Origin: Leptothrix discophora
GTDB lineage: Bacteria; Pseudomonadota; Gammaproteobacteria; Burkholderiales; Burkholderiaceae_C
Reading direction: 5' to 3'
DNA: 64,000 nucleotides
Assembly (NCBI RefSeq): GCF_030705305.1
Contig: NZ_JAUZEE010000004.1
Location: 1 to 64,000 of the forward strand
This document shows positions 1-64,000 of this stretch, in pieces (the stretch's first letter is position 1; each line of letters opens with the position of its first letter). The notes under the pieces were generated by a model. It was not told the DNA's origin. It worked only from the letters and a program-made list of their open reading frames with translations, and did no database searches. Position numbers and translations under genes: made by a program.

Positions 1-1
1 C

Positions 2-1525
2 GATCCTTGCTTTCGCTTCGATGCGGTTCAAGATGAGTTGGCTGGACGCTTACGGCTGGCAAGCCTCAACAATCACTACATCATCCGCGCCCGTCAGGTC
101 GGCTACCCTACCCTGACCTTGTACGCGTCGAGCGAAGACGAGGCCATTGAAGTCCAGCAGCGTATAGAGAGCGAGCGCCGTCGTGGCATCGTCATCGACT
201 ACGGCCTTGCACGGCGGACGACGTTCGCTGACCTGATGATTCGATACCTGCGCGAAGAAGCCCCTCGCCACAAGAGCTTCGAAGTCCAGGGCTACAAAAT
301 CAATGCCGTCCTGCAGGACGCCGGGTTGCCGCGTGAAGACATGGCCGCCATTTTGGCCGCACACCCCAATCCTCACCCGGTGTGGAAAGGCAAGGAGATG
401 CGCAAGCCGACCGGCGCGCGGATGAGTGAACCCTCGGAAGCCAGCAGGTTCGTGCGCAAGTCCTTTGCCGATGTCGGGCCCGAGGACTTCGAGGACTACG
501 CCGACGAGCGAGCCCAAGTCGTGGAGGCTGGCACCGTTGACAGGGAACTTGACATGTTCGTCGCCATCTGCAACGTGGCAATCGACAGGTGGCGGATTCC
601 GTGCATCAAGAGCCCTATGGACGGGGTTCGACGCCAGCAGTACTTCAACGAGCGTGACCGCCGCCTGAAAAGCGACGAAGAAGCGCGATTGCTGGAAGCT
701 GCGCGCATGGAAGACCGCACGAAGTCCATCGAGCGGAGACTAGAACAGTTGATGCAAGAGGAGCGGTCGGAAGCCGACGAAGCTGCCACCACCTACCGAC
801 GCAAGAAGATTGTCAAGGCTGCCCGCGAGCAGTACCAGGACGATGCGGCGCAGACCTACACCCACGTCGCACTTGTAGAAACGCTCATCCAGTTCCTGTT
901 GATGACCGGGGCACGTCGTAGCGAAGCCCTGAACTTGACGTGGTCGCGTTTGGACTTGGATACCCAGACCGCGCTACTCCCCGAAACGAAGAACGGGCGA
1001 GCGCGCAAGCTGTCTATCCGCATGGACCTGGTCGGCATGCTCCGCGTCCTCCCGCGCACCTCCGAACATGTGTTCCCCATCTCCGTTGACGGACTTCGCA
1101 AGGCGTGGGCGCGCATTTGCCAGGCAGCGAAGTTGACCTGCGGCGACGAGTTGCGGGTTCACGACCTGCGCCACGAAGCGATTTCCCGTGTCGCCGAGGC
1201 AGGCAGCAACACCCCAGGCGGGTTCACGCTGGTTGACCTGCAAGCCTTCAGCGGCCACCGCGACACACGCATGCTCCTGCGGTACTCGCACCTATGCGCC
1301 CAAAGTCTGGCGAAGCGGTTGGACGAAGCCTTCGCGGACTCGAACCAAGTCACGATGCACCACGGCGTACGCCGATTGAAGAAGGGGGCGGCGGTGAGCA
1401 TTGCCGACCTGTGTGGATCGGTGCCGCCGACCCCACCCGCGCCAAAGCCGTCTACGACCCCGCTCACTTTCAAGCTGCCATCAGCATGCCTGACCTGGGG
1501 AACAATCTCCTACAAGGCAGCCTGA
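2..1525 (+). CDS. Tyrosine recombinase / site-specific integrase, 5' end probably outside window
   Basis: Catalyses integration and excision of the island by strand exchange through a covalent tyrosine intermediate. Counting from the TTG at base 38, the C-terminal catalytic domain shows the family residues: Arg293 in TGARRSE, H375-x-x-R378 in HDLRH, His407 in SGHRD and the nucleophile Tyr416 in LLRYSHL. Residues 55-250 would be the core-binding domain, with a long charged helical insert around 205-270. The frame stays open with no stop back to base 2 and no good ATG or Shine-Dalgarno near base 38, so the true start probably lies upstream. The gene is the leftmost of the island and points inward from the side where the intact tRNA-Pro should lie, the usual place for a tRNA-targeting integrase. 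Family assignment is firm; subfamily is not. Confidence 0.93.
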   Translation, partial: DPCFRFDAVQDELAGRLRLASLNNHYIIRARQVGYPTLTLYASSEDEAIEVQQRIESERRRGIVIDYGLARRTTFADLMIRYLREEAPRHKSFEVQGYKINAVLQDAGLPREDMAAILAAHPNPHPVWKGKEMRKPTGARMSEPSEASRFVRKSFADVGPEDFEDYADERAQVVEAGTVDRELDMFVAICNVAIDRWRIPCIKSPMDGVRRQQYFNERDRRLKSDEEARLLEAARMEDRTKSIERRLEQLMQEERSEADEAATTYRRKKIVKAAREQYQDDAAQTYTHVALVETLIQFLLMTGARRSEALNLTWSRLDLDTQTALLPETKNGRARKLSIRMDLVGMLRVLPRTSEHVFPISVDGLRKAWARICQAAKLTCGDELRVHDLRHEAISRVAEAGSNTPGGFTLVDLQAFSGHRDTRMLLRYSHLCAQSLAKRLDEAFADSNQVTMHHGVRRLKKGAAVSIADLCGSVPPTPPAPKPSTTPLTFKLPSACLTWGTISYKAA

Positions 1526-1606
1526 ACGCGCACCGGGCGCGATACCTGTCTCACCAACATCAATGCGCTGGCTCCGTCAGCCGTTTTCCATCATTCACAC
1601 CCATCC

Positions 1607-1972
1607 ATGACAACTTTCACCTACACCAGCTTTGAAGAAAGCCTCTCCTTCGCCAACAGTGACGAAGGCGCCGATTGGGTTCAATCGCAACGTGTTGGCG
1701 CAACAAAGAACACCGGCTACCAAGACGACTCGCTGTACATCGACCTTTACGCAAGTCCTGAGGCGGCAGCCCTGAGCGCGCTCGTTGATTGGGAAGACAG
1801 CGGGACTTCAAGATTCAGTGTCCACACCGTGCGAATCAATGGGGAGACGATGTTCGGAGCGGACATTGACCACAATGACGGCATGACTCACACGGACCGG
1901 GGCGGCTTCATTGCCTTCCTGCGCGGGGATGACTGGCTTGATGCCGACTGGGTTCAAGACGTGACGCAATAG
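1607..1972 (+). CDS. Hypothetical island protein, 121 aa
   Basis: I do not recognise this family. The product is small and acidic, with many Asp, Glu and Thr residues, no signal peptide and no membrane segment. It has motifs such as SLYIDLYASPEAA and GADIDHNDG. It lies between the integrase and an AlpA-like HTH gene on the same strand. No strong Shine-Dalgarno precedes the ATG. Acidic proteins of this size next to integrases are sometimes antirestriction or DNA-mimic proteins, but nothing here proves that. Confidence 0.6.
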   Translation: MTTFTYTSFEESLSFANSDEGADWVQSQRVGATKNTGYQDDSLYIDLYASPEAAALSALVDWEDSGTSRFSVHTVRINGETMFGADIDHNDGMTHTDRGGFIAFLRGDDWLDADWVQDVTQ

Positions 1973-2039
1973 TCACTCGACGAAGCGAGGTAACGAACGG
2001 TTCATGCAGTGATGTTCGCGCTATACGGGAGGCAGTCAT

Positions 2040-2288
2040 GTGACTGCTTACCTTTGGGAACTGCACATGGACCGTCTTCTGACGCCCCGCGAACTGAGCG
2101 CCATCATCGCGCTCGCACAACGAACCATCTACAACCGCCGCGCGACCGGCGGTGACCTACCGCCCGCCATCGTCCTTGGACGACGCGTTCGGTTCAAGGC
2201 TGCCGATGTCCATCAATGGATGGAGCGCCACCGAGAAAACCGGGGCGAGCACACTGGCAATGGTCCCGATGAAGGAGACCGGGCATGA
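2040..2288 (+). CDS. AlpA/excisionase-like HTH DNA-binding protein
   Basis: A MerR/AlpA-type winged helix-turn-helix occupies nearly the whole protein: LLTPRELSAI, then RTIYNRRATGGDLPP, then a wing with GRRVRFKAADVHQWM. In integrative elements such proteins act as excision factors or activate the integrase and replication genes. The start chosen is GTG at 2040 because GGGAGG (2027-2032) stands 7 bases before it; an ATG at 2038 is followed at once by TGA. An in-frame ATG at 2067 would give 73 aa but has a weaker ribosome site. The stop overlaps the next gene by ATGA, so translation is probably coupled to the helicase-primase. Confidence 0.82.
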   Translation: MTAYLWELHMDRLLTPRELSAIIALAQRTIYNRRATGGDLPPAIVLGRRVRFKAADVHQWMERHRENRGEHTGNGPDEGDRA

Positions 2289-3538
2289 GCCGCCGCCCTC
2301 CTTTCGAGCCCATCGGCTACGCGCACAAGCTTGAGAAGTCCGGCAACTACGCTGCCGCAGACCAGCTCCTTCACCAGTGGACCGGAACCCACTGGGGCAT
2401 GATTGACGACGAAGCAGGCATGCGCATGGCGCTCCGGTGGATTGCTGACGGCCATCACGGCATCGTCAACGCAGCCAACGCCAAAGCCACCCACCAAACG
2501 GCACTGCTCTGGCTTCCTGCCTTGCCGGAGCCCACGCCTGCCGCCGTGATTCCAGTGCAGAACGGCTACCTGCACCTTGACGGCTCGCCAAGCCTGCTCC
2601 CCGCAGACAAGGCGCTCGGGCTACGTCACGTGCTTCGCTGCGACTACGACCCCGGCGCATCGGCCCCTGTGGCTTTCGAGAAGCTGTTGGGCCGGATTCT
2701 TCCCGACCCTGCGGTAAGGGGCCGCGTGCAAGAGTACATCGGCTACACGCTGCTGCCTGACGCCCGCTTTCAGCTCGCACAAATCTGGCTAGGCTCCGGA
2801 GCGAACGGCAAAGGAACGCTGGCGAACATCGTGCAGGCCCTTCACGAGCGAAAGGCGGCTGTCTCTCCAAGCACGCTGAACGGCTTCCAGGCCGCCGTCG
2901 TGCTGGGGGCCTCGCTCCTCTTCTGCGACGAAGCCCCGGCGAACGAATGGTGCGAGCAGACCATCAAGTCCATGATTGCGGGTGAATCGGTACTCATTGA
3001 CCGAAAGTACCTGTCGCCGATTACGACCCGCGTCTGTGGCAAGTGGCTCATTCTTGCCAACCATATCCCGGCCGTGAAGGACCAGTCCAACGGCTTCTGG
3101 CGACGGTTCGATATCGTCCCCTTCAGCGTTGAAATTCCGGCCAGCGAGCGCGACCCCTTGTTGGCTGACCACATCGTCAAACATGAACTGACCGGGGTGC
3201 TCAATTGGGCGCTGGAAGGGCTGCAACGCTTGCTGGCGCGGGGTCGGTTCGACACCGCCCCTGCAGCCATGAGGGCGGCCGCCCAGACCGCACGAACCGA
3301 GACGAACTCGGTTCACGCGTGGGTGAACACAGTCGGCGTCGAACGCACCCTGACCACGGACACATCCAAGGCAGAGGTCTACACGGCCTATGCCGCGTGG
3401 TGCCGGGAGAACAACATGGGAGTGGTTGCATCCCCGAAGTTCTGGAAGCGCTTGCCCGACTCCCTTGGCGAAGTGCTGGAAGACCGCGCAGTCACGAAGG
3501 CCGGGCGCATTCGCACCTGCAACGTCCGCTTGCCCTGA
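2285..3538 (+). CDS. P4/D5-type superfamily 3 helicase-primase C-terminal protein
   Basis: This is the replicative helicase part of phage P4 alpha or poxvirus D5-like proteins. It unwinds origin DNA with ATP, usually as a hexameric ring. The SF3 core is clear: Walker A GSGANGKGT at residues 170-178, Walker B LLFCDE at 211-216, and motif C with the sensor Asn in LILANH at 255-260, followed by an Arg-rich FWRRFD segment. Residues 1-145 resemble the D5-N region. At 417 aa it is shorter than full primase-helicases, and no zinc or TOPRIM primase motif is visible, so priming would need another protein. It is translationally coupled to the upstream HTH gene. Its presence suggests autonomous replication of the excised island. 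Confidence 0.9.
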   Translation: MSRRPPFEPIGYAHKLEKSGNYAAADQLLHQWTGTHWGMIDDEAGMRMALRWIADGHHGIVNAANAKATHQTALLWLPALPEPTPAAVIPVQNGYLHLDGSPSLLPADKALGLRHVLRCDYDPGASAPVAFEKLLGRILPDPAVRGRVQEYIGYTLLPDARFQLAQIWLGSGANGKGTLANIVQALHERKAAVSPSTLNGFQAAVVLGASLLFCDEAPANEWCEQTIKSMIAGESVLIDRKYLSPITTRVCGKWLILANHIPAVKDQSNGFWRRFDIVPFSVEIPASERDPLLADHIVKHELTGVLNWALEGLQRLLARGRFDTAPAAMRAAAQTARTETNSVHAWVNTVGVERTLTTDTSKAEVYTAYAAWCRENNMGVVASPKFWKRLPDSLGEVLEDRAVTKAGRIRTCNVRLP

Positions 3539-3564
3539 CCATCTGGGCGTAGGCTTCGGTCACA

Positions 3565-3591
3565 AGAACAGCCGCTGAACACGGCTGTTCT
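3565..3591 (+). terminator. Perfect 10-bp hairpin after the helicase gene
   Basis: AGAACAGCCG and CGGCTGTTCT form a perfect stem around a 7-base loop, 26 bases after the helicase stop codon. No T-run follows, so this is either a weak or factor-assisted terminator or a 3'-end stabilising hairpin. The rest of 3539-3860 shows no convincing gene. Confidence 0.5.
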
Positions 3592-3860
3592 CCATCATGA
3601 CCAGACTGACCGGCCTTTTCTGAAAACCTCGTCCGCTGCGCCGCTCACCCTAGACGTCCTTCTTCTTTCGCCCGCGAACAAGATAGGACACTCAGGAAAA
3701 GTTTTGCCGGAACCCCGGTCAAGCTCGGTCACTCGAAAAATCCGCCCGATCGCGGCGCTTTTTCGTGACCAAGCTGCACACCCTCCCAGTAAGAATCAAG
3801 GGCAACCAGGGCCGATGCCAACGGCATCGTCGCAGCCTCAATCAATAGAACACAAAACAG

Positions 3861-4184
3861 ATGCGTCCACCCAAACCCAAGAGCTTCACGGCGATGACCA
3901 ACTGTCACCCGCGTGACTTCGTCGAGAACTGCATTGCGTTGCCCGTCGACGTTGCCTGCGACTACATCGACCGCTGCTATGCCAAGGCTGCAGACCCAAG
4001 CGCCTGGCGGCACGACTACTGCGTTGAAGCAGTCTGGCGGCTCAATCACTGGCGCACACTCCTCGACCCGTCTTCCAGCCACGACGCGCTGGAGATAGCC
4101 GCCTACTTGCGAGCATTCCCCCCATTCGACTACGAAGCATATCTGGAGGCACGGGACAGGAAACGCTTCCCAGGCGCGCTGTAG
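3861..4184 (+). CDS. Hypothetical island protein, 107 aa
   Basis: Unrecognised small protein. It is rich in aromatic residues and Cys, with CHPRDFVENC, CDYIDRCY and WRHDYCVEAVWRLNHW, suggesting a compact helical fold, possibly metal-binding. No signal peptide. The start is uncertain: ATG 3861 and ATG 3894 are both possible and neither has a strong ribosome site. It ends 18 bases before the stop codon of the convergent res gene, which supports this as a real gene boundary. Confidence 0.5.
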   Translation: MRPPKPKSFTAMTNCHPRDFVENCIALPVDVACDYIDRCYAKAADPSAWRHDYCVEAVWRLNHWRTLLDPSSSHDALEIAAYLRAFPPFDYEAYLEARDRKRFPGAL

Positions 4185-4202
4185 CGCGTCGCCAGGGGAA
4201 AG

Positions 4203-6692
4203 CTATTCGTACCTTAGCCGACCGACCTCGAACAGCCCGTCATCGACCAAGTCGCCATCGACCAGGCGGAACAGGCGTAGCTCCTTCTTGTCTTTGGCAC
4301 CGACACCGACCATGAACGCCCGGCCGTACTGCACATGCACGGCCCCCGCCTTCTCTTTGTCGTACTGCTGGAGCTGTGGCCCCTTGAACTCGACCAGCGC
4401 CACGCCGCCGCCCGTCTTGCGGTCCTTCACCGCCACCAGGAAGTCCGGGAAGAAGCCGACGCCGCTGGACCAGCGGTACAGCGCCACCGACTCGGGTTGC
4501 CGCACAGGGTTGCGATGCCACCACTCCACCTCAGGCGCGATGTCCAGCATCTCGGCAAAGCGAAGCTCTTCCGGCGACAGGTCGGCCGGGAAGATGCCGT
4601 AGACGTTGCGCTTCGACGGCTCAAGCCGGAACTTGGACCGTTGAACCAGGGGCAGCGTCACGGATACGGCTTGAATCTGGATCGCGCGGCAGCGCTTGTG
4701 CGCCTGCCGAATCAGCGTCGGGTTGCGGACCAACACCAGCTCCAGTTGCTGGGTCAGTTCCTCATCGGACCCCGGTAAGTCGAAGCCCCCGGCCTCTATC
4801 GCATCGCGGAACCGCTTGCGCAGCGCCTGGAGGAACTGGCGGTTGTCCACGTCGGGATACTCGAAAGCAACCTGCCGCGCACGCTGCGCGATGCTGGCCG
4901 CCGACATCTTGGCCCAGACATCCGCGTCGTCGGGGGTGTCGGCCGTCTCGAAGATATCCACGGTCCGCTTGACCAGCTTGGTCCGGCTGCGCTCACGGTC
5001 AGCCAGCACAGCCGAGAAGTCCACGAAGGACACCAACTGCGCCTCGAAGTCGTCGGGGTTGCTGGGCAGCATTTCCGTGACGAACGGCGGCAGGCCTTGA
5101 ACCTTCAGCGGGTAGTCGTACTGTTCCTCCGCGTCCAGCTTGAACGCGTTGACCAACGCTGTCGGCCCATCGTGCGCGCCGTGGGTCAGTTCGGTCTTCG
5201 CCAGCTCAGGGAACAGGGCGGAAGTGTGCTGCGGCATCGGCACCACGCCATGACCTGAATTTTCGGTCGGCGTCACGGAATCGGTGCTGTCGGGCGTGAC
5301 GAAGGCGGCTGATGGAGTTTGATCGGAAGGCGGAAATATCGCCGCCGTCTGGCCTGTTTTCACAACCTGCACAAACGATGAGTCCACCGTGAACGTCACG
5401 ACCGTTTCGGGCATGGTGTTGGCGGTGTGCTCTTGCAGCTTGTTGATGACCGCCGCCGCACCCGTCAGACCCTCTTGGGCCTCACGGTTGGCGAGGAAAA
5501 CATAGCCGTAGTTCAAGACCTGCGGGGTGCCAGGTCGGCGCTGCAGGAGGGAATGCACGCGCATGATGCGGCCGACCACCTGGATGCCAAAGTTCGCGTC
5601 ACGAGTGCCGCGCAGGGCTGCCAGGGTGAACGCGCGCGGGGCATCGAAGCCCATGGCAATCGCCATCTTGAACACCAACACCTCGACGGCCGGGTCATTC
5701 GCGAGGGCTTGCAAGTTCGGGTCCGGTTCGTCGGAGACGTGGACCTTCACGGCCGACGCAGGGAACTTGAGCGGCCCGGTCAGGTAGTCGCGGGCCTTCT
5801 CCAGCGCCGCGCCACCGTTGGGCACCTGCACGAGCATCAGCGGAGTTAGCGTGACGCCGTCACTGGCGAGCACGCCTTTGATGTGACGATGCATCGCCGC
5901 GCACTCGGACATGGCAACTTCCTCGAAGTCGACCAAGGCGGCATCGTCGTTGTTGCCAGTCAGGAATTGAGCTGTCTTGACGCCCAGCTTGAGCAGCCCG
6001 GCCTGATAGCCCTCGTGGCGCGTGATGCTGGCCCAGTCTGCCGAGTCGCCCACCTGGTAGCCCGTTTTCTCAGCGAAGCTGGCAACGTCGGTATCCCGAG
6101 GCGTGGCGGTCATCATCAAGGCGTAGTCGGGCTCCAGTACCTCAGCGAAGAAGCGGTAAGCCTCCTTCGCCTTGACGAAGCCGTGATGGGCCTCGTCCAC
6201 GACCACACCCACACGCAGACCCAGGGCGCGGGCTTGTGCAATGAGGTCATCGACCGACAGGCCAGCGTCGCCTGTGGTGCGTGCCAGGCGCGATTCCTTG
6301 GACTTGGCCGCCACCGTCTGCCAGGTGATGACGAACATCGCACCGGAGGCCAGCTCATCCGGGGTGCGCTGGTGCTCGATGTTCAGAATTTTCAGTTGCG
6401 GGGCCTGTCGTTGCAGGCTGGCCGCCGCTTGGTCAATCAGCGTGGCGTAGGGCGCAAACCAAAACCACACCACGTCGTCCAGCGCCGAGAACCGGGCCAC
6501 GACCTCAGTCGCAATCAGCGTCTTGCCGATGCCGGTCGGCGCTTGCAGCATGACCGCCGCCGACTGCTTGCGCAGCTTGCCCAACTCTTTCGGATTGGTC
6601 AGGCGGTTGTAGTCGTCACGCACGTTCTGAAAGCGCGTCACGAGCGCGCCGATGTGACGCTCTTGGAATAGCAGTGGGTCGATGCGGCTCAT
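4203..6692 (-). CDS. res: Type III restriction enzyme, Res subunit
   Basis: The nuclease and translocase subunit of a type III restriction-modification system. It hydrolyses ATP on recognising unmodified sites and cuts about 25 bases away. It has an SF2 helicase core with Walker A APTGIGKT (51-58), DEAH at 166-169 and a TATP motif near 194. Near the C-terminus, around residues 745-770, FPDFLVAV followed by ALVEFKG fits a PD-(D/E)xK nuclease. At 829 aa it is somewhat shorter than classic Res proteins. The ATG at 6692 overlaps the mod stop (ATGA), so Res is probably made only after Mod, the protective order. A longer upstream frame lies inside mod and is not used. Confidence 0.92.
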   Translation of the reverse strand: MSRIDPLLFQERHIGALVTRFQNVRDDYNRLTNPKELGKLRKQSAAVMLQAPTGIGKTLIATEVVARFSALDDVVWFWFAPYATLIDQAAASLQRQAPQLKILNIEHQRTPDELASGAMFVITWQTVAAKSKESRLARTTGDAGLSVDDLIAQARALGLRVGVVVDEAHHGFVKAKEAYRFFAEVLEPDYALMMTATPRDTDVASFAEKTGYQVGDSADWASITRHEGYQAGLLKLGVKTAQFLTGNNDDAALVDFEEVAMSECAAMHRHIKGVLASDGVTLTPLMLVQVPNGGAALEKARDYLTGPLKFPASAVKVHVSDEPDPNLQALANDPAVEVLVFKMAIAMGFDAPRAFTLAALRGTRDANFGIQVVGRIMRVHSLLQRRPGTPQVLNYGYVFLANREAQEGLTGAAAVINKLQEHTANTMPETVVTFTVDSSFVQVVKTGQTAAIFPPSDQTPSAAFVTPDSTDSVTPTENSGHGVVPMPQHTSALFPELAKTELTHGAHDGPTALVNAFKLDAEEQYDYPLKVQGLPPFVTEMLPSNPDDFEAQLVSFVDFSAVLADRERSRTKLVKRTVDIFETADTPDDADVWAKMSAASIAQRARQVAFEYPDVDNRQFLQALRKRFRDAIEAGGFDLPGSDEELTQQLELVLVRNPTLIRQAHKRCRAIQIQAVSVTLPLVQRSKFRLEPSKRNVYGIFPADLSPEELRFAEMLDIAPEVEWWHRNPVRQPESVALYRWSSGVGFFPDFLVAVKDRKTGGGVALVEFKGPQLQQYDKEKAGAVHVQYGRAFMVGVGAKDKKELRLFRLVDGDLVDDGLFEVGRLRYE

Positions 6693-8407
6693 GCTTGGTT
6701 CCCTCCCAGCTTGCCGAACCTGAAGCCGCGCGTCAGGTCTGCGGGCACCTCTCGCAGATTGTTCTCGTTGACCAAGCCCACCAAAGCGGCGGGGGTCCAT
6801 GTGTAAATGATCGCCTGCGGGTGCTGTTCCAGCGCCTCACGCAAAGCGGCCTTCATCTTGGGCTTGGTCGAGGGTAGGTAGACGAGTGCCTGCCCGTTCC
6901 AGACCGACACCGATGCCAGCTTGCCGGTCGGTGTGAGCGGATGATGGTGCTTCATCTGGATGTAGGACCAGACCATGCCGTCATCCAAGCGCTCTTCCAA
7001 ACGGTGGGTGGGGACGTGCTTGGCCCGCGCGTAAGCAAAGCTGCCGCCCAGGCCTTCGACCTGTTCACCCTTGGCTAACGTATAGCCCTCTGCGATACGG
7101 CGTACGCGAGTTGCGCAAACGTCACGACAAAGGTTCTTGTTCGGCTCATCGTTCGTTGCTTCGGTGCTGGACACAAGGATGAAACGGCGTTCGCCCCCGT
7201 CCTCTTCGTTCAGTTGCATGACTGCATCAGCGAGCGTCCCCGAGCCGGCAAAGAAGTCGAGCACGATTGCATCACGCGCAGCAACGAACGAAAGCAGGTG
7301 CGTGATGAGTTCTACAGGCTTCGGGTTGTTGAACGGCGCTGCCCCCCCGAAGATGCGCTTCAACTCGTTCGGCCCCTTGCGCCCGTCAAGTTCAATAACG
7401 CTCGGCAACTTGACCATGAAGTCACGGGCGTAGACCTTCAGTTCAACAATCTTGTTCTCGTCTTCGCCGTACAAAATCGCGTCGTCAGCAATGAGCGCCT
7501 GCATGGTCTTCCACGGAAACCGGTAGCCCATGAGGGGCTGTTTGCAGGCCCTTCTGGTGACGGGGTGGGGTACGTCGTATCGGTACCCCTCTTTGCCCGG
7601 GTTGTGCACGCTTCGACTTCCGGCGTACACACCGTTGTGGTCGATGAACTTGTAGTCGGCGAGCGGCCCCAGGAACGGCTTGTTCTCTCGATACCATTCG
7701 GTGTACGCGGCCTGCAACGCCGCTGGGTCAGCATGTTCCTCAGTCAGACGCGACCCAATGCGCAACAGTTCGTCCTTGATGGCCGACTCCGGTGACTTCC
7801 ATACCGGTGGGTTCAGCTCTTTCCTCTTGGCGTAGACCAAGATGTACTCGTGCTCAATGGCAACTCGCGTCGGGTTGTTGTCGGTGACGTTCTTCCAGAT
7901 GACATTGCCGATGAAGTTATGCGCGCCAAAGACCCTGTTCATCAGTAGGCCAAGATTGAACAACTCGTTGTCGTCAATCGAAACGAGGATGACTCCGTCT
8001 TCGGCCAACAGGTCTTTCGCCAAACTCAACCGCTGGTGCATGAACTCCAACCACGTCGAGTGCCGGTAGCGGTCGGTGGCCTCGAAGTAGCTGTCGTTGT
8101 AGACGAAGTCCTTGCGTCCGGTGTTGTACGGAGGGTCGATGTAGATGACCTGCACTTGTTCGGCGTGCGTGCTAACCAGATGCCGCAGCGCGTCGTAGTT
8201 GTCACCTTCAATGATGAGATTGCGCCAGGGCGCGGGTCCGCAGGACAGGTCGGGGTCCAGTTCCAGGCCGACGAAGTCGCGGTTCAGGGCCTTGTCTGGC
8301 GCGATGTCGCGCCTCTCCCACACCAGGCCGTAAGGGGTCTGGCTGTCTCGTCGCTTCAGCAGCTCGATGAGCGCTTCTCGGCTCAGGTGTTCGTATTCTG
8401 TTGACAT
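6689..8407 (-). CDS. mod: Type III DNA methyltransferase, Mod subunit
   Basis: Adenine-N6 or cytosine-N4 DNA methyltransferase that also supplies target recognition to Res. The beta-class motif order is visible: DPPY at 91-94 (motif IV, catalytic), then DFFAGSGT at 384-391 (motif I, AdoMet binding). The variable stretch around residues 170-340 between them is the likely target-recognition region, with a further one in the C-terminal third. The first good start is the ATG at 8407; upstream codons in the frame are probably untranslated. It forms a two-gene operon with res, with a 4-base overlap. The pair is the island's obvious defence cargo; its recognition sequence cannot be read from the protein. 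Confidence 0.93.
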   Translation of the reverse strand: MSTEYEHLSREALIELLKRRDSQTPYGLVWERRDIAPDKALNRDFVGLELDPDLSCGPAPWRNLIIEGDNYDALRHLVSTHAEQVQVIYIDPPYNTGRKDFVYNDSYFEATDRYRHSTWLEFMHQRLSLAKDLLAEDGVILVSIDDNELFNLGLLMNRVFGAHNFIGNVIWKNVTDNNPTRVAIEHEYILVYAKRKELNPPVWKSPESAIKDELLRIGSRLTEEHADPAALQAAYTEWYRENKPFLGPLADYKFIDHNGVYAGSRSVHNPGKEGYRYDVPHPVTRRACKQPLMGYRFPWKTMQALIADDAILYGEDENKIVELKVYARDFMVKLPSVIELDGRKGPNELKRIFGGAAPFNNPKPVELITHLLSFVAARDAIVLDFFAGSGTLADAVMQLNEEDGGERRFILVSSTEATNDEPNKNLCRDVCATRVRRIAEGYTLAKGEQVEGLGGSFAYARAKHVPTHRLEERLDDGMVWSYIQMKHHHPLTPTGKLASVSVWNGQALVYLPSTKPKMKAALREALEQHPQAIIYTWTPAALVGLVNENNLREVPADLTRGFRFGKLGGNQA

Positions 8408-8612
8408 TCGGGCGTTTTTCCTCTGCCCGCCATTGTCAGCGATGACCACCATGAAAACTGCCCCCGGCCGCAGTGACGCAGCCGGGGACAGCAACCAGTA
8501 CGAGCGACGGCCGGTTCGCGAGCCGCAAGGTCAAAGCCTGGATTTGGGGCTTCAACGAGAAGGTTTCGTGCGGCGCGGTACCAGCCTGAGCCGCGCCCCA
8601 TTGCCTCCTTTT

Positions 8613-9410
8613 TTAGGAAAACAGTGTGTCCTCGAATCTGTATAGCGCGGATTGGAAGGATGACAGCGCATCGACCTGCTGCTGTGTCCACCCCAGGCCT
8701 TCCAGGTCACGACGCAGCTTGGCTTCAAATGCCGGGGTGCAGATGAAGATCAAGCGTCCCCACACTTGCCCCGGCCCGAGCAGCCGCGAGCCGTCACGCC
8801 GCCCCTTGTCCTGCAAGACCTTGCCCATCCAGGCCAAAAACGCCTTGTAGTCCTTGGCGTTCTTGCGCGAGCGCTCCACCTCAACCCACCACACTTGAGT
8901 GCCGCTCCGTAGCAAGACATCAGGCCGCTTGCCTGCGATTCCTGCTTCACTACCGAGCCAAAGGCCCTGCGAGATTTCGCGCTCGGTGGACACCCGAAAC
9001 CCCCGGACGATGCCAGCAATGGCAACCTGACTGCTTATCAGCCTATGGCGGTAGTAAGCCGAGCTGAAGCCGCGCACCAAGTCCTTGCCGCTGATAGCTG
9101 CCACGCCCGCAACTTTGAGCGCCCGCACTCCCCCTTCGGACAGCGCATAGATGACGCTGCCGTCAGGCCCCTGTCCAGCGATGACCAAGCGGTCTTCACG
9201 GAGGCGGCGCATCGTGCGCTGTGCCATCCGCACCGCCGAGCCGGTCGGCTGCGCTGGCTCCATGCCAGGCGGGCCGCTTGGCCTGAACGCCCAGCGTGTC
9301 CAGCACAGTGCGGCCAAGTCGCGCGTTCGCAACCAGCCAAAGCGGTGCAACGCCCGCAAGACCCGCGCTTCGTTTTCGCGGGCAATCAGCCGCCCGTCCT
9401 TTTTACTCAT
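8613..9410 (-). CDS. Replication-relaxation (Replic_Relax) family protein
   Basis: Members of this family occur on plasmids and integrative elements, where they are linked to replication control or mobilisation. The N-terminal third is a winged helix (RVLRALHRFGWLRTRDLAAL, then RTMRRLREDRLVI with a G-x-x-Y wing). The C-terminal half has RPDVLLR followed by VWWVEVERSRKN, a pattern like a PD-(D/E)xK or endonuclease-like fold. The start follows a strong AGGAGG six bases upstream; a second ATG three bases earlier is equally possible. It lies immediately left of the large palindrome-rich gene-free region and is transcribed away from it, which fits a protein acting on that DNA. Exact biochemical role unknown. 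Confidence 0.75.
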   Translation of the reverse strand: MSKKDGRLIARENEARVLRALHRFGWLRTRDLAALCWTRWAFRPSGPPGMEPAQPTGSAVRMAQRTMRRLREDRLVIAGQGPDGSVIYALSEGGVRALKVAGVAAISGKDLVRGFSSAYYRHRLISSQVAIAGIVRGFRVSTEREISQGLWLGSEAGIAGKRPDVLLRSGTQVWWVEVERSRKNAKDYKAFLAWMGKVLQDKGRRDGSRLLGPGQVWGRLIFICTPAFEAKLRRDLEGLGWTQQQVDALSSFQSALYRFEDTLFS

Positions 9411-9648
9411 CATGACCCTCCTGGAGTCGTCGTTGTCATGATTCGTATAGCGCGGCGACCCGTTCATGCCCCCGTGCGACGGGGGCCGAACAGGGGGAAC
9501 GAACAGCCGCGCTGCGGCTGGAGCACACCGCCCCCTTCTTCCCGGCTGGACGCCGGGCGGGGGCTTGTCCAGGCTGGACGCCCGGCCATGCGCTCATGAA
9601 TACCGGCGCCCCCACGCCTTCCGTGCCCCGCCTTCAGCGGGCCACTCC

Positions 9649-9737
9649 ACGCGCGGGCTAGAGCTTCAACCCGGCCCGCTGGACGCGGTTGGGCTGCGGT
9701 CAGTGCTTCGCCTGACTTAAATCTCTAGCCCGCGCGT
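9649..9737. repeat. 15-bp perfect inverted repeat with 59-nt spacer
   Basis: ACGCGCGGGCTAGAG at 9649-9663 is matched exactly by its reverse complement at 9723-9737. The spacer contains no ORF and no transposase is nearby, so these are not insertion sequence ends. A large cruciform or an origin/nick-site structure is possible. Confidence 0.6.
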
Positions 9738-10051
9738 ACGGCGGGGCGGGGCTGTGCCCCCACCACGGAACCGCCGCGCTGGGGCGCGGCTGCCGCGACG
9801 GCGACGGGCTGCGCCCTGCCTGCGCCTTCCGAGGCGGCCCCCCCGGCGACGTGCCGACCCTGTGGGCAGGGTGCGGGCTGTCGGGCTGCGGCTGGACGCC
9901 TGGCCCCGCTGTGCCACTGCGCTTCGCTCCGCTGCCGAGCGGCCCCTGACTCCGCCCCCGTGCCTTCGGCACCAGGGCTGCGCGCCCGTTGGCTTGCCTC
10001 AAAAGCCGACCTGCACAGACAGCCTGCGGCAGACAGTGCAGGCTCGTTTCC

Positions 10052-10347
10052 GTGACGCCGTCACAGAAACACAGAGAGGTTCTCGTGGCGATCGCCACGA
10101 GAACCGTAGGAATGCCGGTGGCGTGGCCGTTCCCGTGACGGCGTCACACCGCCACGCCATGTTCTCGTGACGTCAACACTGGTATGCCTCGTCACCCAGC
10201 CCATGGCAGCGTGACTGCGCGCCAGAGGCTCGCTCTAAGAGCCGCCCGCGCTGACAGCCGATGGCAGCGAGCGCGGACCTTTTCCGTGATGGCGTCACGA
10301 GAACCACAGGGATGCCGGTGACAGGGTCGTTTACGTGACGGTGTCAC
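10052..10347. repeat. Family of GTGAC..GTCAC palindromes
   Basis: Four 13-bp elements of the form GTGACG-N-CGTCAC, two of them exact and two with one arm mismatch, lie at 10052-10064, 10135-10147, 10286-10298 and 10335-10347. More GTGAC/GTCAC half-sites surround them. Spacing and sequence conservation suggest binding sites for one dimeric protein, such as an initiator, partition or repressor protein. Confidence 0.65.
10078..10105. repeat. 28-bp perfect palindrome
   Basis: The half-site GGTTCTCGTGGCGA (10078-10091) is followed directly by its exact reverse complement (10092-10105), with no spacer. A partial copy (CGAGAACC) lies at 10298-10305 in the second direct-repeat unit. It is a strong candidate for a protein-binding site or cruciform. 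Confidence 0.7.
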
Positions 10348-10405
10348 ACCGCCACGGCGCGTTTTCGTGACATTTCGTCACGTCAACACTGTCATGCCCC
10401 GTCAC
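10171..10405. repeat. Direct repeat pair, period 210 bp
   Basis: CGTCAACACTG, two variable bases, ATGCC, one variable base and CGTCAC occurs at 10171-10195 and again at 10381-10405. The preceding bases (ATGCCGGTG... then the GTGAC palindrome, then ACACCGCCACG) are also shared, so the two copies sit in diverged units of about 100 bp. This looks like an iteron-like duplication. Confidence 0.55.
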
Positions 10406-10421
10406 GCGCGCTATACCAAGG

Positions 10422-10673
10422 ATGCGAGATAAACACGACCACGTCACCCTTGACCTGCTGCTTGACGTACCAGCACCCCAGCCCTCCTGCGCCACCAAGC
10501 CTACGCTTGGTCGCCCGAGGAAACCAGATGCACTCAGCGACGCAGAGCGCGCCCGGCGCTATCGCGCTCGCAAGAAAGCTCGCCTCGCAGACTTGCAAGA
10601 CGAGAGCAAGCCAGTCAGCTCGAACGTCATTGACCTGACAGCGCTTCCACCTTGGAAGCGCAAGGCGGCTTGA
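10422..10673 (+). CDS. Small basic plasmid/island-type protein, 83 aa
   Basis: Unrecognised family. The middle, GRPRKPDALSDAERARRYRARK, is highly basic and begins with an AT-hook-like GRPRK; the C-terminus ends VIDLTALPPWKRKAA. Such proteins occur on plasmids and integrative elements next to replication or stability regions, and the basic core fits DNA binding. It starts immediately after the palindrome array, so those sites could also be its promoter or operator region. No clear Shine-Dalgarno at usable spacing (only AAGG abutting the ATG). Confidence 0.6.
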   Translation: MRDKHDHVTLDLLLDVPAPQPSCATKPTLGRPRKPDALSDAERARRYRARKKARLADLQDESKPVSSNVIDLTALPPWKRKAA

Positions 10674-10680
10674 GCCGCCT
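10641..10680 (+). terminator. Two adjacent hairpins at the end of the small basic gene
   Basis: GCGCTTCC/GGAAGCGC (8 bp, 5-base loop, 10641-10661) is followed by AGGCGGC/GCCGCCT (7 bp, 4-base loop, 10663-10680), which spans the stop codon. No T-run follows. The fold is clear; terminator action is a guess. Confidence 0.4.
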
Positions 10681-10985
10681 CCGGGTTGTTACCAGGCCCC
10701 CGGGCATCGCTACCGCTGTCGAGGTCCGTCGCGCAATCTGCGATGTGACCTCAATTCATCCCGCCTTCACAGGCCCTGCGGGCACTTCGCGCGCCTCTGC
10801 ACCCGTTCCCCTGCGGGGCTGCGGCTTTGACTGCGCCTATTCCGTCCGTCTGCCTTGCGGCGCATCAACGCAGGCGACGAACTCAGACAACGGCGGCAGC
10901 AATGCCAGCGGGCCCCATGCAACACCCCGGGAAATGCATGGAATCAGGCTCTAAATCTAGACCCCGGCATCAGTGGGAATACGAA
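10674..10985. other. Gap of about 310 bases without a gene
   Basis: No supported coding frame, RNA gene or strong promoter is visible, apart from the end of the hairpin at its left margin. A frame open from 10827 into the next gene lacks a ribosome site and codon character before the ATG at 10986. Confidence 0.5.
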
Positions 10986-11414
10986 ATGCAAGACGAGACT
11001 GCGGACTTGGACGCCATCTTTGGCGAGGCACTGGCCTTCATTCATGGGTACACGCGCGCACAGGCCATCACCGATGGTGTGTTGGTAGACATCACGGAAA
11101 CAGCGCGCGAGGCGGGGTTCCGGTTGCCGGTTGCCATTACCTCAGCGGCATGGGCCAAGACTGTCGCGTGGACCGATGAGGACTCGGCCCGTCAGACGCT
11201 CCAAGACGAATCGGGCCGGTTGTGGGATGTGGTGTGGATGAGCTACGTCGCGGCACGGCGCGCGAGTGGCGGATGCCGCGTGCCGGTTCAGCTCTATGTC
11301 GTACCGAGGGGCGGAGCAGGGAGGCGCCCACGCTTGACTACGTTGCACATGGTCATCGGCCCCGGTGACGAAGGCGAGCCGGTTATCACCCTCATGAACC
11401 CCAACGAAGACTGA
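10986..11414 (+). CDS. DUF6573-like island protein, 142 aa
   Basis: Small soluble protein with the pattern LDAIFGEALAFIHGYTRAQAI, then VDITETAREAGFRLPVAIT, then WAKTVAW, typical of the DUF6573 family common on conjugative and mobilisable elements. Its biochemical role is unknown. ATG 10986 has GGGAA 8 bases upstream, while earlier in-frame codons have none. It is followed 56 bases later by another tiny island gene on the same strand, likely co-transcribed. Confidence 0.75.
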   Translation: MQDETADLDAIFGEALAFIHGYTRAQAITDGVLVDITETAREAGFRLPVAITSAAWAKTVAWTDEDSARQTLQDESGRLWDVVWMSYVAARRASGGCRVPVQLYVVPRGGAGRRPRLTTLHMVIGPGDEGEPVITLMNPNED

Positions 11415-11470
11415 GCGCCACACGCCCGCCCGATCCGGGCGGGCTGACACCACCCATCGAGGAAAAACAA

Positions 11471-11656
11471 ATGCACAACGAACCCGAAGATTTCGGCCCG
11501 GACATCAACCCGGCGACTGGCCTGCCAATGTTGGATGACACCTGGCTCGATGTTGGCGGTAGCCCGTTTGGGACAGATATCCACCAGCCAGCCTACGTAC
11601 CGCAGCCGGCCTGTGACCCCTACTGGCCCCCTGCTGGCGGTGGGGACCCATGGTGA
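11471..11656 (+). CDS. Small acidic hypothetical protein, 61 aa
   Basis: The product is Pro-, Gly- and Asp-rich (INPATGLPMLDDTWLDVGG, ending PYWPPAGGGDPW), with no membrane segment or known motif. GAGGAA lies 7 bases before the ATG, which supports translation. The composition resembles short proteins that sit between replication and regulatory genes of mobile islands; no function can be assigned. Confidence 0.55.
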   Translation: MHNEPEDFGPDINPATGLPMLDDTWLDVGGSPFGTDIHQPAYVPQPACDPYWPPAGGGDPW

Positions 11657-11664
11657 AGAGCCGG

Positions 11665-11991
11665 TCAGTTCAAGCCTTGCAGCCGGGCGAGCTTCCGTTC
11701 AGTGCTGGCACGCAGACTGACTACGGTCTTGTCAGCGCTTGCCGGTGCGCGGCGGATGGGCTCGGGAACTTGGGCGGGGGCCGACTGAGGCTCGGCGGAG
11801 GAATCAGCCTTGAGCCGCTGCGACAGCCACCCGAAGTAGACGTCCGGATGCCAGTAAATCCGGTTGCCCAGCTTGGCAGGTGCGGGAAGGATGCCATCAT
11901 TTATCCAGTTCTCGACCGAGCGGATAGAGATGCCCAGCGAGTCGGCGACGGCCTGCTTGGTCAGCGGGGTGAAGGCGAAAGAAGTGGTCAT
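11665..11991 (-). CDS. Excisionase/AlpA-like HTH regulator
   Basis: A MerR-like winged helix covers residues 8-60: LTKQAVADSLGISIRSVENW, then a wing with KLGNRIYWHPDVYFGWL. The rest is a Pro/Ala-rich, probably disordered tail ending in a basic RKLARLQGLN. Such proteins next to an attachment site direct excision together with the integrase or repress their own promoter. The ATG at 11991 is preferred; upstream in-frame codons lack HTH-family character. It is read leftward from the att-proximal edge, and its upstream region contains repeated CAGTGGCAA sites that are plausible binding targets. Confidence 0.75.
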   Translation of the reverse strand: MTTSFAFTPLTKQAVADSLGISIRSVENWINDGILPAPAKLGNRIYWHPDVYFGWLSQRLKADSSAEPQSAPAQVPEPIRRAPASADKTVVSLRASTERKLARLQGLN

Positions 11992-12096
11992 CACAAGACC
12001 TTGTAGTTGAGGTCTTATGTATAGGCAGAACACACAGGCATGGCGCGCAGCCGACCGCACGACGCTACACACAACGCGCGCCAAGTGGCCGATTTC

Positions 12097-12135
12097 CAGT
12101 GGCAAATCAGTGGCAATTGGGCTGGTTTGCCACTG
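12097..12135. repeat. Three CAGTGGCAA sites, two direct and one inverted
   Basis: CAGTGGCAAA (12097-12106), CAGTGGCAA (12108-12116) and the inverted TTTGCCACTG (12126-12135) lie 100-180 bases inside the island's right end. The direct copies are 11 bp apart, close to one helical turn. They fit integrase arm-type or excisionase sites, or operators of the adjacent HTH gene. A perfect 14-bp palindrome of AGCTGCG follows at 12141-12154. Confidence 0.6.
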
Positions 12136-12233
12136 CGTTTAGCTGCGCGCAGCTACGCGAAGGAAAGCGTAAGTCGTTGATTTACAATAGACACCCCTAC
12201 CCATGGAACAGCGATTTAGGCAGGGACACAATT

Positions 12234-12278
12234 TTCGGGACGTAGAGGCCGGAGGTTCGAATCCTCTCACCCCGACCA
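12234..12278 (+). pseudogene. 3' fragment of tRNA-Pro(CGG), island right attachment site
   Basis: The fragment starts in the anticodon loop, TT-CGG-GA (anticodon 12236-12238). It continues through the 3' anticodon stem strand CGTAG, variable loop AGGCC, a T arm (GGAGG, loop TTCGAAT, CCTCT), acceptor strand CACCCCG, discriminator A and encoded CCA (12276-12278). The upstream bases cannot pair with CGTAG, and no D arm or 5' acceptor exists, so this is not an intact tRNA. A fragment ending in CCA and starting at the anticodon loop is the classic crossover core left by tyrosine integrases. The intact gene should sit left of the window. Confidence 0.9.
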
Positions 12279-12311
12279 GGATTCAGGGATCTGGTATCCC
12301 GAGAGACAAAC

Positions 12312-12341
12312 AAGAGCCGCACATGTTGCGGCTCTTCTCTT
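12312..12341 (+). terminator. Rho-independent terminator of the original tRNA-Pro locus
   Basis: AAGAGCCGC (12312-12320) pairs perfectly with GCGGCTCTT (12328-12336) around a 7-base loop, followed by CTCTTTT. It lies 34 bases after the CCA end, so it probably served the tRNA gene before the island split the locus. Confidence 0.82.
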
Positions 12342-12411
12342 TTGCGCGACGTGTTTCTCGCGCGCATCTGAATCGTCATTCCGCATCGTTCTTCCGACGG
12401 CCCTTCCGCAT

Positions 12412-12987
12412 TCAGGGTCCGATGTGGCGAACCCAGATGCTCGACTTGCCGAGCCAGCGCAGACCCATGTAGCCGTGCAGCACGGCACGCTCGCCTTGCA
12501 GCGTCAGGTCACAGCTGGCCAGCGCGCCCTGCAAGGGACCGGGACGCAGGTCCACGACGGCACCTCCGACCCAGCCGCTGCCAGACGGCTTGAGATCGCG
12601 GATGAATTCGATCTCCGTGTAGCGCTTGCCCCTCAGGTCTCCGACGCAGCGCTCGCACACCGGCTCCAGTTCATGGCCCTGTGCATCCATCGTCTTCACG
12701 ATGCGACCGAACAGGCGGCCATTGCGGCGGTAGATCTGGATGATCGATCGGGTCGGCGTCTCGGCATCCGGGTCAACGGCCAGCCACTGGCCTTCGAGCG
12801 GATCCGGCGCCAGCCGCGTCGACAAGGCGCGCAAGCGGTCGATGTCCTGGGCGCTCGCCTCGTTGCCGAGCAAGGCGCCGGCGAGCCATGCCATCGCCGC
12901 TGCCGACAAGGTAAGCGCCAGCGCCCGCCAGCTGCGGCGCAGTCGCGCAAGACCTCGCCGGTTCGGAGCTCGATGCACCGGCTTCAT
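12412..12987 (-). CDS. DUF2147 family exported protein
   Basis: An N-terminal basic stretch and a hydrophobic segment (ALALTLSAAAMAWLAGALL) form a signal peptide. The mature part has the DUF2147 pattern: GQWLAVDPD, then SIIQIYRRNGRLFGRIV, a CERC pair, a central GKRYTEIEFI strand and an IWVRH end, a lipocalin-like beta-barrel. DUF2147 proteins are periplasmic and of uncertain function. ATG 12987 overlaps the sensor kinase stop by ATGA, so it is the last gene of the two-component operon and may be linked to its signal. A longer start in the kinase gene is unlikely. Confidence 0.85.
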   Translation of the reverse strand: MKPVHRAPNRRGLARLRRSWRALALTLSAAAMAWLAGALLGNEASAQDIDRLRALSTRLAPDPLEGQWLAVDPDAETPTRSIIQIYRRNGRLFGRIVKTMDAQGHELEPVCERCVGDLRGKRYTEIEFIRDLKPSGSGWVGGAVVDLRPGPLQGALASCDLTLQGERAVLHGYMGLRWLGKSSIWVRHIGP

Positions 12988-14966
12988 GGCGTGCTCGTCG
13001 CCACCCAGCTCGCCACCGGCAACCGCAGCTGCACGCACGCACCAGGCGACGCATCGCTGACGCTGCAGCGGCCGCCGATCGCCGCGGCACGTTGGCTCAG
13101 GCCCGGAAGACCCTTGCCGTTGCCTCGCGCGTCAGTGCGGCGACGGCCGCCTTCCGGCCGTTCGATCAGCCCGCGGCCGTTGTCGACCACCTCCAGCACC
13201 AGTTCGTCCGCATCGCAGCTCAACGTCACGTTGAGCTCGCTCGCACCCGCATGCTTGATGCAGTTGGTGACCGCCTCCTGCAGGATGCGCAGCACGTTGA
13301 CGCGCACCTCGGGCGGCAGGTGCAGCGGCTCGCCATCGGCGATGTCGTAGCTGATCTGCAGGCCGCTGCCGTCGAGCTGGCTTTCGAGCTTGAGGCAGTA
13401 GTCGAACACGCAGGACTGGATGTCGCTGTCCTCGTCCTGGTGCGAATAGAGCACCAGCCGCATGTCGTCGATGCAGGCCTGCAGCTGCTGCTCGACCTCC
13501 TCGGGACCCTGGCGGGCTTCGCGCACGCTGAACAGCGTCGTGATCAGGCGCGAGCCGATGCCGTCGTGCACGTCCTGGTAGATGCGGTCTCGCTCGAGCC
13601 TGGCCGCATCGATCTGCGCCAGTCGACGTTGTTCATCGTAGCTGCGGGCCAGCTCGGCCTCGCGCTCGCGCAGCGTGCGGGTCAGGTGCTCGTTGGCATT
13701 CATCACGCCTTCGACACTGCCCTGGTGCTGGACCAGCAGGATGTATCCGACCACCAGCAGCAGCAGCGGCAGGCCCAGGTGGCAAAGGTAGAAGGGCTCG
13801 AAGGCAAGCGAATACCAGTGCCAGGCCGGCAAGGGCGGCACCAGGCTGACCAGAAGGCCCGTCAGCACGCCATAGTCATGGAAGGCCAGAACGATGCAGA
13901 AGATCGACTGCAGCAGCAGCGCACGGGCAGCCCCTTGCCCCGGCCGCAGCGCGACGCGTGCGAGCCGGAAGCTGGCGTAGACGTAGACCATCAGCATGGG
14001 CCCGGTCCACAGCCGGTCGACCGCGTTCTCGACCGCGCTGCCACCAACCGCGTAGACCAGTGGGGCGATCGAGGCGAACCCGATGAAGGCCCGCGTGGCG
14101 CGCCGTCCCATCGGCTGGCCGGCGAAGGACAGCACGAACATCGACATCAGCGTGATCAGGCCGGCCTCGGCGGCATACAGCATGCCGCGCCACAGCCGGT
14201 ACCAGGGCATCGACACGTGCGACCACAGCGCCAGCGTGAAGAGCAGCCCCCACAGCACCATCGCCGCGCCGGCCAGCGCGAAGATGCGCTGGCGCGGCGA
14301 GGCCATCCAGGCGCCGATCATGAACAGGCCGGCCACCAGGCAGAACAGGTTGGACGCGTGCGCCAGCGTGCCGCTCAGGAAGGCCACCACGCCCTCGACG
14401 TGGCTGAGGTCGTCGATGCGGCCGAACAGCGGCGGCGAGATCAGCACATAAGGCTCATGCGTCGACTGCTCGACCCACAGCTCGTCGGGCTGGCCATCCT
14501 GGCGCAGCAGCCGCGTTGGCAAGGGGATCAGCAGCGGTCGATACCAGACATAACGGTCGTTCGCATCCGAGCGCGGCAGGCCGGCGACCCAATGGCCATT
14601 GAGGTAGAAGTCGCCGCCGTTGATGACCTGCGGAAACAGCAGCGCGTGCTGCGGCGGCGCATCGGCGGCCTCCCGCCGGACCGGCCTGCGGCCAGCCTGC
14701 AGGCGTGTGGCCACCGCGCCGTCGAGCACCACGCGATAGGCGATGGTGGCGGCCTTGCGGCGCTCGGCGCGCACGGTGAAATGCGGCAGGTCGACCCGCT
14801 CGCCCGGCCGACCGTAGGCGGCCGCGCCGGCCACATCGGTCGTCAGCTGGGCCGACTTCAGCGTCACCATGTCCGGACCGAGCGCGGTCCACAGCCACGC
14901 CAGCATCGCGACCAGTGACACCGCCACGAGCCATGCTGGCAGGGCCGCGCGCAGGTGCCTAGTCAT
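12984..14966 (-). CDS. NarL-type membrane sensor histidine kinase with 7TM sensor region
   Basis: The protein has one N-terminal membrane segment (about 10-30), a periplasmic beta-rich region (to about 190) and a cluster of membrane helices (about 195-415) resembling 7TMR-DISM receptors. A coiled coil precedes the HisKA_3 dimerisation helix with phospho-acceptor His in QDVHDGIGSRL. The ATPase domain shows LQEAVTNCIKHA (N box), VVDNGRGL (G1) and GKGLPGLSQRA (G2). It should phosphorylate the overlapping upstream response regulator (8-base overlap). The ligand is unknown, possibly a carbohydrate or envelope signal. The position next to a surface-adhesin locus suggests control of surface properties, an inference only. 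Confidence 0.88.
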   Translation of the reverse strand: MTRHLRAALPAWLVAVSLVAMLAWLWTALGPDMVTLKSAQLTTDVAGAAAYGRPGERVDLPHFTVRAERRKAATIAYRVVLDGAVATRLQAGRRPVRREAADAPPQHALLFPQVINGGDFYLNGHWVAGLPRSDANDRYVWYRPLLIPLPTRLLRQDGQPDELWVEQSTHEPYVLISPPLFGRIDDLSHVEGVVAFLSGTLAHASNLFCLVAGLFMIGAWMASPRQRIFALAGAAMVLWGLLFTLALWSHVSMPWYRLWRGMLYAAEAGLITLMSMFVLSFAGQPMGRRATRAFIGFASIAPLVYAVGGSAVENAVDRLWTGPMLMVYVYASFRLARVALRPGQGAARALLLQSIFCIVLAFHDYGVLTGLLVSLVPPLPAWHWYSLAFEPFYLCHLGLPLLLLVVGYILLVQHQGSVEGVMNANEHLTRTLREREAELARSYDEQRRLAQIDAARLERDRIYQDVHDGIGSRLITTLFSVREARQGPEEVEQQLQACIDDMRLVLYSHQDEDSDIQSCVFDYCLKLESQLDGSGLQISYDIADGEPLHLPPEVRVNVLRILQEAVTNCIKHAGASELNVTLSCDADELVLEVVDNGRGLIERPEGGRRRTDARGNGKGLPGLSQRAAAIGGRCSVSDASPGACVQLRLPVASWVATSTP

Positions 14967-15627
14967 CGAGCAGGCCGTTGGTGCGCGCGACGTGAACGGC
15001 CATCGAGCGCGAGCGCACCGACAGCTTGCGGTAGACGCCGCGCAGGTGCTGGTTCACCGTGTGGGTCGAGATCGACAGCCGATCGGCGATGGTCACGATG
15101 GGCAGGCCCTCGGCCAGCAGGCCCAGCACCTCCATCTCGCGCGGCACCAGGCGGTAGCGCGCGACCACCTCGGCCCGATCGACCTCCTGGCGCGGGTCGA
15201 TGGTCTGGCCCGCCATGCCCATCACGAGCACCTTGGCGACCTGCGGACTGACCGGCGAATAGCCGTTGTGCAGGGCCACGATCTTGTCGATCAGCGCCGG
15301 CCCGCGTTCGTCCTTGAGCAGGTAGCCGGTGGCGCCGGCCTTGAGGCTGCGGCTGATGTGCTTGGCATCGCCGAAGGTGCTCAGCACCATGCTCTGGGCT
15401 TGCGGGCAGTTGGCCTTGATGTTGGCGATGACGTCGACGCCGTCGACATCGGGCAGGCCGAGGTCGACGAGGTAGACATCGGCCTGGTCGTCGGCGATCA
15501 GGGCCATGGCCTCGGACTTGTTGCGGGCCGTGCCGGCCAGCACGCAATGGTTCGAACGGATGATCAGGTCTGCCACATGCTGGCTGACCATCGGATCGTC
15601 TTCGATGATGGCGACAGAGATGGACAT
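14959..15627 (-). CDS. LuxR/NarL-family response regulator
   Basis: A receiver domain fills residues 1-120, with the acidic pair IIEDD near the start, the phospho-acceptor Asp in VYLVDLGLPD, and the conserved Ser/Thr and Lys (STFGD, LLKD). The C-terminal GerE-type HTH spans about 155-215 (LVPREMEVLGLLAEGLPIVT, then STHTVNQHLRGVYRKLSV). It is the partner of the adjacent kinase by overlap. The neighbouring convergent-side gene is the large surface protein, whose promoter could be a target. Start ATG is the first in frame, with no competing start. Confidence 0.92.
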   Translation of the reverse strand: MSISVAIIEDDPMVSQHVADLIIRSNHCVLAGTARNKSEAMALIADDQADVYLVDLGLPDVDGVDVIANIKANCPQAQSMVLSTFGDAKHISRSLKAGATGYLLKDERGPALIDKIVALHNGYSPVSPQVAKVLVMGMAGQTIDPRQEVDRAEVVARYRLVPREMEVLGLLAEGLPIVTIADRLSISTHTVNQHLRGVYRKLSVRSRSMAVHVARTNGLLDD

Positions 15628-15764
15628 CGCGGGGCTCGATCAGTGTTGAAGGTCGATCCGATGGGGAACTCTGCGTACGGGACCTCCACCGTCTTGCAGG
15701 GCGATTCGTCCGTTATCGGAGCGGTCGGACATGACTTGAGATCTTCTTGAGCGGCCGCAAGGAC

Positions 15765-18461
15765 CTACAGCAGCGGGTTCTGGTAGAGGGACTTCAGTTC
15801 GGTGTAGGAATTCAGGCCGACACCGGTGTTCGCCGAGCCGGCGATCGAGGCCAGAACATGCTGGAACTTGGCCGGATCGGCCTGTTCGCTGATCACCACA
15901 TCGGTTCCCAGCAGCAGGCCCAGGTCGCTGTCGGTCAGCAATGGCACCGCCGAACCCAGGTCCGGGAGCACCGCCAGCTGCATCACGTGATCGACGGCAC
16001 GCCCGATCGCATCGAGCTTGTCGACCGTCAGTGCATCGCTGCTGGCCGACTTCGCGCCGATCACGTCGTTGAACAGCGCCAGCGCGTTGTCGGCCAGCGC
16101 CGTGAGGCCGTCGAGCGAACCGCCGGCCGAGAGGCTCTCGAGCGTGCCGCCAGCCGCCAGGCCGATGTGGGCATGGACGTTGGCGTATTCGGCCGCTGCG
16201 GGCGAAGCGATCGGGTAGCTCGCAGCGGCGCCGTTGGCATAGCTGAGGATGCGGTCGTAGCTGGTCGCCATGGCCTGCAGATCGGCCAGCTGGAGGTTCG
16301 GCGCGTCGTTCGCGCCCACCGGCGTGGCCGCCAGCGCGGACTTCATCGCGTCGACCAGGTTGGCCTGCGAGAAGTTGGACTTGACGGCGTAGTTCGCGTC
16401 CAGCACGCCCATCGCCACCAGGTCCGGGTACGTCAGCGGGTTCGCGGCTGCGGTGCCGGAGATGGTGTTGAACACCTTGCCAACCTGGACCGCCAGCCCG
16501 TTCAGGTCAGAGACCGCGTTCACGCCGTCGAACACCTGCTGCTCGATCACCTCGTTGTACAGGCCGATCGCGCGTGCCACATGCTCGGCCGTGCCCTGTT
16601 CCAGCACGCCGAGGTTGACGCCGATGTCGCGGAAGTCCGGGGCCGTCAGGTCGGCGGCGTCGGCGCCGCCCGGCCCGTTGGCCGCCACGCGGATCTGCTC
16701 GTAGACATCGACCAGGTGCTGGACCGCCGCGACGGTGGACAGGTCACTGGCGGTCCGCGCGGCAACCGCCGAGTTCACCGCGTCGACGTTGACGGTGCCG
16801 ACGTTCTTCACGCCGGCCGCGTCGTAGACCGCAGGCAGCGGCGCCGAGCCCGAGCCGTCGGCATAGCTGCGCAGCGTGGCCAGGGCCTCGGAAGGGCCGA
16901 TCGTGCCGAGCCGGGTGGTGACCAGGGCGCGGATCTCGTCGAGCGTGTCCACACCGCTGCCCTGGTCGTCGGTGGCCGCGATGGCGGTCCACAGGTCCTG
17001 GAAACGCGCCTCGGACGTGAGCTCGTTGGTGACGGCGCTGATGCCCAGCTGCCCCAGGTCGGCGCTGGTCACCTTGGCGGTGGTGTCGCCGGCCGCAAGC
17101 TTCATCACGTGGTCAACGGCAGCCGCGATGTCGTTGAGTTCCCTGACCGTGTCGACGCCCGCCGCCGCCTTGCTGCCGACCACCTCGTTGAGCAGCCGCA
17201 GCGCCCGATCGGCGAGCGCCTGGCCGCCGTCGGTCGCGTCGGCGGCCAGCCCGATGACGGCGTTCACGGCGGCATAGGTCGCAGCACCCGGTGCGCTGGC
17301 CGGGTCGTTGGCCGCCGTGCCGTTGGCGTAGGTGATGACCTTGTCGTAGCCGGCCACCAGGTCGCTGACCTGCTGGAGCCGATCGACCTTGACGCCCGTC
17401 TTGCCGGCCTCGACCAGCGCACTCTTGACCGCATCCAGGTTGGCGGTCGTCACCTTGTCGACCCCGATCGTCACGAAGTCGGCGCTGGTCAGCGGGGTCG
17501 ACAGCGTGGAGCCGCCCACGGTGTCGAGCAGTTTCTCGACCACCACCACCAGCGCGTTGAGCTTGGCCACGCTGTCGACGGCACTGGCCGGCCGATCGCC
17601 GATGACGTCGTCGAACAGCTTGAGCGTCGGATCGGCGGTCTCGAGCGACTTCAGGTTCACGCCGAGGGCCTGGAATTCGGCCTGGGTCAGCGGCTGTTCG
17701 GGGCTCGCGTCGGCCACCATGTGGCCATTGGCCTTGGCCAGGATGCGGACGTAGGCGTCGACCATCTTCTGCACCTTCGCAACGCTGTCGACGTCGCTGC
17801 CCTCGAGCGCCGCGACGGCGCTGTTCACGGCCTCCAGGTTGGCGCGGCTGACGCCCTTGACGCCGGCCTTCTCATAGGTGGCCACGGTCGGCACGGTGGC
17901 CTGCGAGTTGTCGGCATAGGCCTTGATCGGGTCGAGCGTCGACACCGGATCGCTGCCACCGCTGACCGCCCGGTAGACGCCATACGCGCCGAGCGCACCC
18001 GCCCCCCACAACAGCACGTCGTCGGAGACACCACCGATCAGCGAGGTGGCGGCCTTGCCGCCAAGGTAGAGGCCCTCGTCGCGCACGACCGGCGCGCCGG
18101 CCGGCTGGTGCAGGGAGGCCAGCGGCGAAACGTCGGCGGCGCGGTAGGACTGGACCTCGCCGGCCGCGTCCAGCCCCTGCAGCACCGGCGGCTGGGTCAG
18201 GTCGAAATAGCCCTTGATGATCACGTCGGGCTGGTCGGGCGAGTCGCCGTTGACGTTGACCCAGAGATCAGGACCTGCGCGGCGGGTGCGGATGCGCGCC
18301 GGTCCCTGGTTGCTGGCGGCCTGGGAGAGCTGCAACACCACCCCTTCCTGGGCCTGGACCACCACGGCCTCGCCGCGCAGGCCAGCCTGTGCTGGCACCG
18401 CCTGGCGGGCGACGGTCATGCCGGCCTTGATGACTCGAATCATGTATGCCTGGGTGCTCAT
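15765..18461 (-). CDS. BapA-like type I-secreted surface protein with helical super-repeats
   Basis: Residues 1-110 match the BapA-prefix type N-terminus of type I-secreted adhesins (MIRVIKAGMTVARQ, then VVVQAQEGVVLQLSQAA, then GPDLWVNVNG and VIIKGYFD). A short hydrophobic linker follows (LLWGAGALGAYGVY). The rest is degenerate helical repeats of about 55 residues with the theme VDSVAKLNALV, hydrophobic heptads, then LTxxDFxxLGV. These build two ~350-residue super-repeats. No RTX nonapeptides are visible. ATG 18461 is preferred: AGGAG stands 9 bases upstream, and the family N-terminus starts there. The divergent TolC/ABC/HlyD operon is the likely exporter. At 898 aa it is short for a Bap protein. 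Confidence 0.78.
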   Translation of the reverse strand: MSTQAYMIRVIKAGMTVARQAVPAQAGLRGEAVVVQAQEGVVLQLSQAASNQGPARIRTRRAGPDLWVNVNGDSPDQPDVIIKGYFDLTQPPVLQGLDAAGEVQSYRAADVSPLASLHQPAGAPVVRDEGLYLGGKAATSLIGGVSDDVLLWGAGALGAYGVYRAVSGGSDPVSTLDPIKAYADNSQATVPTVATYEKAGVKGVSRANLEAVNSAVAALEGSDVDSVAKVQKMVDAYVRILAKANGHMVADASPEQPLTQAEFQALGVNLKSLETADPTLKLFDDVIGDRPASAVDSVAKLNALVVVVEKLLDTVGGSTLSTPLTSADFVTIGVDKVTTANLDAVKSALVEAGKTGVKVDRLQQVSDLVAGYDKVITYANGTAANDPASAPGAATYAAVNAVIGLAADATDGGQALADRALRLLNEVVGSKAAAGVDTVRELNDIAAAVDHVMKLAAGDTTAKVTSADLGQLGISAVTNELTSEARFQDLWTAIAATDDQGSGVDTLDEIRALVTTRLGTIGPSEALATLRSYADGSGSAPLPAVYDAAGVKNVGTVNVDAVNSAVAARTASDLSTVAAVQHLVDVYEQIRVAANGPGGADAADLTAPDFRDIGVNLGVLEQGTAEHVARAIGLYNEVIEQQVFDGVNAVSDLNGLAVQVGKVFNTISGTAAANPLTYPDLVAMGVLDANYAVKSNFSQANLVDAMKSALAATPVGANDAPNLQLADLQAMATSYDRILSYANGAAASYPIASPAAAEYANVHAHIGLAAGGTLESLSAGGSLDGLTALADNALALFNDVIGAKSASSDALTVDKLDAIGRAVDHVMQLAVLPDLGSAVPLLTDSDLGLLLGTDVVISEQADPAKFQHVLASIAGSANTGVGLNSYTELKSLYQNPLL

Positions 18462-18815
18462 CGAGCCTGACTCCTGTGGGTGGGGCCGTGCGTCATCACG
18501 TAGGTGGGTGGACGACGCGGATTTCATGTCAAACATCCCGCATGAATCTCGTTTGAAAGTCAGCAGAGTTTGAGGCGACCCTGGAAAGTATAGGAATCAG
18601 GACCATTTCAACCACTACCTAAAGAAGTGGTCAACCAACCTATATCGACTATTCAAGGACTAAAAACGACTGAAAACAACCCAGATATGCTGACCTACGG
18701 GGCCAATCCGACATATCAAGGTGGGAAACCAACATATTCATGTAATTGCCGGTTGTTGGGTGGACGGGAAGACTGCGTGGCCTCCCACCGTTCCATCCAA
18801 CAAGGCCACGTGTAC
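18462..18815. promoter_or_regulatory. Divergent promoter region between adhesin and its exporter
   Basis: About 350 bases, noticeably more AT-rich than the flanking genes, hold no supported gene. A 6-bp inverted repeat, ACCACT/AGTGGT, lies at 18611-18631 inside an A-rich stretch (AAAGAAG, then CTAAAAACGACTGAAAAC near 18659). It is a natural place for regulation of both transcription units, possibly by the nearby two-component system. Confidence 0.5.
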
Positions 18816-20255
18816 ATGCCATGTCCATCCGTCATTTCGGGGTCGTCTCCCCTGCGGCCCACCGGCGCGCTGTTCCCGCTGTGCCTGCTGGCGTGCTGCA
18901 TCGGCCTGATCGCACCTGCCGCGCCCGCCGCATGGGCAGCGACCGCCGCTGCCCGGCCGGGTGACGGCGGCGACGTGCCCGCCGCCGGCGAGCGCACGGT
19001 GCTGCGCCTGTCGGACGTGATCGGCGCCCTGCCCCAGTCCGTTGACGACGCGGTCCGCACCGGTGGCCCCTGGGGCGAGGCGCTGGGCCGGCACATCGGT
19101 CGGGCCGCCACCCAGCACGCCACCATCCTGGAAGCCCGCAGCGCGCTGACCGGCGCCCGCGCCAGCAAGGTGGCGGCGCGCTGGCAGCTCGCGCCGTCGG
19201 CCACCTACTCGCGTGAATATGCCGGGCCGAACGCGACCCAGACCTACTCGAACCTGCTGCGCATCCAGCAACCCCTGTGGACCGGAGGCCAGCTGACCGC
19301 CGGCATCGACATCGCCCAGGCCCAGACCCTCAAGGCCCAGCACGCGGTGCGCGAGGCGCAGCGCAGCCTGGCCCTGAAGATCACCGCGAACTGGTCCGAC
19401 TGGGCCCATGCCGACCTGCGGGTTCGCCGACTGGGCGAGCTGGTCGACCAGCAGACCGCGCTGCTGGAAATGATCGGCCGGCGCTATGCGCAGGGCTCGG
19501 CCACGGTGTCGGACCAGTCGCTGGCGCGGGCCCGCCTCGAAAGCGCGCTCGGCGAGCTGGCGCAGGCCCGCCTCGATCAGGCCCATGCCCGCAGCCAGCT
19601 CGAACGCAACAGCGTCGGCGAGGTCGACCCGGCGCTGCTGGCCGACCTGGACGGCACGCCGCCCGTCGTGCCCGGCCTGGACGAGGTGCTGGACGCGATC
19701 GAGTCCGCGCCGGCCCTCAACCGCGCCGCCGTCGACATCGACATCGCCCGGCTGGAGCTGGTCTCGCGCCGCGCCGGCCTGCACCCGCAGGTCCACCTCC
19801 GACTCGACAAGCAGTGGGGCGCGGTCAAGGACGAACGCCTCTCCGTGGCCGTGCAGGGCTCGACAGGCGCCGGTCTGGGCGGCATCGCCGCACTGGACGC
19901 GCAGGAGGCCCGCATCGAGTCGGCCCGGCTGGCGGTGCAGTCGCTGCGCACCGAGCTGCGCGACCAGTACACGCAGGAGCACACCCGCTACCGGTCCTAC
20001 GACCAGCGGGTGCGCCTGACGCGTGCCTATGCGCAGACCAGCGCCTCGGTGCTGGCCTCCTACCAGCGCCAGTTCGACGCCGGCAAGCGTGGCTGGCTGG
20101 AGCTGCTGAACATGGTTCGCGAGGTCCATCAGGCCGAGCTCGACGCCGCCAATGCACTGATCGACCAGCGCATCGCCGCCTTCCGCCTGCTGCTGCTGGT
20201 GCAGGCCCCGGATCTCAACAACGACTTCGCTTTCGGCCAGGAATCCCAGCCATGA
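18816..20255 (+). CDS. TolC-family outer-membrane efflux protein of a type I secretion system
   Basis: Forms the outer-membrane channel and periplasmic tunnel of the exporter. A signal peptide (LFPLCLLACCIGLIAPAAPAAWA) follows ATG 18816. Two OEP-type halves follow, rich in long Ala/Gln/Arg helices (TILEARSALTGARASKVAAR; RLGELVDQQTALLEMIGRRY; SVLASYQRQFDAGKRGWLEL) with short beta strands (PSATYSREYAGP). The GKRGWLELLNMVREV motif is typical of LapE/AggA-like members. The frame runs back to 18627, but that part lacks a ribosome site. Its stop overlaps the next gene (ATGA), giving a tight tolC-ABC-HlyD operon. Confidence 0.9.
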   Translation: MPCPSVISGSSPLRPTGALFPLCLLACCIGLIAPAAPAAWAATAAARPGDGGDVPAAGERTVLRLSDVIGALPQSVDDAVRTGGPWGEALGRHIGRAATQHATILEARSALTGARASKVAARWQLAPSATYSREYAGPNATQTYSNLLRIQQPLWTGGQLTAGIDIAQAQTLKAQHAVREAQRSLALKITANWSDWAHADLRVRRLGELVDQQTALLEMIGRRYAQGSATVSDQSLARARLESALGELAQARLDQAHARSQLERNSVGEVDPALLADLDGTPPVVPGLDEVLDAIESAPALNRAAVDIDIARLELVSRRAGLHPQVHLRLDKQWGAVKDERLSVAVQGSTGAGLGGIAALDAQEARIESARLAVQSLRTELRDQYTQEHTRYRSYDQRVRLTRAYAQTSASVLASYQRQFDAGKRGWLELLNMVREVHQAELDAANALIDQRIAAFRLLLLVQAPDLNNDFAFGQESQP

Positions 20256-22453
20256 CGACAGAACACGCGGCGCTCGGCGCCACGCTGGGCCGCTGGCTCC
20301 AGCTCAGGGGCCAGGCCCTGCCTCGCGGCCAGATCCGCACCGTGCTGGGCAAGCTGGCCATTCCGCTGCCCGGGCCGGATGCCGACGACTGGACCGAGGT
20401 GGTCGCCGAGGCGGCGGCCGAACTGGACCCCGGCGCCCGCTTCGTGCGCCTGGACAGCCCCGACATCGCCGCGCTGCCGCTGCTGTGCCGCCACGACGAG
20501 CACGGCTGGCTGGTGGTGCAGTCACGCGACGCCCAGGGCCTCTGGCTGGCCGAGGACGCCAACGGCCTGCGCCGCAGCCTGCCGCTGGACAGCCAGCCCT
20601 GCCTGCACCGCATCGCCATCGACGAGAACCGCGATGGCCCGCTGACCGCGCGCCAACTGATCAAGGATCAGTTCAAGGTCAACCGCGGCGTGTTCGTCGA
20701 GGCCGGCCTGACCTCGCTGCTGCTGACCGTCGTCGGCCTGCTGGTGTCGTTCTACAGCATGCAGGTCTACGACCGCGTGATCCCGTCGCAGGGCTACCAG
20801 ACGCTCTGGGTGCTGAGCATCGGCGTGGTCTTCAGCATCGTGCTGGAGTGGTTCGTCAAGGTCGCCCGTGCCCACCTGATCGAGCCGCGCCTGAAGGAGA
20901 TGGACCTCAACCTGTCCAAGGCCATCTTCGCGCGCATGACCGCCGTGCGCATGGACCAGCGCCCGCCGATGGTTGGCACGCTGGCCTCGCAGCTGCAAGG
21001 CTACGAGATGATCCGCGGCGTGCTGTCAGCCTCGACGCTGTTCCTGGCGTTCGACCTGCCGATGGCGCTGGTGTTCGTGCTGGTGATCGCGCTGGTCGGC
21101 GGTCCCTGGATGGCGACGGTGCCGCTGGTGCTGTTCCCGATCGCGACCTTTGCCGGCCTGGTGCAGCGCCAGCGCATGCAGCGCCTGGTCGCCGCCAGCG
21201 TCGACACGGGCAACCGCAAGACCGGCCTGCTGGTCGAGTCGATCGAGGGCGCCGAGACCATCAAGGGCCTGGGCGCGGGCTGGCGCTTCGAGGGCCGCTG
21301 GGCCGGCCTGGTCGAGACCAACGCCAGCCAGACGCTGCAGATCAAGCACCTGACCGATGCCACCGGCTACATGGCCGCCGCCTTCCAGCAGATCGGCTAT
21401 GTGCTGATGGTCGCGCTGGGCGCCACGCTGACCATCCAGGGCCAGATCACGCAGGGCGCGCTGATCGCCTGCTCGATCCTGTCGGGCCGCGTGATGGGGC
21501 CCTCGGCCATGATCCCCGGCCTGATCGTGCAGCTGGCCCACGCGGCAGCAGCGCTCAAGGGCCTGGAGCATGTCTTCTCGCTCAAGCGCGACAACGAGGG
21601 CGTCGAGCGCCCGATCGTGCCCGGCGTGGTGCGCGGCGAACTGCGCTTCGATGCGGTCGAGTTCGGCTACCCCGGCCGTGGCGCGGCCCTGTCGGTCAAG
21701 CACCTGCAGATCCAGCCCGGTGAACGGGTCGCGTTGATCGGCGCCATCGGCGCGGGCAAGAGCACGATGCTGGGCCTGGCCTGCGGCCAGTTCAAGCCGC
21801 AGAAGGGCACGGTCTTCCTCGACGGCATGGACATCGCGCAGATCCACGCCGGCTGGGTCACCGCCAACATCGCCTACATGCCGCAGACCTCGTGGCTCGG
21901 CTCGGGCACCCTGCGCGACAACCTGCTGCTGGGCCAGCCCGACCTGGGTGACGAGGCCGTCATCGAGGCCTGCCGCAAGACCGGGCTGTGGCGCCTGATC
22001 GGCCAGAACGCCAAGGGCCTGGACATGCCGATCTCCGAAGGCGGCCGCGGCCTGTCGGGTGGCCAGCGCCAGCTGGTCGCGCTGACGCGTCACCTGGTGG
22101 CCGACAAGCGCATCTGGCTGCTCGACGAGCCGACCTCGGGCATGGACGAAGGCATGGAGCAGCACTGCGTCGCGGTGCTGGGCGAGGCGCTCAGGAGCGT
22201 CGACGGCGGCCGCACGCTGCTGCTCGTGACGCACCGCCCGGCGCTGCTGGCCCTGGTCGAACGCGTGGTCGTGATCGACGCCGCCGGCGGTGTCGTGCTG
22301 GACGGCCCGCGCGACCAGGTGCTGCAGCAGCTCAGCCGGGCCCGCCAGGCGACGCCTGCGGCGGGCCAGCCCCAGCCAGCCTCCGTGGCCGCCACGGCAG
22401 CCGCCGCCCAACCGTCCCATCCCGCCTCGCAGTCCGGCCCCGTGCCAGCCTGA
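20252..22453 (+). CDS. Type I secretion ABC transporter, LapB-like
   Basis: Inner-membrane ATPase/permease that drives the secreted substrate through the TolC channel. The order is a C39-peptidase-like domain (about 1-135) without the catalytic Cys motif, a six-helix membrane domain (about 150-430, LTSLLLTVVGLLVSFYSMQV and others) and a nucleotide-binding domain with GAIGAGKST (Walker A), LSGGQRQL (signature), RIWLLDEPTSG (Walker B) and LVTHRP (His switch). The degenerate C39-like domain is typical of adhesin exporters, which recognise an uncleaved C-terminal signal. The tail after the ATPase domain is Ala/Gln/Pro-rich. Neighbours point to the BapA-like protein as cargo. Confidence 0.92.
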   Translation: MTTEHAALGATLGRWLQLRGQALPRGQIRTVLGKLAIPLPGPDADDWTEVVAEAAAELDPGARFVRLDSPDIAALPLLCRHDEHGWLVVQSRDAQGLWLAEDANGLRRSLPLDSQPCLHRIAIDENRDGPLTARQLIKDQFKVNRGVFVEAGLTSLLLTVVGLLVSFYSMQVYDRVIPSQGYQTLWVLSIGVVFSIVLEWFVKVARAHLIEPRLKEMDLNLSKAIFARMTAVRMDQRPPMVGTLASQLQGYEMIRGVLSASTLFLAFDLPMALVFVLVIALVGGPWMATVPLVLFPIATFAGLVQRQRMQRLVAASVDTGNRKTGLLVESIEGAETIKGLGAGWRFEGRWAGLVETNASQTLQIKHLTDATGYMAAAFQQIGYVLMVALGATLTIQGQITQGALIACSILSGRVMGPSAMIPGLIVQLAHAAAALKGLEHVFSLKRDNEGVERPIVPGVVRGELRFDAVEFGYPGRGAALSVKHLQIQPGERVALIGAIGAGKSTMLGLACGQFKPQKGTVFLDGMDIAQIHAGWVTANIAYMPQTSWLGSGTLRDNLLLGQPDLGDEAVIEACRKTGLWRLIGQNAKGLDMPISEGGRGLSGGQRQLVALTRHLVADKRIWLLDEPTSGMDEGMEQHCVAVLGEALRSVDGGRTLLLVTHRPALLALVERVVVIDAAGGVVLDGPRDQVLQQLSRARQATPAAGQPQPASVAATAAAAQPSHPASQSGPVPA

Positions 22454-22489
22454 TCGACGCCCACCCCTTTCCAGGATCGAGCCTTCCAC

Positions 22490-23656
22490 ATGGCCAAGAG
22501 CAAACGACTCGGCGAGGGCGTGCTGCGCTCGCGCTATGCCCTCCTCGGCACCGCGCTGTTCGGCGCGCTGTTCATCGGCTGGGCCTCCGTGGCGCACCTC
22601 GACCAGGTGACCCGCGCGCCCGGCAAGGTGATCGCGCTGTCGCGCACCCAGAGCGTGCAGTCGCCCGACGGCGGCGTGGTGCGCGAGATCCTCGTGCGCG
22701 AGGGCGAGACCGTGAGGCGCGACCAGCTGCTGGTGCGACTGGACGACACCAAGTCCCGCGCCGCGCTGGCCGAGACCCAGGGCCGCGCCGCGGCGCTGAA
22801 GGCCGCGCTGGCGCGGCTGCGGGCAGAGGTCTACGGCACGCCCCTGAGCTTCCCGCCCGAGCTGCGCAGCTACACCGCCTTCACGACCAACCAGCAGCAG
22901 CTCTACAACCGCCGCCGCGAGGCGCTGGAGACCGAGATCCGCGCACTGACCGAGAGCCAGCGCCTGGCCAGCGAGGAACTGCGCCTGATCCTGCCGCTGG
23001 AGCAGACCGGCGACATCAGCGCCTCCGAGGTGCTGCGCCTGCGCCGCACCGTCAACGAGGCCGAGGCCATGGTGACCAAGCTGCGCAACAAGTTCTTCCA
23101 GGATGCCCAGGCCGACATGGCCAAGGCCGAGGAAGACCTGACCTCGGTCGAGCAGGTGCTGGCCGACCGCAGCGCGCAGTTCGAACATGCCGAGCTGCGT
23201 GCGCCGACCGACGGCGTCGTCAACCTCATCAACCAGACCACCATCGGCGCGGTGCTGCGTCCAGGCGACGAGATCATGCAGGTGCTGCCGACCGGCGACG
23301 ACCTGATCGTCGAGGCCAAGGTCCGCAGCGCCGACATCGGCTTCGTGCGCACCGGCCTGCATGCGTCGATCAAGCTCGATGCCTACGACTACAGCATCTA
23401 CGGCTCGATGGAGGGCAAGGTCACCTACATCAGCCCGGACGCCCTGATCGAGAAGACCCCGCAGGGCGAGCAGGCCTACTACCGTGCCCACATCCAGATC
23501 ACGTCCCGGCGCTTCAAGGGCGACCAGGCCAAGAAGGTCGAGGTGCAGCCCGGCATGACCACCACCGTCGAGGTGATCACCGGCTCGAACACCGTGCTCG
23601 GCTACATCGTCAAGCCGGTGTTCAAGACCTTGTCGGAATCGCTGGTCGAACGCTGA
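22490..23656 (+). CDS. HlyD-family membrane fusion protein, LapC-like
   Basis: Periplasmic adaptor linking the ABC transporter to TolC. One membrane anchor (LLGTALFGALFIGWASVAHL) is followed by the barrel-sandwich half VQSPDGGVVREILVREGETV, a long coiled-coil hairpin (about 90-230), the second lipoyl half APTDGVVNLINQTTIGAVL and a beta-barrel ending in GMTTTVEVITG and a C-terminal helix (IVKPVFKTLSESL) characteristic of the family. At 388 aa the length is normal. It is the third gene of the operon, 36 bases after the ABC gene. Confidence 0.92.
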   Translation: MAKSKRLGEGVLRSRYALLGTALFGALFIGWASVAHLDQVTRAPGKVIALSRTQSVQSPDGGVVREILVREGETVRRDQLLVRLDDTKSRAALAETQGRAAALKAALARLRAEVYGTPLSFPPELRSYTAFTTNQQQLYNRRREALETEIRALTESQRLASEELRLILPLEQTGDISASEVLRLRRTVNEAEAMVTKLRNKFFQDAQADMAKAEEDLTSVEQVLADRSAQFEHAELRAPTDGVVNLINQTTIGAVLRPGDEIMQVLPTGDDLIVEAKVRSADIGFVRTGLHASIKLDAYDYSIYGSMEGKVTYISPDALIEKTPQGEQAYYRAHIQITSRRFKGDQAKKVEVQPGMTTTVEVITGSNTVLGYIVKPVFKTLSESLVER

Positions 23657-23697
23657 GCGCCGCCTTCGGGCCTTCGGGCCTGCGCGCCGGTCGGCCT

Positions 23698-25137
23698 TCA
23701 GGCCTGCGTGTACGCCGTCTTGACCGTCGTGTAGAACTCCGCCGCGTAGCGGCCCTGCTCACGCGGACCGTGGCTGCTGCCCTTGCGGCCGCCGAAGGGC
23801 ACGTGGTAGTCCACGCCGGCGGTCGGCAGGTTGACCATCACCATGCCGGCCTGGGCGTGGCGCTTGAAGTGGGTGGCGTGCTTCAGGCTGGTCGTGGCGA
23901 TGCCGGCGGCCAGGCCGAAGGGCGTGTCGTTGGCCAGCGCCAGGGCCTCGTCGTAGTCGCGTGCGGCGATCACGCTGACGACCGGGCCGAAGATCTCCTC
24001 GCGGTTGATGCGCATGTCCGGCGTCGTGTCCACGAACAGCGCCGGGCGCAGGTAGTGGCCGGGCGCGCCGTCGCTGCTGCGGCCGAGGGCCTCGCCGCCG
24101 AAGACCCGCCGCGCACCCTCGGCCTCGCCGATGGCGATGTAGGCAAGGTCCTGTTCGAGCTGGCTGGCGTCGACCACCGGGCCGATCTCCGTGCCAGCCT
24201 TGCGGGCATCGTCGACCTTGATCGTGCGCAGCCGCTCGGTCAGGGCCGCGACGAAGCGATCGTGGATGCCGCGCGTGACGATCAGCCGGCTCGAGGCGGT
24301 GCAGCGCTGGCCGGTGCTGAACCAGCCCGAGTTGATCGCGGCCGCGACGGCCACGTCCAGGTCGGCATCGTCGAGCACCACCATCGGGTTCTTGCCACCC
24401 ATCTCGAGCTGGAACTTCGCCATGCGGGCGACGCAGGCCTGGGCGATCTTCTGCCCGGTCGCGACGCTGCCGGTGAAGCTGATGGCATCGACACGCCGGT
24501 CTTCCAGCAGCACGGTGCCAACCTCCGAACCGCGCCCCATCACCAGGTTGAACACGCCCTTCGGGCAACCGTGGCGATGCAGGATGTCGGCCAGTGCCCA
24601 GGCCGAGGCCGGCACCAGGTCGGCCGGCTTCATCACCACCGTGTTGCCGAAGGCCAGCGCCGGCGCGAGCTTCCAGGCCGGGATCGCGATGGGGAAGTTC
24701 CACGGCGTGATCAGGCCGACCACGCCCAGCGGCTCGCGCGTGACCTCCACGCCGATGCCCGGACGGACCGAGGCGATGGACTCGCCGCCGACGCGCAGCG
24801 CCTCGCCCGCAAAGAACTTGAAGATGTTGCCGGCACGGGCCACCTCGCCGATCGCCTCGGGCAGCGTCTTGCCTTCCTCGCGCGCCAGCAGGTCGCCCAG
24901 CTCGGCGCGTCGCGCCAGGATCTCGCTGCCGGCCGCATCGAGCAGGTCGAAACGCTGCTGCGGCGTGCTCTGCGACCAGGCCGGAAAGGCGGCACGGGCG
25001 GCGGCCACCGCGTCGCGGGCCTGGGCTGCGTCGGCCTGGGCGTATTCGCCGATCAGGTCGCGCGTGTCCGACGGGTTGATGTTGCGGCTGGCGCGCAGGC
25101 CTTCGACCCACTCGCCGGCAATGAGGTTCTTGATCAT
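23698..25137 (-). CDS. 2-oxoglutarate semialdehyde dehydrogenase (aldehyde dehydrogenase family)
   Basis: Oxidises 2,5-dioxopentanoate to 2-oxoglutarate with NAD(P)+, the last step of oxidative uronate breakdown. The ALDH signatures are present: TPWNFPIAIPAWK, the cofactor-loop SFTGS, the general base Glu in LEMGGKNP and the catalytic Cys in GQRCTASSR; EEIFGPV follows. At 479 aa the length is right. The ATG at 25137 is the family start; the frame upstream overlaps the dehydratase gene and is not used. It lies 29 bases downstream of the dehydratase gene whose product is its substrate, which fixes the substrate better than sequence alone. Confidence 0.9.
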   Translation of the reverse strand: MIKNLIAGEWVEGLRASRNINPSDTRDLIGEYAQADAAQARDAVAAARAAFPAWSQSTPQQRFDLLDAAGSEILARRAELGDLLAREEGKTLPEAIGEVARAGNIFKFFAGEALRVGGESIASVRPGIGVEVTREPLGVVGLITPWNFPIAIPAWKLAPALAFGNTVVMKPADLVPASAWALADILHRHGCPKGVFNLVMGRGSEVGTVLLEDRRVDAISFTGSVATGQKIAQACVARMAKFQLEMGGKNPMVVLDDADLDVAVAAAINSGWFSTGQRCTASSRLIVTRGIHDRFVAALTERLRTIKVDDARKAGTEIGPVVDASQLEQDLAYIAIGEAEGARRVFGGEALGRSSDGAPGHYLRPALFVDTTPDMRINREEIFGPVVSVIAARDYDEALALANDTPFGLAAGIATTSLKHATHFKRHAQAGMVMVNLPTAGVDYHVPFGGRKGSSHGPREQGRYAAEFYTTVKTAYTQA

Positions 25138-25166
25138 CGGGACCGTCCTGTTCGTGTCGTGCGGTG

Positions 25167-26078
25167 TCACTGCGGGCCGAGCCGCGTCATCAGCGCAGCG
25201 AGCTGGTCGACCTGGGCCGGCTTGAGGTCCGACAGCGGCGGGCGCACCGGCCCGGCGCCGTGGCCGGCCAGCGTCGCACCGGCCTTCACGATCGACACCG
25301 CGTAGCCCTCGCCCTGGTTGCGCAGCGCGATGTAGGGCAGGAAGAAGTCGCGGATCAGCGCGTTGCAGCTTGCCTCGTCCCCGGCCGCATGGGCGCGGTA
25401 GAAGTCCATCGCCGTGCGCGGGATGAAGTTGAAGACCGCCGACGAATAGACCGGGCAGCCCATCGCCTTGTAGGCCCCGGCGTAGACCTCGGCGGTCGGC
25501 AGGCCGCCCAGGTAGGCGAACCGATCGCCCAGCGTCTGGCGGATCGCCACGAAGCGCTCGATGTCGCCCAGGCCGTCCTTGAAACCGATCAGGTTGGGGC
25601 AGCGCTCGGCCAGTTGCAGCAGGCTGTCGGGCGTCAGGCGGCAGGCGCCGCGGTTGTAGACGATCACGCCGATCCTCACGCTCGCGCAGACCGCCGCGAC
25701 GTGCTCGACCAGGCCCTCCTGGCTGGCCTCGGTCAGGTAGTGCGGCAGCAGCAGCACGCCCTGCGCACCCAGCCGCTCGGCCTCCTGCGCGTACTGGATC
25801 GCCAGCGTCGTGCCTCCGCCCGCGCCGGCCACGATGGGCGTGCGGCCGCGGCAGGTGTCGAGCGCGACCTTCATCACCTCGCGGTATTCGCCCGGTTCCA
25901 GCGAGAAGAACTCGCCCGTCCCACCCGCCGCGAACAGCACCGACGCGCCATACGGCTGCAGCCATTCCAGCCGCTCGGCATAGGACCGTGGCGCAAAGCG
26001 CAGCTGGGCGTCGAAGTCGGTCAGCGGGAAGGACAGCAGGCCGGATTGCAGGACATGCTTGAGCTCTTGGGGGGACAT
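25167..26078 (-). CDS. kdgD: 5-dehydro-4-deoxyglucarate dehydratase
   Basis: A DHDPS-family lyase that dehydrates and decarboxylates 5-dehydro-4-deoxyglucarate to 2-oxoglutarate semialdehyde. Family marks are [13 protein letters not shown] at the N-terminus, GGTGEFFSL, the active-site Tyr in VIVYNRGAC and the Schiff-base Lys in [11 protein letters not shown]. The 303-aa length is typical. ATG 26078 is chosen; longer starts run into the promoter region. It is the first gene of a leftward operon with the semialdehyde dehydrogenase and is preceded by an inverted repeat shared in part with the udh promoter. Confidence 0.93.
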
Positions 26079-26142
26079 GGTGGCGGTCTCCTGTCGGGTG
26101 GGTGGGGAGCGGTCAGGGCGGTGCCGAAGGCGGAAGAACGGT

Positions 26143-26181
26143 CCGGCATGTTGTAGGTCATCGTACAACTAAACATGCCGG
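26143..26181. promoter_or_regulatory. Nested inverted repeats upstream of kdgD, probable GntR operator
   Basis: CCGGCATGTT (26143-26152) and AACATGCCGG (26172-26181) are perfect 10-bp arms. Nested inside are GTTGTA (26150-26155) and TACAAC (26164-26169). The core TCGTACAAC also appears, inverted, at the udh/gntR promoter. It lies 65-103 bases before the kdgD start. Confidence 0.65.
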
Positions 26182-26265
26182 TCGTGCAATGACCGGCACC
26201 CGACCGCCGGAGCCCGTCCCGTCCGAATGCGTCCGAATGCCTCCGAACGCGTCCCGCCGGCCGCC

Positions 26266-27015
26266 TCAGCCAGCCTCGACCTGGGAGCGCCGGCGACGTT
26301 CACGGCTGTTGGCCAGGTGCGTGCGCATCGCCGCGCGGGCGCCGTCGGCGTCCTGGTTGGCGATCGCGTCGTAGATGCTCTCGTGCTCGCCGTTGACGCG
26401 CCGCAGGTACTGCCGGCGCTCCTCGTCCAGGCCGTCGACCGGCTCCAGCCGGGCGCGCGGGATGATGCCGCTGCCCAGCGTGCCCATCAGCTCGACGTAG
26501 TGGCTGTTCTGGGTCGCGCGGGCGATCTCGACGTGGAACTGGAAGTCGGCGGCGACCGCGTCACGCCCCTGCTCGACCGCCTGCGCCACCGCATCCAGCG
26601 CCGCGCGCATCTGGACCAGGTTCGCGTCGCTGCGGCGCATCGCGGCGAGCGCGGCGGCCTCGGTCTCGACGCCGATGCGCAGTTCCAGCACGGCGATCAC
26701 GTCGCGCAGGGTGTTGAACTGCTCGGGCGCGATGCGAAAGCCCGGCGCCTCGCCGACGCCGGTCACGAAGGTGCCGATGCCGTGGCGGGTCTCGACCAGT
26801 CCGGCCGCCTGCAGCTTGGAGATGGCCTCGCGCACGACGGTCCGGCTGACCTGAAACTCGGCCATGATGGCCGCCTCGGTGGGCAGCTTGTCGCCGGTCG
26901 CGAGGCGGCCTTCGCGGATGCGGTCGCCGAGCGACTCGACCAGTTCCAGCGCCAGCGTGCGGGGCTTGCGGCGCCGCACCGGATCGCTGCCGGTCGGGGT
27001 GGGTTCGGTGGACAT
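26266..27015 (-). CDS. FadR-subfamily GntR transcriptional regulator of uronate catabolism
   Basis: Winged helix at residues 20-85 (ALELVESLGDRIREGRLATG, then PTEAAIMAEFQVSRTVVREA, wing RHGIGTFV). An all-helical FCD domain follows, with acid/His metal or ligand residues (FQFHVEIARAT, NGEHESIYDAI). Such regulators usually repress sugar-acid catabolic operons and are released by a pathway intermediate. It lies between the leftward kdgD operon and the rightward udh-TRAP operon, and both promoters carry TCGTACAAC-type sites. Start ATG 27015; the longer frame upstream crosses the operator and is unlikely. The inducer is unknown, probably an aldarate or uronate. Confidence 0.9.
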   Translation of the reverse strand: MSTEPTPTGSDPVRRRKPRTLALELVESLGDRIREGRLATGDKLPTEAAIMAEFQVSRTVVREAISKLQAAGLVETRHGIGTFVTGVGEAPGFRIAPEQFNTLRDVIAVLELRIGVETEAAALAAMRRSDANLVQMRAALDAVAQAVEQGRDAVAADFQFHVEIARATQNSHYVELMGTLGSGIIPRARLEPVDGLDEERRQYLRRVNGEHESIYDAIANQDADGARAAMRTHLANSRERRRRSQVEAG

Positions 27016-27072
27016 GTTCTTGGTACTTTCCCTAGATCGGTGCGGCGATGCGGGGGCTACATTCCGCTCCAC

Positions 27073-27085
27073 GTTGTACGACAAC
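27073..27085. promoter_or_regulatory. GntR-type operator between gntR and udh
   Basis: GTTGT-ACG-ACAAC is a 13-bp palindrome, 58 bases upstream of the regulator start and 100 bases upstream of udh. It has the shape expected for FadR-type GntR dimers and shares TCGTACAAC with the kdgD upstream region. Confidence 0.65.
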
Positions 27086-27184
27086 TGATGACGAACAACA
27101 GGATGTGGCGGACTGTAGCAAGTCTTTCCCGCCGCCTCCAGAGCCCACCCCGGCCATCCCGGCCCAGCCGTACCGGACCTGCCC

Positions 27185-28003
27185 ATGCCCGCTCACCCGA
27201 CCCCCCTGCGTTTTGGCCGACTGCTGCTGACCGGTGCCGCCGGCGGACTCGGGCAGGCCTTGAGACCGCGCCTGAAGGCCTACTGCGACACGTTGCGGCT
27301 GTCGGACGTGGCCGATCTCGGCACGCCGGCCGACGGCGAGGAACTGGTCCGCGCGCCGCTGGAGGACGCCGCCGCCGTGCAGGCGCTGCTGGCCGGCGTC
27401 GACGCGGTGGTCCACCTCGGCGGCGTCTCCACCGAGCAAGCCTGGCAGCCGATCCTGCAGGCCAACATCATCGGCACCTACCACCTCTACGAGGCCGCGC
27501 GCCGCCACGGCGTGCGCCGCATCGTCTTCGCCAGTTCCAACCACGTCACCGGCTTCTATCGCCAGGACGAGGTGATCTCGCCGCAGGACCCGGTCCGCCC
27601 GGACGGCCTCTATGGCCTGTCCAAGGCCTTCGGCGAGAACCTGGCCCAGCTGTACTTCGATCGCCACGGCATCGAGACGGTCAGCGTGCGCATCGGCTCG
27701 TCCTTCCCGGCACCGAAGAACCGCCGCATGCTGGCCACCTGGATGAGCTTCGACGACCTCGAACGCCTGGTCATGGCCAGCCTGACCGCGCCGGTGGTCG
27801 GCCACACCATCGTCTACGGCATGGGCGACAACGCCACGACCTGGTGGGACAACACCAGCGCGCGCCACCTCGGTTGGCGGCCGCAGGAAAGCTCCGAGCC
27901 CTTCCGCCCCGCCGTCGAGGCGGCCGAACCGGTGCTCGACCGCAACGACCCGGCCGTGATCTACCAGGGCGGGCCCTTCGTGCGCACCGGCCCGTTCGAC
28001 TGA
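27185..28003 (+). CDS. udh: Uronate dehydrogenase
   Basis: NAD+-dependent oxidation of D-galacturonate or D-glucuronate to the aldarolactone. Extended SDR fold: Rossmann motif [12 protein letters not shown] near residue 15, the HLGG segment, catalytic SSN and YGLSK (Tyr and Lys). Residue pattern and 272-aa length match bacterial Udh. It is the first gene of the rightward operon, followed by the TRAP transporter for uptake, the lactonase that opens its product and the dehydratase of the next step. Confidence 0.92.
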
Positions 28004-28073
28004 ACACCGTTCACCACCCACGTTCCGTTCCACCGCAGACAACAGGCGTCCAGGCGCCGCAGGAGACATCGAC

Positions 28074-29063
28074 ATGAGCCGCTTCCAGACACCCGTCCTC
28101 AGCCTTTCCCGGCTGGCCGCCGCCACCGTGCTCGCCGTCACCGGCCTGTCCGTCCAGGCGACCGAGTTCCGTTCCTCGGACATCCACCCCGACGACTACC
28201 CGACCGTGCTGGCCGTGCGCCACATGGGCGAGCTGCTGGCCAAGAGCAGCGGCGGCAAGCACAGCATCAAGGTGTTCTCGAAGTCGGCGCTGGGCGGCGA
28301 GAAGGACACCATCGAGCAGACCAAGCTCGGCGCGCTGGCGATGACCCGCGTGAACGTCGCGCCGATGAACAACATCTGCCCGGCCACCATGGTGCCGACC
28401 ATGCCCTTCCTGTTCCGCTCGACCGAGCACATGCGCAAGGTGCTGGACGGCGCGATCGGCGACGAGATCCTCAAGGACTGCGAGGCCCAGGGCTTCATCG
28501 GCCTGGCCTTCTACGACTCGGGCGCACGCTCGATCTACTCGGTCAAGAAGCCGGTCAGGACCGTGGCCGACACCAAGGGCATGAAGATCCGCGTGCAGCA
28601 GTCGGACCTGTGGGTCGCGCTGATGGAGGCGATGGGCGCGAATGCCACGCCCATGCCTTTCGGCGAGGTCTACACCGCGCTGAAGACCGGCCTGGTCGAT
28701 GCCGCCGAGAACAACTACCCGAGCTATGAGAGCTCACGCCACTTCGAGGTCGCCAAGTACTACAACAAGACGGACCACTCGATGGCACCGGAGATCCTGC
28801 TGTTCTCCAAGCGCGTCTGGGACACGCTGTCGGCCGACGAGCACAAGCAGATCCGCGCCGCCGCCAAGGAAAGCGTGGTCTACATGCGCAAGCTGTGGGA
28901 CGAGCGCGAGGAGAAGTCGCTGGCGACCGTCAAGGCCGGCGGCGCGCAGGTCGTCGACGTCGACAAGTCCAGCTTCCAGACTGCCGCCCGGCCGGTCTAC
29001 GACAAGTTCCTGAAGGACCCGAAGCTGCAGGACATGGTCCGCCGCATCGGCGAGGTCAAGTAA
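28074..29063 (+). CDS. TRAP transporter solute receptor, DctP family
   Basis: Periplasmic binding protein that captures the acid sugar. An N-terminal signal peptide ([20 protein letters not shown]) is followed by the DctP fold: [37 protein letters not shown], the substrate-carboxylate Arg region [20 protein letters not shown], and [20 protein letters not shown]. It belongs to the operon between udh and the membrane subunits, so galacturonate or glucuronate is the expected ligand. Confidence 0.93.
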
Positions 29064-29079
29064 GCGAGCGGCCCGCACC

Positions 29080-29577
29080 ATGCCCACGATGTACACGCGC
29101 TTCTGTGCCGCCATTGCGCGGCTGTGCATGGGCTTCGGCGTCGCCGGGCTGGTGCTGCTGATCGCCGCCGTGCTCTACCAGGTGATCGGCCGCTACGTCT
29201 TCAACGACACGCCGACCTGGGCCGAGAGCGGCGCGGTGCTGCTGGTGCTCTACGTGACCATGCTGGGCATGGCCGTGGGCGTGCGCGATGCCGGCCACAT
29301 CGGGCTGGAATCGATGCTGGTGCTGGTGCCCGAACGGGTGCGCCTGCGCATGGAACTGCTGATCCATGCGCTGGTGCTGCTGTTCGGCCTGGTGATGGCC
29401 TGGAACTGCGCGCTGCTGGCGCAGAGCGTGTGGGACTACAAGATCCCCACGCTGGGCCTGTCCGAGGCCTTCAAGTACATGCCGCCCGCGGTGGCCGGCG
29501 TGCTGGTCGCGCTGTTCTCGTTCGAGCACATCCTGGCCCTGCTGAACGGCACCGAGGTCGAGCCGGCCTGGCACTGA
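29080..29577 (+). CDS. TRAP transporter small membrane subunit, DctQ family
   Basis: Four membrane segments are visible (about 14-34, 47-66, 90-108, 131-150) in a 165-aa protein. It has the family motifs YQVIGRYVFNDTPTWAE and GMAVGVRDAGHIG. It bridges the receptor and the large permease and is required for Na+-driven uptake. It lies 16 bases after the receptor gene and 54 bases before dctM. Confidence 0.92.
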   Translation: MPTMYTRFCAAIARLCMGFGVAGLVLLIAAVLYQVIGRYVFNDTPTWAESGAVLLVLYVTMLGMAVGVRDAGHIGLESMLVLVPERVRLRMELLIHALVLLFGLVMAWNCALLAQSVWDYKIPTLGLSEAFKYMPPAVAGVLVALFSFEHILALLNGTEVEPAWH

Positions 29578-29631
29578 GTCCAGGCGGGACCCCAAAGAAC
29601 GCGAAGAACACGAAGAAGAACCGGACCTCCC

Positions 29632-30915
29632 ATGGCATTGACCATCCTCTGCGTGAGCTTCACGCTCCTCCTGCTGCTGGGCGTCCCGGTGGCCTTCTCG
29701 ATCGGCCTGTCCTCGCTGGCCACGCTGCTGTACGAGGGCCTGCCGCTGGCGGTCGGCTTCCAGCAGATGATCTCCGGCATGAACCCGTTCTCGTTCCTGG
29801 CGATCCCGTTCTTCATCTTCGCCGGCGAGATCATGATGTACGGCGGCATCGCCGACCGCATCGTCGCCTTCGCCAAGGCCCTGGCCGGCCACGTGCGCGG
29901 CGGCCTGGGCATGAGCAACGTGCTGGCCTGCACGCTGTTCGGCGGTGTCTCCGGCTCGCCGGTGGCCGACGTCTCGGCGATGGGCGCGGTGCTGATCCCG
30001 CAGATGAAGAAGGAGGGCTATCACGCCGACTACGCGGTCAACGTGACGACCCATGCCTCGCTGGTCGGTGCGCTGATGCCGACCTCGCACAACCTGATCA
30101 TCTTCACGCTGGCGGCCAGCGGCAAGGTCAGCATCGCCGCGCTGATCCTGGCCGGCCTGGTGCCCGCCGCGATCCTGACCGTGTGCAACCTGGCCGCCGC
30201 CTACGGCGTGGCCGTCAAGCGCGGCTACCCGGCCGGCACCTTCCCGGGCTGGGCCATCGTCGGCCAGAGCTTCGTGCAGTCGCTGCCGGGGCTGGCGATC
30301 GTGGCGATCATCATCGTGGGCATCCTGTCGGGCGCGTTCACGGCGACCGAATCGGCCTCGGTGGCGGTGCTCTGGGCGCTGTTCCTGTCGGCCGTGGTCT
30401 ACCGCCGGCTGACCCGCGAGCAGTTCCTCAAGGCCGCGGCCAAGGCGGTCAAGACGACCGGCACGGTGCTGCTGCTGATCGGCATCAGCTCGATGTTCGG
30501 CTACCTGATCGGCCTGTACGGCGTGGCCGAGCTGACCGGCAAGATGCTGTCGGGCCTGAGCAGCCAGCCGTGGGTGATCTTCCTGTGGGTCAACATCATC
30601 CTGTTCGTGCTGGGCACCTTCCTGGACATGGCCGCGACCATCCTGATCTGCACGCCGATCTTCCTGCCGATCTGCCAGCAGTACGGCATGACCACCGAGC
30701 AGTTCGGCATCGTCATGCTGATCAACTGCGCGCTGGGCCTGAACACGCCGCCGGTGGGCACGACCCAGTTCGTCGGCTGCACCATCGGCGAGATCTCGGT
30801 CGGCGAGGTCATGAAGACCATCTGGCCCTTCTACGGCGCGCTGATCGCCGCGCTGATGCTGGTCACCTACGTGCCCGGCTTCGCGATGTGGCTGCCCAAC
30901 CTGCTGCTGAAGTGA
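29632..30915 (+). CDS. TRAP transporter large permease, DctM family
   Basis: About 12 membrane segments over 427 aa. Typical motifs are FLAIPFFIFAGEIM near residue 60, NVLACTLFGGVSGSPVADVSAMG, the TESASVAVLWALFLS region and GLNTPPVGTTQFVGCTIG near the end. It is the Na+/substrate symport channel working with the adjacent receptor and small subunit. Downstream catabolic genes follow within 7 bases, so import and catabolism are one transcript. Confidence 0.95.
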   Translation: MALTILCVSFTLLLLLGVPVAFSIGLSSLATLLYEGLPLAVGFQQMISGMNPFSFLAIPFFIFAGEIMMYGGIADRIVAFAKALAGHVRGGLGMSNVLACTLFGGVSGSPVADVSAMGAVLIPQMKKEGYHADYAVNVTTHASLVGALMPTSHNLIIFTLAASGKVSIAALILAGLVPAAILTVCNLAAAYGVAVKRGYPAGTFPGWAIVGQSFVQSLPGLAIVAIIIVGILSGAFTATESASVAVLWALFLSAVVYRRLTREQFLKAAAKAVKTTGTVLLLIGISSMFGYLIGLYGVAELTGKMLSGLSSQPWVIFLWVNIILFVLGTFLDMAATILICTPIFLPICQQYGMTTEQFGIVMLINCALGLNTPPVGTTQFVGCTIGEISVGEVMKTIWPFYGALIAALMLVTYVPGFAMWLPNLLLK

Positions 30916-30921
30916 CCTGAC

Positions 30922-31899
30922 ATGCCTTCGACCACCGGCCCCCTGATGCCCTTCCAGCCGAGCGCGCGCTACCCGGATCCGGCCATCGAGATCCTCGATC
31001 CGCGCATGCGTGCGCTGCGGCTGTTCAATGCCGGCGTCGAGCAGCTCGCCAGCGGCCTGCGCTGGGCCGAAGGCCCGGTGTGGTTCGGCGACGGCCGCTA
31101 CCTGCTGCTCAGCGACATCCCCAACGACCGCATCCTGCGCTGGGACGACACCAGCGGCGCGACCAGCGTGTTCCGCCAGCCGGCCGGCCATGCCAACGGC
31201 CATGCCCGCGACCGGCTCGGCCGGCTGGTCAGCTGCGAGCACCACGGCCGGCGCATCACCCGCACCGAACACGATGGCCGCATCACCGTGCTGGCCGACC
31301 GGTTCGAGGGCGCACGGCTGAACTCGCCCAATGACATCACCGTCGCCCGCGACGGCAGCATCTGGTTCACCGATCCGAGCTTCGGCATCGAGAGCGACTG
31401 GGAAGGCGAACGGGCCGAGCCCGAACGCCCGCATGCGGTCTACCGCATCGATGCGCAGACCGGCGCGCTGCGCTGCGTGATCGACGACCTGGCCGCGCCC
31501 AACGGCCTGGCCTTCTCGCCGGACGGCTCGCTGCTGCACGTGATCGAGAGCCGCGCGACGCCGCGCCGCATCTGGTCCTATCCGCACCATGCCGACGGCA
31601 CGCTCGGCGAGCGCCGCCTGCTGGTCGAGGCCGTCGACCACGGCGCGCTCGACGGCATGGCGGTCGACCGCGACGGCAACCTCTGGTGCGGCTACGGCAG
31701 CACCGGCGCGCCGGATTCGGATGCCGCCAAGCTGGACGGCGTGCGCGTCCACGCGCCGGACGGCACCGCCATCGGCCACATCCACCTGCCCGAACGTTGC
31801 GCCAACGTCTGCTTCGGCGGCGCGCGCCACAACCGGCTGTTCATGGCCGCCAGCCACTCGCTGTACGCGCTGCACGTCAACACGTCCGGCGCGGTCTGA
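30922..31899 (+). CDS. SMP-30/gluconolactonase family aldarolactonase
   Basis: Six-bladed beta-propeller hydrolase that should open the galactaro- or glucarolactone made by uronate dehydrogenase. Metal-site motifs are visible: [10 protein letters not shown] (Glu), [10 protein letters not shown] (Asn), [11 protein letters not shown] (Asn) and [14 protein letters not shown] (Asp). The 325-aa length is normal. No signal peptide, so it is cytoplasmic. Assignment to the uronate lactone rests on its place between dctM and garD. Confidence 0.85.
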
Positions 31900-31921
31900 C
31901 GCCGTTCCTGGAAGTCCCGAC

Positions 31922-33511
31922 ATGACCGCACCGCGCGCCCCGCTGACCCTGCGCATCCACCCGGACGACGACGTCGCCATCGTCGCCAACGACGGCGGGC
32001 TGCGTGCCGGCACCGTGCTGCCCGAGGGCGTGCCCGGTGCCGGGCTGACGCTGCGCGACGCCGTGCCGCAAGGCCACAAGGTCGCGCTGGTCGACCTGGC
32101 CGAAGGCGCACCGGTGCGGCGCTACGGCGTGGCGATCGGCTACGCGCTGCGCCCGATCGCCGCCGGCAGCTGGGTGCATGAGCGGTTGCTGCGCATGCCC
32201 GAGGCGCGCGGCTTCGACGGCCTGCCGATGGCCAGCGCGCCCCGTCCCGAGCTGCCGCCACTGGCCGGCCGCACCTTCGAGGGCTATGTCAACGCCGACG
32301 GCAGCGTCGGCACCCGCAACCTGCTGGCGGTGACGACGACGGTGCAGTGCGTCGCCGGCGTGGTCGCGCAGGCGGTGCGGCGCATCGAGGCCGAGCTGCT
32401 GCCGCTCTACCCGAACGTCGACGGCGTGGTCGGGCTCGAACACAGCTACGGCTGCGGCGTCGCGATCGACGCGCCCGATGCGGTCATCCCGATCCGCACG
32501 CTGCGCCACATCAGCCTGAACCCGAACTTCGGTGGCGAGGTGCTGGTCGTCAGCCTGGGCTGCGAGAAGCTGCAACCCGAACGCCTGCTGCCGCCGGGCT
32601 CCTTCGGCATCCAGCCCGAGGACGGGGCCGCCGGCCCGGCCAGCGGCCCCGACACCGTCTGCCTGCAGGACGCCGCACACGTCGGCTTCATGAGCATGGT
32701 CGACGCCATCGTGGCGCGCGCCCGGCCGCACCTGGCGCGGCTGGACCAGCGACGCCGCCAGACCGTGCCGGCCAGCGCACTGGTGGTCGGCGTGCAATGC
32801 GGCGGCAGCGATGCCTTCTCCGGCGTCACCGCCAACCCGGCCGTCGGCCACGCCGCGGACCTGCTGGTGCGGGCCGGCGCGACGGTGATGTTCAGCGAGA
32901 ACACCGAGGTGCGCGACGCCGTCGAGCAGCTCACCGCCCGCGCCGCCACGCCCGAGGTGGCCGAGGCCATCGTGCGCGAGCTGTCCTGGTATGACCGCTA
33001 CCTGGACCGCGGCCGGGTCGACCGCAGCGCCAACACCACGCCGGGCAACAAGGCCGGCGGGCTGTCCAACATCGTCGAGAAGGCGATGGGCTCGGTCATC
33101 AAGAGCGGCCGCGCACCGATCTCGTCGGTGCTGGCGCCGGGCGACAAGCTCGCGCCCGGCCAGCGCGGCCTGGTCTACGCCGCCACGCCAGCCAGCGACT
33201 TCATCTGCGGCACGCTGCAGCTGGCCGCCGGCATGAACGTGCACGTCTTCACCACCGGCCGCGGCACGCCCTACGGCCTGGCCGCCTGCCCGGTCATCAA
33301 GGTGGCCACCCGCACCGAGCTGGCGCGGCGCTGGCATGACCTGATGGACCTGGACGCCGGCCTCGTCGCCAGCGGCGAGGCCACCGTCGAGTCGACCGGC
33401 GAGGCGCTGTTCGAGCAGATCCTCGCCACCGCCAGCGGCCGCCCGACCTGGGCCGAGCGCTGGAAGCTGCACAACGCGCTGGTGCTGTTCAACCCGGCGC
33501 CGGTGACCTGA
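31922..33511 (+). CDS. garD: Galactarate dehydratase (UxaA/GarD family)
   Basis: Dehydrates galactarate (and perhaps glucarate) to 5-dehydro-4-deoxyglucarate using a metal ion. An N-terminal SAF-like domain (about 10-95, [24 protein letters not shown]) precedes the catalytic part, with [50 protein letters not shown] and [12 protein letters not shown]. At 529 aa it is closer to GarD than to the shorter altronate dehydratase UxaA. Context of aldarate-producing enzymes supports GarD. ATG 31922 is used, 23 bases after the lactonase stop. Confidence 0.88.
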
Positions 33512-33550
33512 GGCCGGTCAGACCGGCTGATCGCCTCCCCCACCCCCGAC

Positions 33551-33573
33551 AGGCCGCCGATGCGGCCTTTTTT
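33551..33573 (+). terminator. Rho-independent terminator of the uronate operon
   Basis: AGGCCGC pairs with GCGGCCT around CGAT and runs into a T-tract (33568-33573). It lies 40 bases after garD. Confidence 0.88.
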
Positions 33574-33720
33574 CATGCCCACGCCACCGGCCCGACGGGG
33601 CGAACGGGGCGGGTCGGTGCTCACGTTTCCCTTTTCAGGTCGCACCTGGAAGCCTGAAGAAACGCCTCATGCGCCATTCAAGCCAAGTTCAGGGTCAGAA
33701 AAAAGATTCCTTCAGCTCCC

Positions 33721-33748
33721 TTCACAAACCAGAGGACCTCCCTATACT
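33721..33748 (+). promoter_or_regulatory. Sigma70-like promoter of the Ser/Gly-rich gene
   Basis: TTCACA (33721-33726) and TATACT (33743-33748) are separated by 16 bases, about 43 bases before the ATG. The match is good for a GC-rich genome; the operator palindrome follows just downstream. Confidence 0.5.
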
Positions 33749-33756
33749 TCAACACA

Positions 33757-33771
33757 TGGGAAACGTTCCCA
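33757..33771. promoter_or_regulatory. Palindromic operator TGGGAA-ACG-TTCCCA
   Basis: A perfect 6-bp-arm palindrome with a 3-base centre sits at the expected transcription start, 19 bases before the ATG, a position suited to repression. An ATGGG...CCCAT element with similar spacing lies at 34596-34613 upstream of the next secreted protein. Confidence 0.5.
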
Positions 33772-33790
33772 TCTTTACCGGAGAGACACC

Positions 33791-34504
33791 ATGACCACCA
33801 CGACCCGCCGCCTGCCCCTTGCCCTCGCCCTGGCCGCCCTCGGCTTCGCGAGCTTCACCAGCCAGGCCGCCCAGCTGCCGGCCGCCGCGATCACCTTCAG
33901 CGCGGCGCCGCAGGCCATCTCGGCCGCCGCCGACGCGCCGGTGATGCTGCTGGCCAGCAAGAGCGGCACCTCATCGTCGGGTGGCTCCTCGAAGGGTTCG
34001 TCCAACAGCGGTTCCTCCTCGAACAGCGGCTCGTCGAACAGCGGTTCGTCGAAGAGCTCGTCCGGCAGCAGCTCGTCGTCCGGCAGCAGCTCCGCCTCGG
34101 GCGGCAGCTCGTCGTCGGGCAGCTCGTCCTCGTCGTCGGGCAGCGGCTCCTCGTCGGGCAGCTCGTCCTCGTCGAGCGACGACAGCAGCGGCCGCACCAG
34201 CAAAGGCCGTGGCTCTGACGACGCAGCCGGCCACGTCCGCCAGGGCCGTGGCTCCGACGACGCAGCCGGCCACGTCCGTCAGGGCCGTGGCACCGACGAC
34301 GCACCGGGCCACGTCCGCCAGGGCCGTGGCACCGACGACGCACCGGGTCACGTCCGCCAGGGCCGCGGCACCGACGACGCCGCAGGCGACGACAAGGGCG
34401 GCCTGCGCGCGCCGGGCGCCAGCGACGACAAGCCGTCGGGCACCGACGACGACCTGCTGCGCCGCAACCGCAGCCGTGGCGCCGACGACGTCCAGCGCGG
34501 CTGA
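33791..34504 (+). CDS. Secreted Ser/Gly-rich low-complexity protein with 13-residue repeats
   Basis: A signal peptide (LPLALALAALGFASFTSQA) is followed by a short hydrophobic stretch and a serine/glycine/asparagine tract at about residues 55-135. Next come five tandem units of GRG(S/T)DDA(A/P)GHVRQ (the last one diverged) and a charged tail. No enzyme domain exists. The repeat's alternating Asp pairs, His and Arg suggest ion binding or charge-driven assembly. It could be an envelope or matrix protein, and its function is unknown. GGAGAG precedes the ATG; the open frame upstream to 33560 crosses the promoter and is not used. It is a single-gene unit bounded by strong terminators. Confidence 0.72.
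   Translation: MTTTTRRLPLALALAALGFASFTSQAAQLPAAAITFSAAPQAISAAADAPVMLLASKSGTSSSGGSSKGSSNSGSSSNSGSSNSGSSKSSSGSSSSSGSSSASGGSSSSGSSSSSSGSGSSSGSSSSSSDDSSGRTSKGRGSDDAAGHVRQGRGSDDAAGHVRQGRGTDDAPGHVRQGRGTDDAPGHVRQGRGTDDAAGDDKGGLRAPGASDDKPSGTDDDLLRRNRSRGADDVQRG
34205..34399 (+). repeat. Five 39-bp tandem repeats inside the Ser/Gly-rich gene
   Basis: Each unit encodes GRG(S/T)DDA(A/P)G plus HVRQ; units start at 34205, 34244, 34283, 34322 and 34361. The first four are nearly identical at DNA level, so copy number may vary by slippage or recombination. Confidence 0.85.
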
Positions 34505-34522
34505 TCCAGCCCACGCCTGACC

Positions 34523-34578
34523 GGCCCGGCCGGGCGGTGACTTCCTGCGGGAAGGTCACCGTCTGGCCGGGCCTTTTT
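34523..34578 (+). terminator. Strong two-part hairpin terminator
   Basis: GGCCCGGCC (34523-34531) pairs with GGCCGGGCC (34565-34573), an inner GGTGAC/GTCACC stem extends the hairpin, and five T residues follow. It ends the Ser/Gly-rich gene. Confidence 0.88.
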
Positions 34579-34747
34579 CCTTCTACCCCTCAAACATGGG
34601 GGAAATTACCCATTTGTCACCTTTGCCGATCCTGATGTGTGCCGTCTGCACGGTGTCAAGAGCAGGTCGATCCTTAGACTCGTTTCACGATTCGGGCGCC
34701 GTCCGAACCGCTCAACCATGACAACGAACCGAGCCAGGAACCCGCAC

Positions 34748-35353
34748 ATGACCCGTCACACCCCATCCCGGTCCACGACCGTCGAGCCGACTGCCGCGCC
34801 GACTGCCGCGCCGATGGCCGGCACCTTCCGGGCCCGCACCGCGCAAGTGGCGCTCGCGATGGGCCTGGCGCTGACGGGCTGGAGCGGCCTCGCCTCGGCG
34901 CAGACGGTGATGAGCTTCAACGACCTCGGTGCCTCGGTCCCCGGCTCGCCGATGCCGTCGCCCTACCAGGGCCTGGCCTTCGCCAACACGAACTGGCATT
35001 CGATGACGCTGGCCAGCGCGCCGACCCAGGTCTTCCTGGCGCTGTCGGGCAACGCGTCCTTCCTGCGCAAGGCCGATGGCAGCGGCTTCTACTTCGACGG
35101 TGCCGACTTCTGGAGCCGACGCGGCCTGGACGCCACCGGCAACTTCTACTTCGTGCTACAGCACAAGGGCAAGGTGGTCTACGACGGCCGCAGCGACAAG
35201 CGCGGCAAGATGCGTTTCACCAGCACGGCCACGCTGCTGCGCCCGAGCTACACCGGCCCGGTCGACTACGTCGCGATCGCCTTCGACAAGCCCGGACGCG
35301 GCGGCGACTGGGACCAGCTGGCGATGGACAACGTCCGGATGCGCCCGCTCTGA
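34748..35353 (+). CDS. Secreted beta-rich hypothetical protein
   Basis: A long basic N-region and a hydrophobic segment (TAQVALAMGLALTGWSGLASA) form a signal peptide. The mature 145 residues look like a beta-sandwich (VMSFNDLGASVP, SPYQGLAFANTNWHSMTLAS, GSGFYFDGADFWSRRGLDAT, FYFVLQHKGKVVYDG, WDQLAMDNVRM). This pattern is seen in exported proteins of Burkholderiales, some with PEP-CTERM tails; no such tail is present. Start: AGGAA stands 7 bases before ATG 34748, whereas ATG 34718 has no ribosome site. It is preceded by an ATGGG...CCCAT element like that of the neighbouring secreted gene. Function unknown. Confidence 0.72.
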   Translation: MTRHTPSRSTTVEPTAAPTAAPMAGTFRARTAQVALAMGLALTGWSGLASAQTVMSFNDLGASVPGSPMPSPYQGLAFANTNWHSMTLASAPTQVFLALSGNASFLRKADGSGFYFDGADFWSRRGLDATGNFYFVLQHKGKVVYDGRSDKRGKMRFTSTATLLRPSYTGPVDYVAIAFDKPGRGGDWDQLAMDNVRMRPL

Positions 35354-35382
35354 TGCGTCCGCTCTGATGCGCTGACCGGGCC

Positions 35383-36294
35383 TCAGCCCCGGCGGGTCAG
35401 CCAGGCCGGCCGCAGCACCCCGGTCGCCAGCGCGGTGCCCAGCAGGATCACCGCGCCGCCGCGCCACATCGCGCCGGTCACCGCCTCACCCAGGAACAGC
35501 GCGCCCCACAGGCTGCCGAAGACCGGGATCAGGAACGTGACCGTGACCGTGCGCGAGGCACCCAGCCGGCCCAGCAGGCGGAAGAACAGCAGGTTGGCCA
35601 GCGCCGTGCTGACCAGCGCCAGCAGCGCGGCCGCGCCCCACTGGCTGGGGCCGGGCATCTGCTCCGGCCAGAGCCACCAGGCCAGCGGCGCCAGCAGCAG
35701 GCTGGAGACGGCCTGCGTGCCGCCGGCACCGACCCGCGCGCCGACGCCGGCCAGGTGGCGCTTGGCGGTGTTGGCCGCGAAGCCGTAGCACAGCGCCGCG
35801 CCCAGCAGCGCCAGCACCGCCCAGCCACTGCCGCCGGGGCGGAAGTCGGCCTTGTCGATCGACAGCAGCAGCACGCCGGCGAAGCCGATCGCCAGCCCGA
35901 CGCTGCGGCTGCGGTCCAGGCGATCGCCCAGCCACAGCGCCCCGACCAGCGCGGTGAAGATCGGCGTCGACGCGTTGACGATGGCCGCGAAGCCCGCCGT
36001 CACCGACAGCGTCGCCCAGGCGATCAGCACGAAGGGCACGCCGGAGTTCAGCACGCCGACCAGCGCCAGCGGCCGGATCTCGCGCCGCAGCTCGGGCCCC
36101 TCGCCATGCCACAGCAGCAGCGGCACCAGCACCAGCGAGGCCAGCGTGACCCGCAGCCAGATCAGCGGCACCGCGCCGAAGGCGGGCGCGGCATGGCGCA
36201 TGAACAGGTAGGACGCGCCCCACAAGGCGCCCAGCGCGACCATCTCGGCGATGTCGCGGCCAGTCATGCGGGCATTCGGGTCGACGCCGCTCAC
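35383..36294 (-). CDS. DMT-superfamily permease, EamA family
   Basis: Ten membrane segments in two EamA repeats over about 300 aa (MVALGALWGASYLFMRHAAP at the start, IVNASTPIFTALVGALWLGD mid-protein, FLIPVFGSLWGALFLGEAV near the end). Such proteins export amino acids, metabolites or drugs; the substrate is not predictable. GTG 36294 has GGAGG 7 bases upstream and overlaps the ogt stop (GTGA), so it is preferred over ATG 36267, which lacks a ribosome site. It is the third gene of an alkylation-repair operon. Confidence 0.88.
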   Translation of the reverse strand: MSGVDPNARMTGRDIAEMVALGALWGASYLFMRHAAPAFGAVPLIWLRVTLASLVLVPLLLWHGEGPELRREIRPLALVGVLNSGVPFVLIAWATLSVTAGFAAIVNASTPIFTALVGALWLGDRLDRSRSVGLAIGFAGVLLLSIDKADFRPGGSGWAVLALLGAALCYGFAANTAKRHLAGVGARVGAGGTQAVSSLLLAPLAWWLWPEQMPGPSQWGAAALLALVSTALANLLFFRLLGRLGASRTVTVTFLIPVFGSLWGALFLGEAVTGAMWRGGAVILLGTALATGVLRPAWLTRRG

Positions 36295-36863
36295 GCCAGC
36301 GCCTCCACCGCCGCGTCGTCCCAGGTCAGCGCGCGCTGGCCGGACTCGAAATCCAGCAACGCGGCCTTGCGCGCCAGCCCGCCGGCATAGCCGGTCAGCG
36401 CGCCCTTGTCGCCGACCAGGCGATGGCAGGGGATCACCAGCGAGATCGGGTTGCGCCCGGTCGCCGCGCCGACCGCCCGCGAGGCCAGCGGCTTGCCCAG
36501 CCGGCCGGCCAGCGCACCGTAGCTCAGGCGCTCGCCATGGCCGATGTCGCACAGGCCGCGCCAGACCGTGAGCTGGAAGGGCGTGCCGACGGGGGCCAGG
36601 CGCAGCGCGAAGTCGCGCCGCCGGCCGGCGCACCAGTCGTCGAGCTGCTGGACGGTCTCGCGCAGCAGCGGGTCGTCGTCGTCGCGCGTCCAGCCCGGCT
36701 CGGGGCCGTCGAAATGGCGCTGGCCGTCGAACCAGATGCCGGCCAGGCCGGCGTCGCGCACGGCCAGCACCAGCGGACCGAGCGCGATCGCGTGGCGGGT
36801 CCAGCGCCACACGCCGGTGGCCTTGCCCTGGGGCAGGTCGCGTGCGAATTCAAGCGTGTTCAT
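36291..36863 (-). CDS. ogt: Methylated-DNA--protein-cysteine methyltransferase
   Basis: Suicide repair of O6-alkylguanine and O4-alkylthymine by transfer to an active-site Cys. The motif IPCHRLVG contains that Cys. The HTH-like LSYGALAGRLGKPLASRAVG and the upstream Asn hinge RNPISLVIPC are present, and the N-terminal half is the usual ribonuclease-like domain. At 190 aa the length is normal. It overlaps the upstream glycosylase gene by 14 bases and the permease by 4, so all are co-translated. Confidence 0.93.
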   Translation of the reverse strand: MNTLEFARDLPQGKATGVWRWTRHAIALGPLVLAVRDAGLAGIWFDGQRHFDGPEPGWTRDDDDPLLRETVQQLDDWCAGRRRDFALRLAPVGTPFQLTVWRGLCDIGHGERLSYGALAGRLGKPLASRAVGAATGRNPISLVIPCHRLVGDKGALTGYAGGLARKAALLDFESGQRALTWDDAAVEALA

Positions 36864-38469
36864 CGGGGTTCCAGTCGGTCCGGGTCGATCCGGGTTCAGC
36901 GCGAGGCAGGCGCGAACGGGCGGCCAGCGCCTGCCGCCAGAGGTGCAGCACGGCATAGCCGCGCCAGGGTCGCCAGGCCTCGGCCAGCGCATCGGCGGCG
37001 CGGGCATCGAGCCGGCCGGGGCCGGTCGCGCCCGCCGGCGACATCGCCTCCAGCAGCACGCGGTCGCCGCTGGGCCAGGCATCGGGCCAGCCCAGCGCCT
37101 GCAGCGCGATGGTCTGCGCGGTCCAGGCGCCGATGCCGGGCAGCGCCTGCAGGGCGGCGAGTGTCGCCGCGATGTCGGCGCTCGGCGCGAGGCTGATCCT
37201 GCCCTCGGCCACCGCCTGCGCCAGCGCGATCACCGCCCGCGCGCGCTGCGCCACGATGCCCTGCCCCGCGATGTCGTCGACCGTGCAGGCCGCGAGCCGC
37301 TCGGCCGACGGAAAGACCCGGTCCAGCCCCGGCCAGGGCGTCTCGATCGCATCACCGAAGACGCGCGCCAGCCGCGCCGCCACGGTGCGCGCCGCCGCCA
37401 CGCTGACCTGCTGGCCCAGCACCGCGCGCACCGCCATCTCGAAGGGATCGGCCGCACCGGGCAGGCGCAGGCCGGGCGCGGCATCGGCCAGCGGACCGAG
37501 CGTGGCGGCCACCGCGCGCGGATCGCAGCCCAGGTCGGCCAGCCGACGCGCCGCCGCCAGCGCCTGCGGCAGCGCGCCGGCCAGGCTGGGCGCGAGCGTC
37601 AGGCGCACCGCCTCACGATCCGGCGCGGCCCGGCTGAGGCTGACCCAGCCGAGGTGCTCGCGCCCGCGTGAGGCCAGCCGCAGCGTGCGGGCGTAGACCC
37701 GCGCCTCGCCCGCGCCGTCCAGCACCTCGACGCCCGGCACCGCACGCAGCGCCTGGTCGTCCAGCCAGCCGGACCAGTCGCACGGCGGTCGCCAGGCCAG
37801 CTCGAAGCGCCACGCACCGACATCGCCCCGGGGGCGATCGGTACGAGATTTGCGCAGCGCCTGCGGCGCGAGCCGGTAGCGGCGCTGGAACAGGTCGTTG
37901 AAGCGCCGCAGGCTGCCGAAGCCGGCGGCCAGCGCGACCTCGCCGATCGGCAGGTCGGTGTCGGCCAGCAGGCGCTTGGCATGCAGCAGGCGCTGGGTCT
38001 GGGCGTAGTCGATCGGGCTGACGCCCCAGGTGGCCTGGAAGACGCGGCGCAGGTGGCGGTCGGTGATGCCCAGCCGGGCGGCCAGTTGCGGCAGGCCGCC
38101 GTCGTCGTCGAGTTCGCCGGCCTCGATGCGCCGGGCCGCCGCCCAGGCCAGCTGCGAGGGCATGTCCAGCGCCGCCAGGCCGGGCGCCAGCTCGGGCCGG
38201 CAGCGCAGGCAGGGCCGGAAGCCGGCCGCCTCGGCCGCCGCCGCATGCGGGTAGTAGCGGCAGTTGTCGGCCCGTGGCGTGCGGACCCGGCAGACCGGCC
38301 GGCAGTAGATGCCGGTCGAGCGCACCGCGACGAAGAACTGGCCGTCGAAGCGGGCATCGCGGGCCAGCAGGGCGGCATAGCAGGCCTGCGGGTCGAGGCG
38401 CGGTCCGGCCACGCCCGGACTCTTTCCGGGAGCGGTAGCGGCAGGGGCGGTGGCAGGCACGGGTTCCAT
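36850..38469 (-). CDS. Ada-N/AraC-HTH/AlkA fusion: 3-methyladenine DNA glycosylase 2 with methyl-sensing domain
   Basis: Residues about 25-105 form the Ada metal-binding domain, with four zinc Cys (GIYCRPVC and RPCLRCRP), where one Cys accepts a methyl group from phosphotriesters. Residues 105-200 are an AraC-type HTH (ARRIEAGELDDDGGLPQLAA, then GEVALAAGFGSLRRFNDLF). Residues 215-520 are AlkA-N plus a HhH-GPD glycosylase with QALPGIGAWTAQTIALQALG and the catalytic Asp in WPSGDRVLLEA. The fusion combines adaptive-response regulator and base-excision enzyme. It heads the operon with ogt, so it likely activates itself. Start is the first ATG; 539 aa is usual for the fused form. Confidence 0.92.
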   Translation of the reverse strand: MEPVPATAPAATAPGKSPGVAGPRLDPQACYAALLARDARFDGQFFVAVRSTGIYCRPVCRVRTPRADNCRYYPHAAAAEAAGFRPCLRCRPELAPGLAALDMPSQLAWAAARRIEAGELDDDGGLPQLAARLGITDRHLRRVFQATWGVSPIDYAQTQRLLHAKRLLADTDLPIGEVALAAGFGSLRRFNDLFQRRYRLAPQALRKSRTDRPRGDVGAWRFELAWRPPCDWSGWLDDQALRAVPGVEVLDGAGEARVYARTLRLASRGREHLGWVSLSRAAPDREAVRLTLAPSLAGALPQALAAARRLADLGCDPRAVAATLGPLADAAPGLRLPGAADPFEMAVRAVLGQQVSVAAARTVAARLARVFGDAIETPWPGLDRVFPSAERLAACTVDDIAGQGIVAQRARAVIALAQAVAEGRISLAPSADIAATLAALQALPGIGAWTAQTIALQALGWPDAWPSGDRVLLEAMSPAGATGPGRLDARAADALAEAWRPWRGYAVLHLWRQALAARSRLPRAEPGSTRTDWNPDEHA

Positions 38470-38697
38470 GCCGGTCGATCATACGCAGCACCCCGCCGAA
38501 GGCTCGCCGTTTTCGGACCTGGAGTTCGGCCACGCGCGGGCAGGTCGATGCCGCCGCACGGGCCGGCCGACGCGGTGCGTGACCGATCTCGCGGACCCCG
38601 CGAATGCGGGGGTGGCTGGACCTGCGTCAAGGTTCAGGCCACCGGACAGCGGGTCGATAACCGGGCGTCAACCACCGTCCCTGCAGCGCCTGCCACC

Positions 38698-40848
38698 GTG
38701 TCGTTCGCCGAATCCGCCCCCACCCGCCTGATCCGGCGCATCCCCATCGCGGCGCGCCTGGGCGCGGCCTTCGCGCTCGTGCTGCTGGTGCTGGGTCTCG
38801 TGCTGGCGCAGGCGCTGCAGCAGACCACCGCGACGCAGCGCGCGGTCGACACCATCACCCAGGACACGCTGCACCAGGTCATGCTGGCCCAGCGCACCCA
38901 GAACACCGCGCAGGCCGGCGCGGAGCAGCTGTTCGCGCTGTTCGTGGTCGAGCAACCGGGCGCCCGCGCGGCCCTGCAGGCCCAGATCGATGCCACCGCG
39001 CGCGACCAGCAGGTCGCCCACGACGCGCTGGTCGACAGCAGCCTGGGCACCGCCCGGCAGGACGCCGCGCTGGCGCGGGTCACGCAGGCGCGCAGCCACT
39101 ACCTGGAGACCTTCGACGAGGCGCTGGCGCAGGTCGCGCTCGGCACCGCCCAGGCGCGTCCGGTGATGGTCGAGCGCACCATGCCGGCCCTGCATGAGCT
39201 GCAGCGCGCGCTGGAGGCGCTGGTCGAGCAGCGCGCCCGCCAGGCCGGCGACGACATCGCCCGGCTGCATGCGCTGCACGAGCAGGTCCGGCTGCGCCTG
39301 CTGGCCATCGGCGCGGCCGCCGTGCTGCTGGCGCTGCTGTCGGCGGTGCTGATCACGCGTTCGATCGCGCGGCCGCTGCGCGACGTCGTCCGGCTGGCCG
39401 ACGCGATCTCGGCCGGCCGCCTCGACACCGCCCTGCCACCGGCCGCCGACGACGAGGTCGGCCGCCTGACCACCGCGATGGACCAGATGCGCCACAGCCT
39501 GGCGCGCCGCGAGGCCCGCATCGCCGAGCTGGCCTTCCGCGACGAGCTGACCGGCCTGGCCAACCGCACGCTGTTCGGCAACCGGCTGGAAACCGCGCTG
39601 GCGCAGGCCGCGCAGCAGGGCAATGCGCTGTCGGTGCTGGTGCTCAACCTGGACCGCTTCAAGCAGGTCAACGAGGTGCTGGGCCACCGCCTGGGCGACG
39701 AGGTGCTCAAGGAAGTGGCCGCCCGGCTGCGCGACACGCTGGCGCGCACCACCGACGCGGTCGCCCGCCTCGGCGGCGACGAGTTCGGCGTGCTGCTGCC
39801 GACCCGCGACCCGCAGGCCGCGCTGGCGCTGGGCCGCCGGCTGCTGGCCGCGCTGGAGTCGCCGGTGCCGGTGCAGGACCAGCGCGTGGACGTCAGCGCC
39901 AGCATCGGCATCGCCTGTGCCGATGCCAGCGCCGAGGGCCTGGATCCGGCCCAGCTGATGGCGCGAGCCGACCTGGCCATGAACGAGGCCAAGTCCGCCA
40001 ACCACGGCGTGCGCGTGTTCGAGCCCGGCATGGAGCGCCACGTCGAGCACGGCCTGACGCTGCTGAGCGACCTGCGCCGCGCCGCCGAGGCCGACGAGTT
40101 CTTCCTGCTGTTCCAGCCCAAGCTGCGGCTGCGCGACGGCCACTGCGACGCCGCCGAGGTGCTGGTGCGCTGGCGTCACCCGCAGCGCGGCGTGGTGCCG
40201 CCGGATCGCTTCATCCCGTTCGCCGAGCAGACCGGCGCGATCAAGGCCATCACCCGCTGGGTGCTGCAGCAGTCGCTGCGGCAGCTGGCGCGCTGGCAGC
40301 GCGAAGGCCAGCCCGAGCTGTCGCTGAACGTCAACGTGTCGACCCGCGACCTGATGCAGCCGGACTTTCCGGCCCAGGTCGAACGCGCGCTGCGCCAGGC
40401 CGGCGTGAGCGCCCGCCACCTCTGCCTGGAGGTGACCGAGAGCGCCATCATGGACGACCCGCTGCTGGCGATGGACTGCCTGCAGGCCCTGAACCGCATG
40501 GGCGTGCGGCTGGCGATCGACGACTTCGGCACCGGCTACTCGTCGCTGGCCTACCTGAAGAGGCTGCCGGTGCAGGAGCTGAAGATCGACCGCTCCTTCA
40601 TCAGCGGCCTGGACCGCGACGAGGCCGACGTGACCATCGTGCGCTCGACCATCGACATGGCCCACCACATGGGCCTGAGCGTGGTCGCCGAAGGCATCGA
40701 GACCGAAGCCGTCGGCCAGCGCCTGCGTGCCTTCGGCTGCGACCAGGCCCAGGGCTACCTCTACAGCCGGCCGCTGCCGGCGGCGGACTTCATGGACTGG
40801 CTGCGGCAGCATCGCGACAGCGCCGCGCGGCTGACCCAGCCAGCCTGA
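38698..40848 (+). CDS. Membrane GGDEF-EAL cyclic-di-GMP protein
   Basis: Order: membrane helix (about 18-40), periplasmic four-helix sensor region (about 40-195), second helix (about 200-222), HAMP, GGDEF (about 285-440) and EAL (about 455-705). The cyclase signature RLGGDEF is intact. The phosphodiesterase motif reads EVL in place of EAL, a variant known in active enzymes; DDFGTGYSSL, NVNVSTRDL and VVAEGIE are intact. The protein may therefore make or break c-di-GMP. GTG 38698 is the best start inside a longer open frame, but no ribosome site is obvious and the start is uncertain. It stands alone, facing the HIU hydrolase gene. Confidence 0.88.
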   Translation: MSFAESAPTRLIRRIPIAARLGAAFALVLLVLGLVLAQALQQTTATQRAVDTITQDTLHQVMLAQRTQNTAQAGAEQLFALFVVEQPGARAALQAQIDATARDQQVAHDALVDSSLGTARQDAALARVTQARSHYLETFDEALAQVALGTAQARPVMVERTMPALHELQRALEALVEQRARQAGDDIARLHALHEQVRLRLLAIGAAAVLLALLSAVLITRSIARPLRDVVRLADAISAGRLDTALPPAADDEVGRLTTAMDQMRHSLARREARIAELAFRDELTGLANRTLFGNRLETALAQAAQQGNALSVLVLNLDRFKQVNEVLGHRLGDEVLKEVAARLRDTLARTTDAVARLGGDEFGVLLPTRDPQAALALGRRLLAALESPVPVQDQRVDVSASIGIACADASAEGLDPAQLMARADLAMNEAKSANHGVRVFEPGMERHVEHGLTLLSDLRRAAEADEFFLLFQPKLRLRDGHCDAAEVLVRWRHPQRGVVPPDRFIPFAEQTGAIKAITRWVLQQSLRQLARWQREGQPELSLNVNVSTRDLMQPDFPAQVERALRQAGVSARHLCLEVTESAIMDDPLLAMDCLQALNRMGVRLAIDDFGTGYSSLAYLKRLPVQELKIDRSFISGLDRDEADVTIVRSTIDMAHHMGLSVVAEGIETEAVGQRLRAFGCDQAQGYLYSRPLPAADFMDWLRQHRDSAARLTQPA

Positions 40849-40863
40849 GCCGGCCTGCGCCGG

Positions 40864-41220
40864 TCAGCTGCCCCGGTACGTGCTGTAGCTCCACGGGCTC
40901 GCCAGCAGCGGCACGTGGTAATGGGCGGCGGTGTCGGCGATGCCGAAGTCCAGCGGCACCTCGCCCAGGAAGGGCGGATCGGCCTGCAGCGTGCCGCGTG
41001 CGGCGAAGTAGGCCGAGACGGCAAAGACCAGGCGGTAGCGGCCGGCCTGGAGCGCCTCGCCCTCCAGCAGCGGGCCGTCGGCACGGCCGTCGTGGTTCAG
41101 GGTGATCGACTTCAGGCGCTGCGCGACGCCGTCATCGGCCAGCGCATAGAGCGTCACGGCCATGCCGGCGGCCGGGCAGCCGTGGGCGGTGTCGAGCACG
41201 TGGGTGGTGAGCTTTCCCAT
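40864..41220 (-). CDS. 5-hydroxyisourate hydrolase (transthyretin-like)
   Basis: Hydrolyses 5-hydroxyisourate, the first product of urate oxidation, to OHCU. Hallmarks are THVLDTAHGCPAAGM at the N-terminus, the Arg/His active-site residues (LNHDGRADGP, HYHVPLLASP) and the C-terminal YRGS tetrapeptide. 118 aa, no signal peptide, so the cytoplasmic form. It is divergent from the GntR regulator and the OHCU decarboxylase/allantoinase genes that take its product onward. Confidence 0.95.
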   Translation of the reverse strand: MGKLTTHVLDTAHGCPAAGMAVTLYALADDGVAQRLKSITLNHDGRADGPLLEGEALQAGRYRLVFAVSAYFAARGTLQADPPFLGEVPLDFGIADTAAHYHVPLLASPWSYSTYRGS

Positions 41221-41296
41221 CGAGGTTCCTGTCGGTTGGACGGTCGGTTGGACGGTCGGTTGGAGGGCCGGGTCGGCACGCTTGCGCGGTGAACAA

Positions 41297-41310
41297 AAGT
41301 GTATACACTT
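41297..41310. promoter_or_regulatory. 14-bp perfect palindrome AAGTGTA-TACACTT, GntR-type operator
   Basis: It lies between the divergent HIU hydrolase and GntR genes, 39 bases before the regulator ATG. TGTATACA centres are typical of FadR/VanR-type GntR sites. It could repress both directions. Confidence 0.7.
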
Positions 41311-41349
41311 GAGCACACACGTCAACCACGAGACCCCGGAAGCCGCCCG

Positions 41350-42189
41350 ATGCCCGCCGTCCGCAAGCCCCGCAACAGCCGCGCCGCCCAGGTCGACGAG
41401 GGGCTGGTCGACGGCGCCGCGAACGCCGACGGGCCGGCGCCGGCCAGCATCACCGACCGCATCGTCGAGGCCATCACCACCGCCATCATCGAGCGCCGGC
41501 TGATGCCCGGCACCAAGCTCGCCGAGCAGCAGATCGCCGACATCTTCCAGGTCTCGCGCACCCTCGTGCGGCAGGCCCTGAACCAGCTCAGCCGGGACCA
41601 CCTGGTGACGCTCGAACCGGCCCGCGGCGCGCATGTCGCTCAGCCCAGCGTCGAGGAGGCGCAGCAGGTCTTCGCGGTGCGCGGCATGCTGGAAGCGGCG
41701 ATGGTGCGCGAGCTGTGCGCGGTCATCACCGACGCCCAGATCGCCGAGCTGCGCCAGCACCTGCGTGACGAATCGAACGCGGTCGTGCGCACCGATGTCT
41801 CCGGCCGCACCCGCTTGCTGGCCGACTTCCACGTCAAGCTCGCCCGCCTGCTCGGCAACGAGGTGCTGGCCCAGCTGCTGGCCGACCTGCTGTCGCGCTC
41901 GTCGCTGATCTCGCTGATGTACCAGAGCGCCCATTCGGCCGAGCACTCGCAGGCCGAGCATGTCGAGATCGTCGATGCGCTGGAGCAGCGCGACGTCCGC
42001 GCCGCCGTGCGCCTGATGCAGCAGCACCTGGGCAACGTCGAGCGTAACCTGCGCCTGAACCCGCGCGTGCCCGACCTGGCCAGCGCGCTGCGGCCGGCCG
42101 GACTCGGCGAGGACCTGTCCCCGCCCGCCGACAGGCCCGTCGACACGCCCATCGAAGCGCCCACCGTGCGCGCCCGTCGCCGCGCCTGA
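41350..42189 (+). CDS. GntR-family regulator of purine catabolism
   Basis: An N-terminal basic, Ala-rich extension (about 35 aa) precedes the winged helix (ITDRIVEAITTAIIERRLMP, EQQIADIFQVSRTLVRQALN, ARGAHVAQPS) and a helical FCD domain with LLADFHVKLARLLG and EHVEIVDALEQ carrying the usual His/Asp metal residues. The C-terminal tail is Pro-rich. It should control the adjacent HIU hydrolase, allantoinase and amidohydrolase genes through the TGTATACA palindrome. The ligand is probably a purine-degradation intermediate. ATG 41350 is the natural start. Confidence 0.88.
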   Translation: MPAVRKPRNSRAAQVDEGLVDGAANADGPAPASITDRIVEAITTAIIERRLMPGTKLAEQQIADIFQVSRTLVRQALNQLSRDHLVTLEPARGAHVAQPSVEEAQQVFAVRGMLEAAMVRELCAVITDAQIAELRQHLRDESNAVVRTDVSGRTRLLADFHVKLARLLGNEVLAQLLADLLSRSSLISLMYQSAHSAEHSQAEHVEIVDALEQRDVRAAVRLMQQHLGNVERNLRLNPRVPDLASALRPAGLGEDLSPPADRPVDTPIEAPTVRARRRA

Positions 42190-42229
42190 TCGCCACGGCA
42201 CCCCCTCATCCCCGCGACCCCACGCCACC

Positions 42230-43186
42230 ATGACCGACCTCATCCCCGCACGCTACCCGCGCGACCTGCGCGGCCACGGCCGCAACCCGCCCCATGCGCA
42301 ATGGCCGGGACAGGCCCGCGTGGCCGTCCAGTTCGTCCTGAACTACGAGGAAGGCGGCGAGAACAGCGTGCTGCACGGCGATGCGGGCAGCGAGCAGTTC
42401 CTGTCGGAGATGTTCAGCCCGCCGGCCTTCCCGGCCCGCCACCTGTCGATGGAGGGCATCTACGAATACGGCTCGCGCGTGGGTGTCTGGCGCATCCTGC
42501 GGGAGTTCGAGAAGCGCGGCCTGCCGCTGACCGTCTTCGGCGTGTCGATGGCGCTGGAACGCTGCCCCGAGGTCACCCAGGCCTTCGTCGAGCTGGGCCA
42601 CGAGATCGCCTGCCACGGCTGGCGCTGGATCCACTACCAGAACATCGACGAGGCGACCGAGCGCGAGCACCTGCGCATCGGCATGGACATCATCGAGCGC
42701 CTGACCGGCCAGAAGCCGCAAGGCTGGTACACCGGCCGCGACAGCCCCAACACGCGCCGGCTGGTGGCCGACCACGGCGGCATCGCCTACGACAGCGACT
42801 ACTACGGCGACGACCTGCCGTTCTGGCTGCAGGTGCGCAAGACCGACGGCACGCTCGCACCCCACCTGGTCGTGCCCTACACGCTCGACTGCAACGACAT
42901 GCGCTTCGCGCTGCCGCAGGGCTATTCGCATGGCGACGAGTTCTTCGAGTACCTCAAGGACGCCTTCGACGTCCACTACGCCGAGGGCGACGAACGGCCG
43001 TCGATGATGTCCATCGGCATGCACTGCCGCCTGCTCGGCCGGCCCGGCCGCATGAAGGCGCTGCAGCGCTTCCTGGACCACGTGCAGTCGCACGACTGCG
43101 TCTGGGTCACGCGCCGCATCGACATCGCGAACCACTGGCGCCAGGCCCATCCCTTCGACGCGGCCACCGCCTTCACCTGGGAATGA
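42230..43186 (+). CDS. puuE: Allantoinase PuuE, polysaccharide-deacetylase type
   Basis: Metal-independent allantoinase (allantoin to allantoate) of the CE4-like NodB fold, unrelated to the amidohydrolase AllB. Family features are YPRDLRGHGRNPPHAQWPG at the N-terminus, VQFVLNYEEGGENS, HLSMEGIYEYGSR, GHEIACHGWRWIHYQ and GWYTGRDSPNTRRL. 318 aa is typical. It lies 13 bases before the fused OHCU decarboxylase/amidohydrolase, giving consecutive pathway steps. Confidence 0.94.
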   Translation: MTDLIPARYPRDLRGHGRNPPHAQWPGQARVAVQFVLNYEEGGENSVLHGDAGSEQFLSEMFSPPAFPARHLSMEGIYEYGSRVGVWRILREFEKRGLPLTVFGVSMALERCPEVTQAFVELGHEIACHGWRWIHYQNIDEATEREHLRIGMDIIERLTGQKPQGWYTGRDSPNTRRLVADHGGIAYDSDYYGDDLPFWLQVRKTDGTLAPHLVVPYTLDCNDMRFALPQGYSHGDEFFEYLKDAFDVHYAEGDERPSMMSIGMHCRLLGRPGRMKALQRFLDHVQSHDCVWVTRRIDIANHWRQAHPFDAATAFTWE

Positions 43187-43199
43187 GACCCGACCCGTC

Positions 43200-44987
43200 A
43201 TGCTGACCCTCGACCACCTCAACGGCCTGTCGCAGGCCGACTTCACGCAGGCGCTGGACGGCACCTACGAGCACTCGCCCTGGATCGCCGAGGCGGCCTG
43301 GGCGCAGCGCCCGTTCGCGACGCTGGCCGCGCTCAAGCATGCGATGGTGACGGTGCTGGCGCAGGCCGGCGTCGACGCCCAGCTGCGGCTGATCCGGGCC
43401 CACCCGGAGCTGGCCGGCAAGGCCATGGTCAGCCAGAGCCTGACGGCCGAGTCCACGAACGAACAGGGCAAGGCCGGCCTGACCGACTGCACGCCGGCCG
43501 AGTTCGCGCACATCCAGCAGCTCAACGCCGACTACAACGCGACGTTCGGCTTCCCCTTCATCCTGGCGGTGCGCGGCCCGCGCGGGCTGGGCCTGAACCG
43601 GCACGAGATCATCGCGACCTTCGAGCGCCGGCTGCGCCACCCGGTCGACGTGGAGCGGGCCGAGGCGCTGCGCAACATCCACCGCATCGCCGAGATCCGC
43701 CTGAACGACAAGTTCGGCGTCGAGCCGGTGCTGGGCAACCTCGTGTGGGACTGGGCCGAGAAGCTGGCGCAGCACAGCGACGTCGAGGGCGCGCTGACCG
43801 TCACCTACCTGACCGACGCGCACCGGGCCTGCGCCCAGCGCCTGTCGCACTGGATGCGCGAGGACTGCGGCTTCGACGAGGTCTCGATCGATGCGGTCGG
43901 CAACGTCGTCGGGGTCTATCACGGCAGCAATCACGGCAGCAATCACGGCAGCGATCCCGGCAGCGATCCGGCCGCGAAGCGCCTGCTGACCGGTAGCCAC
44001 TACGACACCGTGCGCAACGGCGGCAAGTACGACGGCCGGCTCGGCATCCTCGTGCCGATGGCCTGCGTGCGCGAGCTGCACCGCGCCGGTCGCCGCCTGC
44101 CCTTCGGCGTCGAGGTGATCGGCTTCGCCGAGGAGGAAGGCCAGCGCTACAAGGCCACCTTCCTGGGCTCCAGCGCCGTCACCGGCCACTTCGACCCGGG
44201 CTGGCTGGACCAGGCCGACGCCGACGGCATCCCGATGCGCGCGGCCATGCAGCATGCCGGCCTGTGCATCGACGACATCCCGAGGCTGGCGCGCGACCCG
44301 TCGCGCTACCTCGGCTTCGTCGAGGTCCACATCGAGCAGGGCCCGGTGCTCAACGAGCTGGACCTGCCGCTGGGCATCGTGCGCTCGATCAACGGCAGCG
44401 TGCGCTACACCGGCGAGGTCATCGGCATGGCCAGCCATGCCGGCACGACGCCGATGGACCGCCGCCGCGACGCCGCCGTCGCGGTCGCCGAACTGGCGCT
44501 GCACGTCGAGCGACGCGCGGCGGCGGTGCCCGACGTGGTCGGCACCATCGGCATGCTCAACGTGCCGTCCGGCTCGATCAACGTCGTGCCCGGCCGCTGC
44601 GCCTTCAGCCTGGACCTGCGCGCCACCACCAACGCCGCCCGCGACGCGCTGGCCGACGATGTGCGCGCCGAGCTGGCCCGCATCTGCGAACGGCGCGGCC
44701 TGCAGTTCACGCTCGAGGAGACCCTGCGTGCGGCGGCCGCCCCGAGCGCACCCGAATGGCAGGCCCGCTGGGAGGCCGCCGTCGCCCCGCTCGGCCTGCC
44801 GCTGCACCGCATGCCCAGCGGGGCCGGCCATGACGCGATGAAGCTGCACGAGGTGATGCCCCAGGCCATGCTGTTCGTGCGCGGCCTGAACGCCGGCATC
44901 AGCCACAACCCGCTCGAATCGAGCACCAACGACGACATCGAGCTGAGCGTGCGCGCCTTCCAGCACCTGCTGGACCAGCTCGCCTGA
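43200..44987 (+). CDS. OHCU decarboxylase / allantoate amidohydrolase fusion
   Basis: Residues about 1-170 are OHCU decarboxylase: the catalytic His in LIRAHPELAGK, LTAESTNEQGKAGL and the closing GLNRHEIIATFERR. It makes S-allantoin. Residues about 185-595 are an M20-family allantoate amidohydrolase: TGSHYDTVRNGGKYDG with metal His/Asp, FAEEEGQR with metal/catalytic Glu, VEVHIEQGPVL, and a C-terminal GAGHDAM. The fusion joins steps either side of the PuuE reaction. A Ser/Asn/His/Gly microrepeat (GSNHGSNHGSDPGSDP, about residues 242-257) is inserted inside the amidohydrolase part. Location cytoplasmic; probably one operon with puuE and the following deacylase. Confidence 0.92.
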   Translation: MLTLDHLNGLSQADFTQALDGTYEHSPWIAEAAWAQRPFATLAALKHAMVTVLAQAGVDAQLRLIRAHPELAGKAMVSQSLTAESTNEQGKAGLTDCTPAEFAHIQQLNADYNATFGFPFILAVRGPRGLGLNRHEIIATFERRLRHPVDVERAEALRNIHRIAEIRLNDKFGVEPVLGNLVWDWAEKLAQHSDVEGALTVTYLTDAHRACAQRLSHWMREDCGFDEVSIDAVGNVVGVYHGSNHGSNHGSDPGSDPAAKRLLTGSHYDTVRNGGKYDGRLGILVPMACVRELHRAGRRLPFGVEVIGFAEEEGQRYKATFLGSSAVTGHFDPGWLDQADADGIPMRAAMQHAGLCIDDIPRLARDPSRYLGFVEVHIEQGPVLNELDLPLGIVRSINGSVRYTGEVIGMASHAGTTPMDRRRDAAVAVAELALHVERRAAAVPDVVGTIGMLNVPSGSINVVPGRCAFSLDLRATTNAARDALADDVRAELARICERRGLQFTLEETLRAAAAPSAPEWQARWEAAVAPLGLPLHRMPSGAGHDAMKLHEVMPQAMLFVRGLNAGISHNPLESSTNDDIELSVRAFQHLLDQLA

Positions 44988-45019
44988 ACCCCAACCTCCC
45001 TCCGCCCGGAAAGCCCGAC

Positions 45020-46303
45020 ATGAGCGACCGCCAAGCAGCCGACATCCACGCAGCCGACACCTACGCCGCCCTCGACCGCTGGATCGACGATCACTTCGAC
45101 GAGCAGGTGCGCTTCCTGCAGGAACTCGTGCGCGTGCCGACCGACACGCCGCCCGGCAACAACGCGCCGCATGCCGAGCGCACCGCCGAGCTGCTGGCCA
45201 CGATGGGCCTGCAGGCCGAGCGGCATGCCGTGCCGGCCGACGCGGTGCGGGCCGCCGGGCTCGAATCCATCACCAACCTGATCGTGCGCCGTCGCTATGC
45301 CGACGGCGGCCCGGTGATCGCGTTGAACGCCCACGGCGACGTGGTCCCGCCCGGCGAGGGCTGGACCCACGGCCCCTACAGCGGCGAGGTCGTCGACGGC
45401 AAGCTCTACGGCCGCGCGGCGGCGGTCAGCAAGTGCGACTTCTCGACCTACACCTACGCGGTGCGCGCGGTCGAGGCGCTGGCTCAGTCGCTGAGCCAGC
45501 CGGGGGCACCGACGCTGAAGGGCGGCGTCGAGCTGCACTTCACCTACGACGAGGAATTCGGCGGCGAGCTGGGCCCCGGCTGGCTGCTGGACCAGGGACT
45601 GACGAAGCCCGACTTCGAGATCGCCGCCGGCTTCAGCTACCAGGTCGTGACCGCCCACAACGGCTGCCTGCAGATGGAGGTGACGGTCAACGGCGTGATG
45701 GCCCATGCCGCAATACCCGACAGCGGCGTCGACGCGCTGCAGGGCGCAACCGCCGTGCTGAACGCGCTCTACGCGCAGAACGTGCTCTACAAGCAGGTCC
45801 GTTCGTCGGTCACCGGCATCACGCATCCCTACCTCAACGTCGGCCTGATCCAGGGCGGCACCAACACCAACGTGATCCCCGGCAAGGTCGTGCTCAAGCT
45901 TGATCGCCGCATGATTCCCGAGGAGAACCCGCACGAGGTCGAGGCCACGCTGCACGAGGTCATCCGTGCGGCCGCCGCCACCGTGCCGGGCGTGACGGTG
46001 GACATCAAGCGCATGCTGATGGCCCACGCGCTCCAGCCCCTGGCGGGCAACCGGCCGCTGGTCGAGGCCCTGCAGCGCCATGGCGAGGACGTCTTCGACG
46101 AGCCCATCCCCGAATCCGGCACGCCGCTCTACACCGATGTGCGGCTGTACTGCGAACGCGGCATCCCGGCGGTGATCTACGGCGCCGGACCGCGCACCGT
46201 GCGCGAGTCCAACGCCAAGAGGGCCGACGAGCACATCGTGCTGGACGACCTGCGGCGCGCCACGAAGGTCGTCGCGCGCACCTTGCTGGACCTGCTGCGC
46301 TGA
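45020..46303 (+). CDS. M20 (ArgE/DapE) family deacylase
   Basis: Zinc-dependent amidase/deacylase: LNAHGDVVPPG with metal His and the Asp-equivalent region, GRAAAVSKCDF, TYDEEFGGELG with the catalytic Glu, and a dimerisation domain with HAAIPDSGVDAL. The C-terminus has GTPLYTDVRLY and RADEHIVLDDL. The substrate is unknown; its place directly after the allantoate amidohydrolase and before an NMT1-type transporter suggests a ureido, carbamoyl or N-acyl compound from purine or pyrimidine breakdown. GAAAGCCC-type ribosome site is weak. 427 aa, cytoplasmic. Confidence 0.85.
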   Translation: MSDRQAADIHAADTYAALDRWIDDHFDEQVRFLQELVRVPTDTPPGNNAPHAERTAELLATMGLQAERHAVPADAVRAAGLESITNLIVRRRYADGGPVIALNAHGDVVPPGEGWTHGPYSGEVVDGKLYGRAAAVSKCDFSTYTYAVRAVEALAQSLSQPGAPTLKGGVELHFTYDEEFGGELGPGWLLDQGLTKPDFEIAAGFSYQVVTAHNGCLQMEVTVNGVMAHAAIPDSGVDALQGATAVLNALYAQNVLYKQVRSSVTGITHPYLNVGLIQGGTNTNVIPGKVVLKLDRRMIPEENPHEVEATLHEVIRAAAATVPGVTVDIKRMLMAHALQPLAGNRPLVEALQRHGEDVFDEPIPESGTPLYTDVRLYCERGIPAVIYGAGPRTVRESNAKRADEHIVLDDLRRATKVVARTLLDLLR

Positions 46304-46313
46304 TCCGGCGCAC

Positions 46314-46333
46314 GGCGCACCGCCCGGTGCGCC
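46314..46333 (+). terminator. 8-bp hairpin after the M20 gene
   Basis: GGCGCACC/GGTGCGCC around GCCC, 11 bases after the stop codon; no T-run. It may be a weak terminator or part of the structured leader that follows. Confidence 0.45.
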
Positions 46334-46338
46334 CGCAG

Positions 46339-46416
46339 ATGCACCAGGCTGGCGCTTGCGCCGTGTGCATGGTTCTTGCAGCCGTCGGTCGGATCGCTCC
46401 GACCCTCCTGCAAGGA
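46339..46416 (+). promoter_or_regulatory. Structured leader in front of the NMT1-type transporter operon
   Basis: Two hairpins are visible. ATGCAC/GTGCAT encloses GGCG/CGCC (46339-46370). CTTGCAG/CTGCAAG (46375-46381 with 46408-46414) encloses GGTCGGA/TCCGACC (46387-46404). The second outer strand overlaps the Shine-Dalgarno AAGGA (46412-46416), so folding would hide the ribosome site. It does not match any riboswitch class I can name. Confidence 0.45.
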
Positions 46417-46423
46417 CCCCACG

Positions 46424-47538
46424 ATGCCCACGGCCCCGAACGACCGCCCTGACCTCCTGCCGCCGACGCCGCATTCGCCCCGAGCGTCCCGCCGCCGCGC
46501 ACTGGACCTGTCGATCCGCCTGATCTGCTGCCTGGCGACCGGCGCGAGCATGGCCCTGACCGCCTTGCCGGCGCTGGCGCAGGAGACCGCCGTGAAGTTC
46601 CAGCTCGACTGGCGCTTTGAAGGTCCGGCCGCGCTCTTCCTCGTGCCCGCGAGCAAGGGCTACTACAAGGCCGAGAAGCTCGCCGTCAGCGTCGATGCCG
46701 GCAACGGCTCGGGCGGCACCGTCACGCGGGTGGCCTCGGGCGCCTACGACATGGGCTTCGCGGACCTGGCCGCGTTGATGGAGTTCCACGCCAACAACCC
46801 GACGGTGCCCAACAAGCCGGTGGCCGTCATGATGGTCTACAACAACACGCCGGCGGCGGTGCTGGCCCTGAAAAAGAGCGGCATCGGCAAGCCCTCGGAC
46901 CTCAGCGGCAAGAAGCTCGGCGCGCCGGTCTTCGACGCCGGCCGCAAGGCCTGGCCGATCTTCGCCAAGGAGAACAAGGTCAGCAACGTGACCTGGACCG
47001 CGATGGACCCGCCGCTGCGCGAGACCATGCTGGTGCGCGGCGACATCGACGCGATCACCGGCTTCTCCTTCACCTCGCTGCTCAACCTGGAGGCACGCGG
47101 CGTCAAGACCGAGGACATCGTCGTGCTGCCCTACCCGCAGTTCGGCGTGAAGCTCTACGGCAACGCCATCATCGTCGGCGAGGACTTCCTCAAGAAGAAC
47201 CCGGAAGCGGTGAAAGCCTTCCTGCGTGCCTTCACCAAGGGCCTGAAGGACGTCATCGCCGACCCGGCCGCCGCGGTCGCCACGGTCAAGGAACGCGACG
47301 GCATCGTCAATGCCGAGCTGGAGACGCGCCGCCTCAAGCTCGCGCTCGACGCCACCGTGCTGACGCCCGATGCGAAGGCCGAAGGCTTCGGCGAGGTCAA
47401 GGCCCCGCGCCTGGCGCTGATGGCCAGCCAGGTCTCCGACGCCTTCGCGACCAAGGAACGCGTCAACGTCGCCGCGATCTGGAACGGCGGCTTCCTGCCC
47501 AGCGCGGCGGAGCGGGACATCTTCGGGGCGAAGAAGAA

Positions 47539-47542
<4 letters not shown>
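46424..47542 (+). CDS. ABC transporter substrate-binding protein, NMT1/SsuA-like
   Basis: A long basic N-region and a hydrophobic segment (LICCLATGASMALTALPALA) form the signal peptide. The mature part is a type II periplasmic binding fold: VKFQLDWRFEGPAALFLVPA, KGYYKAEKLAVSVDAGNGSG, YDMGFADLAALMEF and KKLGAPVFDAGRKAWP. Members bind pyrimidine precursors, riboflavin, taurine, urea-like or aromatic compounds. The neighbouring purine catabolic genes suggest a ureide or nucleobase ligand. The stop overlaps the ATPase gene start (GTGA). Confidence 0.9.
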
Positions 47543-48347
<805 letters not shown>

Positions 48348-48351
<4 letters not shown>

Positions 48352-49130
48352 CGATGTCCACGTCGCGCGCCCGCCGGCTCGAACAGGCCTCGCCCTGGAT
48401 CCTGCTCGTGGCCACCGTGCTGATCTGGCAGCTGCTGTGCAGCGGGCTGGGCGTCTCCGAGTTCATCTTCCCCAGCCCCTGGTCGATCGCGCAGGCGCTG
48501 GGCGAGCACGGCAGGACCATCGCCGGCCATGCCTGGCGCACCTTCTGGGTGACGATGGCGGGCTTCGGCCTGTCCATCGTCGTGGGCGTGCTGCTGGGCT
48601 TCCTGATCGGCAGCTCGCGGGTCGCCTACACCGCCGTCTACCCGCTGATGACGGCCTTCAACGCCCTGCCCAAGGCGGCCTTCGTGCCCATCCTGGTGGT
48701 GTGGTTCGGCATCGGCGTCGGCCCGGCGGTGCTGACCGCCTTCCTGATCAGCTTCTTCCCCATCATGGTCAACATCGCCACCGGCCTGGCGACGCTGGAG
48801 CCCGAGCTGGAGGACGTGCTGCGCGTGCTCGGCGCGCGGCGCTGGGACGTGCTGGTCAAGGTCGGCCTGCCGCGTTCGATGCCCTACTTCTACGGCTCGC
48901 TCAAGGTCGCGATCACGCTGGCCTTCGTCGGCACCACGGTTTCGGAGATGACCGCTGCCAACGAGGGCATCGGCTACCTGCTCATCAGCGCCGGCAGCTC
49001 GATGCAGATGGGCCTGGCCTTCGCCGGCCTGGTGGTGGTCGGGGCGATGGCGATGGCGATGTACGAGCTGTTCTCGGTGGTCGAGCGGCGCACGACCGGC
49101 TGGGCGCACCGGGGTTCGCAGGGGCACTGA
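48348..49130 (+). CDS. ABC transporter permease, NitT/TauT type
   Basis: Six membrane segments over 260 aa with the EAA loop LRVLGARRWDVLVKVGLPRSMP, which contacts the ATPase. It completes the three-gene importer begun by the NMT1-like binding protein. The ATG overlaps the ATPase stop. No hairpin terminator is obvious before the convergent glycosyltransferase. Confidence 0.93.
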
Positions 49131-49150
49131 GGCCCGGCGTGGCGAGCCGC

Positions 49151-50392
49151 TCAGCCCGCCCCGACCCGCTCGGCCAGTGCGATCTGGCGCGGCAGGCAGA
49201 CACGCTGCAGGTCGTAGCGTTCGAGCACGCGCGCACGGGCCCGGACGCCGATGCCATCGGCATCGCGCGGCCTGGCCAGCGCATCGGCGCTGGCCTCGAC
49301 CAGCGCGGCGGTGTCGAAGAAGTCGACCAGCCAGCCGGTCTCGCCGTGGTCGATCACCTCGCGCACCGGCGCGGTGTCGCTGCCGATCACGCGCATGCCG
49401 CAGGCCATGGCCTCCAGCAGCGACCAGCTCAGCACGAAGGGGTAGCTCAGGTAGACGTGGGCACGGGCGATGCGGAACAGGTCGATCAGCGAGCGGTGCG
49501 GCACCTTGCCGACGAAGTGGACGCGGGCCAGCCCGTCCGCGCCGAGCGCCTCGCGCACCTCGTCGAGGTAGATCTGCTGGTGGCTGCCGGCGGCCGGCCG
49601 GGCGCCATAGCTGACGTCGTTGCCACCGACGATCACGGCCTGCGCCCGCGGCCGGCGCCGCAGCAGTTCGGGCAGCGCGCGCATGAAGCGGTGGTAGCCG
49701 CGGCTGGGCTCGAGGTTGCGGTTGACGAAGCTCAGCACCTCGTCGTCCGCGCCCAGGTCCAGCACGGTGCCGGCCTGGCTGGTGGTCCTGAAGCGCGCGG
49801 TGTTGTCGGGGCTGGCGTAGGCCGTGTCGATGCCGTCGTGGATCACCTCGATGCGGTCACGCCAGGGCTGCGGCACCGTGCCGGCCTGCCAGCGGGTCGG
49901 GCTGATGCCGGCATCCATGCCGACCAGCGCCTGCATCAGGGCCAGGTTCTTGGTGGCCAGTCGGCAGCGCATGGCCAGGTCGACGGTGCCGAACTCGGGG
50001 TCAAAGCCGACGTCCTGACCTTCGGCCGCATAGAAGAACTCGACAAAGTGCAGCTGGCGCGCCTGCGGCCACAGCTCGCGCAGGAACAGCGCCTCGCCCC
50101 AGCCGGGATGCACGCAGATCAGGTCGGGCCGGAAGTCGGCCGCATCCAGCCTCGCGGCTGCGGCCACGCATGCCTCGCCACGCAGCACCTTGGTCTCGAT
50201 GTCCTGCACCCACGGGTGGATACCCGGCGTGTTGCCGCGCGCAAGCCCGTAGCGCATCGCCTGCACGCCCGCCAGCGGCGCGGCCAGCGGGCTCATGCCG
50301 AGCGAGCGGACCTCATGGCCTCGCGCGGCCAGCGCCGGCGCGAGATGGCGGTACTGGCCGGGGAAGTTCTGGTGCACGAAGAGAATCCGCAT
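49151..50392 (-). CDS. Group 1 glycosyltransferase (GT4-like)
   Basis: GT-B fold: ILFVHQNFPGQYRHLAPALA at the N-terminus and the GT4 C-terminal pattern FVGKVPHRSLIDLFRIARAH, then YPFVLSWSLLEAMACGMRVI and DTAPVREVIDHGETGWLVDF. The conserved donor-site Glu (SLLEAMACG) and basic residues are present. The N-terminal domain resembles glycan synthesis enzymes that act on exopolysaccharide or lipid-linked sugars. It is a single gene with no sugar cluster around it. ATG 50392 is chosen because the family start MRILFVHQNFP is there. Confidence 0.85.
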   Translation of the reverse strand: MRILFVHQNFPGQYRHLAPALAARGHEVRSLGMSPLAAPLAGVQAMRYGLARGNTPGIHPWVQDIETKVLRGEACVAAAARLDAADFRPDLICVHPGWGEALFLRELWPQARQLHFVEFFYAAEGQDVGFDPEFGTVDLAMRCRLATKNLALMQALVGMDAGISPTRWQAGTVPQPWRDRIEVIHDGIDTAYASPDNTARFRTTSQAGTVLDLGADDEVLSFVNRNLEPSRGYHRFMRALPELLRRRPRAQAVIVGGNDVSYGARPAAGSHQQIYLDEVREALGADGLARVHFVGKVPHRSLIDLFRIARAHVYLSYPFVLSWSLLEAMACGMRVIGSDTAPVREVIDHGETGWLVDFFDTAALVEASADALARPRDADGIGVRARARVLERYDLQRVCLPRQIALAERVGAG

Positions 50393-50448
50393 GCGGGGAT
50401 TGTCCCCATCGCCACAGGTCCCGACGCAAGCCCCCACCGGAGATGCCG

Positions 50449-50934
50449 ATGAACGCGCCCACCCCCGTTGAACTCGTCACATGGCTGCGAGCCGCCAACC
50501 GCATCGCCGCCGAGGCGCTGGCCCAGGGCCATCACCCGTTCGGGGCCCTGCTGGTCGGACCGGACGGCCAGACCGTGCTGATGACGCAGGGCAACGTCGA
50601 TGCCGTCAACCATGCCGAGGCGGTGCTGGCCCGCGAGGCGGCCCGCCGCTTCGATGCCCACACGCTGTGGCACAGCACCCTGGTGACCACCGTCGAGCCC
50701 TGCTGCATGTGCGCCGGCACGCAGTACTGGGCCCACATCGGCCGCGTCGTCTACGGCATGAGCGAAGCCCGCCTGCTCGCGCTGACCGGCAACCATGCCG
50801 AGAACCCGACGCTGGACCTGCCCTGCCGCGAGGTGTTCGCGCGCGGCCAGAAGGACATCGAGGTCCACGGGCCGGTGGCCGAGGTCGAGGAGGAGATCGC
50901 CGCGCTGCACCGTGACTTCTGGCGACTTCGCTGA
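50449..50934 (+). CDS. Nucleoside/guanine deaminase-like CDA-family protein
   Basis: Zinc-dependent cytidine-deaminase fold: VNHAEAVLAREAA (His ligand, catalytic Glu) and EPCCMCAGTQYW (two Cys ligands). N-terminal HPFGALLVGPDG is typical of the GuaD/tRNA-deaminase branch. The purine-catabolic setting favours guanine deaminase (guanine to xanthine), but cytosine or other base deaminases are possible. GGAG stands 6 bases before ATG 50449. 161 aa, cytoplasmic. Confidence 0.82.
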   Translation: MNAPTPVELVTWLRAANRIAAEALAQGHHPFGALLVGPDGQTVLMTQGNVDAVNHAEAVLAREAARRFDAHTLWHSTLVTTVEPCCMCAGTQYWAHIGRVVYGMSEARLLALTGNHAENPTLDLPCREVFARGQKDIEVHGPVAEVEEEIAALHRDFWRLR

Positions 50935-51206
50935 ACCGCAGACCGGCCCGTTCGTTGCGGACCTGAAATAAATGAGGGCCGACGGGCATAAACCGGCTAT
51001 GCTGCGCCCACAGACATGCACCAAGGCCGTTTCTTCAAGGTCTTGCTCCTCTTCCGCAGTGGTTGACGACCTCTCGCAGGTTGCACCGATCACCGCCGGC
51101 CAAGTCTTCCAACTCCCGGTTTGACGTTTCTTGAGTGTTGCTGTCCCCGCAGGTTTTCGCCGGCGGGTGTTTTTGTTTTGATCCGACACACACGAAGGAA
51201 ACTCCC
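50935..51206 (+). promoter_or_regulatory. Long leader/intergenic region before the cold-shock gene
   Basis: No gene is visible in about 270 bases. CCCGC (51146-51150) and GCGGG (51163-51167) form a stem followed by TGTTTTTGTTTT (51168-51179), only 27 bases before the ATG. This is an intrinsic-terminator-like attenuator inside a probable 5' UTR. Long structured leaders are typical of cspA-type genes. AAGGAA is the ribosome site. Confidence 0.5.
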
Positions 51207-51422
51207 ATGAGCACGACTCAACAAGGCACGGTCAAGTGGTTCGACGACGGCAAGGGCTTCGGCTTCATCACGCCGGCTGACGGTTCCAAGGACCTGTTCG
51301 CCCACCACAGCGAAATCCGCAACGGCGGCGGCTTCCGCAGCCTGCAGGAAAACCAGAAGGTCGAGTTCGAAGTCAAGCAAGGCCCGAAGGGTCTGCAAGC
51401 CGCGAACATCAAGCCGCTGTAA
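51207..51422 (+). CDS. CspA-family cold-shock protein
   Basis: 71-aa OB-fold RNA chaperone with both RNA-binding motifs, KGFGFITP (RNP1) and DLFAHHSEI (RNP2, His variants), and the opening [15 protein letters not shown]. It melts RNA secondary structure. ATG 51207 has AAGGAA 6 bases upstream; the upstream open frame is leader. A clear terminator follows. Confidence 0.97.
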
Positions 51423-51490
51423 TCAGCCCGCGACCGTGCCGCCCGCCCTGCGGGTGGCTCGGTCGATGAGCCTGATGCACGACCTGCTGG

Positions 51491-51518
51491 AAAAGCCGCC
51501 CTCTGGGGCGGCTTTTTT
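51491..51518 (+). terminator. Rho-independent terminator after the cold-shock gene
   Basis: AAAAGCCGCC pairs with GGCGGCTTTT around CTCTGG and ends in a T-run. The A/T symmetry would let it terminate in both directions, also serving the convergent HlyD gene. Confidence 0.9.
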
Positions 51519-51584
51519 GTGGGCGATTGGCGGCCGCCCTGCGCGCGACGGATGTCGACACGCAGGGCCTGCTGACCGCCGTCC

Positions 51585-52973
51585 TCAGCGCTCGCGCCCG
51601 GCGCGGCTCACCGCATGCGTGATCGGGTCCATCAGGTACTGCAGCGGCGTGCGGGTCTCGCCGTGCAGGAAGACCTCGGCGGGCATGCCGGCCTGGAGCT
51701 TGGCGTCGTGTTCGCCCTTGGCGGCACGCCTGACCGACTCGGGCGTGACGTCGATGTTGACGATGTAGAAGGGCATGCCGGTCTCGCGCTGGACCTGGCG
51801 GTCGCCGCCGACGTAGTTTACGGTGCCCTTGACCAGGTCGGTGGTGCGGTAGCTGAAGGCGGTGAAGCGCAGGTCGGCTTCCTGGCCGCGCTGGACACGG
51901 CTGATGTCCTCGGTGCGGATCTGCGCCTCGACCACCAGGCGCGGGTTGGCCGGCACGATCTCGGCGATCGGCTCGCGCGGGGCGATCACGCCGCCGGGCG
52001 AGGTCACGCGCAGGCCGATGACCTCGCCGTCGACCGGCGCGGTGATGACCTGGCGGCGCGAGGCGTCGATCGCCTTGCGCAGCTCCTGCTCGATTTCCTG
52101 CACCCGCACCAGCGCCACCTTGAGCTGGTCGCTGGCCTGCTGGCGGTAGTCGTTCTCGATCTGGCTCAGGCGCAGCTCGATGTCGCCGGTGCGCTGGTCG
52201 GCCCGCGCCAGCTCGGCGGTGCGCTCGGCGATCTTGCTGTTGTAGTCGGCCATCGAGGCCTCCTGCTGCATGACCTGCGACTCCGACACCAGGCCTTCCT
52301 TGGCCAGGCTGCGGCTGAGCGCATGGTCGCGGCCCTGCGCCGCGATCGACTCGCGGGTGCTGGCGATCTGCGCATGCAGCGAGTCGATCTCCTGGCGGAT
52401 CTTGATGCGCTGCCTGGCCAGCAGCGCGGACTGGCTGGACAGCGCCGTCAGGCGGGCATCGAACAGGGCCTGTTCCTTGTCCATCTGGTTGCGCACCACC
52501 GGGTCGCCGCGGCCGGCCTCGACCAGATCAGGCGGGAAGACCAGCTGCGGGCTGCGGGCCTGCTCGGCCTCCAGCCGGGCCACGCCGGCCCGCTCGGACA
52601 TCAGGCGCTGGGCCAGCCGGGTGCGGTCGGCATGGACCGAGACATCGCCCAGCTCGATCAGCGGCTCGCCGGCCTTGACCCGCTGGCCGTCGCGCACGTA
52701 GACCGCGCGCACGGTGCCGCCCTCGACGTGCTGGATCACGCTGCGGTTGAGGTCGACCTTGACGTAGCCGCTCGCCACGACCGCCGAGGACAGCGGCGCG
52801 AAGGCCAGCCAGCCCATCGCCGGCACCAGGCCGACCAGCACGACGATACGGCCGATGCGCACGAGGTCCCTGGCCTTGCCGAGGTGGCGGGTGACGAGGT
52901 CGGCCTCGGCCGGCAGTGGGGAGGGCATCTGAGCGGGCATCAGGGCGGGCCGTTGCATGGCGGGCAGTTGCAT
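51585..52973 (-). CDS. HlyD-family adaptor of a second type I secretion system (PrtE-like)
   Basis: A cytoplasmic N-terminal tail is followed by one membrane helix (about 42-62, GRIVVLVGLVPAMGWLAFAP), barrel-sandwich half IQHVEGGTVRAVYVRDGQRV, a long coiled-coil hairpin (about 105-320), second half APVDGEVIGLRVTSPGGVI and a C-terminal barrel with GMPAEVFLHGETRTPLQYLM, the typical end of AprE/PrtE adaptors. It lies 7 bases downstream of the ABC gene. No TolC gene is in this locus, so the partner would be elsewhere, perhaps the TolC-family gene at 18.8 kb. Confidence 0.93.
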   Translation of the reverse strand: MQLPAMQRPALMPAQMPSPLPAEADLVTRHLGKARDLVRIGRIVVLVGLVPAMGWLAFAPLSSAVVASGYVKVDLNRSVIQHVEGGTVRAVYVRDGQRVKAGEPLIELGDVSVHADRTRLAQRLMSERAGVARLEAEQARSPQLVFPPDLVEAGRGDPVVRNQMDKEQALFDARLTALSSQSALLARQRIKIRQEIDSLHAQIASTRESIAAQGRDHALSRSLAKEGLVSESQVMQQEASMADYNSKIAERTAELARADQRTGDIELRLSQIENDYRQQASDQLKVALVRVQEIEQELRKAIDASRRQVITAPVDGEVIGLRVTSPGGVIAPREPIAEIVPANPRLVVEAQIRTEDISRVQRGQEADLRFTAFSYRTTDLVKGTVNYVGGDRQVQRETGMPFYIVNIDVTPESVRRAAKGEHDAKLQAGMPAEVFLHGETRTPLQYLMDPITHAVSRAGRER

Positions 52974-52980
52974 GGCGGGA

Positions 52981-54825
52981 TCAGGCCTTGATGGAGACGG
53001 TCGACGTCAGGTTCGGGGTCGGCTTCGCGCCGGGGTTCGGATGGCTGGCTTGCGCGGCCGCGTGCTGTGCCGCCTGTTGTGCCGCCTGTTGTGCCGCTTG
53101 CTGTGCCGCCTGCTGTGCAGCGTGTTGCGCCGCATGGGCGGCGCTGCCAGCCGCAGCAGCGGCCATCGGCCGGTTCAGCGGCACGACCTGGCCGGGTGCG
53201 CCGCCGCGCATGGCGTGGAGGACCTCCTCGGCGGTGCCGAAGTGCAGCTGGCGGCCGCCGTCGATCACCAGCATCTTGTTGACGTGCTGGGTCAGCGTCT
53301 GGCGGTGCGTCACGACGATCACGGTGGCCTGGCCCTGCAGGCGCTTGAGGGTCTCGGCCAGCGCGAGTTCGCCGGCGCCGTCGAGGTTGGCGTTGGGCTC
53401 GTCCAGCACGATCAGCTTGGGGTTGCCGTAGAGCGCGCGGGCCAGCGCGATGCGCTGGCGCTGGCCGGGCGACAGCAGCGCGGCGTTCGGGTCGACGCGG
53501 GTGTCGTAGCCGTCGGGCAGCGCGAGGATCAGCTCGTGCACGCCGGCCCGCTGGGCCGCCGCGACGACCTGGGCCGAATCGACCGGGCCCATGCGGGCGA
53601 TGTTGTCGGCGACGGTGCCGGCAAACAGTTCGACGTCCTGCGGCATGTAGCCGATGTGCGGGCCAATCTGCTCGCGGGTCCAGCGCGACAGGTCAACGCC
53701 GTCGAGCCGGACCTGGCCCTGGGTCGGCGCCCACAGGCCGATCAGCAGGCGCACCAGCGTGCTCTTGCCGGCGCCGCTGGGGCCGATGACGGCCATCGAC
53801 TCGCCGGCCTCCAGGCGCAGCTGCACGCCGCCGATCAGCACGCGGTCGCTGTGGGGCGGGCGGTAGACCAGGCCGGCCACGGTCAGCAGGCCGGTCGGCG
53901 CGGGCAGCGGCATCTGCGGCCGGCGGTTCAGCGCCTCGGTCATCAGCGGGTCGAGGCGACGCCAGGCGAGCCGGCCTTCGGCCAGGATCTTCCAGCTGCC
54001 GACGATCTGCTCGACCGGCTGCAGCGCGCGGCCCAGCAGCATCGACGAGGCGATCATCACGCCGGGCGTGGCCTGGCCGTCGAGCACCAGCCAGGCGCCC
54101 AGCGCGGTCATCAGGATCTGCGTGACCTGGCGCGAGATGCGGGTGATCGCCGCCATCGAGACCGAGCGGCGTGCCACCGGGTCCTGCGTGGCGGCCAGTT
54201 CGGCACTCAGGCCGTTCCAGCGCCCGACCAGCGCGTCGGCCATGCCCATGGCCTGGGCGACCTCGGCGTTGACCATGGCTTGATCCAGGAAGCGCTGGCT
54301 CGCGCCGGCTTCCTTCTGCAGCTTCTCGATCGCCGACTGCGTCATGCGGTCGTTGAGCCAGGCCAGGCCCAGCATCAGCGCGGCGCTGAAAAAGGCCGCC
54401 ACGCCCAGCCAGACGTTGGCCACCGCGATGACGCCGATGAAGACCACCGCCCAGGGCGCGTCCATGATCGCCACCAGGCCCTGCGAGGAGAACAGCGCGC
54501 GCAGCCGGCCGACGTCGCGCAGCGCCTCGTTGGTGAAGGCGCCCTGGCGCCTGGCGGCCACGGCCAGCGACAGCCGGGCGATCTCCGGCGCCATGGCGTC
54601 GTTGATGATGTTGCCCAGCACGCCCTGCAGGCGGCCACGCAGGTAGTCCAGCACGCCGGCCAGCGCCAGCGCGATGCTCACGCCGATCACCAGCATCAGC
54701 AGGGTCTCGCGGCTGCCGCTGCTGAGCACCCGGTCGAAGACCTGCAGGCTGAAGATGGCCGGGAACAGCCACATCAGGTTGATCGCCGCCGAGAAGCCGG
54801 CGATGGTGCGGAGCAGGGATTTCAT
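52981..54825 (-). CDS. Type I secretion ABC transporter (PrtD-like) with Ala/Gln repeat tail
   Basis: Membrane domain about 5-290, starting with LLRTIAGFSAAINLMWLFPA, without a C39 domain, as in protease/lipase exporters of the PrtD/AprD family. Nucleotide-binding domain: GPSGAGKST, YMPQDVELF, LSPGQRQRIALARAL (signature with Pro), LIVLDEPNANLD and VVTHRQ. The C-terminal ~60 residues are low-complexity AAQQ and AAQH units, absent from the usual family. No substrate gene is adjacent. ATG 54825 matches the family start; the upstream open frame has no support. Confidence 0.92.
   Translation of the reverse strand: MKSLLRTIAGFSAAINLMWLFPAIFSLQVFDRVLSSGSRETLLMLVIGVSIALALAGVLDYLRGRLQGVLGNIINDAMAPEIARLSLAVAARRQGAFTNEALRDVGRLRALFSSQGLVAIMDAPWAVVFIGVIAVANVWLGVAAFFSAALMLGLAWLNDRMTQSAIEKLQKEAGASQRFLDQAMVNAEVAQAMGMADALVGRWNGLSAELAATQDPVARRSVSMAAITRISRQVTQILMTALGAWLVLDGQATPGVMIASSMLLGRALQPVEQIVGSWKILAEGRLAWRRLDPLMTEALNRRPQMPLPAPTGLLTVAGLVYRPPHSDRVLIGGVQLRLEAGESMAVIGPSGAGKSTLVRLLIGLWAPTQGQVRLDGVDLSRWTREQIGPHIGYMPQDVELFAGTVADNIARMGPVDSAQVVAAAQRAGVHELILALPDGYDTRVDPNAALLSPGQRQRIALARALYGNPKLIVLDEPNANLDGAGELALAETLKRLQGQATVIVVTHRQTLTQHVNKMLVIDGGRQLHFGTAEEVLHAMRGGAPGQVVPLNRPMAAAAAGSAAHAAQHAAQQAAQQAAQQAAQQAAQHAAAQASHPNPGAKPTPNLTSTVSIKA
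53052..53130 (-). repeat. 12-bp tandem repeats encoding AAQQ
   Basis: Five to six imperfect copies of a 12-base unit (TGTGCCGCCTGT-like on the + strand) encode the Ala-Ala-Gln-Gln tail of the ABC exporter. Slippage could change tail length. Confidence 0.7.
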
Positions 54826-55079
54826 GCGTGTGGGATCGGGCGTTTCGACGTCTTGCGCGCCAGTCCGGCACGCACGGGCGTCAGTGTGCGTCCATCGGAA
54901 CCGTTCCCGATCGCCCGGCCCCGGCCGGGTCGGCCACTTTGTCTCGCTGGACGGGAGTTCGTGCAGGTCAACGCCCCTGCGAGCCTGGGGAACGGTCTCG
55001 CGGCGACAACAACAGGGGCGTGCGGGCATGCCTCCCGCGAGGTCCGCTGGCACGCGACCTGCGAGGCCGACCCACACGT

Positions 55080-55135
55080 CGAGTAGAAGCGTTCACCGCC
55101 GCACCAGCCCCGTGCGCGCGGCCGGAAATTGCTCG
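55080..55135 (+). ncRNA. Xanthine-I riboswitch (NMT1 motif), copy 1
   Basis: The conserved internal-loop strands TAGAAGCGTTCA (55084-55095) and GGAAATTGCTC (55124-55134) are both present. P1 is CGAG/CTCG (55080-55083 with 55132-55135). P2 is CCGC plus CGCAC pairing with GTGCG and GCGG, with one bulged C. This is the NMT1-motif architecture reported to bind xanthine and related oxidised purines. It precedes the Rieske oxygenase gene by 43 bases; a hairpin abutting the Shine-Dalgarno follows, so control of translation is likely. Confidence 0.88.
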
Positions 55136-55150
55136 GTTCCCCTTCACGAC

Positions 55151-55173
55151 CTGGTGCGCCGCACCAGAAGGAG
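55151..55173 (+). promoter_or_regulatory. Expression platform of riboswitch 1: hairpin abutting the ribosome site
   Basis: CTGGTGC/GCACCAG with a GCC loop (55151-55167) is followed directly by AAGGAG (55168-55173), 5 bases before the ATG at 55179. CCTTC at 55144-55148 can pair with GAAGG at 55168-55172 area and extend the stem over the ribosome site. Confidence 0.6.
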
Positions 55174-55178
55174 ATCCC

Positions 55179-56210
55179 ATGCTGACCGCGCAACAAGCCG
55201 TCTTCCGCCGCTACTGGCACGCCGTGATGCCGCTCGCCGACCTGGCCGACGGCCCCCGGCCCTTCACGCTGATGGGCGAGCAGATCGTGCTGTTCCTCGA
55301 TGCGCACGGCCAGCCGGCCGCGCTGAAGGACCGCTGCTGCCACCGCACCGCGAAGCTGTCGCTGGGCTGGTGCAAGGACGGCTCGATCCAGTGCGGCTAC
55401 CACGGCTGGCGCTACGACCGGACCGGCCGCGTGATCGAGATCCCGCAGTACCCGGCCGATCGGGCCATCCCGGCCGACTACTGCACGCCGGCCTGGCGCT
55501 GCGTGGCACGGCATGGCTATGCCTGGGTCGCGCTGGTCGGGCCGGACGAGGAGCCGCTCGCCCCGATCCCCGAGATCCCCGAGTTCGGCGCGCCGGGCTG
55601 GCGCACCATCTTCCAGTTCCACGAGACCTGGGCCTGCAGCCCGCTGCGGGCGCTCGAGAACAGCTTCGACAACTCGCACTTCAGCTTCGTGCACCGCGCC
55701 ACCTTCGGCGTGGCCGCGCAGCCCGCGCCCAGCCGCTACGAGCTGGTGCCGACCGCGCACGGCTTCCAGGCCGAGACGGTGATCCAGGCCGTCAACCCGC
55801 CGGCCTTCCAGCGCATCAGCGGCGTCGCCGAGCCGGTCACGACGCGCCACATGCGCAACGCCTACTACCTGCCCTTCTCGCGCCGGCTGGACATCGAGTA
55901 CCCCGGCGGCGTGCGCCACGTGATCATCAACTGCTTCACGCCCATCGACGACGGCCACATCCAGCTGTGCCAATGGCTGTTCCGCAACGACACCGAGCAA
56001 GACTGCCCGGCGCAGCTGCTGATCGACTTCGATGCCGAGATCACGCGCGAGGACAAGGCCATCCTGGAGTCGACCGACCCGGACGCGCTGGTCGACACGC
56101 GCCGGCGCGGCGTCGAGTTCTCGATGGACAGCGACCGGCCCGGCATGCTGATCCGCAAGCACCTGATGGAACTGCTGGCGCGCCACGGCGAAGCCGAGGT
56201 GCACCGCTGA
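55179..56210 (+). CDS. Rieske-type ring-hydroxylating/demethylating oxygenase, large subunit
   Basis: N-terminal Rieske domain with ligands C53-x-H55 and C72-x-x-H75 around a [2Fe-2S] cluster. The catalytic domain has the mononuclear-iron motif D164-x2-H167-x4-H172 (DNSHFSFVH). At 343 aa it resembles PobA/VanA/NdmA-type single-component oxygenases, which hydroxylate rings or remove N- or O-methyl groups using a separate reductase. A xanthine-I riboswitch directly upstream predicts a substrate linked to purines, for example xanthine, urate or a methylxanthine. No reductase with a plant-type ferredoxin is adjacent. Strong AAGGAG before the ATG. Confidence 0.9.
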   Translation: MLTAQQAVFRRYWHAVMPLADLADGPRPFTLMGEQIVLFLDAHGQPAALKDRCCHRTAKLSLGWCKDGSIQCGYHGWRYDRTGRVIEIPQYPADRAIPADYCTPAWRCVARHGYAWVALVGPDEEPLAPIPEIPEFGAPGWRTIFQFHETWACSPLRALENSFDNSHFSFVHRATFGVAAQPAPSRYELVPTAHGFQAETVIQAVNPPAFQRISGVAEPVTTRHMRNAYYLPFSRRLDIEYPGGVRHVIINCFTPIDDGHIQLCQWLFRNDTEQDCPAQLLIDFDAEITREDKAILESTDPDALVDTRRRGVEFSMDSDRPGMLIRKHLMELLARHGEAEVHR

Positions 56211-56315
56211 GGCGGGCCGCCGGGACACGTCGCGGTGCATCGTGCCTGCCGGCGGTGCATCCGGCGTCCGGCTGCCACGCGGCACGGCTGGCACGGCCCG
56301 TGCATTGATCCACCG

Positions 56316-56366
56316 CAAGAGTAGAAGCGTTCAGCCACCGGTACCGGTGGCAGGAAATTGCTCTTG
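56316..56366 (+). ncRNA. Xanthine-I riboswitch (NMT1 motif), copy 2
   Basis: It has the same core as copy 1: TAGAAGCGTTCA (56322-56333) and GGAAATTGCTC (56353-56363). P1 is a perfect 6-bp CAAGAG/CTCTTG (56316-56321 with 56361-56366). P2 is GCCACCG/CGGTGGC capped by GTAC (56334-56351). It lies between the Rieske gene and the next gene. P1 and P2 differ in sequence from copy 1 while the core is unchanged, good covariation support. Confidence 0.9.
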
Positions 56367-56373
56367 ACCAGCC

Positions 56374-56400
56374 GGTGTGGCTCATCGAATGAGCCACACC
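56374..56400 (+). promoter_or_regulatory. 12-bp perfect hairpin, expression platform of riboswitch 2
   Basis: GGTGTGGCTCAT pairs with ATGAGCCACACC around CGA, 7 bases after the aptamer. No T-run follows, so it is not a normal intrinsic terminator; it may act through pausing, Rho or RNA stability. It lies about 100 bases before the GTG start of the next gene. Confidence 0.65.
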
Positions 56401-56497
56401 TCGTCGTGGTGCAGCACCTGGCGACCTCGTCGCGGCCGTGGCCGCGCAGGACCGTCGGTGCCGCATCGGCCTGATCAAGAAACGTCGCACGCCTGCC

Positions 56498-57109
56498 GTG
56501 AAGATCCTGCTGCTCTGGTGCCACCCCGACCCGCAAAGCTACAGCGCCGCGCTGCGCCAGGCTGCTGCGGACGCGCTGCGCGAAGCCGGTCATGAGCTGC
56601 GCGAGATCGATCTCTACGCGCTGCATGCCCAGGGCGGCTTCGATCCGGTGCTGAGCCCGGACGAGAAGCGCAGCTACCTGGCCGACACCGACCGCAACAT
56701 CGCCGCGGTGCAGCCGCATGTCGACGCGCTGCGGTGGGCCGAGGGCTGGGTGGTCGTCTACCCGACCTGGATGTACGGCCCGCCGGCCTTGCTCAAGGGC
56801 TGGCTGGACCGGGTCTTCCTGCCCGGCGTGAGCTTCGGCCTGGGCGGCTCGCGGCACCGGCCCATCGTCGGCGCGCTGAAGAACATCCGCTGGTTCTGCG
56901 GCATCACCACCTCGGGCTCGCCCTGGTGGTGGCTGCGCTGGATCGGCGACCCCGGCCGTCGGCTGTTCCTGCGCGGCCTCAAGCCGCTGTACGCACGCGG
57001 CTGCCGCACCGACTGGCTGCAGCTGCACGCGATGAACTACGCCACCGAGCGCGACCGCACGCGCTTCCTGGGTCGCGTGCGGCGCACCTTGTCCAGCCGG
57101 GCAGCCTGA
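56498..57109 (+). CDS. NAD(P)H dehydrogenase/flavodoxin-fold FMN oxidoreductase (MdaB/KefF-like)
   Basis: Flavodoxin-like fold: KILLLWCHPDPQSYSAALRQ (phosphate loop region), ELREIDLYALHAQGGFDPVL, WVVVYPTWMYGPPALLKGWL (flavin-site strand) and a DRVFLPG continuation. Such proteins reduce quinones or flavins with NAD(P)H. Here it might pass electrons to the oxygenases of this locus, an inference. GTG 56498 is the family start; no clear ribosome site. The gene lies behind riboswitch 2. Confidence 0.85.
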   Translation: MKILLLWCHPDPQSYSAALRQAAADALREAGHELREIDLYALHAQGGFDPVLSPDEKRSYLADTDRNIAAVQPHVDALRWAEGWVVVYPTWMYGPPALLKGWLDRVFLPGVSFGLGGSRHRPIVGALKNIRWFCGITTSGSPWWWLRWIGDPGRRLFLRGLKPLYARGCRTDWLQLHAMNYATERDRTRFLGRVRRTLSSRAA

Positions 57110-57120
57110 AGGGAATGCCG

Positions 57121-57594
57121 ATGAACACGGGCTCATCCTCGAACGACATCGCGCAGCCGCTGGCCCGCTACAGCGCGTTCCGGCGCTGCGGCGACTGGCT
57201 GCTGCTGTCGGGCGTGATCGCGGTCGATCCGGCCGCCAGCCGCATCGTGCGCGGCTACGACGACATCCCACCCGAGGCCCAGGCCCTGCTGGGGCGCAGC
57301 CACGAGTTCTCGACCGACTGGCGCGAGGGCCCGATCCTGGCGCAGAGCTGGTACGTGCTGGACCGCATCCGCGCGACGGTCGAGAGCGCCGGTGCGCGCA
57401 TGGACCAGGTCGTCAAGCTGGTGCAGTACTTCCGCGACCTGGACCATTTCCCGCACTACAGCCGGGTGCGCCGGCTGTTCTTTCCCGGCCTGCCGCCGGC
57501 GTCCACCGTGGTCGAGGTCAGCGGCATGCTGCCCTCGCCGGACATCCTCGTCGAGGTCGAGGCCACCGTGTGGCTCGGCACGCCCGATGCATGA
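57121..57594 (+). CDS. RidA/YjgF-YER057c-UK114 family protein
   Basis: Trimeric chorismate-mutase-like fold. LARYSAFRRCGDWLLLSGVI at the start and GARMDQVVKLVQYFRDLDHF, then RRLFFPGLPPASTVVEVSGM, match the family with its substrate-site Arg region (SRVRRLF). RidA proteins hydrolyse reactive enamine/imine intermediates; relatives act in pyrimidine and ureide breakdown (RutC-like). At 157 aa it is longer than classic RidA (~128). AAGGGA stands before the ATG. It is the second gene after riboswitch 2. Confidence 0.88.
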   Translation: MNTGSSSNDIAQPLARYSAFRRCGDWLLLSGVIAVDPAASRIVRGYDDIPPEAQALLGRSHEFSTDWREGPILAQSWYVLDRIRATVESAGARMDQVVKLVQYFRDLDHFPHYSRVRRLFFPGLPPASTVVEVSGMLPSPDILVEVEATVWLGTPDA

Positions 57595-57614
57595 ACCCCG
57601 TCAGGAGTGACCCG

Positions 57615-58421
57615 ATGCTGCACGGCCCCATCCCCGCCCGTCGCTTCCTGCCCTACCTGAGCTGGACGGTCATCGAGGCCCTGCCCGACCGCGCCAACAC
57701 GGTGATCGTGCTGGCCACCGGCACCATCGAGCAGCATGGCCCGCACCTGCCCTGCGCGGTCGATGCGCTGATCGCCACCGGCGTGGTCGGCGCCGCGCTG
57801 GCACGGCTGGACGACGCGGTGCCGGCCTACGCGCTGCCGCCGCTGACCTATGGCAAGTCCGATGAACACACGCATTTCCCCGGCACGCTGACGACCAGCG
57901 GCGCGACGCTGCAGGCGCTGGTCGAGGACATCGGCGAGTCGGTCTGGCGGGCGGGCTTCCGCAAGCTGCTGATCGTCAACGGCCACGGCGGCCAGCCTCA
58001 GGTGATGGAGATGGCCGCCCGCGCGCTGCGGCTGCGCCACGGCGACTTCGTGGTCGTGCCGCACTTCACCTGGCGGGTGCCGCACGTGGCCGGCCAGTTC
58101 CTGTCCGAGCGCGAACGCCGCCTGGCCATGCATGCCGGCCATGCCGAGACCGCCCTGGTCATGGCGCTGGCGCCCGAGACCGTGCACATGGACCGCGCGG
58201 TGGCGCACTACCCGCCGGAGTTCCCGCGCTCGCTGTCGCCGGATGGCCGGCCCGCCGCCGCCTGGGTCGCGCGCGACTTCGGTCCCAGCGGCGTCATCGG
58301 CGATCCGCACCCGGCCACGCGCGAACAGGGCCTGGCCATCCTCGATTCGCTGGCCGAGAGCTGGGCCGCCGCCATCACCGACCTGCACCGGCTGGACTGG
58401 CCGGCGCGCGAGCCCGCGTGA
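57615..58421 (+). CDS. Creatininase-family amidohydrolase
   Basis: Metal-dependent cyclic-amide hydrolase fold: the ATGTIEQHGPHLP motif with metal Glu and His, then CAVDALIA with metal Asp, FPGTLT, LLIVNGHGGQPQ and the later HAGHAETAL segment with Glu. Relatives hydrolyse creatinine, formamides of riboflavin or F420 biosynthesis, or cyclic ureides. In this locus a ring-opened or cyclic ureide from oxidised purine is plausible. Start ATG 57615 has AGGAG 7 bases upstream; ATG 57591 overlaps the RidA stop but lacks this. 268 aa. Confidence 0.87.
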   Translation: MLHGPIPARRFLPYLSWTVIEALPDRANTVIVLATGTIEQHGPHLPCAVDALIATGVVGAALARLDDAVPAYALPPLTYGKSDEHTHFPGTLTTSGATLQALVEDIGESVWRAGFRKLLIVNGHGGQPQVMEMAARALRLRHGDFVVVPHFTWRVPHVAGQFLSERERRLAMHAGHAETALVMALAPETVHMDRAVAHYPPEFPRSLSPDGRPAAAWVARDFGPSGVIGDPHPATREQGLAILDSLAESWAAAITDLHRLDWPAREPA

Positions 58422-58504
58422 TGCCGCGCGCCGGCCTGCGTGCATCCGCCGCGTCCACCGCGCCAGACGTCTTCTCACCCCAACCTCAACCCCGGAGCCT
58501 CGCC

Positions 58505-59533
58505 ATGCCCATGCCCATGTCCATGCCCACGCAGACCCGTTCGCAGCGCACCCTCGGCCGACTCGCGCTGATCGGCGCGGCGGCCCTCGCCGCCACCTTC
58601 GCCACGCACGCGCAGGCGCAGGAGAAGTTCACCTACCTGACCAACTGGTATGCCCAGGCCGAGCACGGCGGCTTCTACCAGGCACTGGCGACCGGCCTCT
58701 ACAAGAAGGCCGGCCTGGACGTGACCATCAAGATGGGCGGCCCGCAGGTCAACGGCCTGCAGCTGATCGCGGCCGGTGCGGCCGAGTGCTACATGGGCTA
58801 CGACACGCAGACCATGAAGGCCCGCGAGCAGGGCATCCCGGCGGTCACCGTGGCGGCCTCGTTCCAGAAGGACCCGCAGGTGCTGCTGGCCCATCCGCAC
58901 GTCAAGAAGCTGGAGGACCTCAAGGGCAAGACCGTGCTGATCGCCTCGGCCTCCTACTCGACCTTCTGGCCCTGGCTGAAGTCGACCTACGGCTACACCG
59001 ACGACATGGCCAAGCCCTACACCTTCAACGTCCAGCCCTTCATGGCCGACAAGGAGATCGCGCAGCAGGGCTACCTCTCCAGCGAGCCCTTCAAGATCGA
59101 GAAGGAAGGCAAGTTCAAGCCCAGCGTCTTCCTGCTGTCGGACTTCGGCTGGCCCCCGTACTCGACCTCGGTGGTCTGCATGGAGAAGACGGTCAAGGAG
59201 CGCAAGGCCGCCGTGGCCGCCTTCGTCAAGGCGACGATGGAAGGCTGGAAGAGCTACCTCACCGGTGACCCGTCGCCGGCCAATGCGCTGATCAAGAAGG
59301 ACAACCCGAACATGACCGACGACGTCATCGCCAACGGCATCGCCAAGATGAAGGAGACCGGCATGGTCACCGGCGGCGATGCGGCCAAGCTGGGCATCGG
59401 CATCATGACCGACGAGCGCATGAAGAAGACCTTCGACATGATGGTTGCCAACAAGCTGCTCGACGCCGCCAAGGTCGACCTCCGCACGGTCTACACGACC
59501 GAGTTCGTCAAGGACCTGAAGATCATGCCCTGA
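58505..59533 (+). CDS. NMT1-type ABC transporter substrate-binding protein
   Basis: A signal peptide (LGRLALIGAAALAATFATHA) is followed by an NMT1/SsuA periplasmic fold: FTYLTNWYAQAEHGGFYQAL, GLYKKAGLDVTIKMGGPQ, AAECYMGYDTQTMKAREQG, KLEDLKGKTVLIASAS. This is the protein family after which the NMT1 riboswitch motif was named, so a xanthine- or urate-like ligand is likely. It belongs to the same run as the oxygenases and ABC subunits. 342 aa. Confidence 0.92.
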   Translation: MPMPMSMPTQTRSQRTLGRLALIGAAALAATFATHAQAQEKFTYLTNWYAQAEHGGFYQALATGLYKKAGLDVTIKMGGPQVNGLQLIAAGAAECYMGYDTQTMKAREQGIPAVTVAASFQKDPQVLLAHPHVKKLEDLKGKTVLIASASYSTFWPWLKSTYGYTDDMAKPYTFNVQPFMADKEIAQQGYLSSEPFKIEKEGKFKPSVFLLSDFGWPPYSTSVVCMEKTVKERKAAVAAFVKATMEGWKSYLTGDPSPANALIKKDNPNMTDDVIANGIAKMKETGMVTGGDAAKLGIGIMTDERMKKTFDMMVANKLLDAAKVDLRTVYTTEFVKDLKIMP

Positions 59534-59609
59534 GGTCGTCATGCCCTACCAGCCTGGGCGCCTGCGACCTCCACGCGACCCCGCTCGCCCAGGCCATCCG
59601 GAGAACCGC

Positions 59610-60584
59610 ATGCAAGCGAACCTGCCCGTCATCGACCTCGCACCCAGCTTCGGCACCGACCCGGCGGGCGCGCGCGACGTGGCCCGCCAGATCGACGCGG
59701 CCTGCCGCCGCCACGGCTTCTTCTACGTCGTCGGCCATGGCGTGCCGCTGGCGCTGATCAGCCACCTGTTCATGGTCAACCGGCGTTACTTCGAGCTGCC
59801 TGAGGACATCAAGAACCGGTGCCACATCGAACGCTCCGGCGGCCTCCAGCGCGGCTACGACCCGATCGGCTGGCAGGCGCTGGAGTCCGGCCGGCCGGCC
59901 GACCTGAAGGAGAGCTTCTACCTCGGCGCCGAGCGCGGACCGGACGATGCGCTGGTGCGCGCCGGCACGCCCAACCACGGCCCCAACCAGTGGCCCGACG
60001 AGGCCCATGCACCGGGCTTCCGCCTGGCCTGCGAGACCTATGCCGCCGCGCTGGAGCGCCTGGGCCGCCACCTGATGGGCCTGATCGCGCTGGGCCTGGG
60101 CCTGCCGCGTGGCCACTTCGAGCCCTTCCTGCAGGACCCCATGCCCATCCTGCGGCTGCTGCACTACCCGCCGCAGCAGGCCAGCACGCTGGACGACCAG
60201 ATCGGCTCGGGCGCGCACACCGACTGGGGCGGCATCACGCTGCTCGCGCAGGACGATGCCGGCGGGCTGCAGGTGCGCGACGAGCTGGGCCGCTGGCTGG
60301 ACGCCCGGCCGATCGAGGGCAGCTTCGTCGTCAACCTCGGCGACCTGATGCAGCGCTGGACCAACGACCGCTACCGCTCCACGCTGCACCGCGTGGTGAA
60401 CGCGCAAAGCGGCCGCGACCGGCACTCGATCGCCTACTTCTTCGACATCGACTACCACGCCCGCGTCGAGGTGCTGCCGACCTGCTGCAGCGCCGACAAC
60501 CCGGCCCGCCACGCCCCGATCACCGCCGGCGAGCACATCGTCGAGATGTATCGCCGCACCACGCTCACGGAGAGCACGACATGA
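59610..60584 (+). CDS. 2-oxoglutarate/Fe(II)-dependent oxygenase, isopenicillin N synthase family
   Basis: Double-stranded beta-helix oxygenase with the full iron triad H203-x-D205 (HTDWG) and H260 (STLHRVV), and the 2-oxoglutarate pair R271-x-S273 (RHSIAYFF). The N-terminal DIOX_N part begins LPVIDLAPSF and contains RHGFFYVVGHGVP. Bacterial members hydroxylate or demethylate small molecules. It sits inside an NMT1-type importer operon between binding protein and ATPase, so it likely oxidises the imported compound. 324 aa; its stop overlaps the ATPase ATG. Confidence 0.9.
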   Translation: MQANLPVIDLAPSFGTDPAGARDVARQIDAACRRHGFFYVVGHGVPLALISHLFMVNRRYFELPEDIKNRCHIERSGGLQRGYDPIGWQALESGRPADLKESFYLGAERGPDDALVRAGTPNHGPNQWPDEAHAPGFRLACETYAAALERLGRHLMGLIALGLGLPRGHFEPFLQDPMPILRLLHYPPQQASTLDDQIGSGAHTDWGGITLLAQDDAGGLQVRDELGRWLDARPIEGSFVVNLGDLMQRWTNDRYRSTLHRVVNAQSGRDRHSIAYFFDIDYHARVEVLPTCCSADNPARHAPITAGEHIVEMYRRTTLTESTT

Positions 60585-61402
60585 CCGACCTTGCGGCGGA
60601 CCGCGCGCCCGCCATCGACATCCTGTCCGCCGAGCAGGTCTACCCCAACGGCACGCGCGCGCTGCTGCCGGTGGACCTGTCGATCCGTGACGGCGAGTTC
60701 GTCACGCTGCTGGGCCCGTCGGGCTGCGGCAAGAGCACGCTGCTGAAGATGATCGCCGGCCTGCTGCAGCCCACCGATGGCCGCATCCAGCTGTGGCACC
60801 GGCCGGTCGAGCAGCTCGCCAGCGTGGGCAAGCGCCTGGCCTTCGTGTTCCAGGAGGCCACGCTGATGCCCTGGACCACCGTGGCACGCAACGTCCGCCT
60901 GCCGCTGGACCTGCAAGGCATGAAGCCGGCCGAGGCCGATCCGAAGGTGGCTCAGGCGCTGAGCCTGGTCGGGCTGGAGAAGTTCGCCGGCCAGCGCCCA
61001 CGCGAGCTGTCCGGCGGCATGCAGATGCGGGTCTCGATCGCCCGCGGCCTGGTCACCGAGCCGCAGCTGCTGCTGATGGACGAGCCCTTCGGCGCGCTCG
61101 ACGAGATCACCCGCAACCGGCTGGACGGCGACCTGCTCGAACTCTGGCAGCGCCAGAAGCTCACGGTCGTGTTCGTGACCCACTCGATCCACGAGGCGGT
61201 CTTCCTGTCCAGCCGCGTGGTGGTGATGGCGGCCCGGCCGGGCCGGGTGGTCGAGCAGGTCGAGATCGACCAGCCCTACCCGCGCGGCCCCGAATGGCGC
61301 GTCAGCCAGCGCTACGCGCAGATCGCGGCCCACCTGCAGGACAGCCTGCTCAAGGCCAGCCAGGACGAGGACGGCCTTGTCGCCATCGGAGCCCGCACAT
61401 GA
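60581..61402 (+). CDS. ABC transporter ATPase, NitT/TauT type
   Basis: Contains GPSGCGKST (Walker A), FQEATLMPWTT (Q-loop), LSGGMQMRVSIARG (signature), LLLMDEPFGALD (Walker B) and FVTHSIHE (His switch). The ATG overlaps the oxygenase stop and the end overlaps the permease ATG. 273 aa. Confidence 0.94.
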   Translation: MTDLAADRAPAIDILSAEQVYPNGTRALLPVDLSIRDGEFVTLLGPSGCGKSTLLKMIAGLLQPTDGRIQLWHRPVEQLASVGKRLAFVFQEATLMPWTTVARNVRLPLDLQGMKPAEADPKVAQALSLVGLEKFAGQRPRELSGGMQMRVSIARGLVTEPQLLLMDEPFGALDEITRNRLDGDLLELWQRQKLTVVFVTHSIHEAVFLSSRVVVMAARPGRVVEQVEIDQPYPRGPEWRVSQRYAQIAAHLQDSLLKASQDEDGLVAIGART

Positions 61403-62316
61403 ACACCGCCACCGCCCATGTCGACATGAAGGGACTCGGCACGGCCGAGCCGCCGGCCGCGCCGATCCGCACCACCGGCTTCGTCGCCGCGCCGAAGCGG
61501 CGCCAGCGGCCGGCCCGCCGCACGCCCTGGCTGGCCCTGCCGGCGGTGCAGCGTGCGGTGCTGCCGCTGCTGGTCGCGGCGGTGCTGCTGGGCCTCTGGC
61601 AGGCCTGGGTCGTGATGGCCGACGTGCCGGCTTACCTGGTGCCCGCGCCGACCCGCATCGCCGCCACGCTGGTCGAGGACTTCGCGTTGCTGACCGGCGC
61701 GCTGTGGACGACGCTGAAGATCACGCTGCTGGCCTTCCTGGCCTCGACCGTGGTCGGGGTCGCGGTGGCCTTCCTGTTCGTGCAGAGCCGCTGGATCGAG
61801 ACGGCGCTGTTCCCCTACGCGGTGCTGCTGCAGGTCACGCCCATCGTCGCGATCGCGCCGCTGATCATCATCTGGGTCAAGGACCCGACCGCCTCGCTGG
61901 TGATCTGCGCGACGCTGGTGGCGCTGTTCCCGGTCATTGCCAACACCACGCTGGGCCTGCGCAGCGTCAACCCCGGCCTGGCGGCCTATTTCCAGCTCAA
62001 CCGCGCGACCCGCTGGCAGACGCTGGTGCGGCTGCGCATCCCGAGCGCACTGCCGTATTTCTTCGCCGGCCTGCGCATCAGCGCCGGGCTGGCGCTGATC
62101 GGCGCGGTGGTGGCCGAGTTCGTCGCCGGCACCGGCGGCACCGGCACCGGCCTGGCCTACCAGATCCTGCAATCGGGCTACCAGCTCGCCATCCCGCGCA
62201 TGTTCGCGGCGCTGTTCCTGATCAGCGTGACCGGCGTGCTGCTGTTCGTCGCGCTGGCGCTGCTGACGCGCGCGGTGCTGGGCGGCTGGCACGAGAGCGA
62301 GCAGGGGCAGGCATGA
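61399..62316 (+). CDS. ABC transporter permease, NitT/TauT type
   Basis: A 50-residue cytoplasmic N-tail rich in Arg/Pro is followed by six membrane segments (first VLPLLVAAVLLGLWQAWVVM). The EAA region is YFQLNRATRWQTLVRLRIPS, ending in ALPYFFAGLRIS. It completes the second NMT1-type importer. It overlaps the amidohydrolase ATG by four bases, linking uptake to deamination. Confidence 0.93.
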   Translation: MNTATAHVDMKGLGTAEPPAAPIRTTGFVAAPKRRQRPARRTPWLALPAVQRAVLPLLVAAVLLGLWQAWVVMADVPAYLVPAPTRIAATLVEDFALLTGALWTTLKITLLAFLASTVVGVAVAFLFVQSRWIETALFPYAVLLQVTPIVAIAPLIIIWVKDPTASLVICATLVALFPVIANTTLGLRSVNPGLAAYFQLNRATRWQTLVRLRIPSALPYFFAGLRISAGLALIGAVVAEFVAGTGGTGTGLAYQILQSGYQLAIPRMFAALFLISVTGVLLFVALALLTRAVLGGWHESEQGQA

Positions 62317-63698
62317 ATGCGGCCAACGACCTGTTGATCACCGGCGCGGCGGCGGTCTGGACCGGCCTGCGCGGGGCGGGCGCCCGGCTCGAAGGCGGGC
62401 TGGACATCCGGATCCGCGACGGCCGCATCGCCGCCACCGGGCAGCTCGCGCCCGAGCCCGGCGAGACGGTGCTGGATGCACGCGGCGGCGTCGTCATGCC
62501 GGGCTGGGTCAACACGCATCACCACCTGTTCCAGAGCCTGCTCAAGGGCATCCCCGCCGGCCTGGACCTGGACCTGATGGGCTGGCTCAGCGCGGTGCCG
62601 GTGCGCTGGCGGCGCGGCTTCGATCAGGAGCGCACGCTGCGACTGGCGGCCCGCATCGGCCTGGTCGAGCTGCTGCTGTCGGGCTGCACCACCGTGTCGG
62701 ACCACCAGTACCACCTGTGGCCCGGCATGCCCTGGGACCCGAGCGCGGCGGTGTTCGACGAAGCCGAGCGGCTGGGCATGCGCCTGGTGCTGGCGCGTGG
62801 TGGCCAGACCGTCAGCCGCCTGGTCGACACCACGCCGTCGCCGCAGGTGCAGCCCGAGACGCTGGACCAGCTGCTGGACGGCCTGGCGCGCGACGTGCAA
62901 CGCTTCCATGACCCGGCGCCGGACGCGATGCGGCGCGTGGTCTGCGCGCCGACCACGCCGACCTGGTCGGTGCTGCCCGACGAGCTGGACGTCATCGCCC
63001 GCGCGGCCCGCGAGCTGGGCGTGCGGCTGCACAGCCACCTCTCGGAGACGGTCGACTACGTGCGCTACTGCCGCGAGGTGCACGGCTGCACGCCGCTCGA
63101 ATTCGTCGAGCGCCACGGCTGGGTCGGGCCGGACGTCTGGTACGCGCACATGGTCCACCTCAGCCCGGCCGAGGTGCGGCGCTGCGCCGAGACCGGCACC
63201 GGCATCGCCCATTGCCCGCAGAGCAACGGCCGGCTCGGCTCCGGCGTCGCGCCGCTGGTGGCCGCGCTGGCCGCTGGCGTGCCGGTCTCGCTGGCGGTCG
63301 ACGGCGCGGCCTCCAACGAGGCGGCCGACATGCTCAGCGAGGCCCATGCCTGCTGGCTGATCCACCGCGCGCTGCACGGCGCGGCGGCGATGCCGGTGGC
63401 CGACGTCATCCACGTCGGGACGGCCGGCGGCGCGCGCGTGCTGGGGCTGGACGCGGTCGGCACGCTGCAGCCCGGACAGGCCGCCGACCTGGTCATCTAC
63501 GACCTCGACGAGCCGGCCCACTTCGGCCTGCACGACCCGGCGGTCGCGCCGGTCGTCAGCGGCCGCGGCCGGGCCCGCGCGGTGCTGGTCGGCGGCCGGC
63601 GGGTGGTCGAGGACGGCGCCATCCCCGGCCTGGACCTGGCCGAGCTGCGCGCGGACGCGGCCGCCGAGGTCGCGGCGCTGAAGGCCCGGCTGGCCTGA
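62313..63698 (+). CDS. Amidohydrolase, 8-oxoguanine deaminase / AtzB-like
   Basis: Amidohydrolase-superfamily deaminase: metal His pair in NTHHHLFQS (about residues 67-72), VRLHSHLSET (metal His, Glu), YAHMVHLSP and the metal Asp in SLAVDGAASNE. The pattern GWVNTHHHLFQSLLKG, with SGCTTVSDHQYH, fits 8-oxoguanine deaminase and hydroxydechloroatrazine ethylaminohydrolase. 8-oxoguanine deaminase yields urate, which would fit purine salvage or breakdown here. 461 aa. It is the last gene before the FAD-linked oxidase. Confidence 0.86.
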   Translation: MNAANDLLITGAAAVWTGLRGAGARLEGGLDIRIRDGRIAATGQLAPEPGETVLDARGGVVMPGWVNTHHHLFQSLLKGIPAGLDLDLMGWLSAVPVRWRRGFDQERTLRLAARIGLVELLLSGCTTVSDHQYHLWPGMPWDPSAAVFDEAERLGMRLVLARGGQTVSRLVDTTPSPQVQPETLDQLLDGLARDVQRFHDPAPDAMRRVVCAPTTPTWSVLPDELDVIARAARELGVRLHSHLSETVDYVRYCREVHGCTPLEFVERHGWVGPDVWYAHMVHLSPAEVRRCAETGTGIAHCPQSNGRLGSGVAPLVAALAAGVPVSLAVDGAASNEAADMLSEAHACWLIHRALHGAAAMPVADVIHVGTAGGARVLGLDAVGTLQPGQAADLVIYDLDEPAHFGLHDPAVAPVVSGRGRARAVLVGGRRVVEDGAIPGLDLAELRADAAAEVAALKARLA

Positions 63699-63758
63699 CG
63701 TCCAGCCGCTGCAGCACACCCTGCCCCACACCCGAGCCACCTCCTGAGGCATCCCCCG

Positions 63759-64000
63759 ATGAACGAGCTTTCCTCCCCGCTGCCGGCCGCGCTGGCCCAG
63801 GTCATCGCCGAGACCCCTGGCATCGACTGGGTCACCGACCCCGGCCGGCGCGAGCGCCTGTCGCGCGACTTCGCCTGGTTCAGCCCAGTGCTGGCGCGCG
63901 AGCTGGCCGGCAAGTCCGCCGAGGCGGTCGCGCGGCCGACCGACGAGGCCGGCGTGGTCGCGGTCGTCGCCGCCTGCGCCCGCCACGGCGTGGCGCTGAC
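63759..64000 (+). CDS. FAD-linked oxidase (GlcD-like), N-terminal part, cut by window
   Basis: Only about 80 residues are visible. IDWVTDPGRRERLSRDFAWF followed by AVARPTDEAGVVAVVAACAR and HGVALT is the start of a PCMH-type FAD-binding domain, as in glycolate/D-lactate/cytokinin oxidases. It continues beyond the window. GAGG lies about 10 bases before the ATG. It follows the amidohydrolase by 60 bases and is likely in the same transcript. Confidence 0.82.
   Translation, partial: MNELSSPLPAALAQVIAETPGIDWVTDPGRRERLSRDFAWFSPVLARELAGKSAEAVARPTDEAGVVAVVAACARHGVAL

Follow-up and report, generated by a model that had tools for sequence, protein, structure and literature searches.

The deaminase encoded in a riboswitch-controlled gene run of Leptothrix discophora groups, by its sequence, with the clade of the solved structure 2PAJ and apart from the 8-oxoguanine deaminases. 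We take 2PAJ to be the isoxanthopterin deaminase assayed in 2010 by Hall et al. Pterins are relatives of folate and of insect pigments. Because the key enzyme resembles one that acts on pterins, not on ordinary purines, the operon may convert pterins to xanthine, whose accumulation would then switch it off. The reading that we tentatively prefer, with confidence a little short of even, is that the operon scavenges nitrogen from a pterin, most likely isoxanthopterin, which would be catabolized via lumazines and xanthine-8-carboxylate to xanthine, with feedback at the end. Computed support comes from the riboswitches, the gene families, the gene overlaps, the deaminase clade and signature, and linkage in multiple lineages; we infer the imported substrate and the gene assignment of the later steps.

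The run occupies the end of the window, the 64-kb stretch of DNA (64,000 nt) that was analysed. Gene identities follow Pfam and NCBIfam profile cut-offs, and all genes are on the + strand:

55076-55139, +, xanthine riboswitch aptamer 1 (RF03054, 42.4 bits, E 5e-6), 39 nt upstream of the Rieske gene
55179-56210, +, Rieske non-haem iron oxygenase (Pfam Rieske and VanA_C)
56314-56368, +, xanthine riboswitch aptamer 2 (RF03054, 58.4 bits, E 2e-10), 129 nt upstream of the reductase gene
56498-57109, +, flavodoxin-fold NAD(P)H reductase (Pfam Flavodoxin_2, 96.7 bits)
57121-57594, +, RidA-family protein (Pfam PF01042, 59.1 bits; under the NCBIfam Rid cut-off)
57615-58421, +, creatininase-family hydrolase (Pfam PF02633, 239 bits; EQHGPHL and NGHGG motifs)
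58505-59533, +, NMT1/THI5-type substrate-binding protein of the importer (Pfam NMT1, 99.8 bits)
59610-60584, +, 2-oxoglutarate (2OG)/Fe(II) oxygenase (Pfam DIOX_N and 2OG-FeII_Oxy)
60581-61402, +, ABC importer ATPase (Pfam ABC_tran; 4-nt overlap with the 2OG gene)
61399-62316, +, ABC importer permease (Pfam BPD_transp_1; 4-nt overlap with the ATPase gene)
62313-63698, +, PRK12393 amidohydrolase, predicted isoxanthopterin/pterin deaminase (664.8 bits; 4-nt overlap with the permease gene)
63759-64000, continuing to contig position 65201, +, FAD-linked oxidase (FAD_binding_4; Pfam 78.7 bits, scored on L003:260-1702)

Both aptamers are confirmed as xanthine (NMT1, RF03054) riboswitches, xanthine being the predicted ligand. 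A preliminary description of this DNA had placed two NMT1-motif aptamers around the Rieske gene, and both indeed exceed the RF03054 gathering score of 36 bits; they are the only matches above gathering in an Rfam cmscan of the whole 64-kb window and the only RF03054 matches found in the 4.65-Mb genome, and 14 control genomes gave no RF03054 match. Each aptamer contains both core strings of the RNA cocrystallised with xanthine, GAGUAGAAGCGUUCA and GGAAAUUGCUC. The ligand and OFF direction of the class were measured on other members, and singly methylated xanthines and urates were not bound (Yu & Breaker 2020, PMC7373994). In the predicted fold of leader 1, a CCUUC further upstream is paired with the Shine-Dalgarno region, but this fold does not exceed shuffled sequences in stability (z-score -0.7; 41 of 200 shuffles were equally stable); leader 2 folds with a z-score of -4.8 against shuffles. 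A strong hairpin without a T run follows aptamer 2 at 56374-56400; this hairpin is also kept in Sphaerotilus mobilis.

The gene run itself was borne out for the Rieske enzyme, the flavodoxin-fold reductase, RidA, the NMT1-type importer, the 2OG oxygenase and the FAD oxidase. The creatininase-like hydrolase was placed in the right family (PF02633), but creatininase itself is rejected for the product of 57615-58421 (TIGR04448, 105.9 bits vs a cut-off of 235). The 2OG, ATPase, permease and deaminase genes are joined by successive 4-nt overlaps. The Rieske enzyme carries the CxH..CxxH and ENxxDxxHxxxxH motifs, and its best phmmer matches among solved structures are NdmA (101 bits), SxtDIOX (98.7), SxtT (96.1) and NdmB (87.7), whose substrates are methylxanthines or saxitoxin-type compounds, none of them pterins. 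In the 2OG oxygenase, which counts thymine dioxygenase among its solved relatives (155.6 bits), H203, D205, H260 and R271 are the same in all 16 aligned rows, that of the window among them. The model of the binding protein (pLDDT 84.5) most resembles thiamin-, aminopyrimidine- and Thi5-type proteins.

The product of 62313-63698 had been labelled 8-oxoguanine-deaminase-like, a label that cut-off, tree and signature all replace with PRK12393. The protein scores 664.8 bits against the NCBIfam PRK12393 equivalog cut-off of 543 (the model carries only the name 'amidohydrolase family protein'), and falls under the cut-offs for 8-oxoguanine deaminase (PRK08203, 417.1 vs 532) and guanine deaminase (TIGR02967, 122.1 vs 375.4). 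Among solved structures it matches 2PAJ at 486 bits (56% identity over 440 aligned residues) and 3HPA, of the 8-oxoguanine-deaminase type, at 308 (44%), with 41% identity to the Vcz isocytosine deaminase 7WW2; in a fold search 2PAJ ranks first of 413 matches (E<=0.001). A 56-row tree splits with support of 100/100 into a PRK12393/2PAJ side of 40 rows, which counts the window gene twice and 2PAJ once, and an 8-oxoguanine deaminase side of 16, on which one long row (L153) is flagged. Although they belong to the same amidohydrolase superfamily, the 8-oxoguanine deaminases (PRK08203; 3HPA, 7WW2) have Cys-Ser (Cys 16/16, Ser 16/16) where the window enzyme and 2PAJ have Thr-Thr; of the 37 other rows on the PRK12393 side, 36 have Thr214 and all have Thr215. 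The 2010 study is said to have assigned a role to two active-site threonines of isoxanthopterin deaminase, and the 2PAJ enzyme was reportedly inactive on the purines tested. The window enzyme shares clade and signature with 2PAJ, yet the tree places it in a subclade of 25 rows and 2PAJ in another of 9; its substrate, predicted from sequence, may therefore differ, as 56% identity also allows, and it is best called a family member rather than proven isofunctional. Its orthologue in Sphaerotilus mobilis DSM 10617 shows 94% identity to it.

This tie to the 2PAJ clade instead of 8-oxoguanine deaminase is what is new here. The gene list is not: the preliminary description knew of no pathway for such a set, but pcbC/DIOX_N, NMT1, tauA, Rieske-type hcaE and PRK12393 are already in print as riboswitch associates (Yu & Breaker 2020, PMC7373994), and those regulons share RNA class, core and associated families with the window locus. 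In Hydrogenophaga intermedia S1, the reporter strain of that study (locus L035), opposed riboswitches adjoin a Rieske gene that shares 79-80% identity with the window's. Yu & Breaker read the set as purine oxidation, whereas the deaminase clade now suggests that the operon may serve a pterin route. They bought isoxanthopterine for binding tests; main-text passages state that most analogues were rejected, and the binding result for isoxanthopterine does not appear in those passages (PMC7373994). Neither 'pterin' nor 'lumazine' appears in the main text of the paper on the structure of the riboswitch (PMC8266621). In the open-licence literature, among the matches listed, isoxanthopterin and riboswitch meet only in the Yu & Breaker chemicals list, and xanthine riboswitch, pterin and Rieske never occur together; pteridine-pathway terms returned a metabolomics paper only, and '2PAJ' an unrelated mention only. 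The isoxanthopterin deaminase work (Hall et al. 2010) is cited in PMC5270733 and PMC11121863, as excerpts of both state; excerpts of open-licence texts that name the enzyme mention no riboswitch, and no operon context or riboswitch control of it was found in such excerpts.

In the reading of Yu & Breaker, the substrates of HpxDE-like oxygenases and of deaminases are hypoxanthine, guanine or 8-oxoguanine, upstream of xanthine and urate, and the riboswitch checks overproduction. This is the published reading, with measured ligand and OFF direction and the same gene families, and it likens the Rieske genes by description to Klebsiella HpxDE, a Rieske oxygenase system of purine/nitrogen catabolism (PMC7373994). 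Unlike HpxDE, the window Rieske gene has no PDR/VanB-type reductase among its annotated neighbours. We consider general purine oxidation unlikely here: the deaminase scores too low for either 8-oxoguanine deaminase or guanine deaminase, and the locus would be redundant since dedicated enzymes for guanine, 8-oxoguanine and xanthine are encoded elsewhere. Guanine deaminase, XdhA, XdhB, xanthine permease, 8-oxoguanine deaminase and PuuD all exceed curated cut-offs at other loci of the same genome, where a separate PRK08203 gene adjoins the xanthine permease and PuuD genes. The suggestion that a locus oxygenase substitutes for xanthine dehydrogenase or urate oxidase arose from a 64-kb window in which neither gene is seen, the best matches lying on other contigs. 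It is barely credible now that a genome search for xdh and urate oxidase genes, proposed in the preliminary description, has found XdhA, XdhB and PuuD: no standard step is missing. XdhB scores 1242.5 bits (cut-off 849.5), XdhA 576.5 (467) and Urate_ox_N 430.3 (26.9), and the other riboswitch genomes checked likewise have PuuD (13/13) and XdhB (11/13) over cut-off; among eight genomes with PRK12393 and no riboswitch match, five have PuuD and six XdhB. Since both genes are frequent in riboswitch genomes, the claimed flow into the urate/allantoin genes is plausible. As claimed, the locus also looks equipped for the uptake and oxidation of a purine-like compound, but an ordinary purine is an improbable substrate because the deaminase falls with 2PAJ.

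A modified purine is another rival substrate. A guanine from RNA turnover, methylated or modified in some other way, could be imported, demethylated or hydroxylated by the Rieske enzyme and lose its (methyl)amino group to the deaminase, yielding xanthine and switching the operon off. The nearest solved Rieske relative, NdmA, is a methylxanthine N1-demethylase, with NdmB also among the matches and Fe-binding motifs in common, yet the best score is only about 100 bits, and the substrates of NdmA/NdmB are methylxanthines, which the riboswitch class does not bind (PMC7373994). According to excerpts of PMC13054789, newly described N2,N2-dimethylguanine hydrolases (NdmH), of a related amidohydrolase group, yield xanthine, and their CQNN residues, C213 being named among the key ones, are C213, Q214, N217 and N165; Cys at C213 counts against salvage by the window enzyme if it matches the Thr/Cys position, which is a guess. 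In one Variovorax locus (L053) a divergent riboswitch precedes genes for an NMT1 protein and an unassigned CDA-fold deaminase, as such salvage might have it. The position of the window deaminase on the 2PAJ side, its Thr in place of the Cys of 8-oxoguanine deaminases and the reported inactivity of 2PAJ on the purines tested nevertheless make modified-guanine salvage rather unlikely.

The association of riboswitch and deaminase recurs in other lineages. In two other genomes, deaminase orthologues that share 90% and 83% identity with 2PAJ lie in the gene order riboswitch, substrate-binding protein, Rieske, ATPase, permease, deaminase. In Klebsiella, Pantoea and two Paracoccaceae (alphaproteobacterial) records, a riboswitch over gathering lies beside a PRK12393 gene, with a 2OG gene adjacent or divergent in all four; a protein in one Paracoccaceae record is annotated 'Isoxanthopterin deaminase'. 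Across 300 genomes of the order, PRK12393 is over cut-off in 9 of 14 with a riboswitch match (E<=0.001) vs 8 of 286 others (p 9e-10, ignoring kinship), or, when riboswitches over gathering alone are counted, in 6 of 10 vs 11 of 290 (p 2e-6, ignoring kinship). Genes of the 8-oxoguanine-deaminase type occur in 10 of the 14, and part of this co-occurrence is therefore that of general purine catabolism. The riboswitch is not obligatory for loci with Rieske and PRK12393 genes: 10 of 11 genomes whose loci lack a nearby riboswitch have no match anywhere, and two of the six named loci from the plasmid collection lack one within 9 kb. Conversely, of the stretches fetched around 80 Rieske loci, 64 contain no PRK12393 gene; 18 of the 80 span less than 15 kb. 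The class-wide count is uninformative, since only 4 of 369 genomes have a riboswitch match; two have PRK12393 over cut-off, and both features meet in the window's own genome alone.

A pathway from pteridine to xanthine in Alcaligenes reportedly goes back to McNutt and the biochemistry of the 1960s. In the preferred pterin reading, the NMT1-type ABC importer would take up a pterin, most likely isoxanthopterin, and the PRK12393 enzyme would remove its 2-amino group to give a pteridine-2,4-dione, violapterin (7-hydroxylumazine); excerpts of a review name violapterin as the product of isoxanthopterin deaminase. One oxygenase would then hydroxylate the ring to tetrahydroxypteridine, the likeliest candidate being the 2OG enzyme, encoded in overlap with the importer genes. 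Ring contraction of tetrahydroxypteridine to xanthine-8-carboxylate (EC 5.5.1.3) may be catalysed by the creatininase-like hydrolase, our candidate for this step, perhaps with RidA. Decarboxylation would yield xanthine, which the usual XDH, PuuD and allantoin genes of the genome would process further, and high xanthine (or urate) acting on both leaders would turn translation off as end-product feedback.

According to Yu & Breaker, the xanthine sensor controls no genes for the degradation of oxidised purines, and its applications are 'not readily apparent' (PMC7373994). A pterin route, if true, would resolve this and would explain the shut-off of genes that act upstream of xanthine and are unneeded in ordinary purine catabolism. 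It would also supply genes for a pathway known to us only from 1960s biochemistry. EC 5.5.1.3 is among the validated orphans of a 2007 table, and the operon would be a place to seek its gene, with concrete candidates. It is possible, if doubtful, that bacteria have a pterin-to-purine route whose end product is sensed by the xanthine riboswitch, and that the operon holds the EC 5.5.1.3 gene, the creatininase-like protein being the first candidate. Source excerpts describe pterins that serve as pigments in insects and may store nitrogen, and pterin crystals in the eyes of crustaceans. In several related loci as well (e.g., L036, L068 and L106), the deaminase gene is followed by an FAD-linked oxidase gene.

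A search of the whole window returns only two Rfam matches over gathering, both to the xanthine (NMT1) riboswitch (RF03054), and a genome search for this family finds the same two alone:

55076-55139, xanthine (NMT1) riboswitch aptamer 1, over gathering
56314-56368, xanthine (NMT1) riboswitch aptamer 2, over gathering

Each contains both core strings of the RNA crystallised with xanthine. A Rieske oxygenase gene begins 39 nt downstream of aptamer 1, and aptamer 2 heads a run encoding a reductase, RidA, a creatininase-family hydrolase, an NMT1 binding protein, a 2-oxoglutarate (2OG)/Fe(II) oxygenase, an ABC ATPase, a permease, an amidohydrolase and an FAD-linked oxidase. Gene family and Rfam searches thus confirm the aptamers and gene run of the preliminary description. 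Four-nt overlaps join the genes from the 2OG oxygenase through ATPase and permease to amidohydrolase, which are therefore probably co-translated. With aptamer 1 formed, the predicted fold of its leader pairs the Shine-Dalgarno region, in keeping with translational control, at a stability no greater than that of shuffles. Directly 3' of aptamer 2 is a very stable hairpin (56374-56400, GGUGUGGCUCAU-CGA-AUGAGCCACACC) without a U run, kept in Sphaerotilus mobilis. A ureD (urease accessory) gene lies downstream of the operon, about 0.6 kb past the FAD oxidase gene (contig 65781-66638; 2282-3139 of L003, the fetched stretch of this contig that runs past the window end).

According to the report on this riboswitch class, the RNA binds xanthine at about 3.7 μM and urate at about 25 μM, does not bind singly methylated xanthines or urates, and gives OFF control (Yu & Breaker 2020, PMC7373994); it also lists the gene families of the locus, PRK12393 included, as riboswitch associates, so the gene set is already known. 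In the crystal paper, C8 is the only part of the bound xanthine open to solvent (PMC8266621).

The preliminary description was right about riboswitches and genes and fails on the purine step it took to be missing, for which it suggested that an oxygenase of the locus might stand in. XdhA (576.5 bits, cut-off 467), XdhB (1242.5, cut-off 849.5) and a PuuD-type urate oxidase (430.3, cut-off 26.9) are encoded elsewhere in the genome, contradicting that replacement, as are guanine deaminase PRK09228 (540.3, cut-off 351), a xanthine permease (508.9, cut-off 414) and an 8-oxoguanine deaminase (724.6, cut-off 532). The window itself holds hydroxyisourate hydrolase (120.7, cut-off 87) and an OHCU-decarboxylase domain (176.9, cut-off 96) that forms a fusion with an allantoate-hydrolase-like portion; the whole-fusion model scores below its cut-off (972.5 of 1087). 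Judged from these matches, the genome seems to encode every ordinary step between guanine and allantoin, in which case the locus must add something. PuuD is over cut-off in 13/13 and XdhB in 11/13 other riboswitch genomes; the figures are 5/8 and 6/8 in genomes with PRK12393 over cut-off and no riboswitch match. A cluster elsewhere in the genome (6021-10176 of fetched locus L125) combines PRK08203 8-oxoguanine deaminase, xanthine permease and PuuD, a control for the different deaminase of the locus.

Several other features lie upstream in the window. A GntR/FCD regulator (41299-42189) is encoded on the strand opposite to the hydroxyisourate hydrolase gene, and between the latter and the OHCU fusion (42206-43264) long ORFs on both strands match nothing in Pfam or NCBIfam at the thresholds applied. 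The fusion and an M20 peptidase are followed by a second importer of the NMT1 type, made up of binding protein, ATPase and permease (46376-49130); it has no riboswitch match and may take up a ureide. A PrtD-type Type I secretion ATPase/permease (52981-54876) has a run of AAQQ repeats in its C-terminus.

The best clue is the deaminase, the PRK12393 amidohydrolase at 62313-63698. Among solved structures it is closest to 2PAJ (486 bits; 56% local identity, 247/440), with 3HPA (308 bits; 44%, 176/402) and 7WW2 (282 bits; 41%, 163/402) far behind, the identities being counted on the aligned PDB stretches. Hall et al. in 2010 reportedly assigned 2PAJ, titled a Sargasso Sea amidohydrolase in the PDB, as an isoxanthopterin deaminase in which two conserved threonines help to bind the pterin. 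With one row excluded for a stop, an IQ-TREE analysis of 56 rows (55 different) separates a PRK12393/2PAJ side (40 rows) from an 8-oxoguanine deaminase side (16 rows) with 100/100 support, and the window enzyme, previously called 8-oxoguanine-deaminase-like, falls on the former. It carries adjacent Thr214 and Thr215, present in 36/37 and 37/37 clade rows other than itself and 2PAJ, whereas the other side has Cys and Ser at these positions in 16/16 rows; an active-site cysteine in 8-oxoguanine deaminases is described in a 2018 paper (PMC6186785). A Paracoccaceae plasmid relative (PRK12393 at 553.3 of 543 bits) is annotated 'Isoxanthopterin deaminase'. The window deaminase and 2PAJ share a tree side but belong to different subclades (25 and 9 rows), and equal function is therefore a prediction.

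Several lineages pair the riboswitch with the PRK12393 deaminase. In two genomes from the same order the deaminase is 90% and 83% identical to 2PAJ, respectively, and closes an operon that runs from the riboswitch through binding protein, Rieske, ATPase and permease genes. Among 300 genomes of the order, PRK12393 is over cut-off in 9/14 with a riboswitch match (E ≤ 0.001) vs 8/286 others (Fisher p 9e-10, kinship ignored), or in 6/10 vs 11/290 with riboswitches over gathering only (p 2e-6, kinship ignored). Genes of the 8-oxoguanine deaminase type are likewise enriched in riboswitch genomes (10/14); where such a gene is present (29 genomes), a riboswitch occurs in 8/10 with PRK12393 vs 2/19 without (p 4e-4). 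In five of the nine genomes with both, the two lie at most about 7 kb apart (in one, G242, the riboswitch is below gathering); in four they are on different contigs. Across 369 genomes of the class, four have a riboswitch match, two PRK12393 over cut-off, and one, the window's own, both. Six loci were examined from 21 plasmid records with a match. In the four from Klebsiella pneumoniae (63.4 bits), Pantoea (two riboswitches, divergent), a Paracoccaceae bacterium and Qingshengfaniella, riboswitch matches over gathering adjoin genes for a binding protein, PRK12393 and a 2OG enzyme; those of Burkholderia arboris and Cupriavidus campinensis have no riboswitch within 9 kb. Neighbours in the Klebsiella record include creatininase, RidA and FAD oxidase, a PDR/VanB reductase, and one further importer set and amidohydrolase each.

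That the operon handles a pterin is the favoured reading and has, in our estimate, slightly less than an even chance; a full pterin pathway to xanthine is rather unlikely. The main rival reading makes modified guanines the operon's substrate. McNutt's Alcaligenes work is said to have traced isoxanthopterin through 7-hydroxylumazine, tetrahydroxypteridine and xanthine-8-carboxylate to xanthine, and the core common to four records outside the order (binding protein, deaminase, 2OG oxygenase) fits its first steps. Isoxanthopterin would be deaminated, the resulting 7-hydroxylumazine hydroxylated, and tetrahydroxypteridine isomerised to xanthine-8-carboxylate (EC 5.5.1.3), then converted to xanthine; with xanthine as end product, the OFF riboswitch would be ordinary feedback. 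Creatininase hydrolyses a cyclic amide, and by analogy the creatininase-like protein is a candidate for dioxopyrazine ring opening. The HxD...H motif and 2OG arginine are kept in 16/16 2OG enzyme rows. The predicted fold of the binding protein (pLDDT 84.5) most resembles those of thiamin-, aminopyrimidine- and Thi5-type proteins, which agrees with an N-heterocycle as ligand. A table of validated orphan activities from 2007 includes EC 5.5.1.3 and ranks it 'difficult' (PMC1940265).

The nearest solved relatives of the Rieske enzyme are NdmA, SxtDIOX, SxtT and NdmB. Among the best 80 of 215 candidate loci, taken by similarity to the window gene and scored with our own sequence pattern rather than Rfam, a riboswitch pattern occurs no more than 300 nt upstream in 63, and a divergent one at a distance of up to 1.2 kb in 47; the fetched stretch holds a PRK12393-type gene in 16 and a ureD-like gene in 50. 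Ten of the 11 Rieske loci with PRK12393 and without a riboswitch sit in genomes lacking any RF03054 match, so the riboswitch is a layer of control that comes and goes. CDA-fold (TadA-like) deaminase genes occur near riboswitches in fetched Variovorax and Hydrogenophaga loci (L053:8103-9658; L051:11313-11810), the nearest solved relatives of the L053 protein being a CMP/dCMP deaminase-like protein and TadA.
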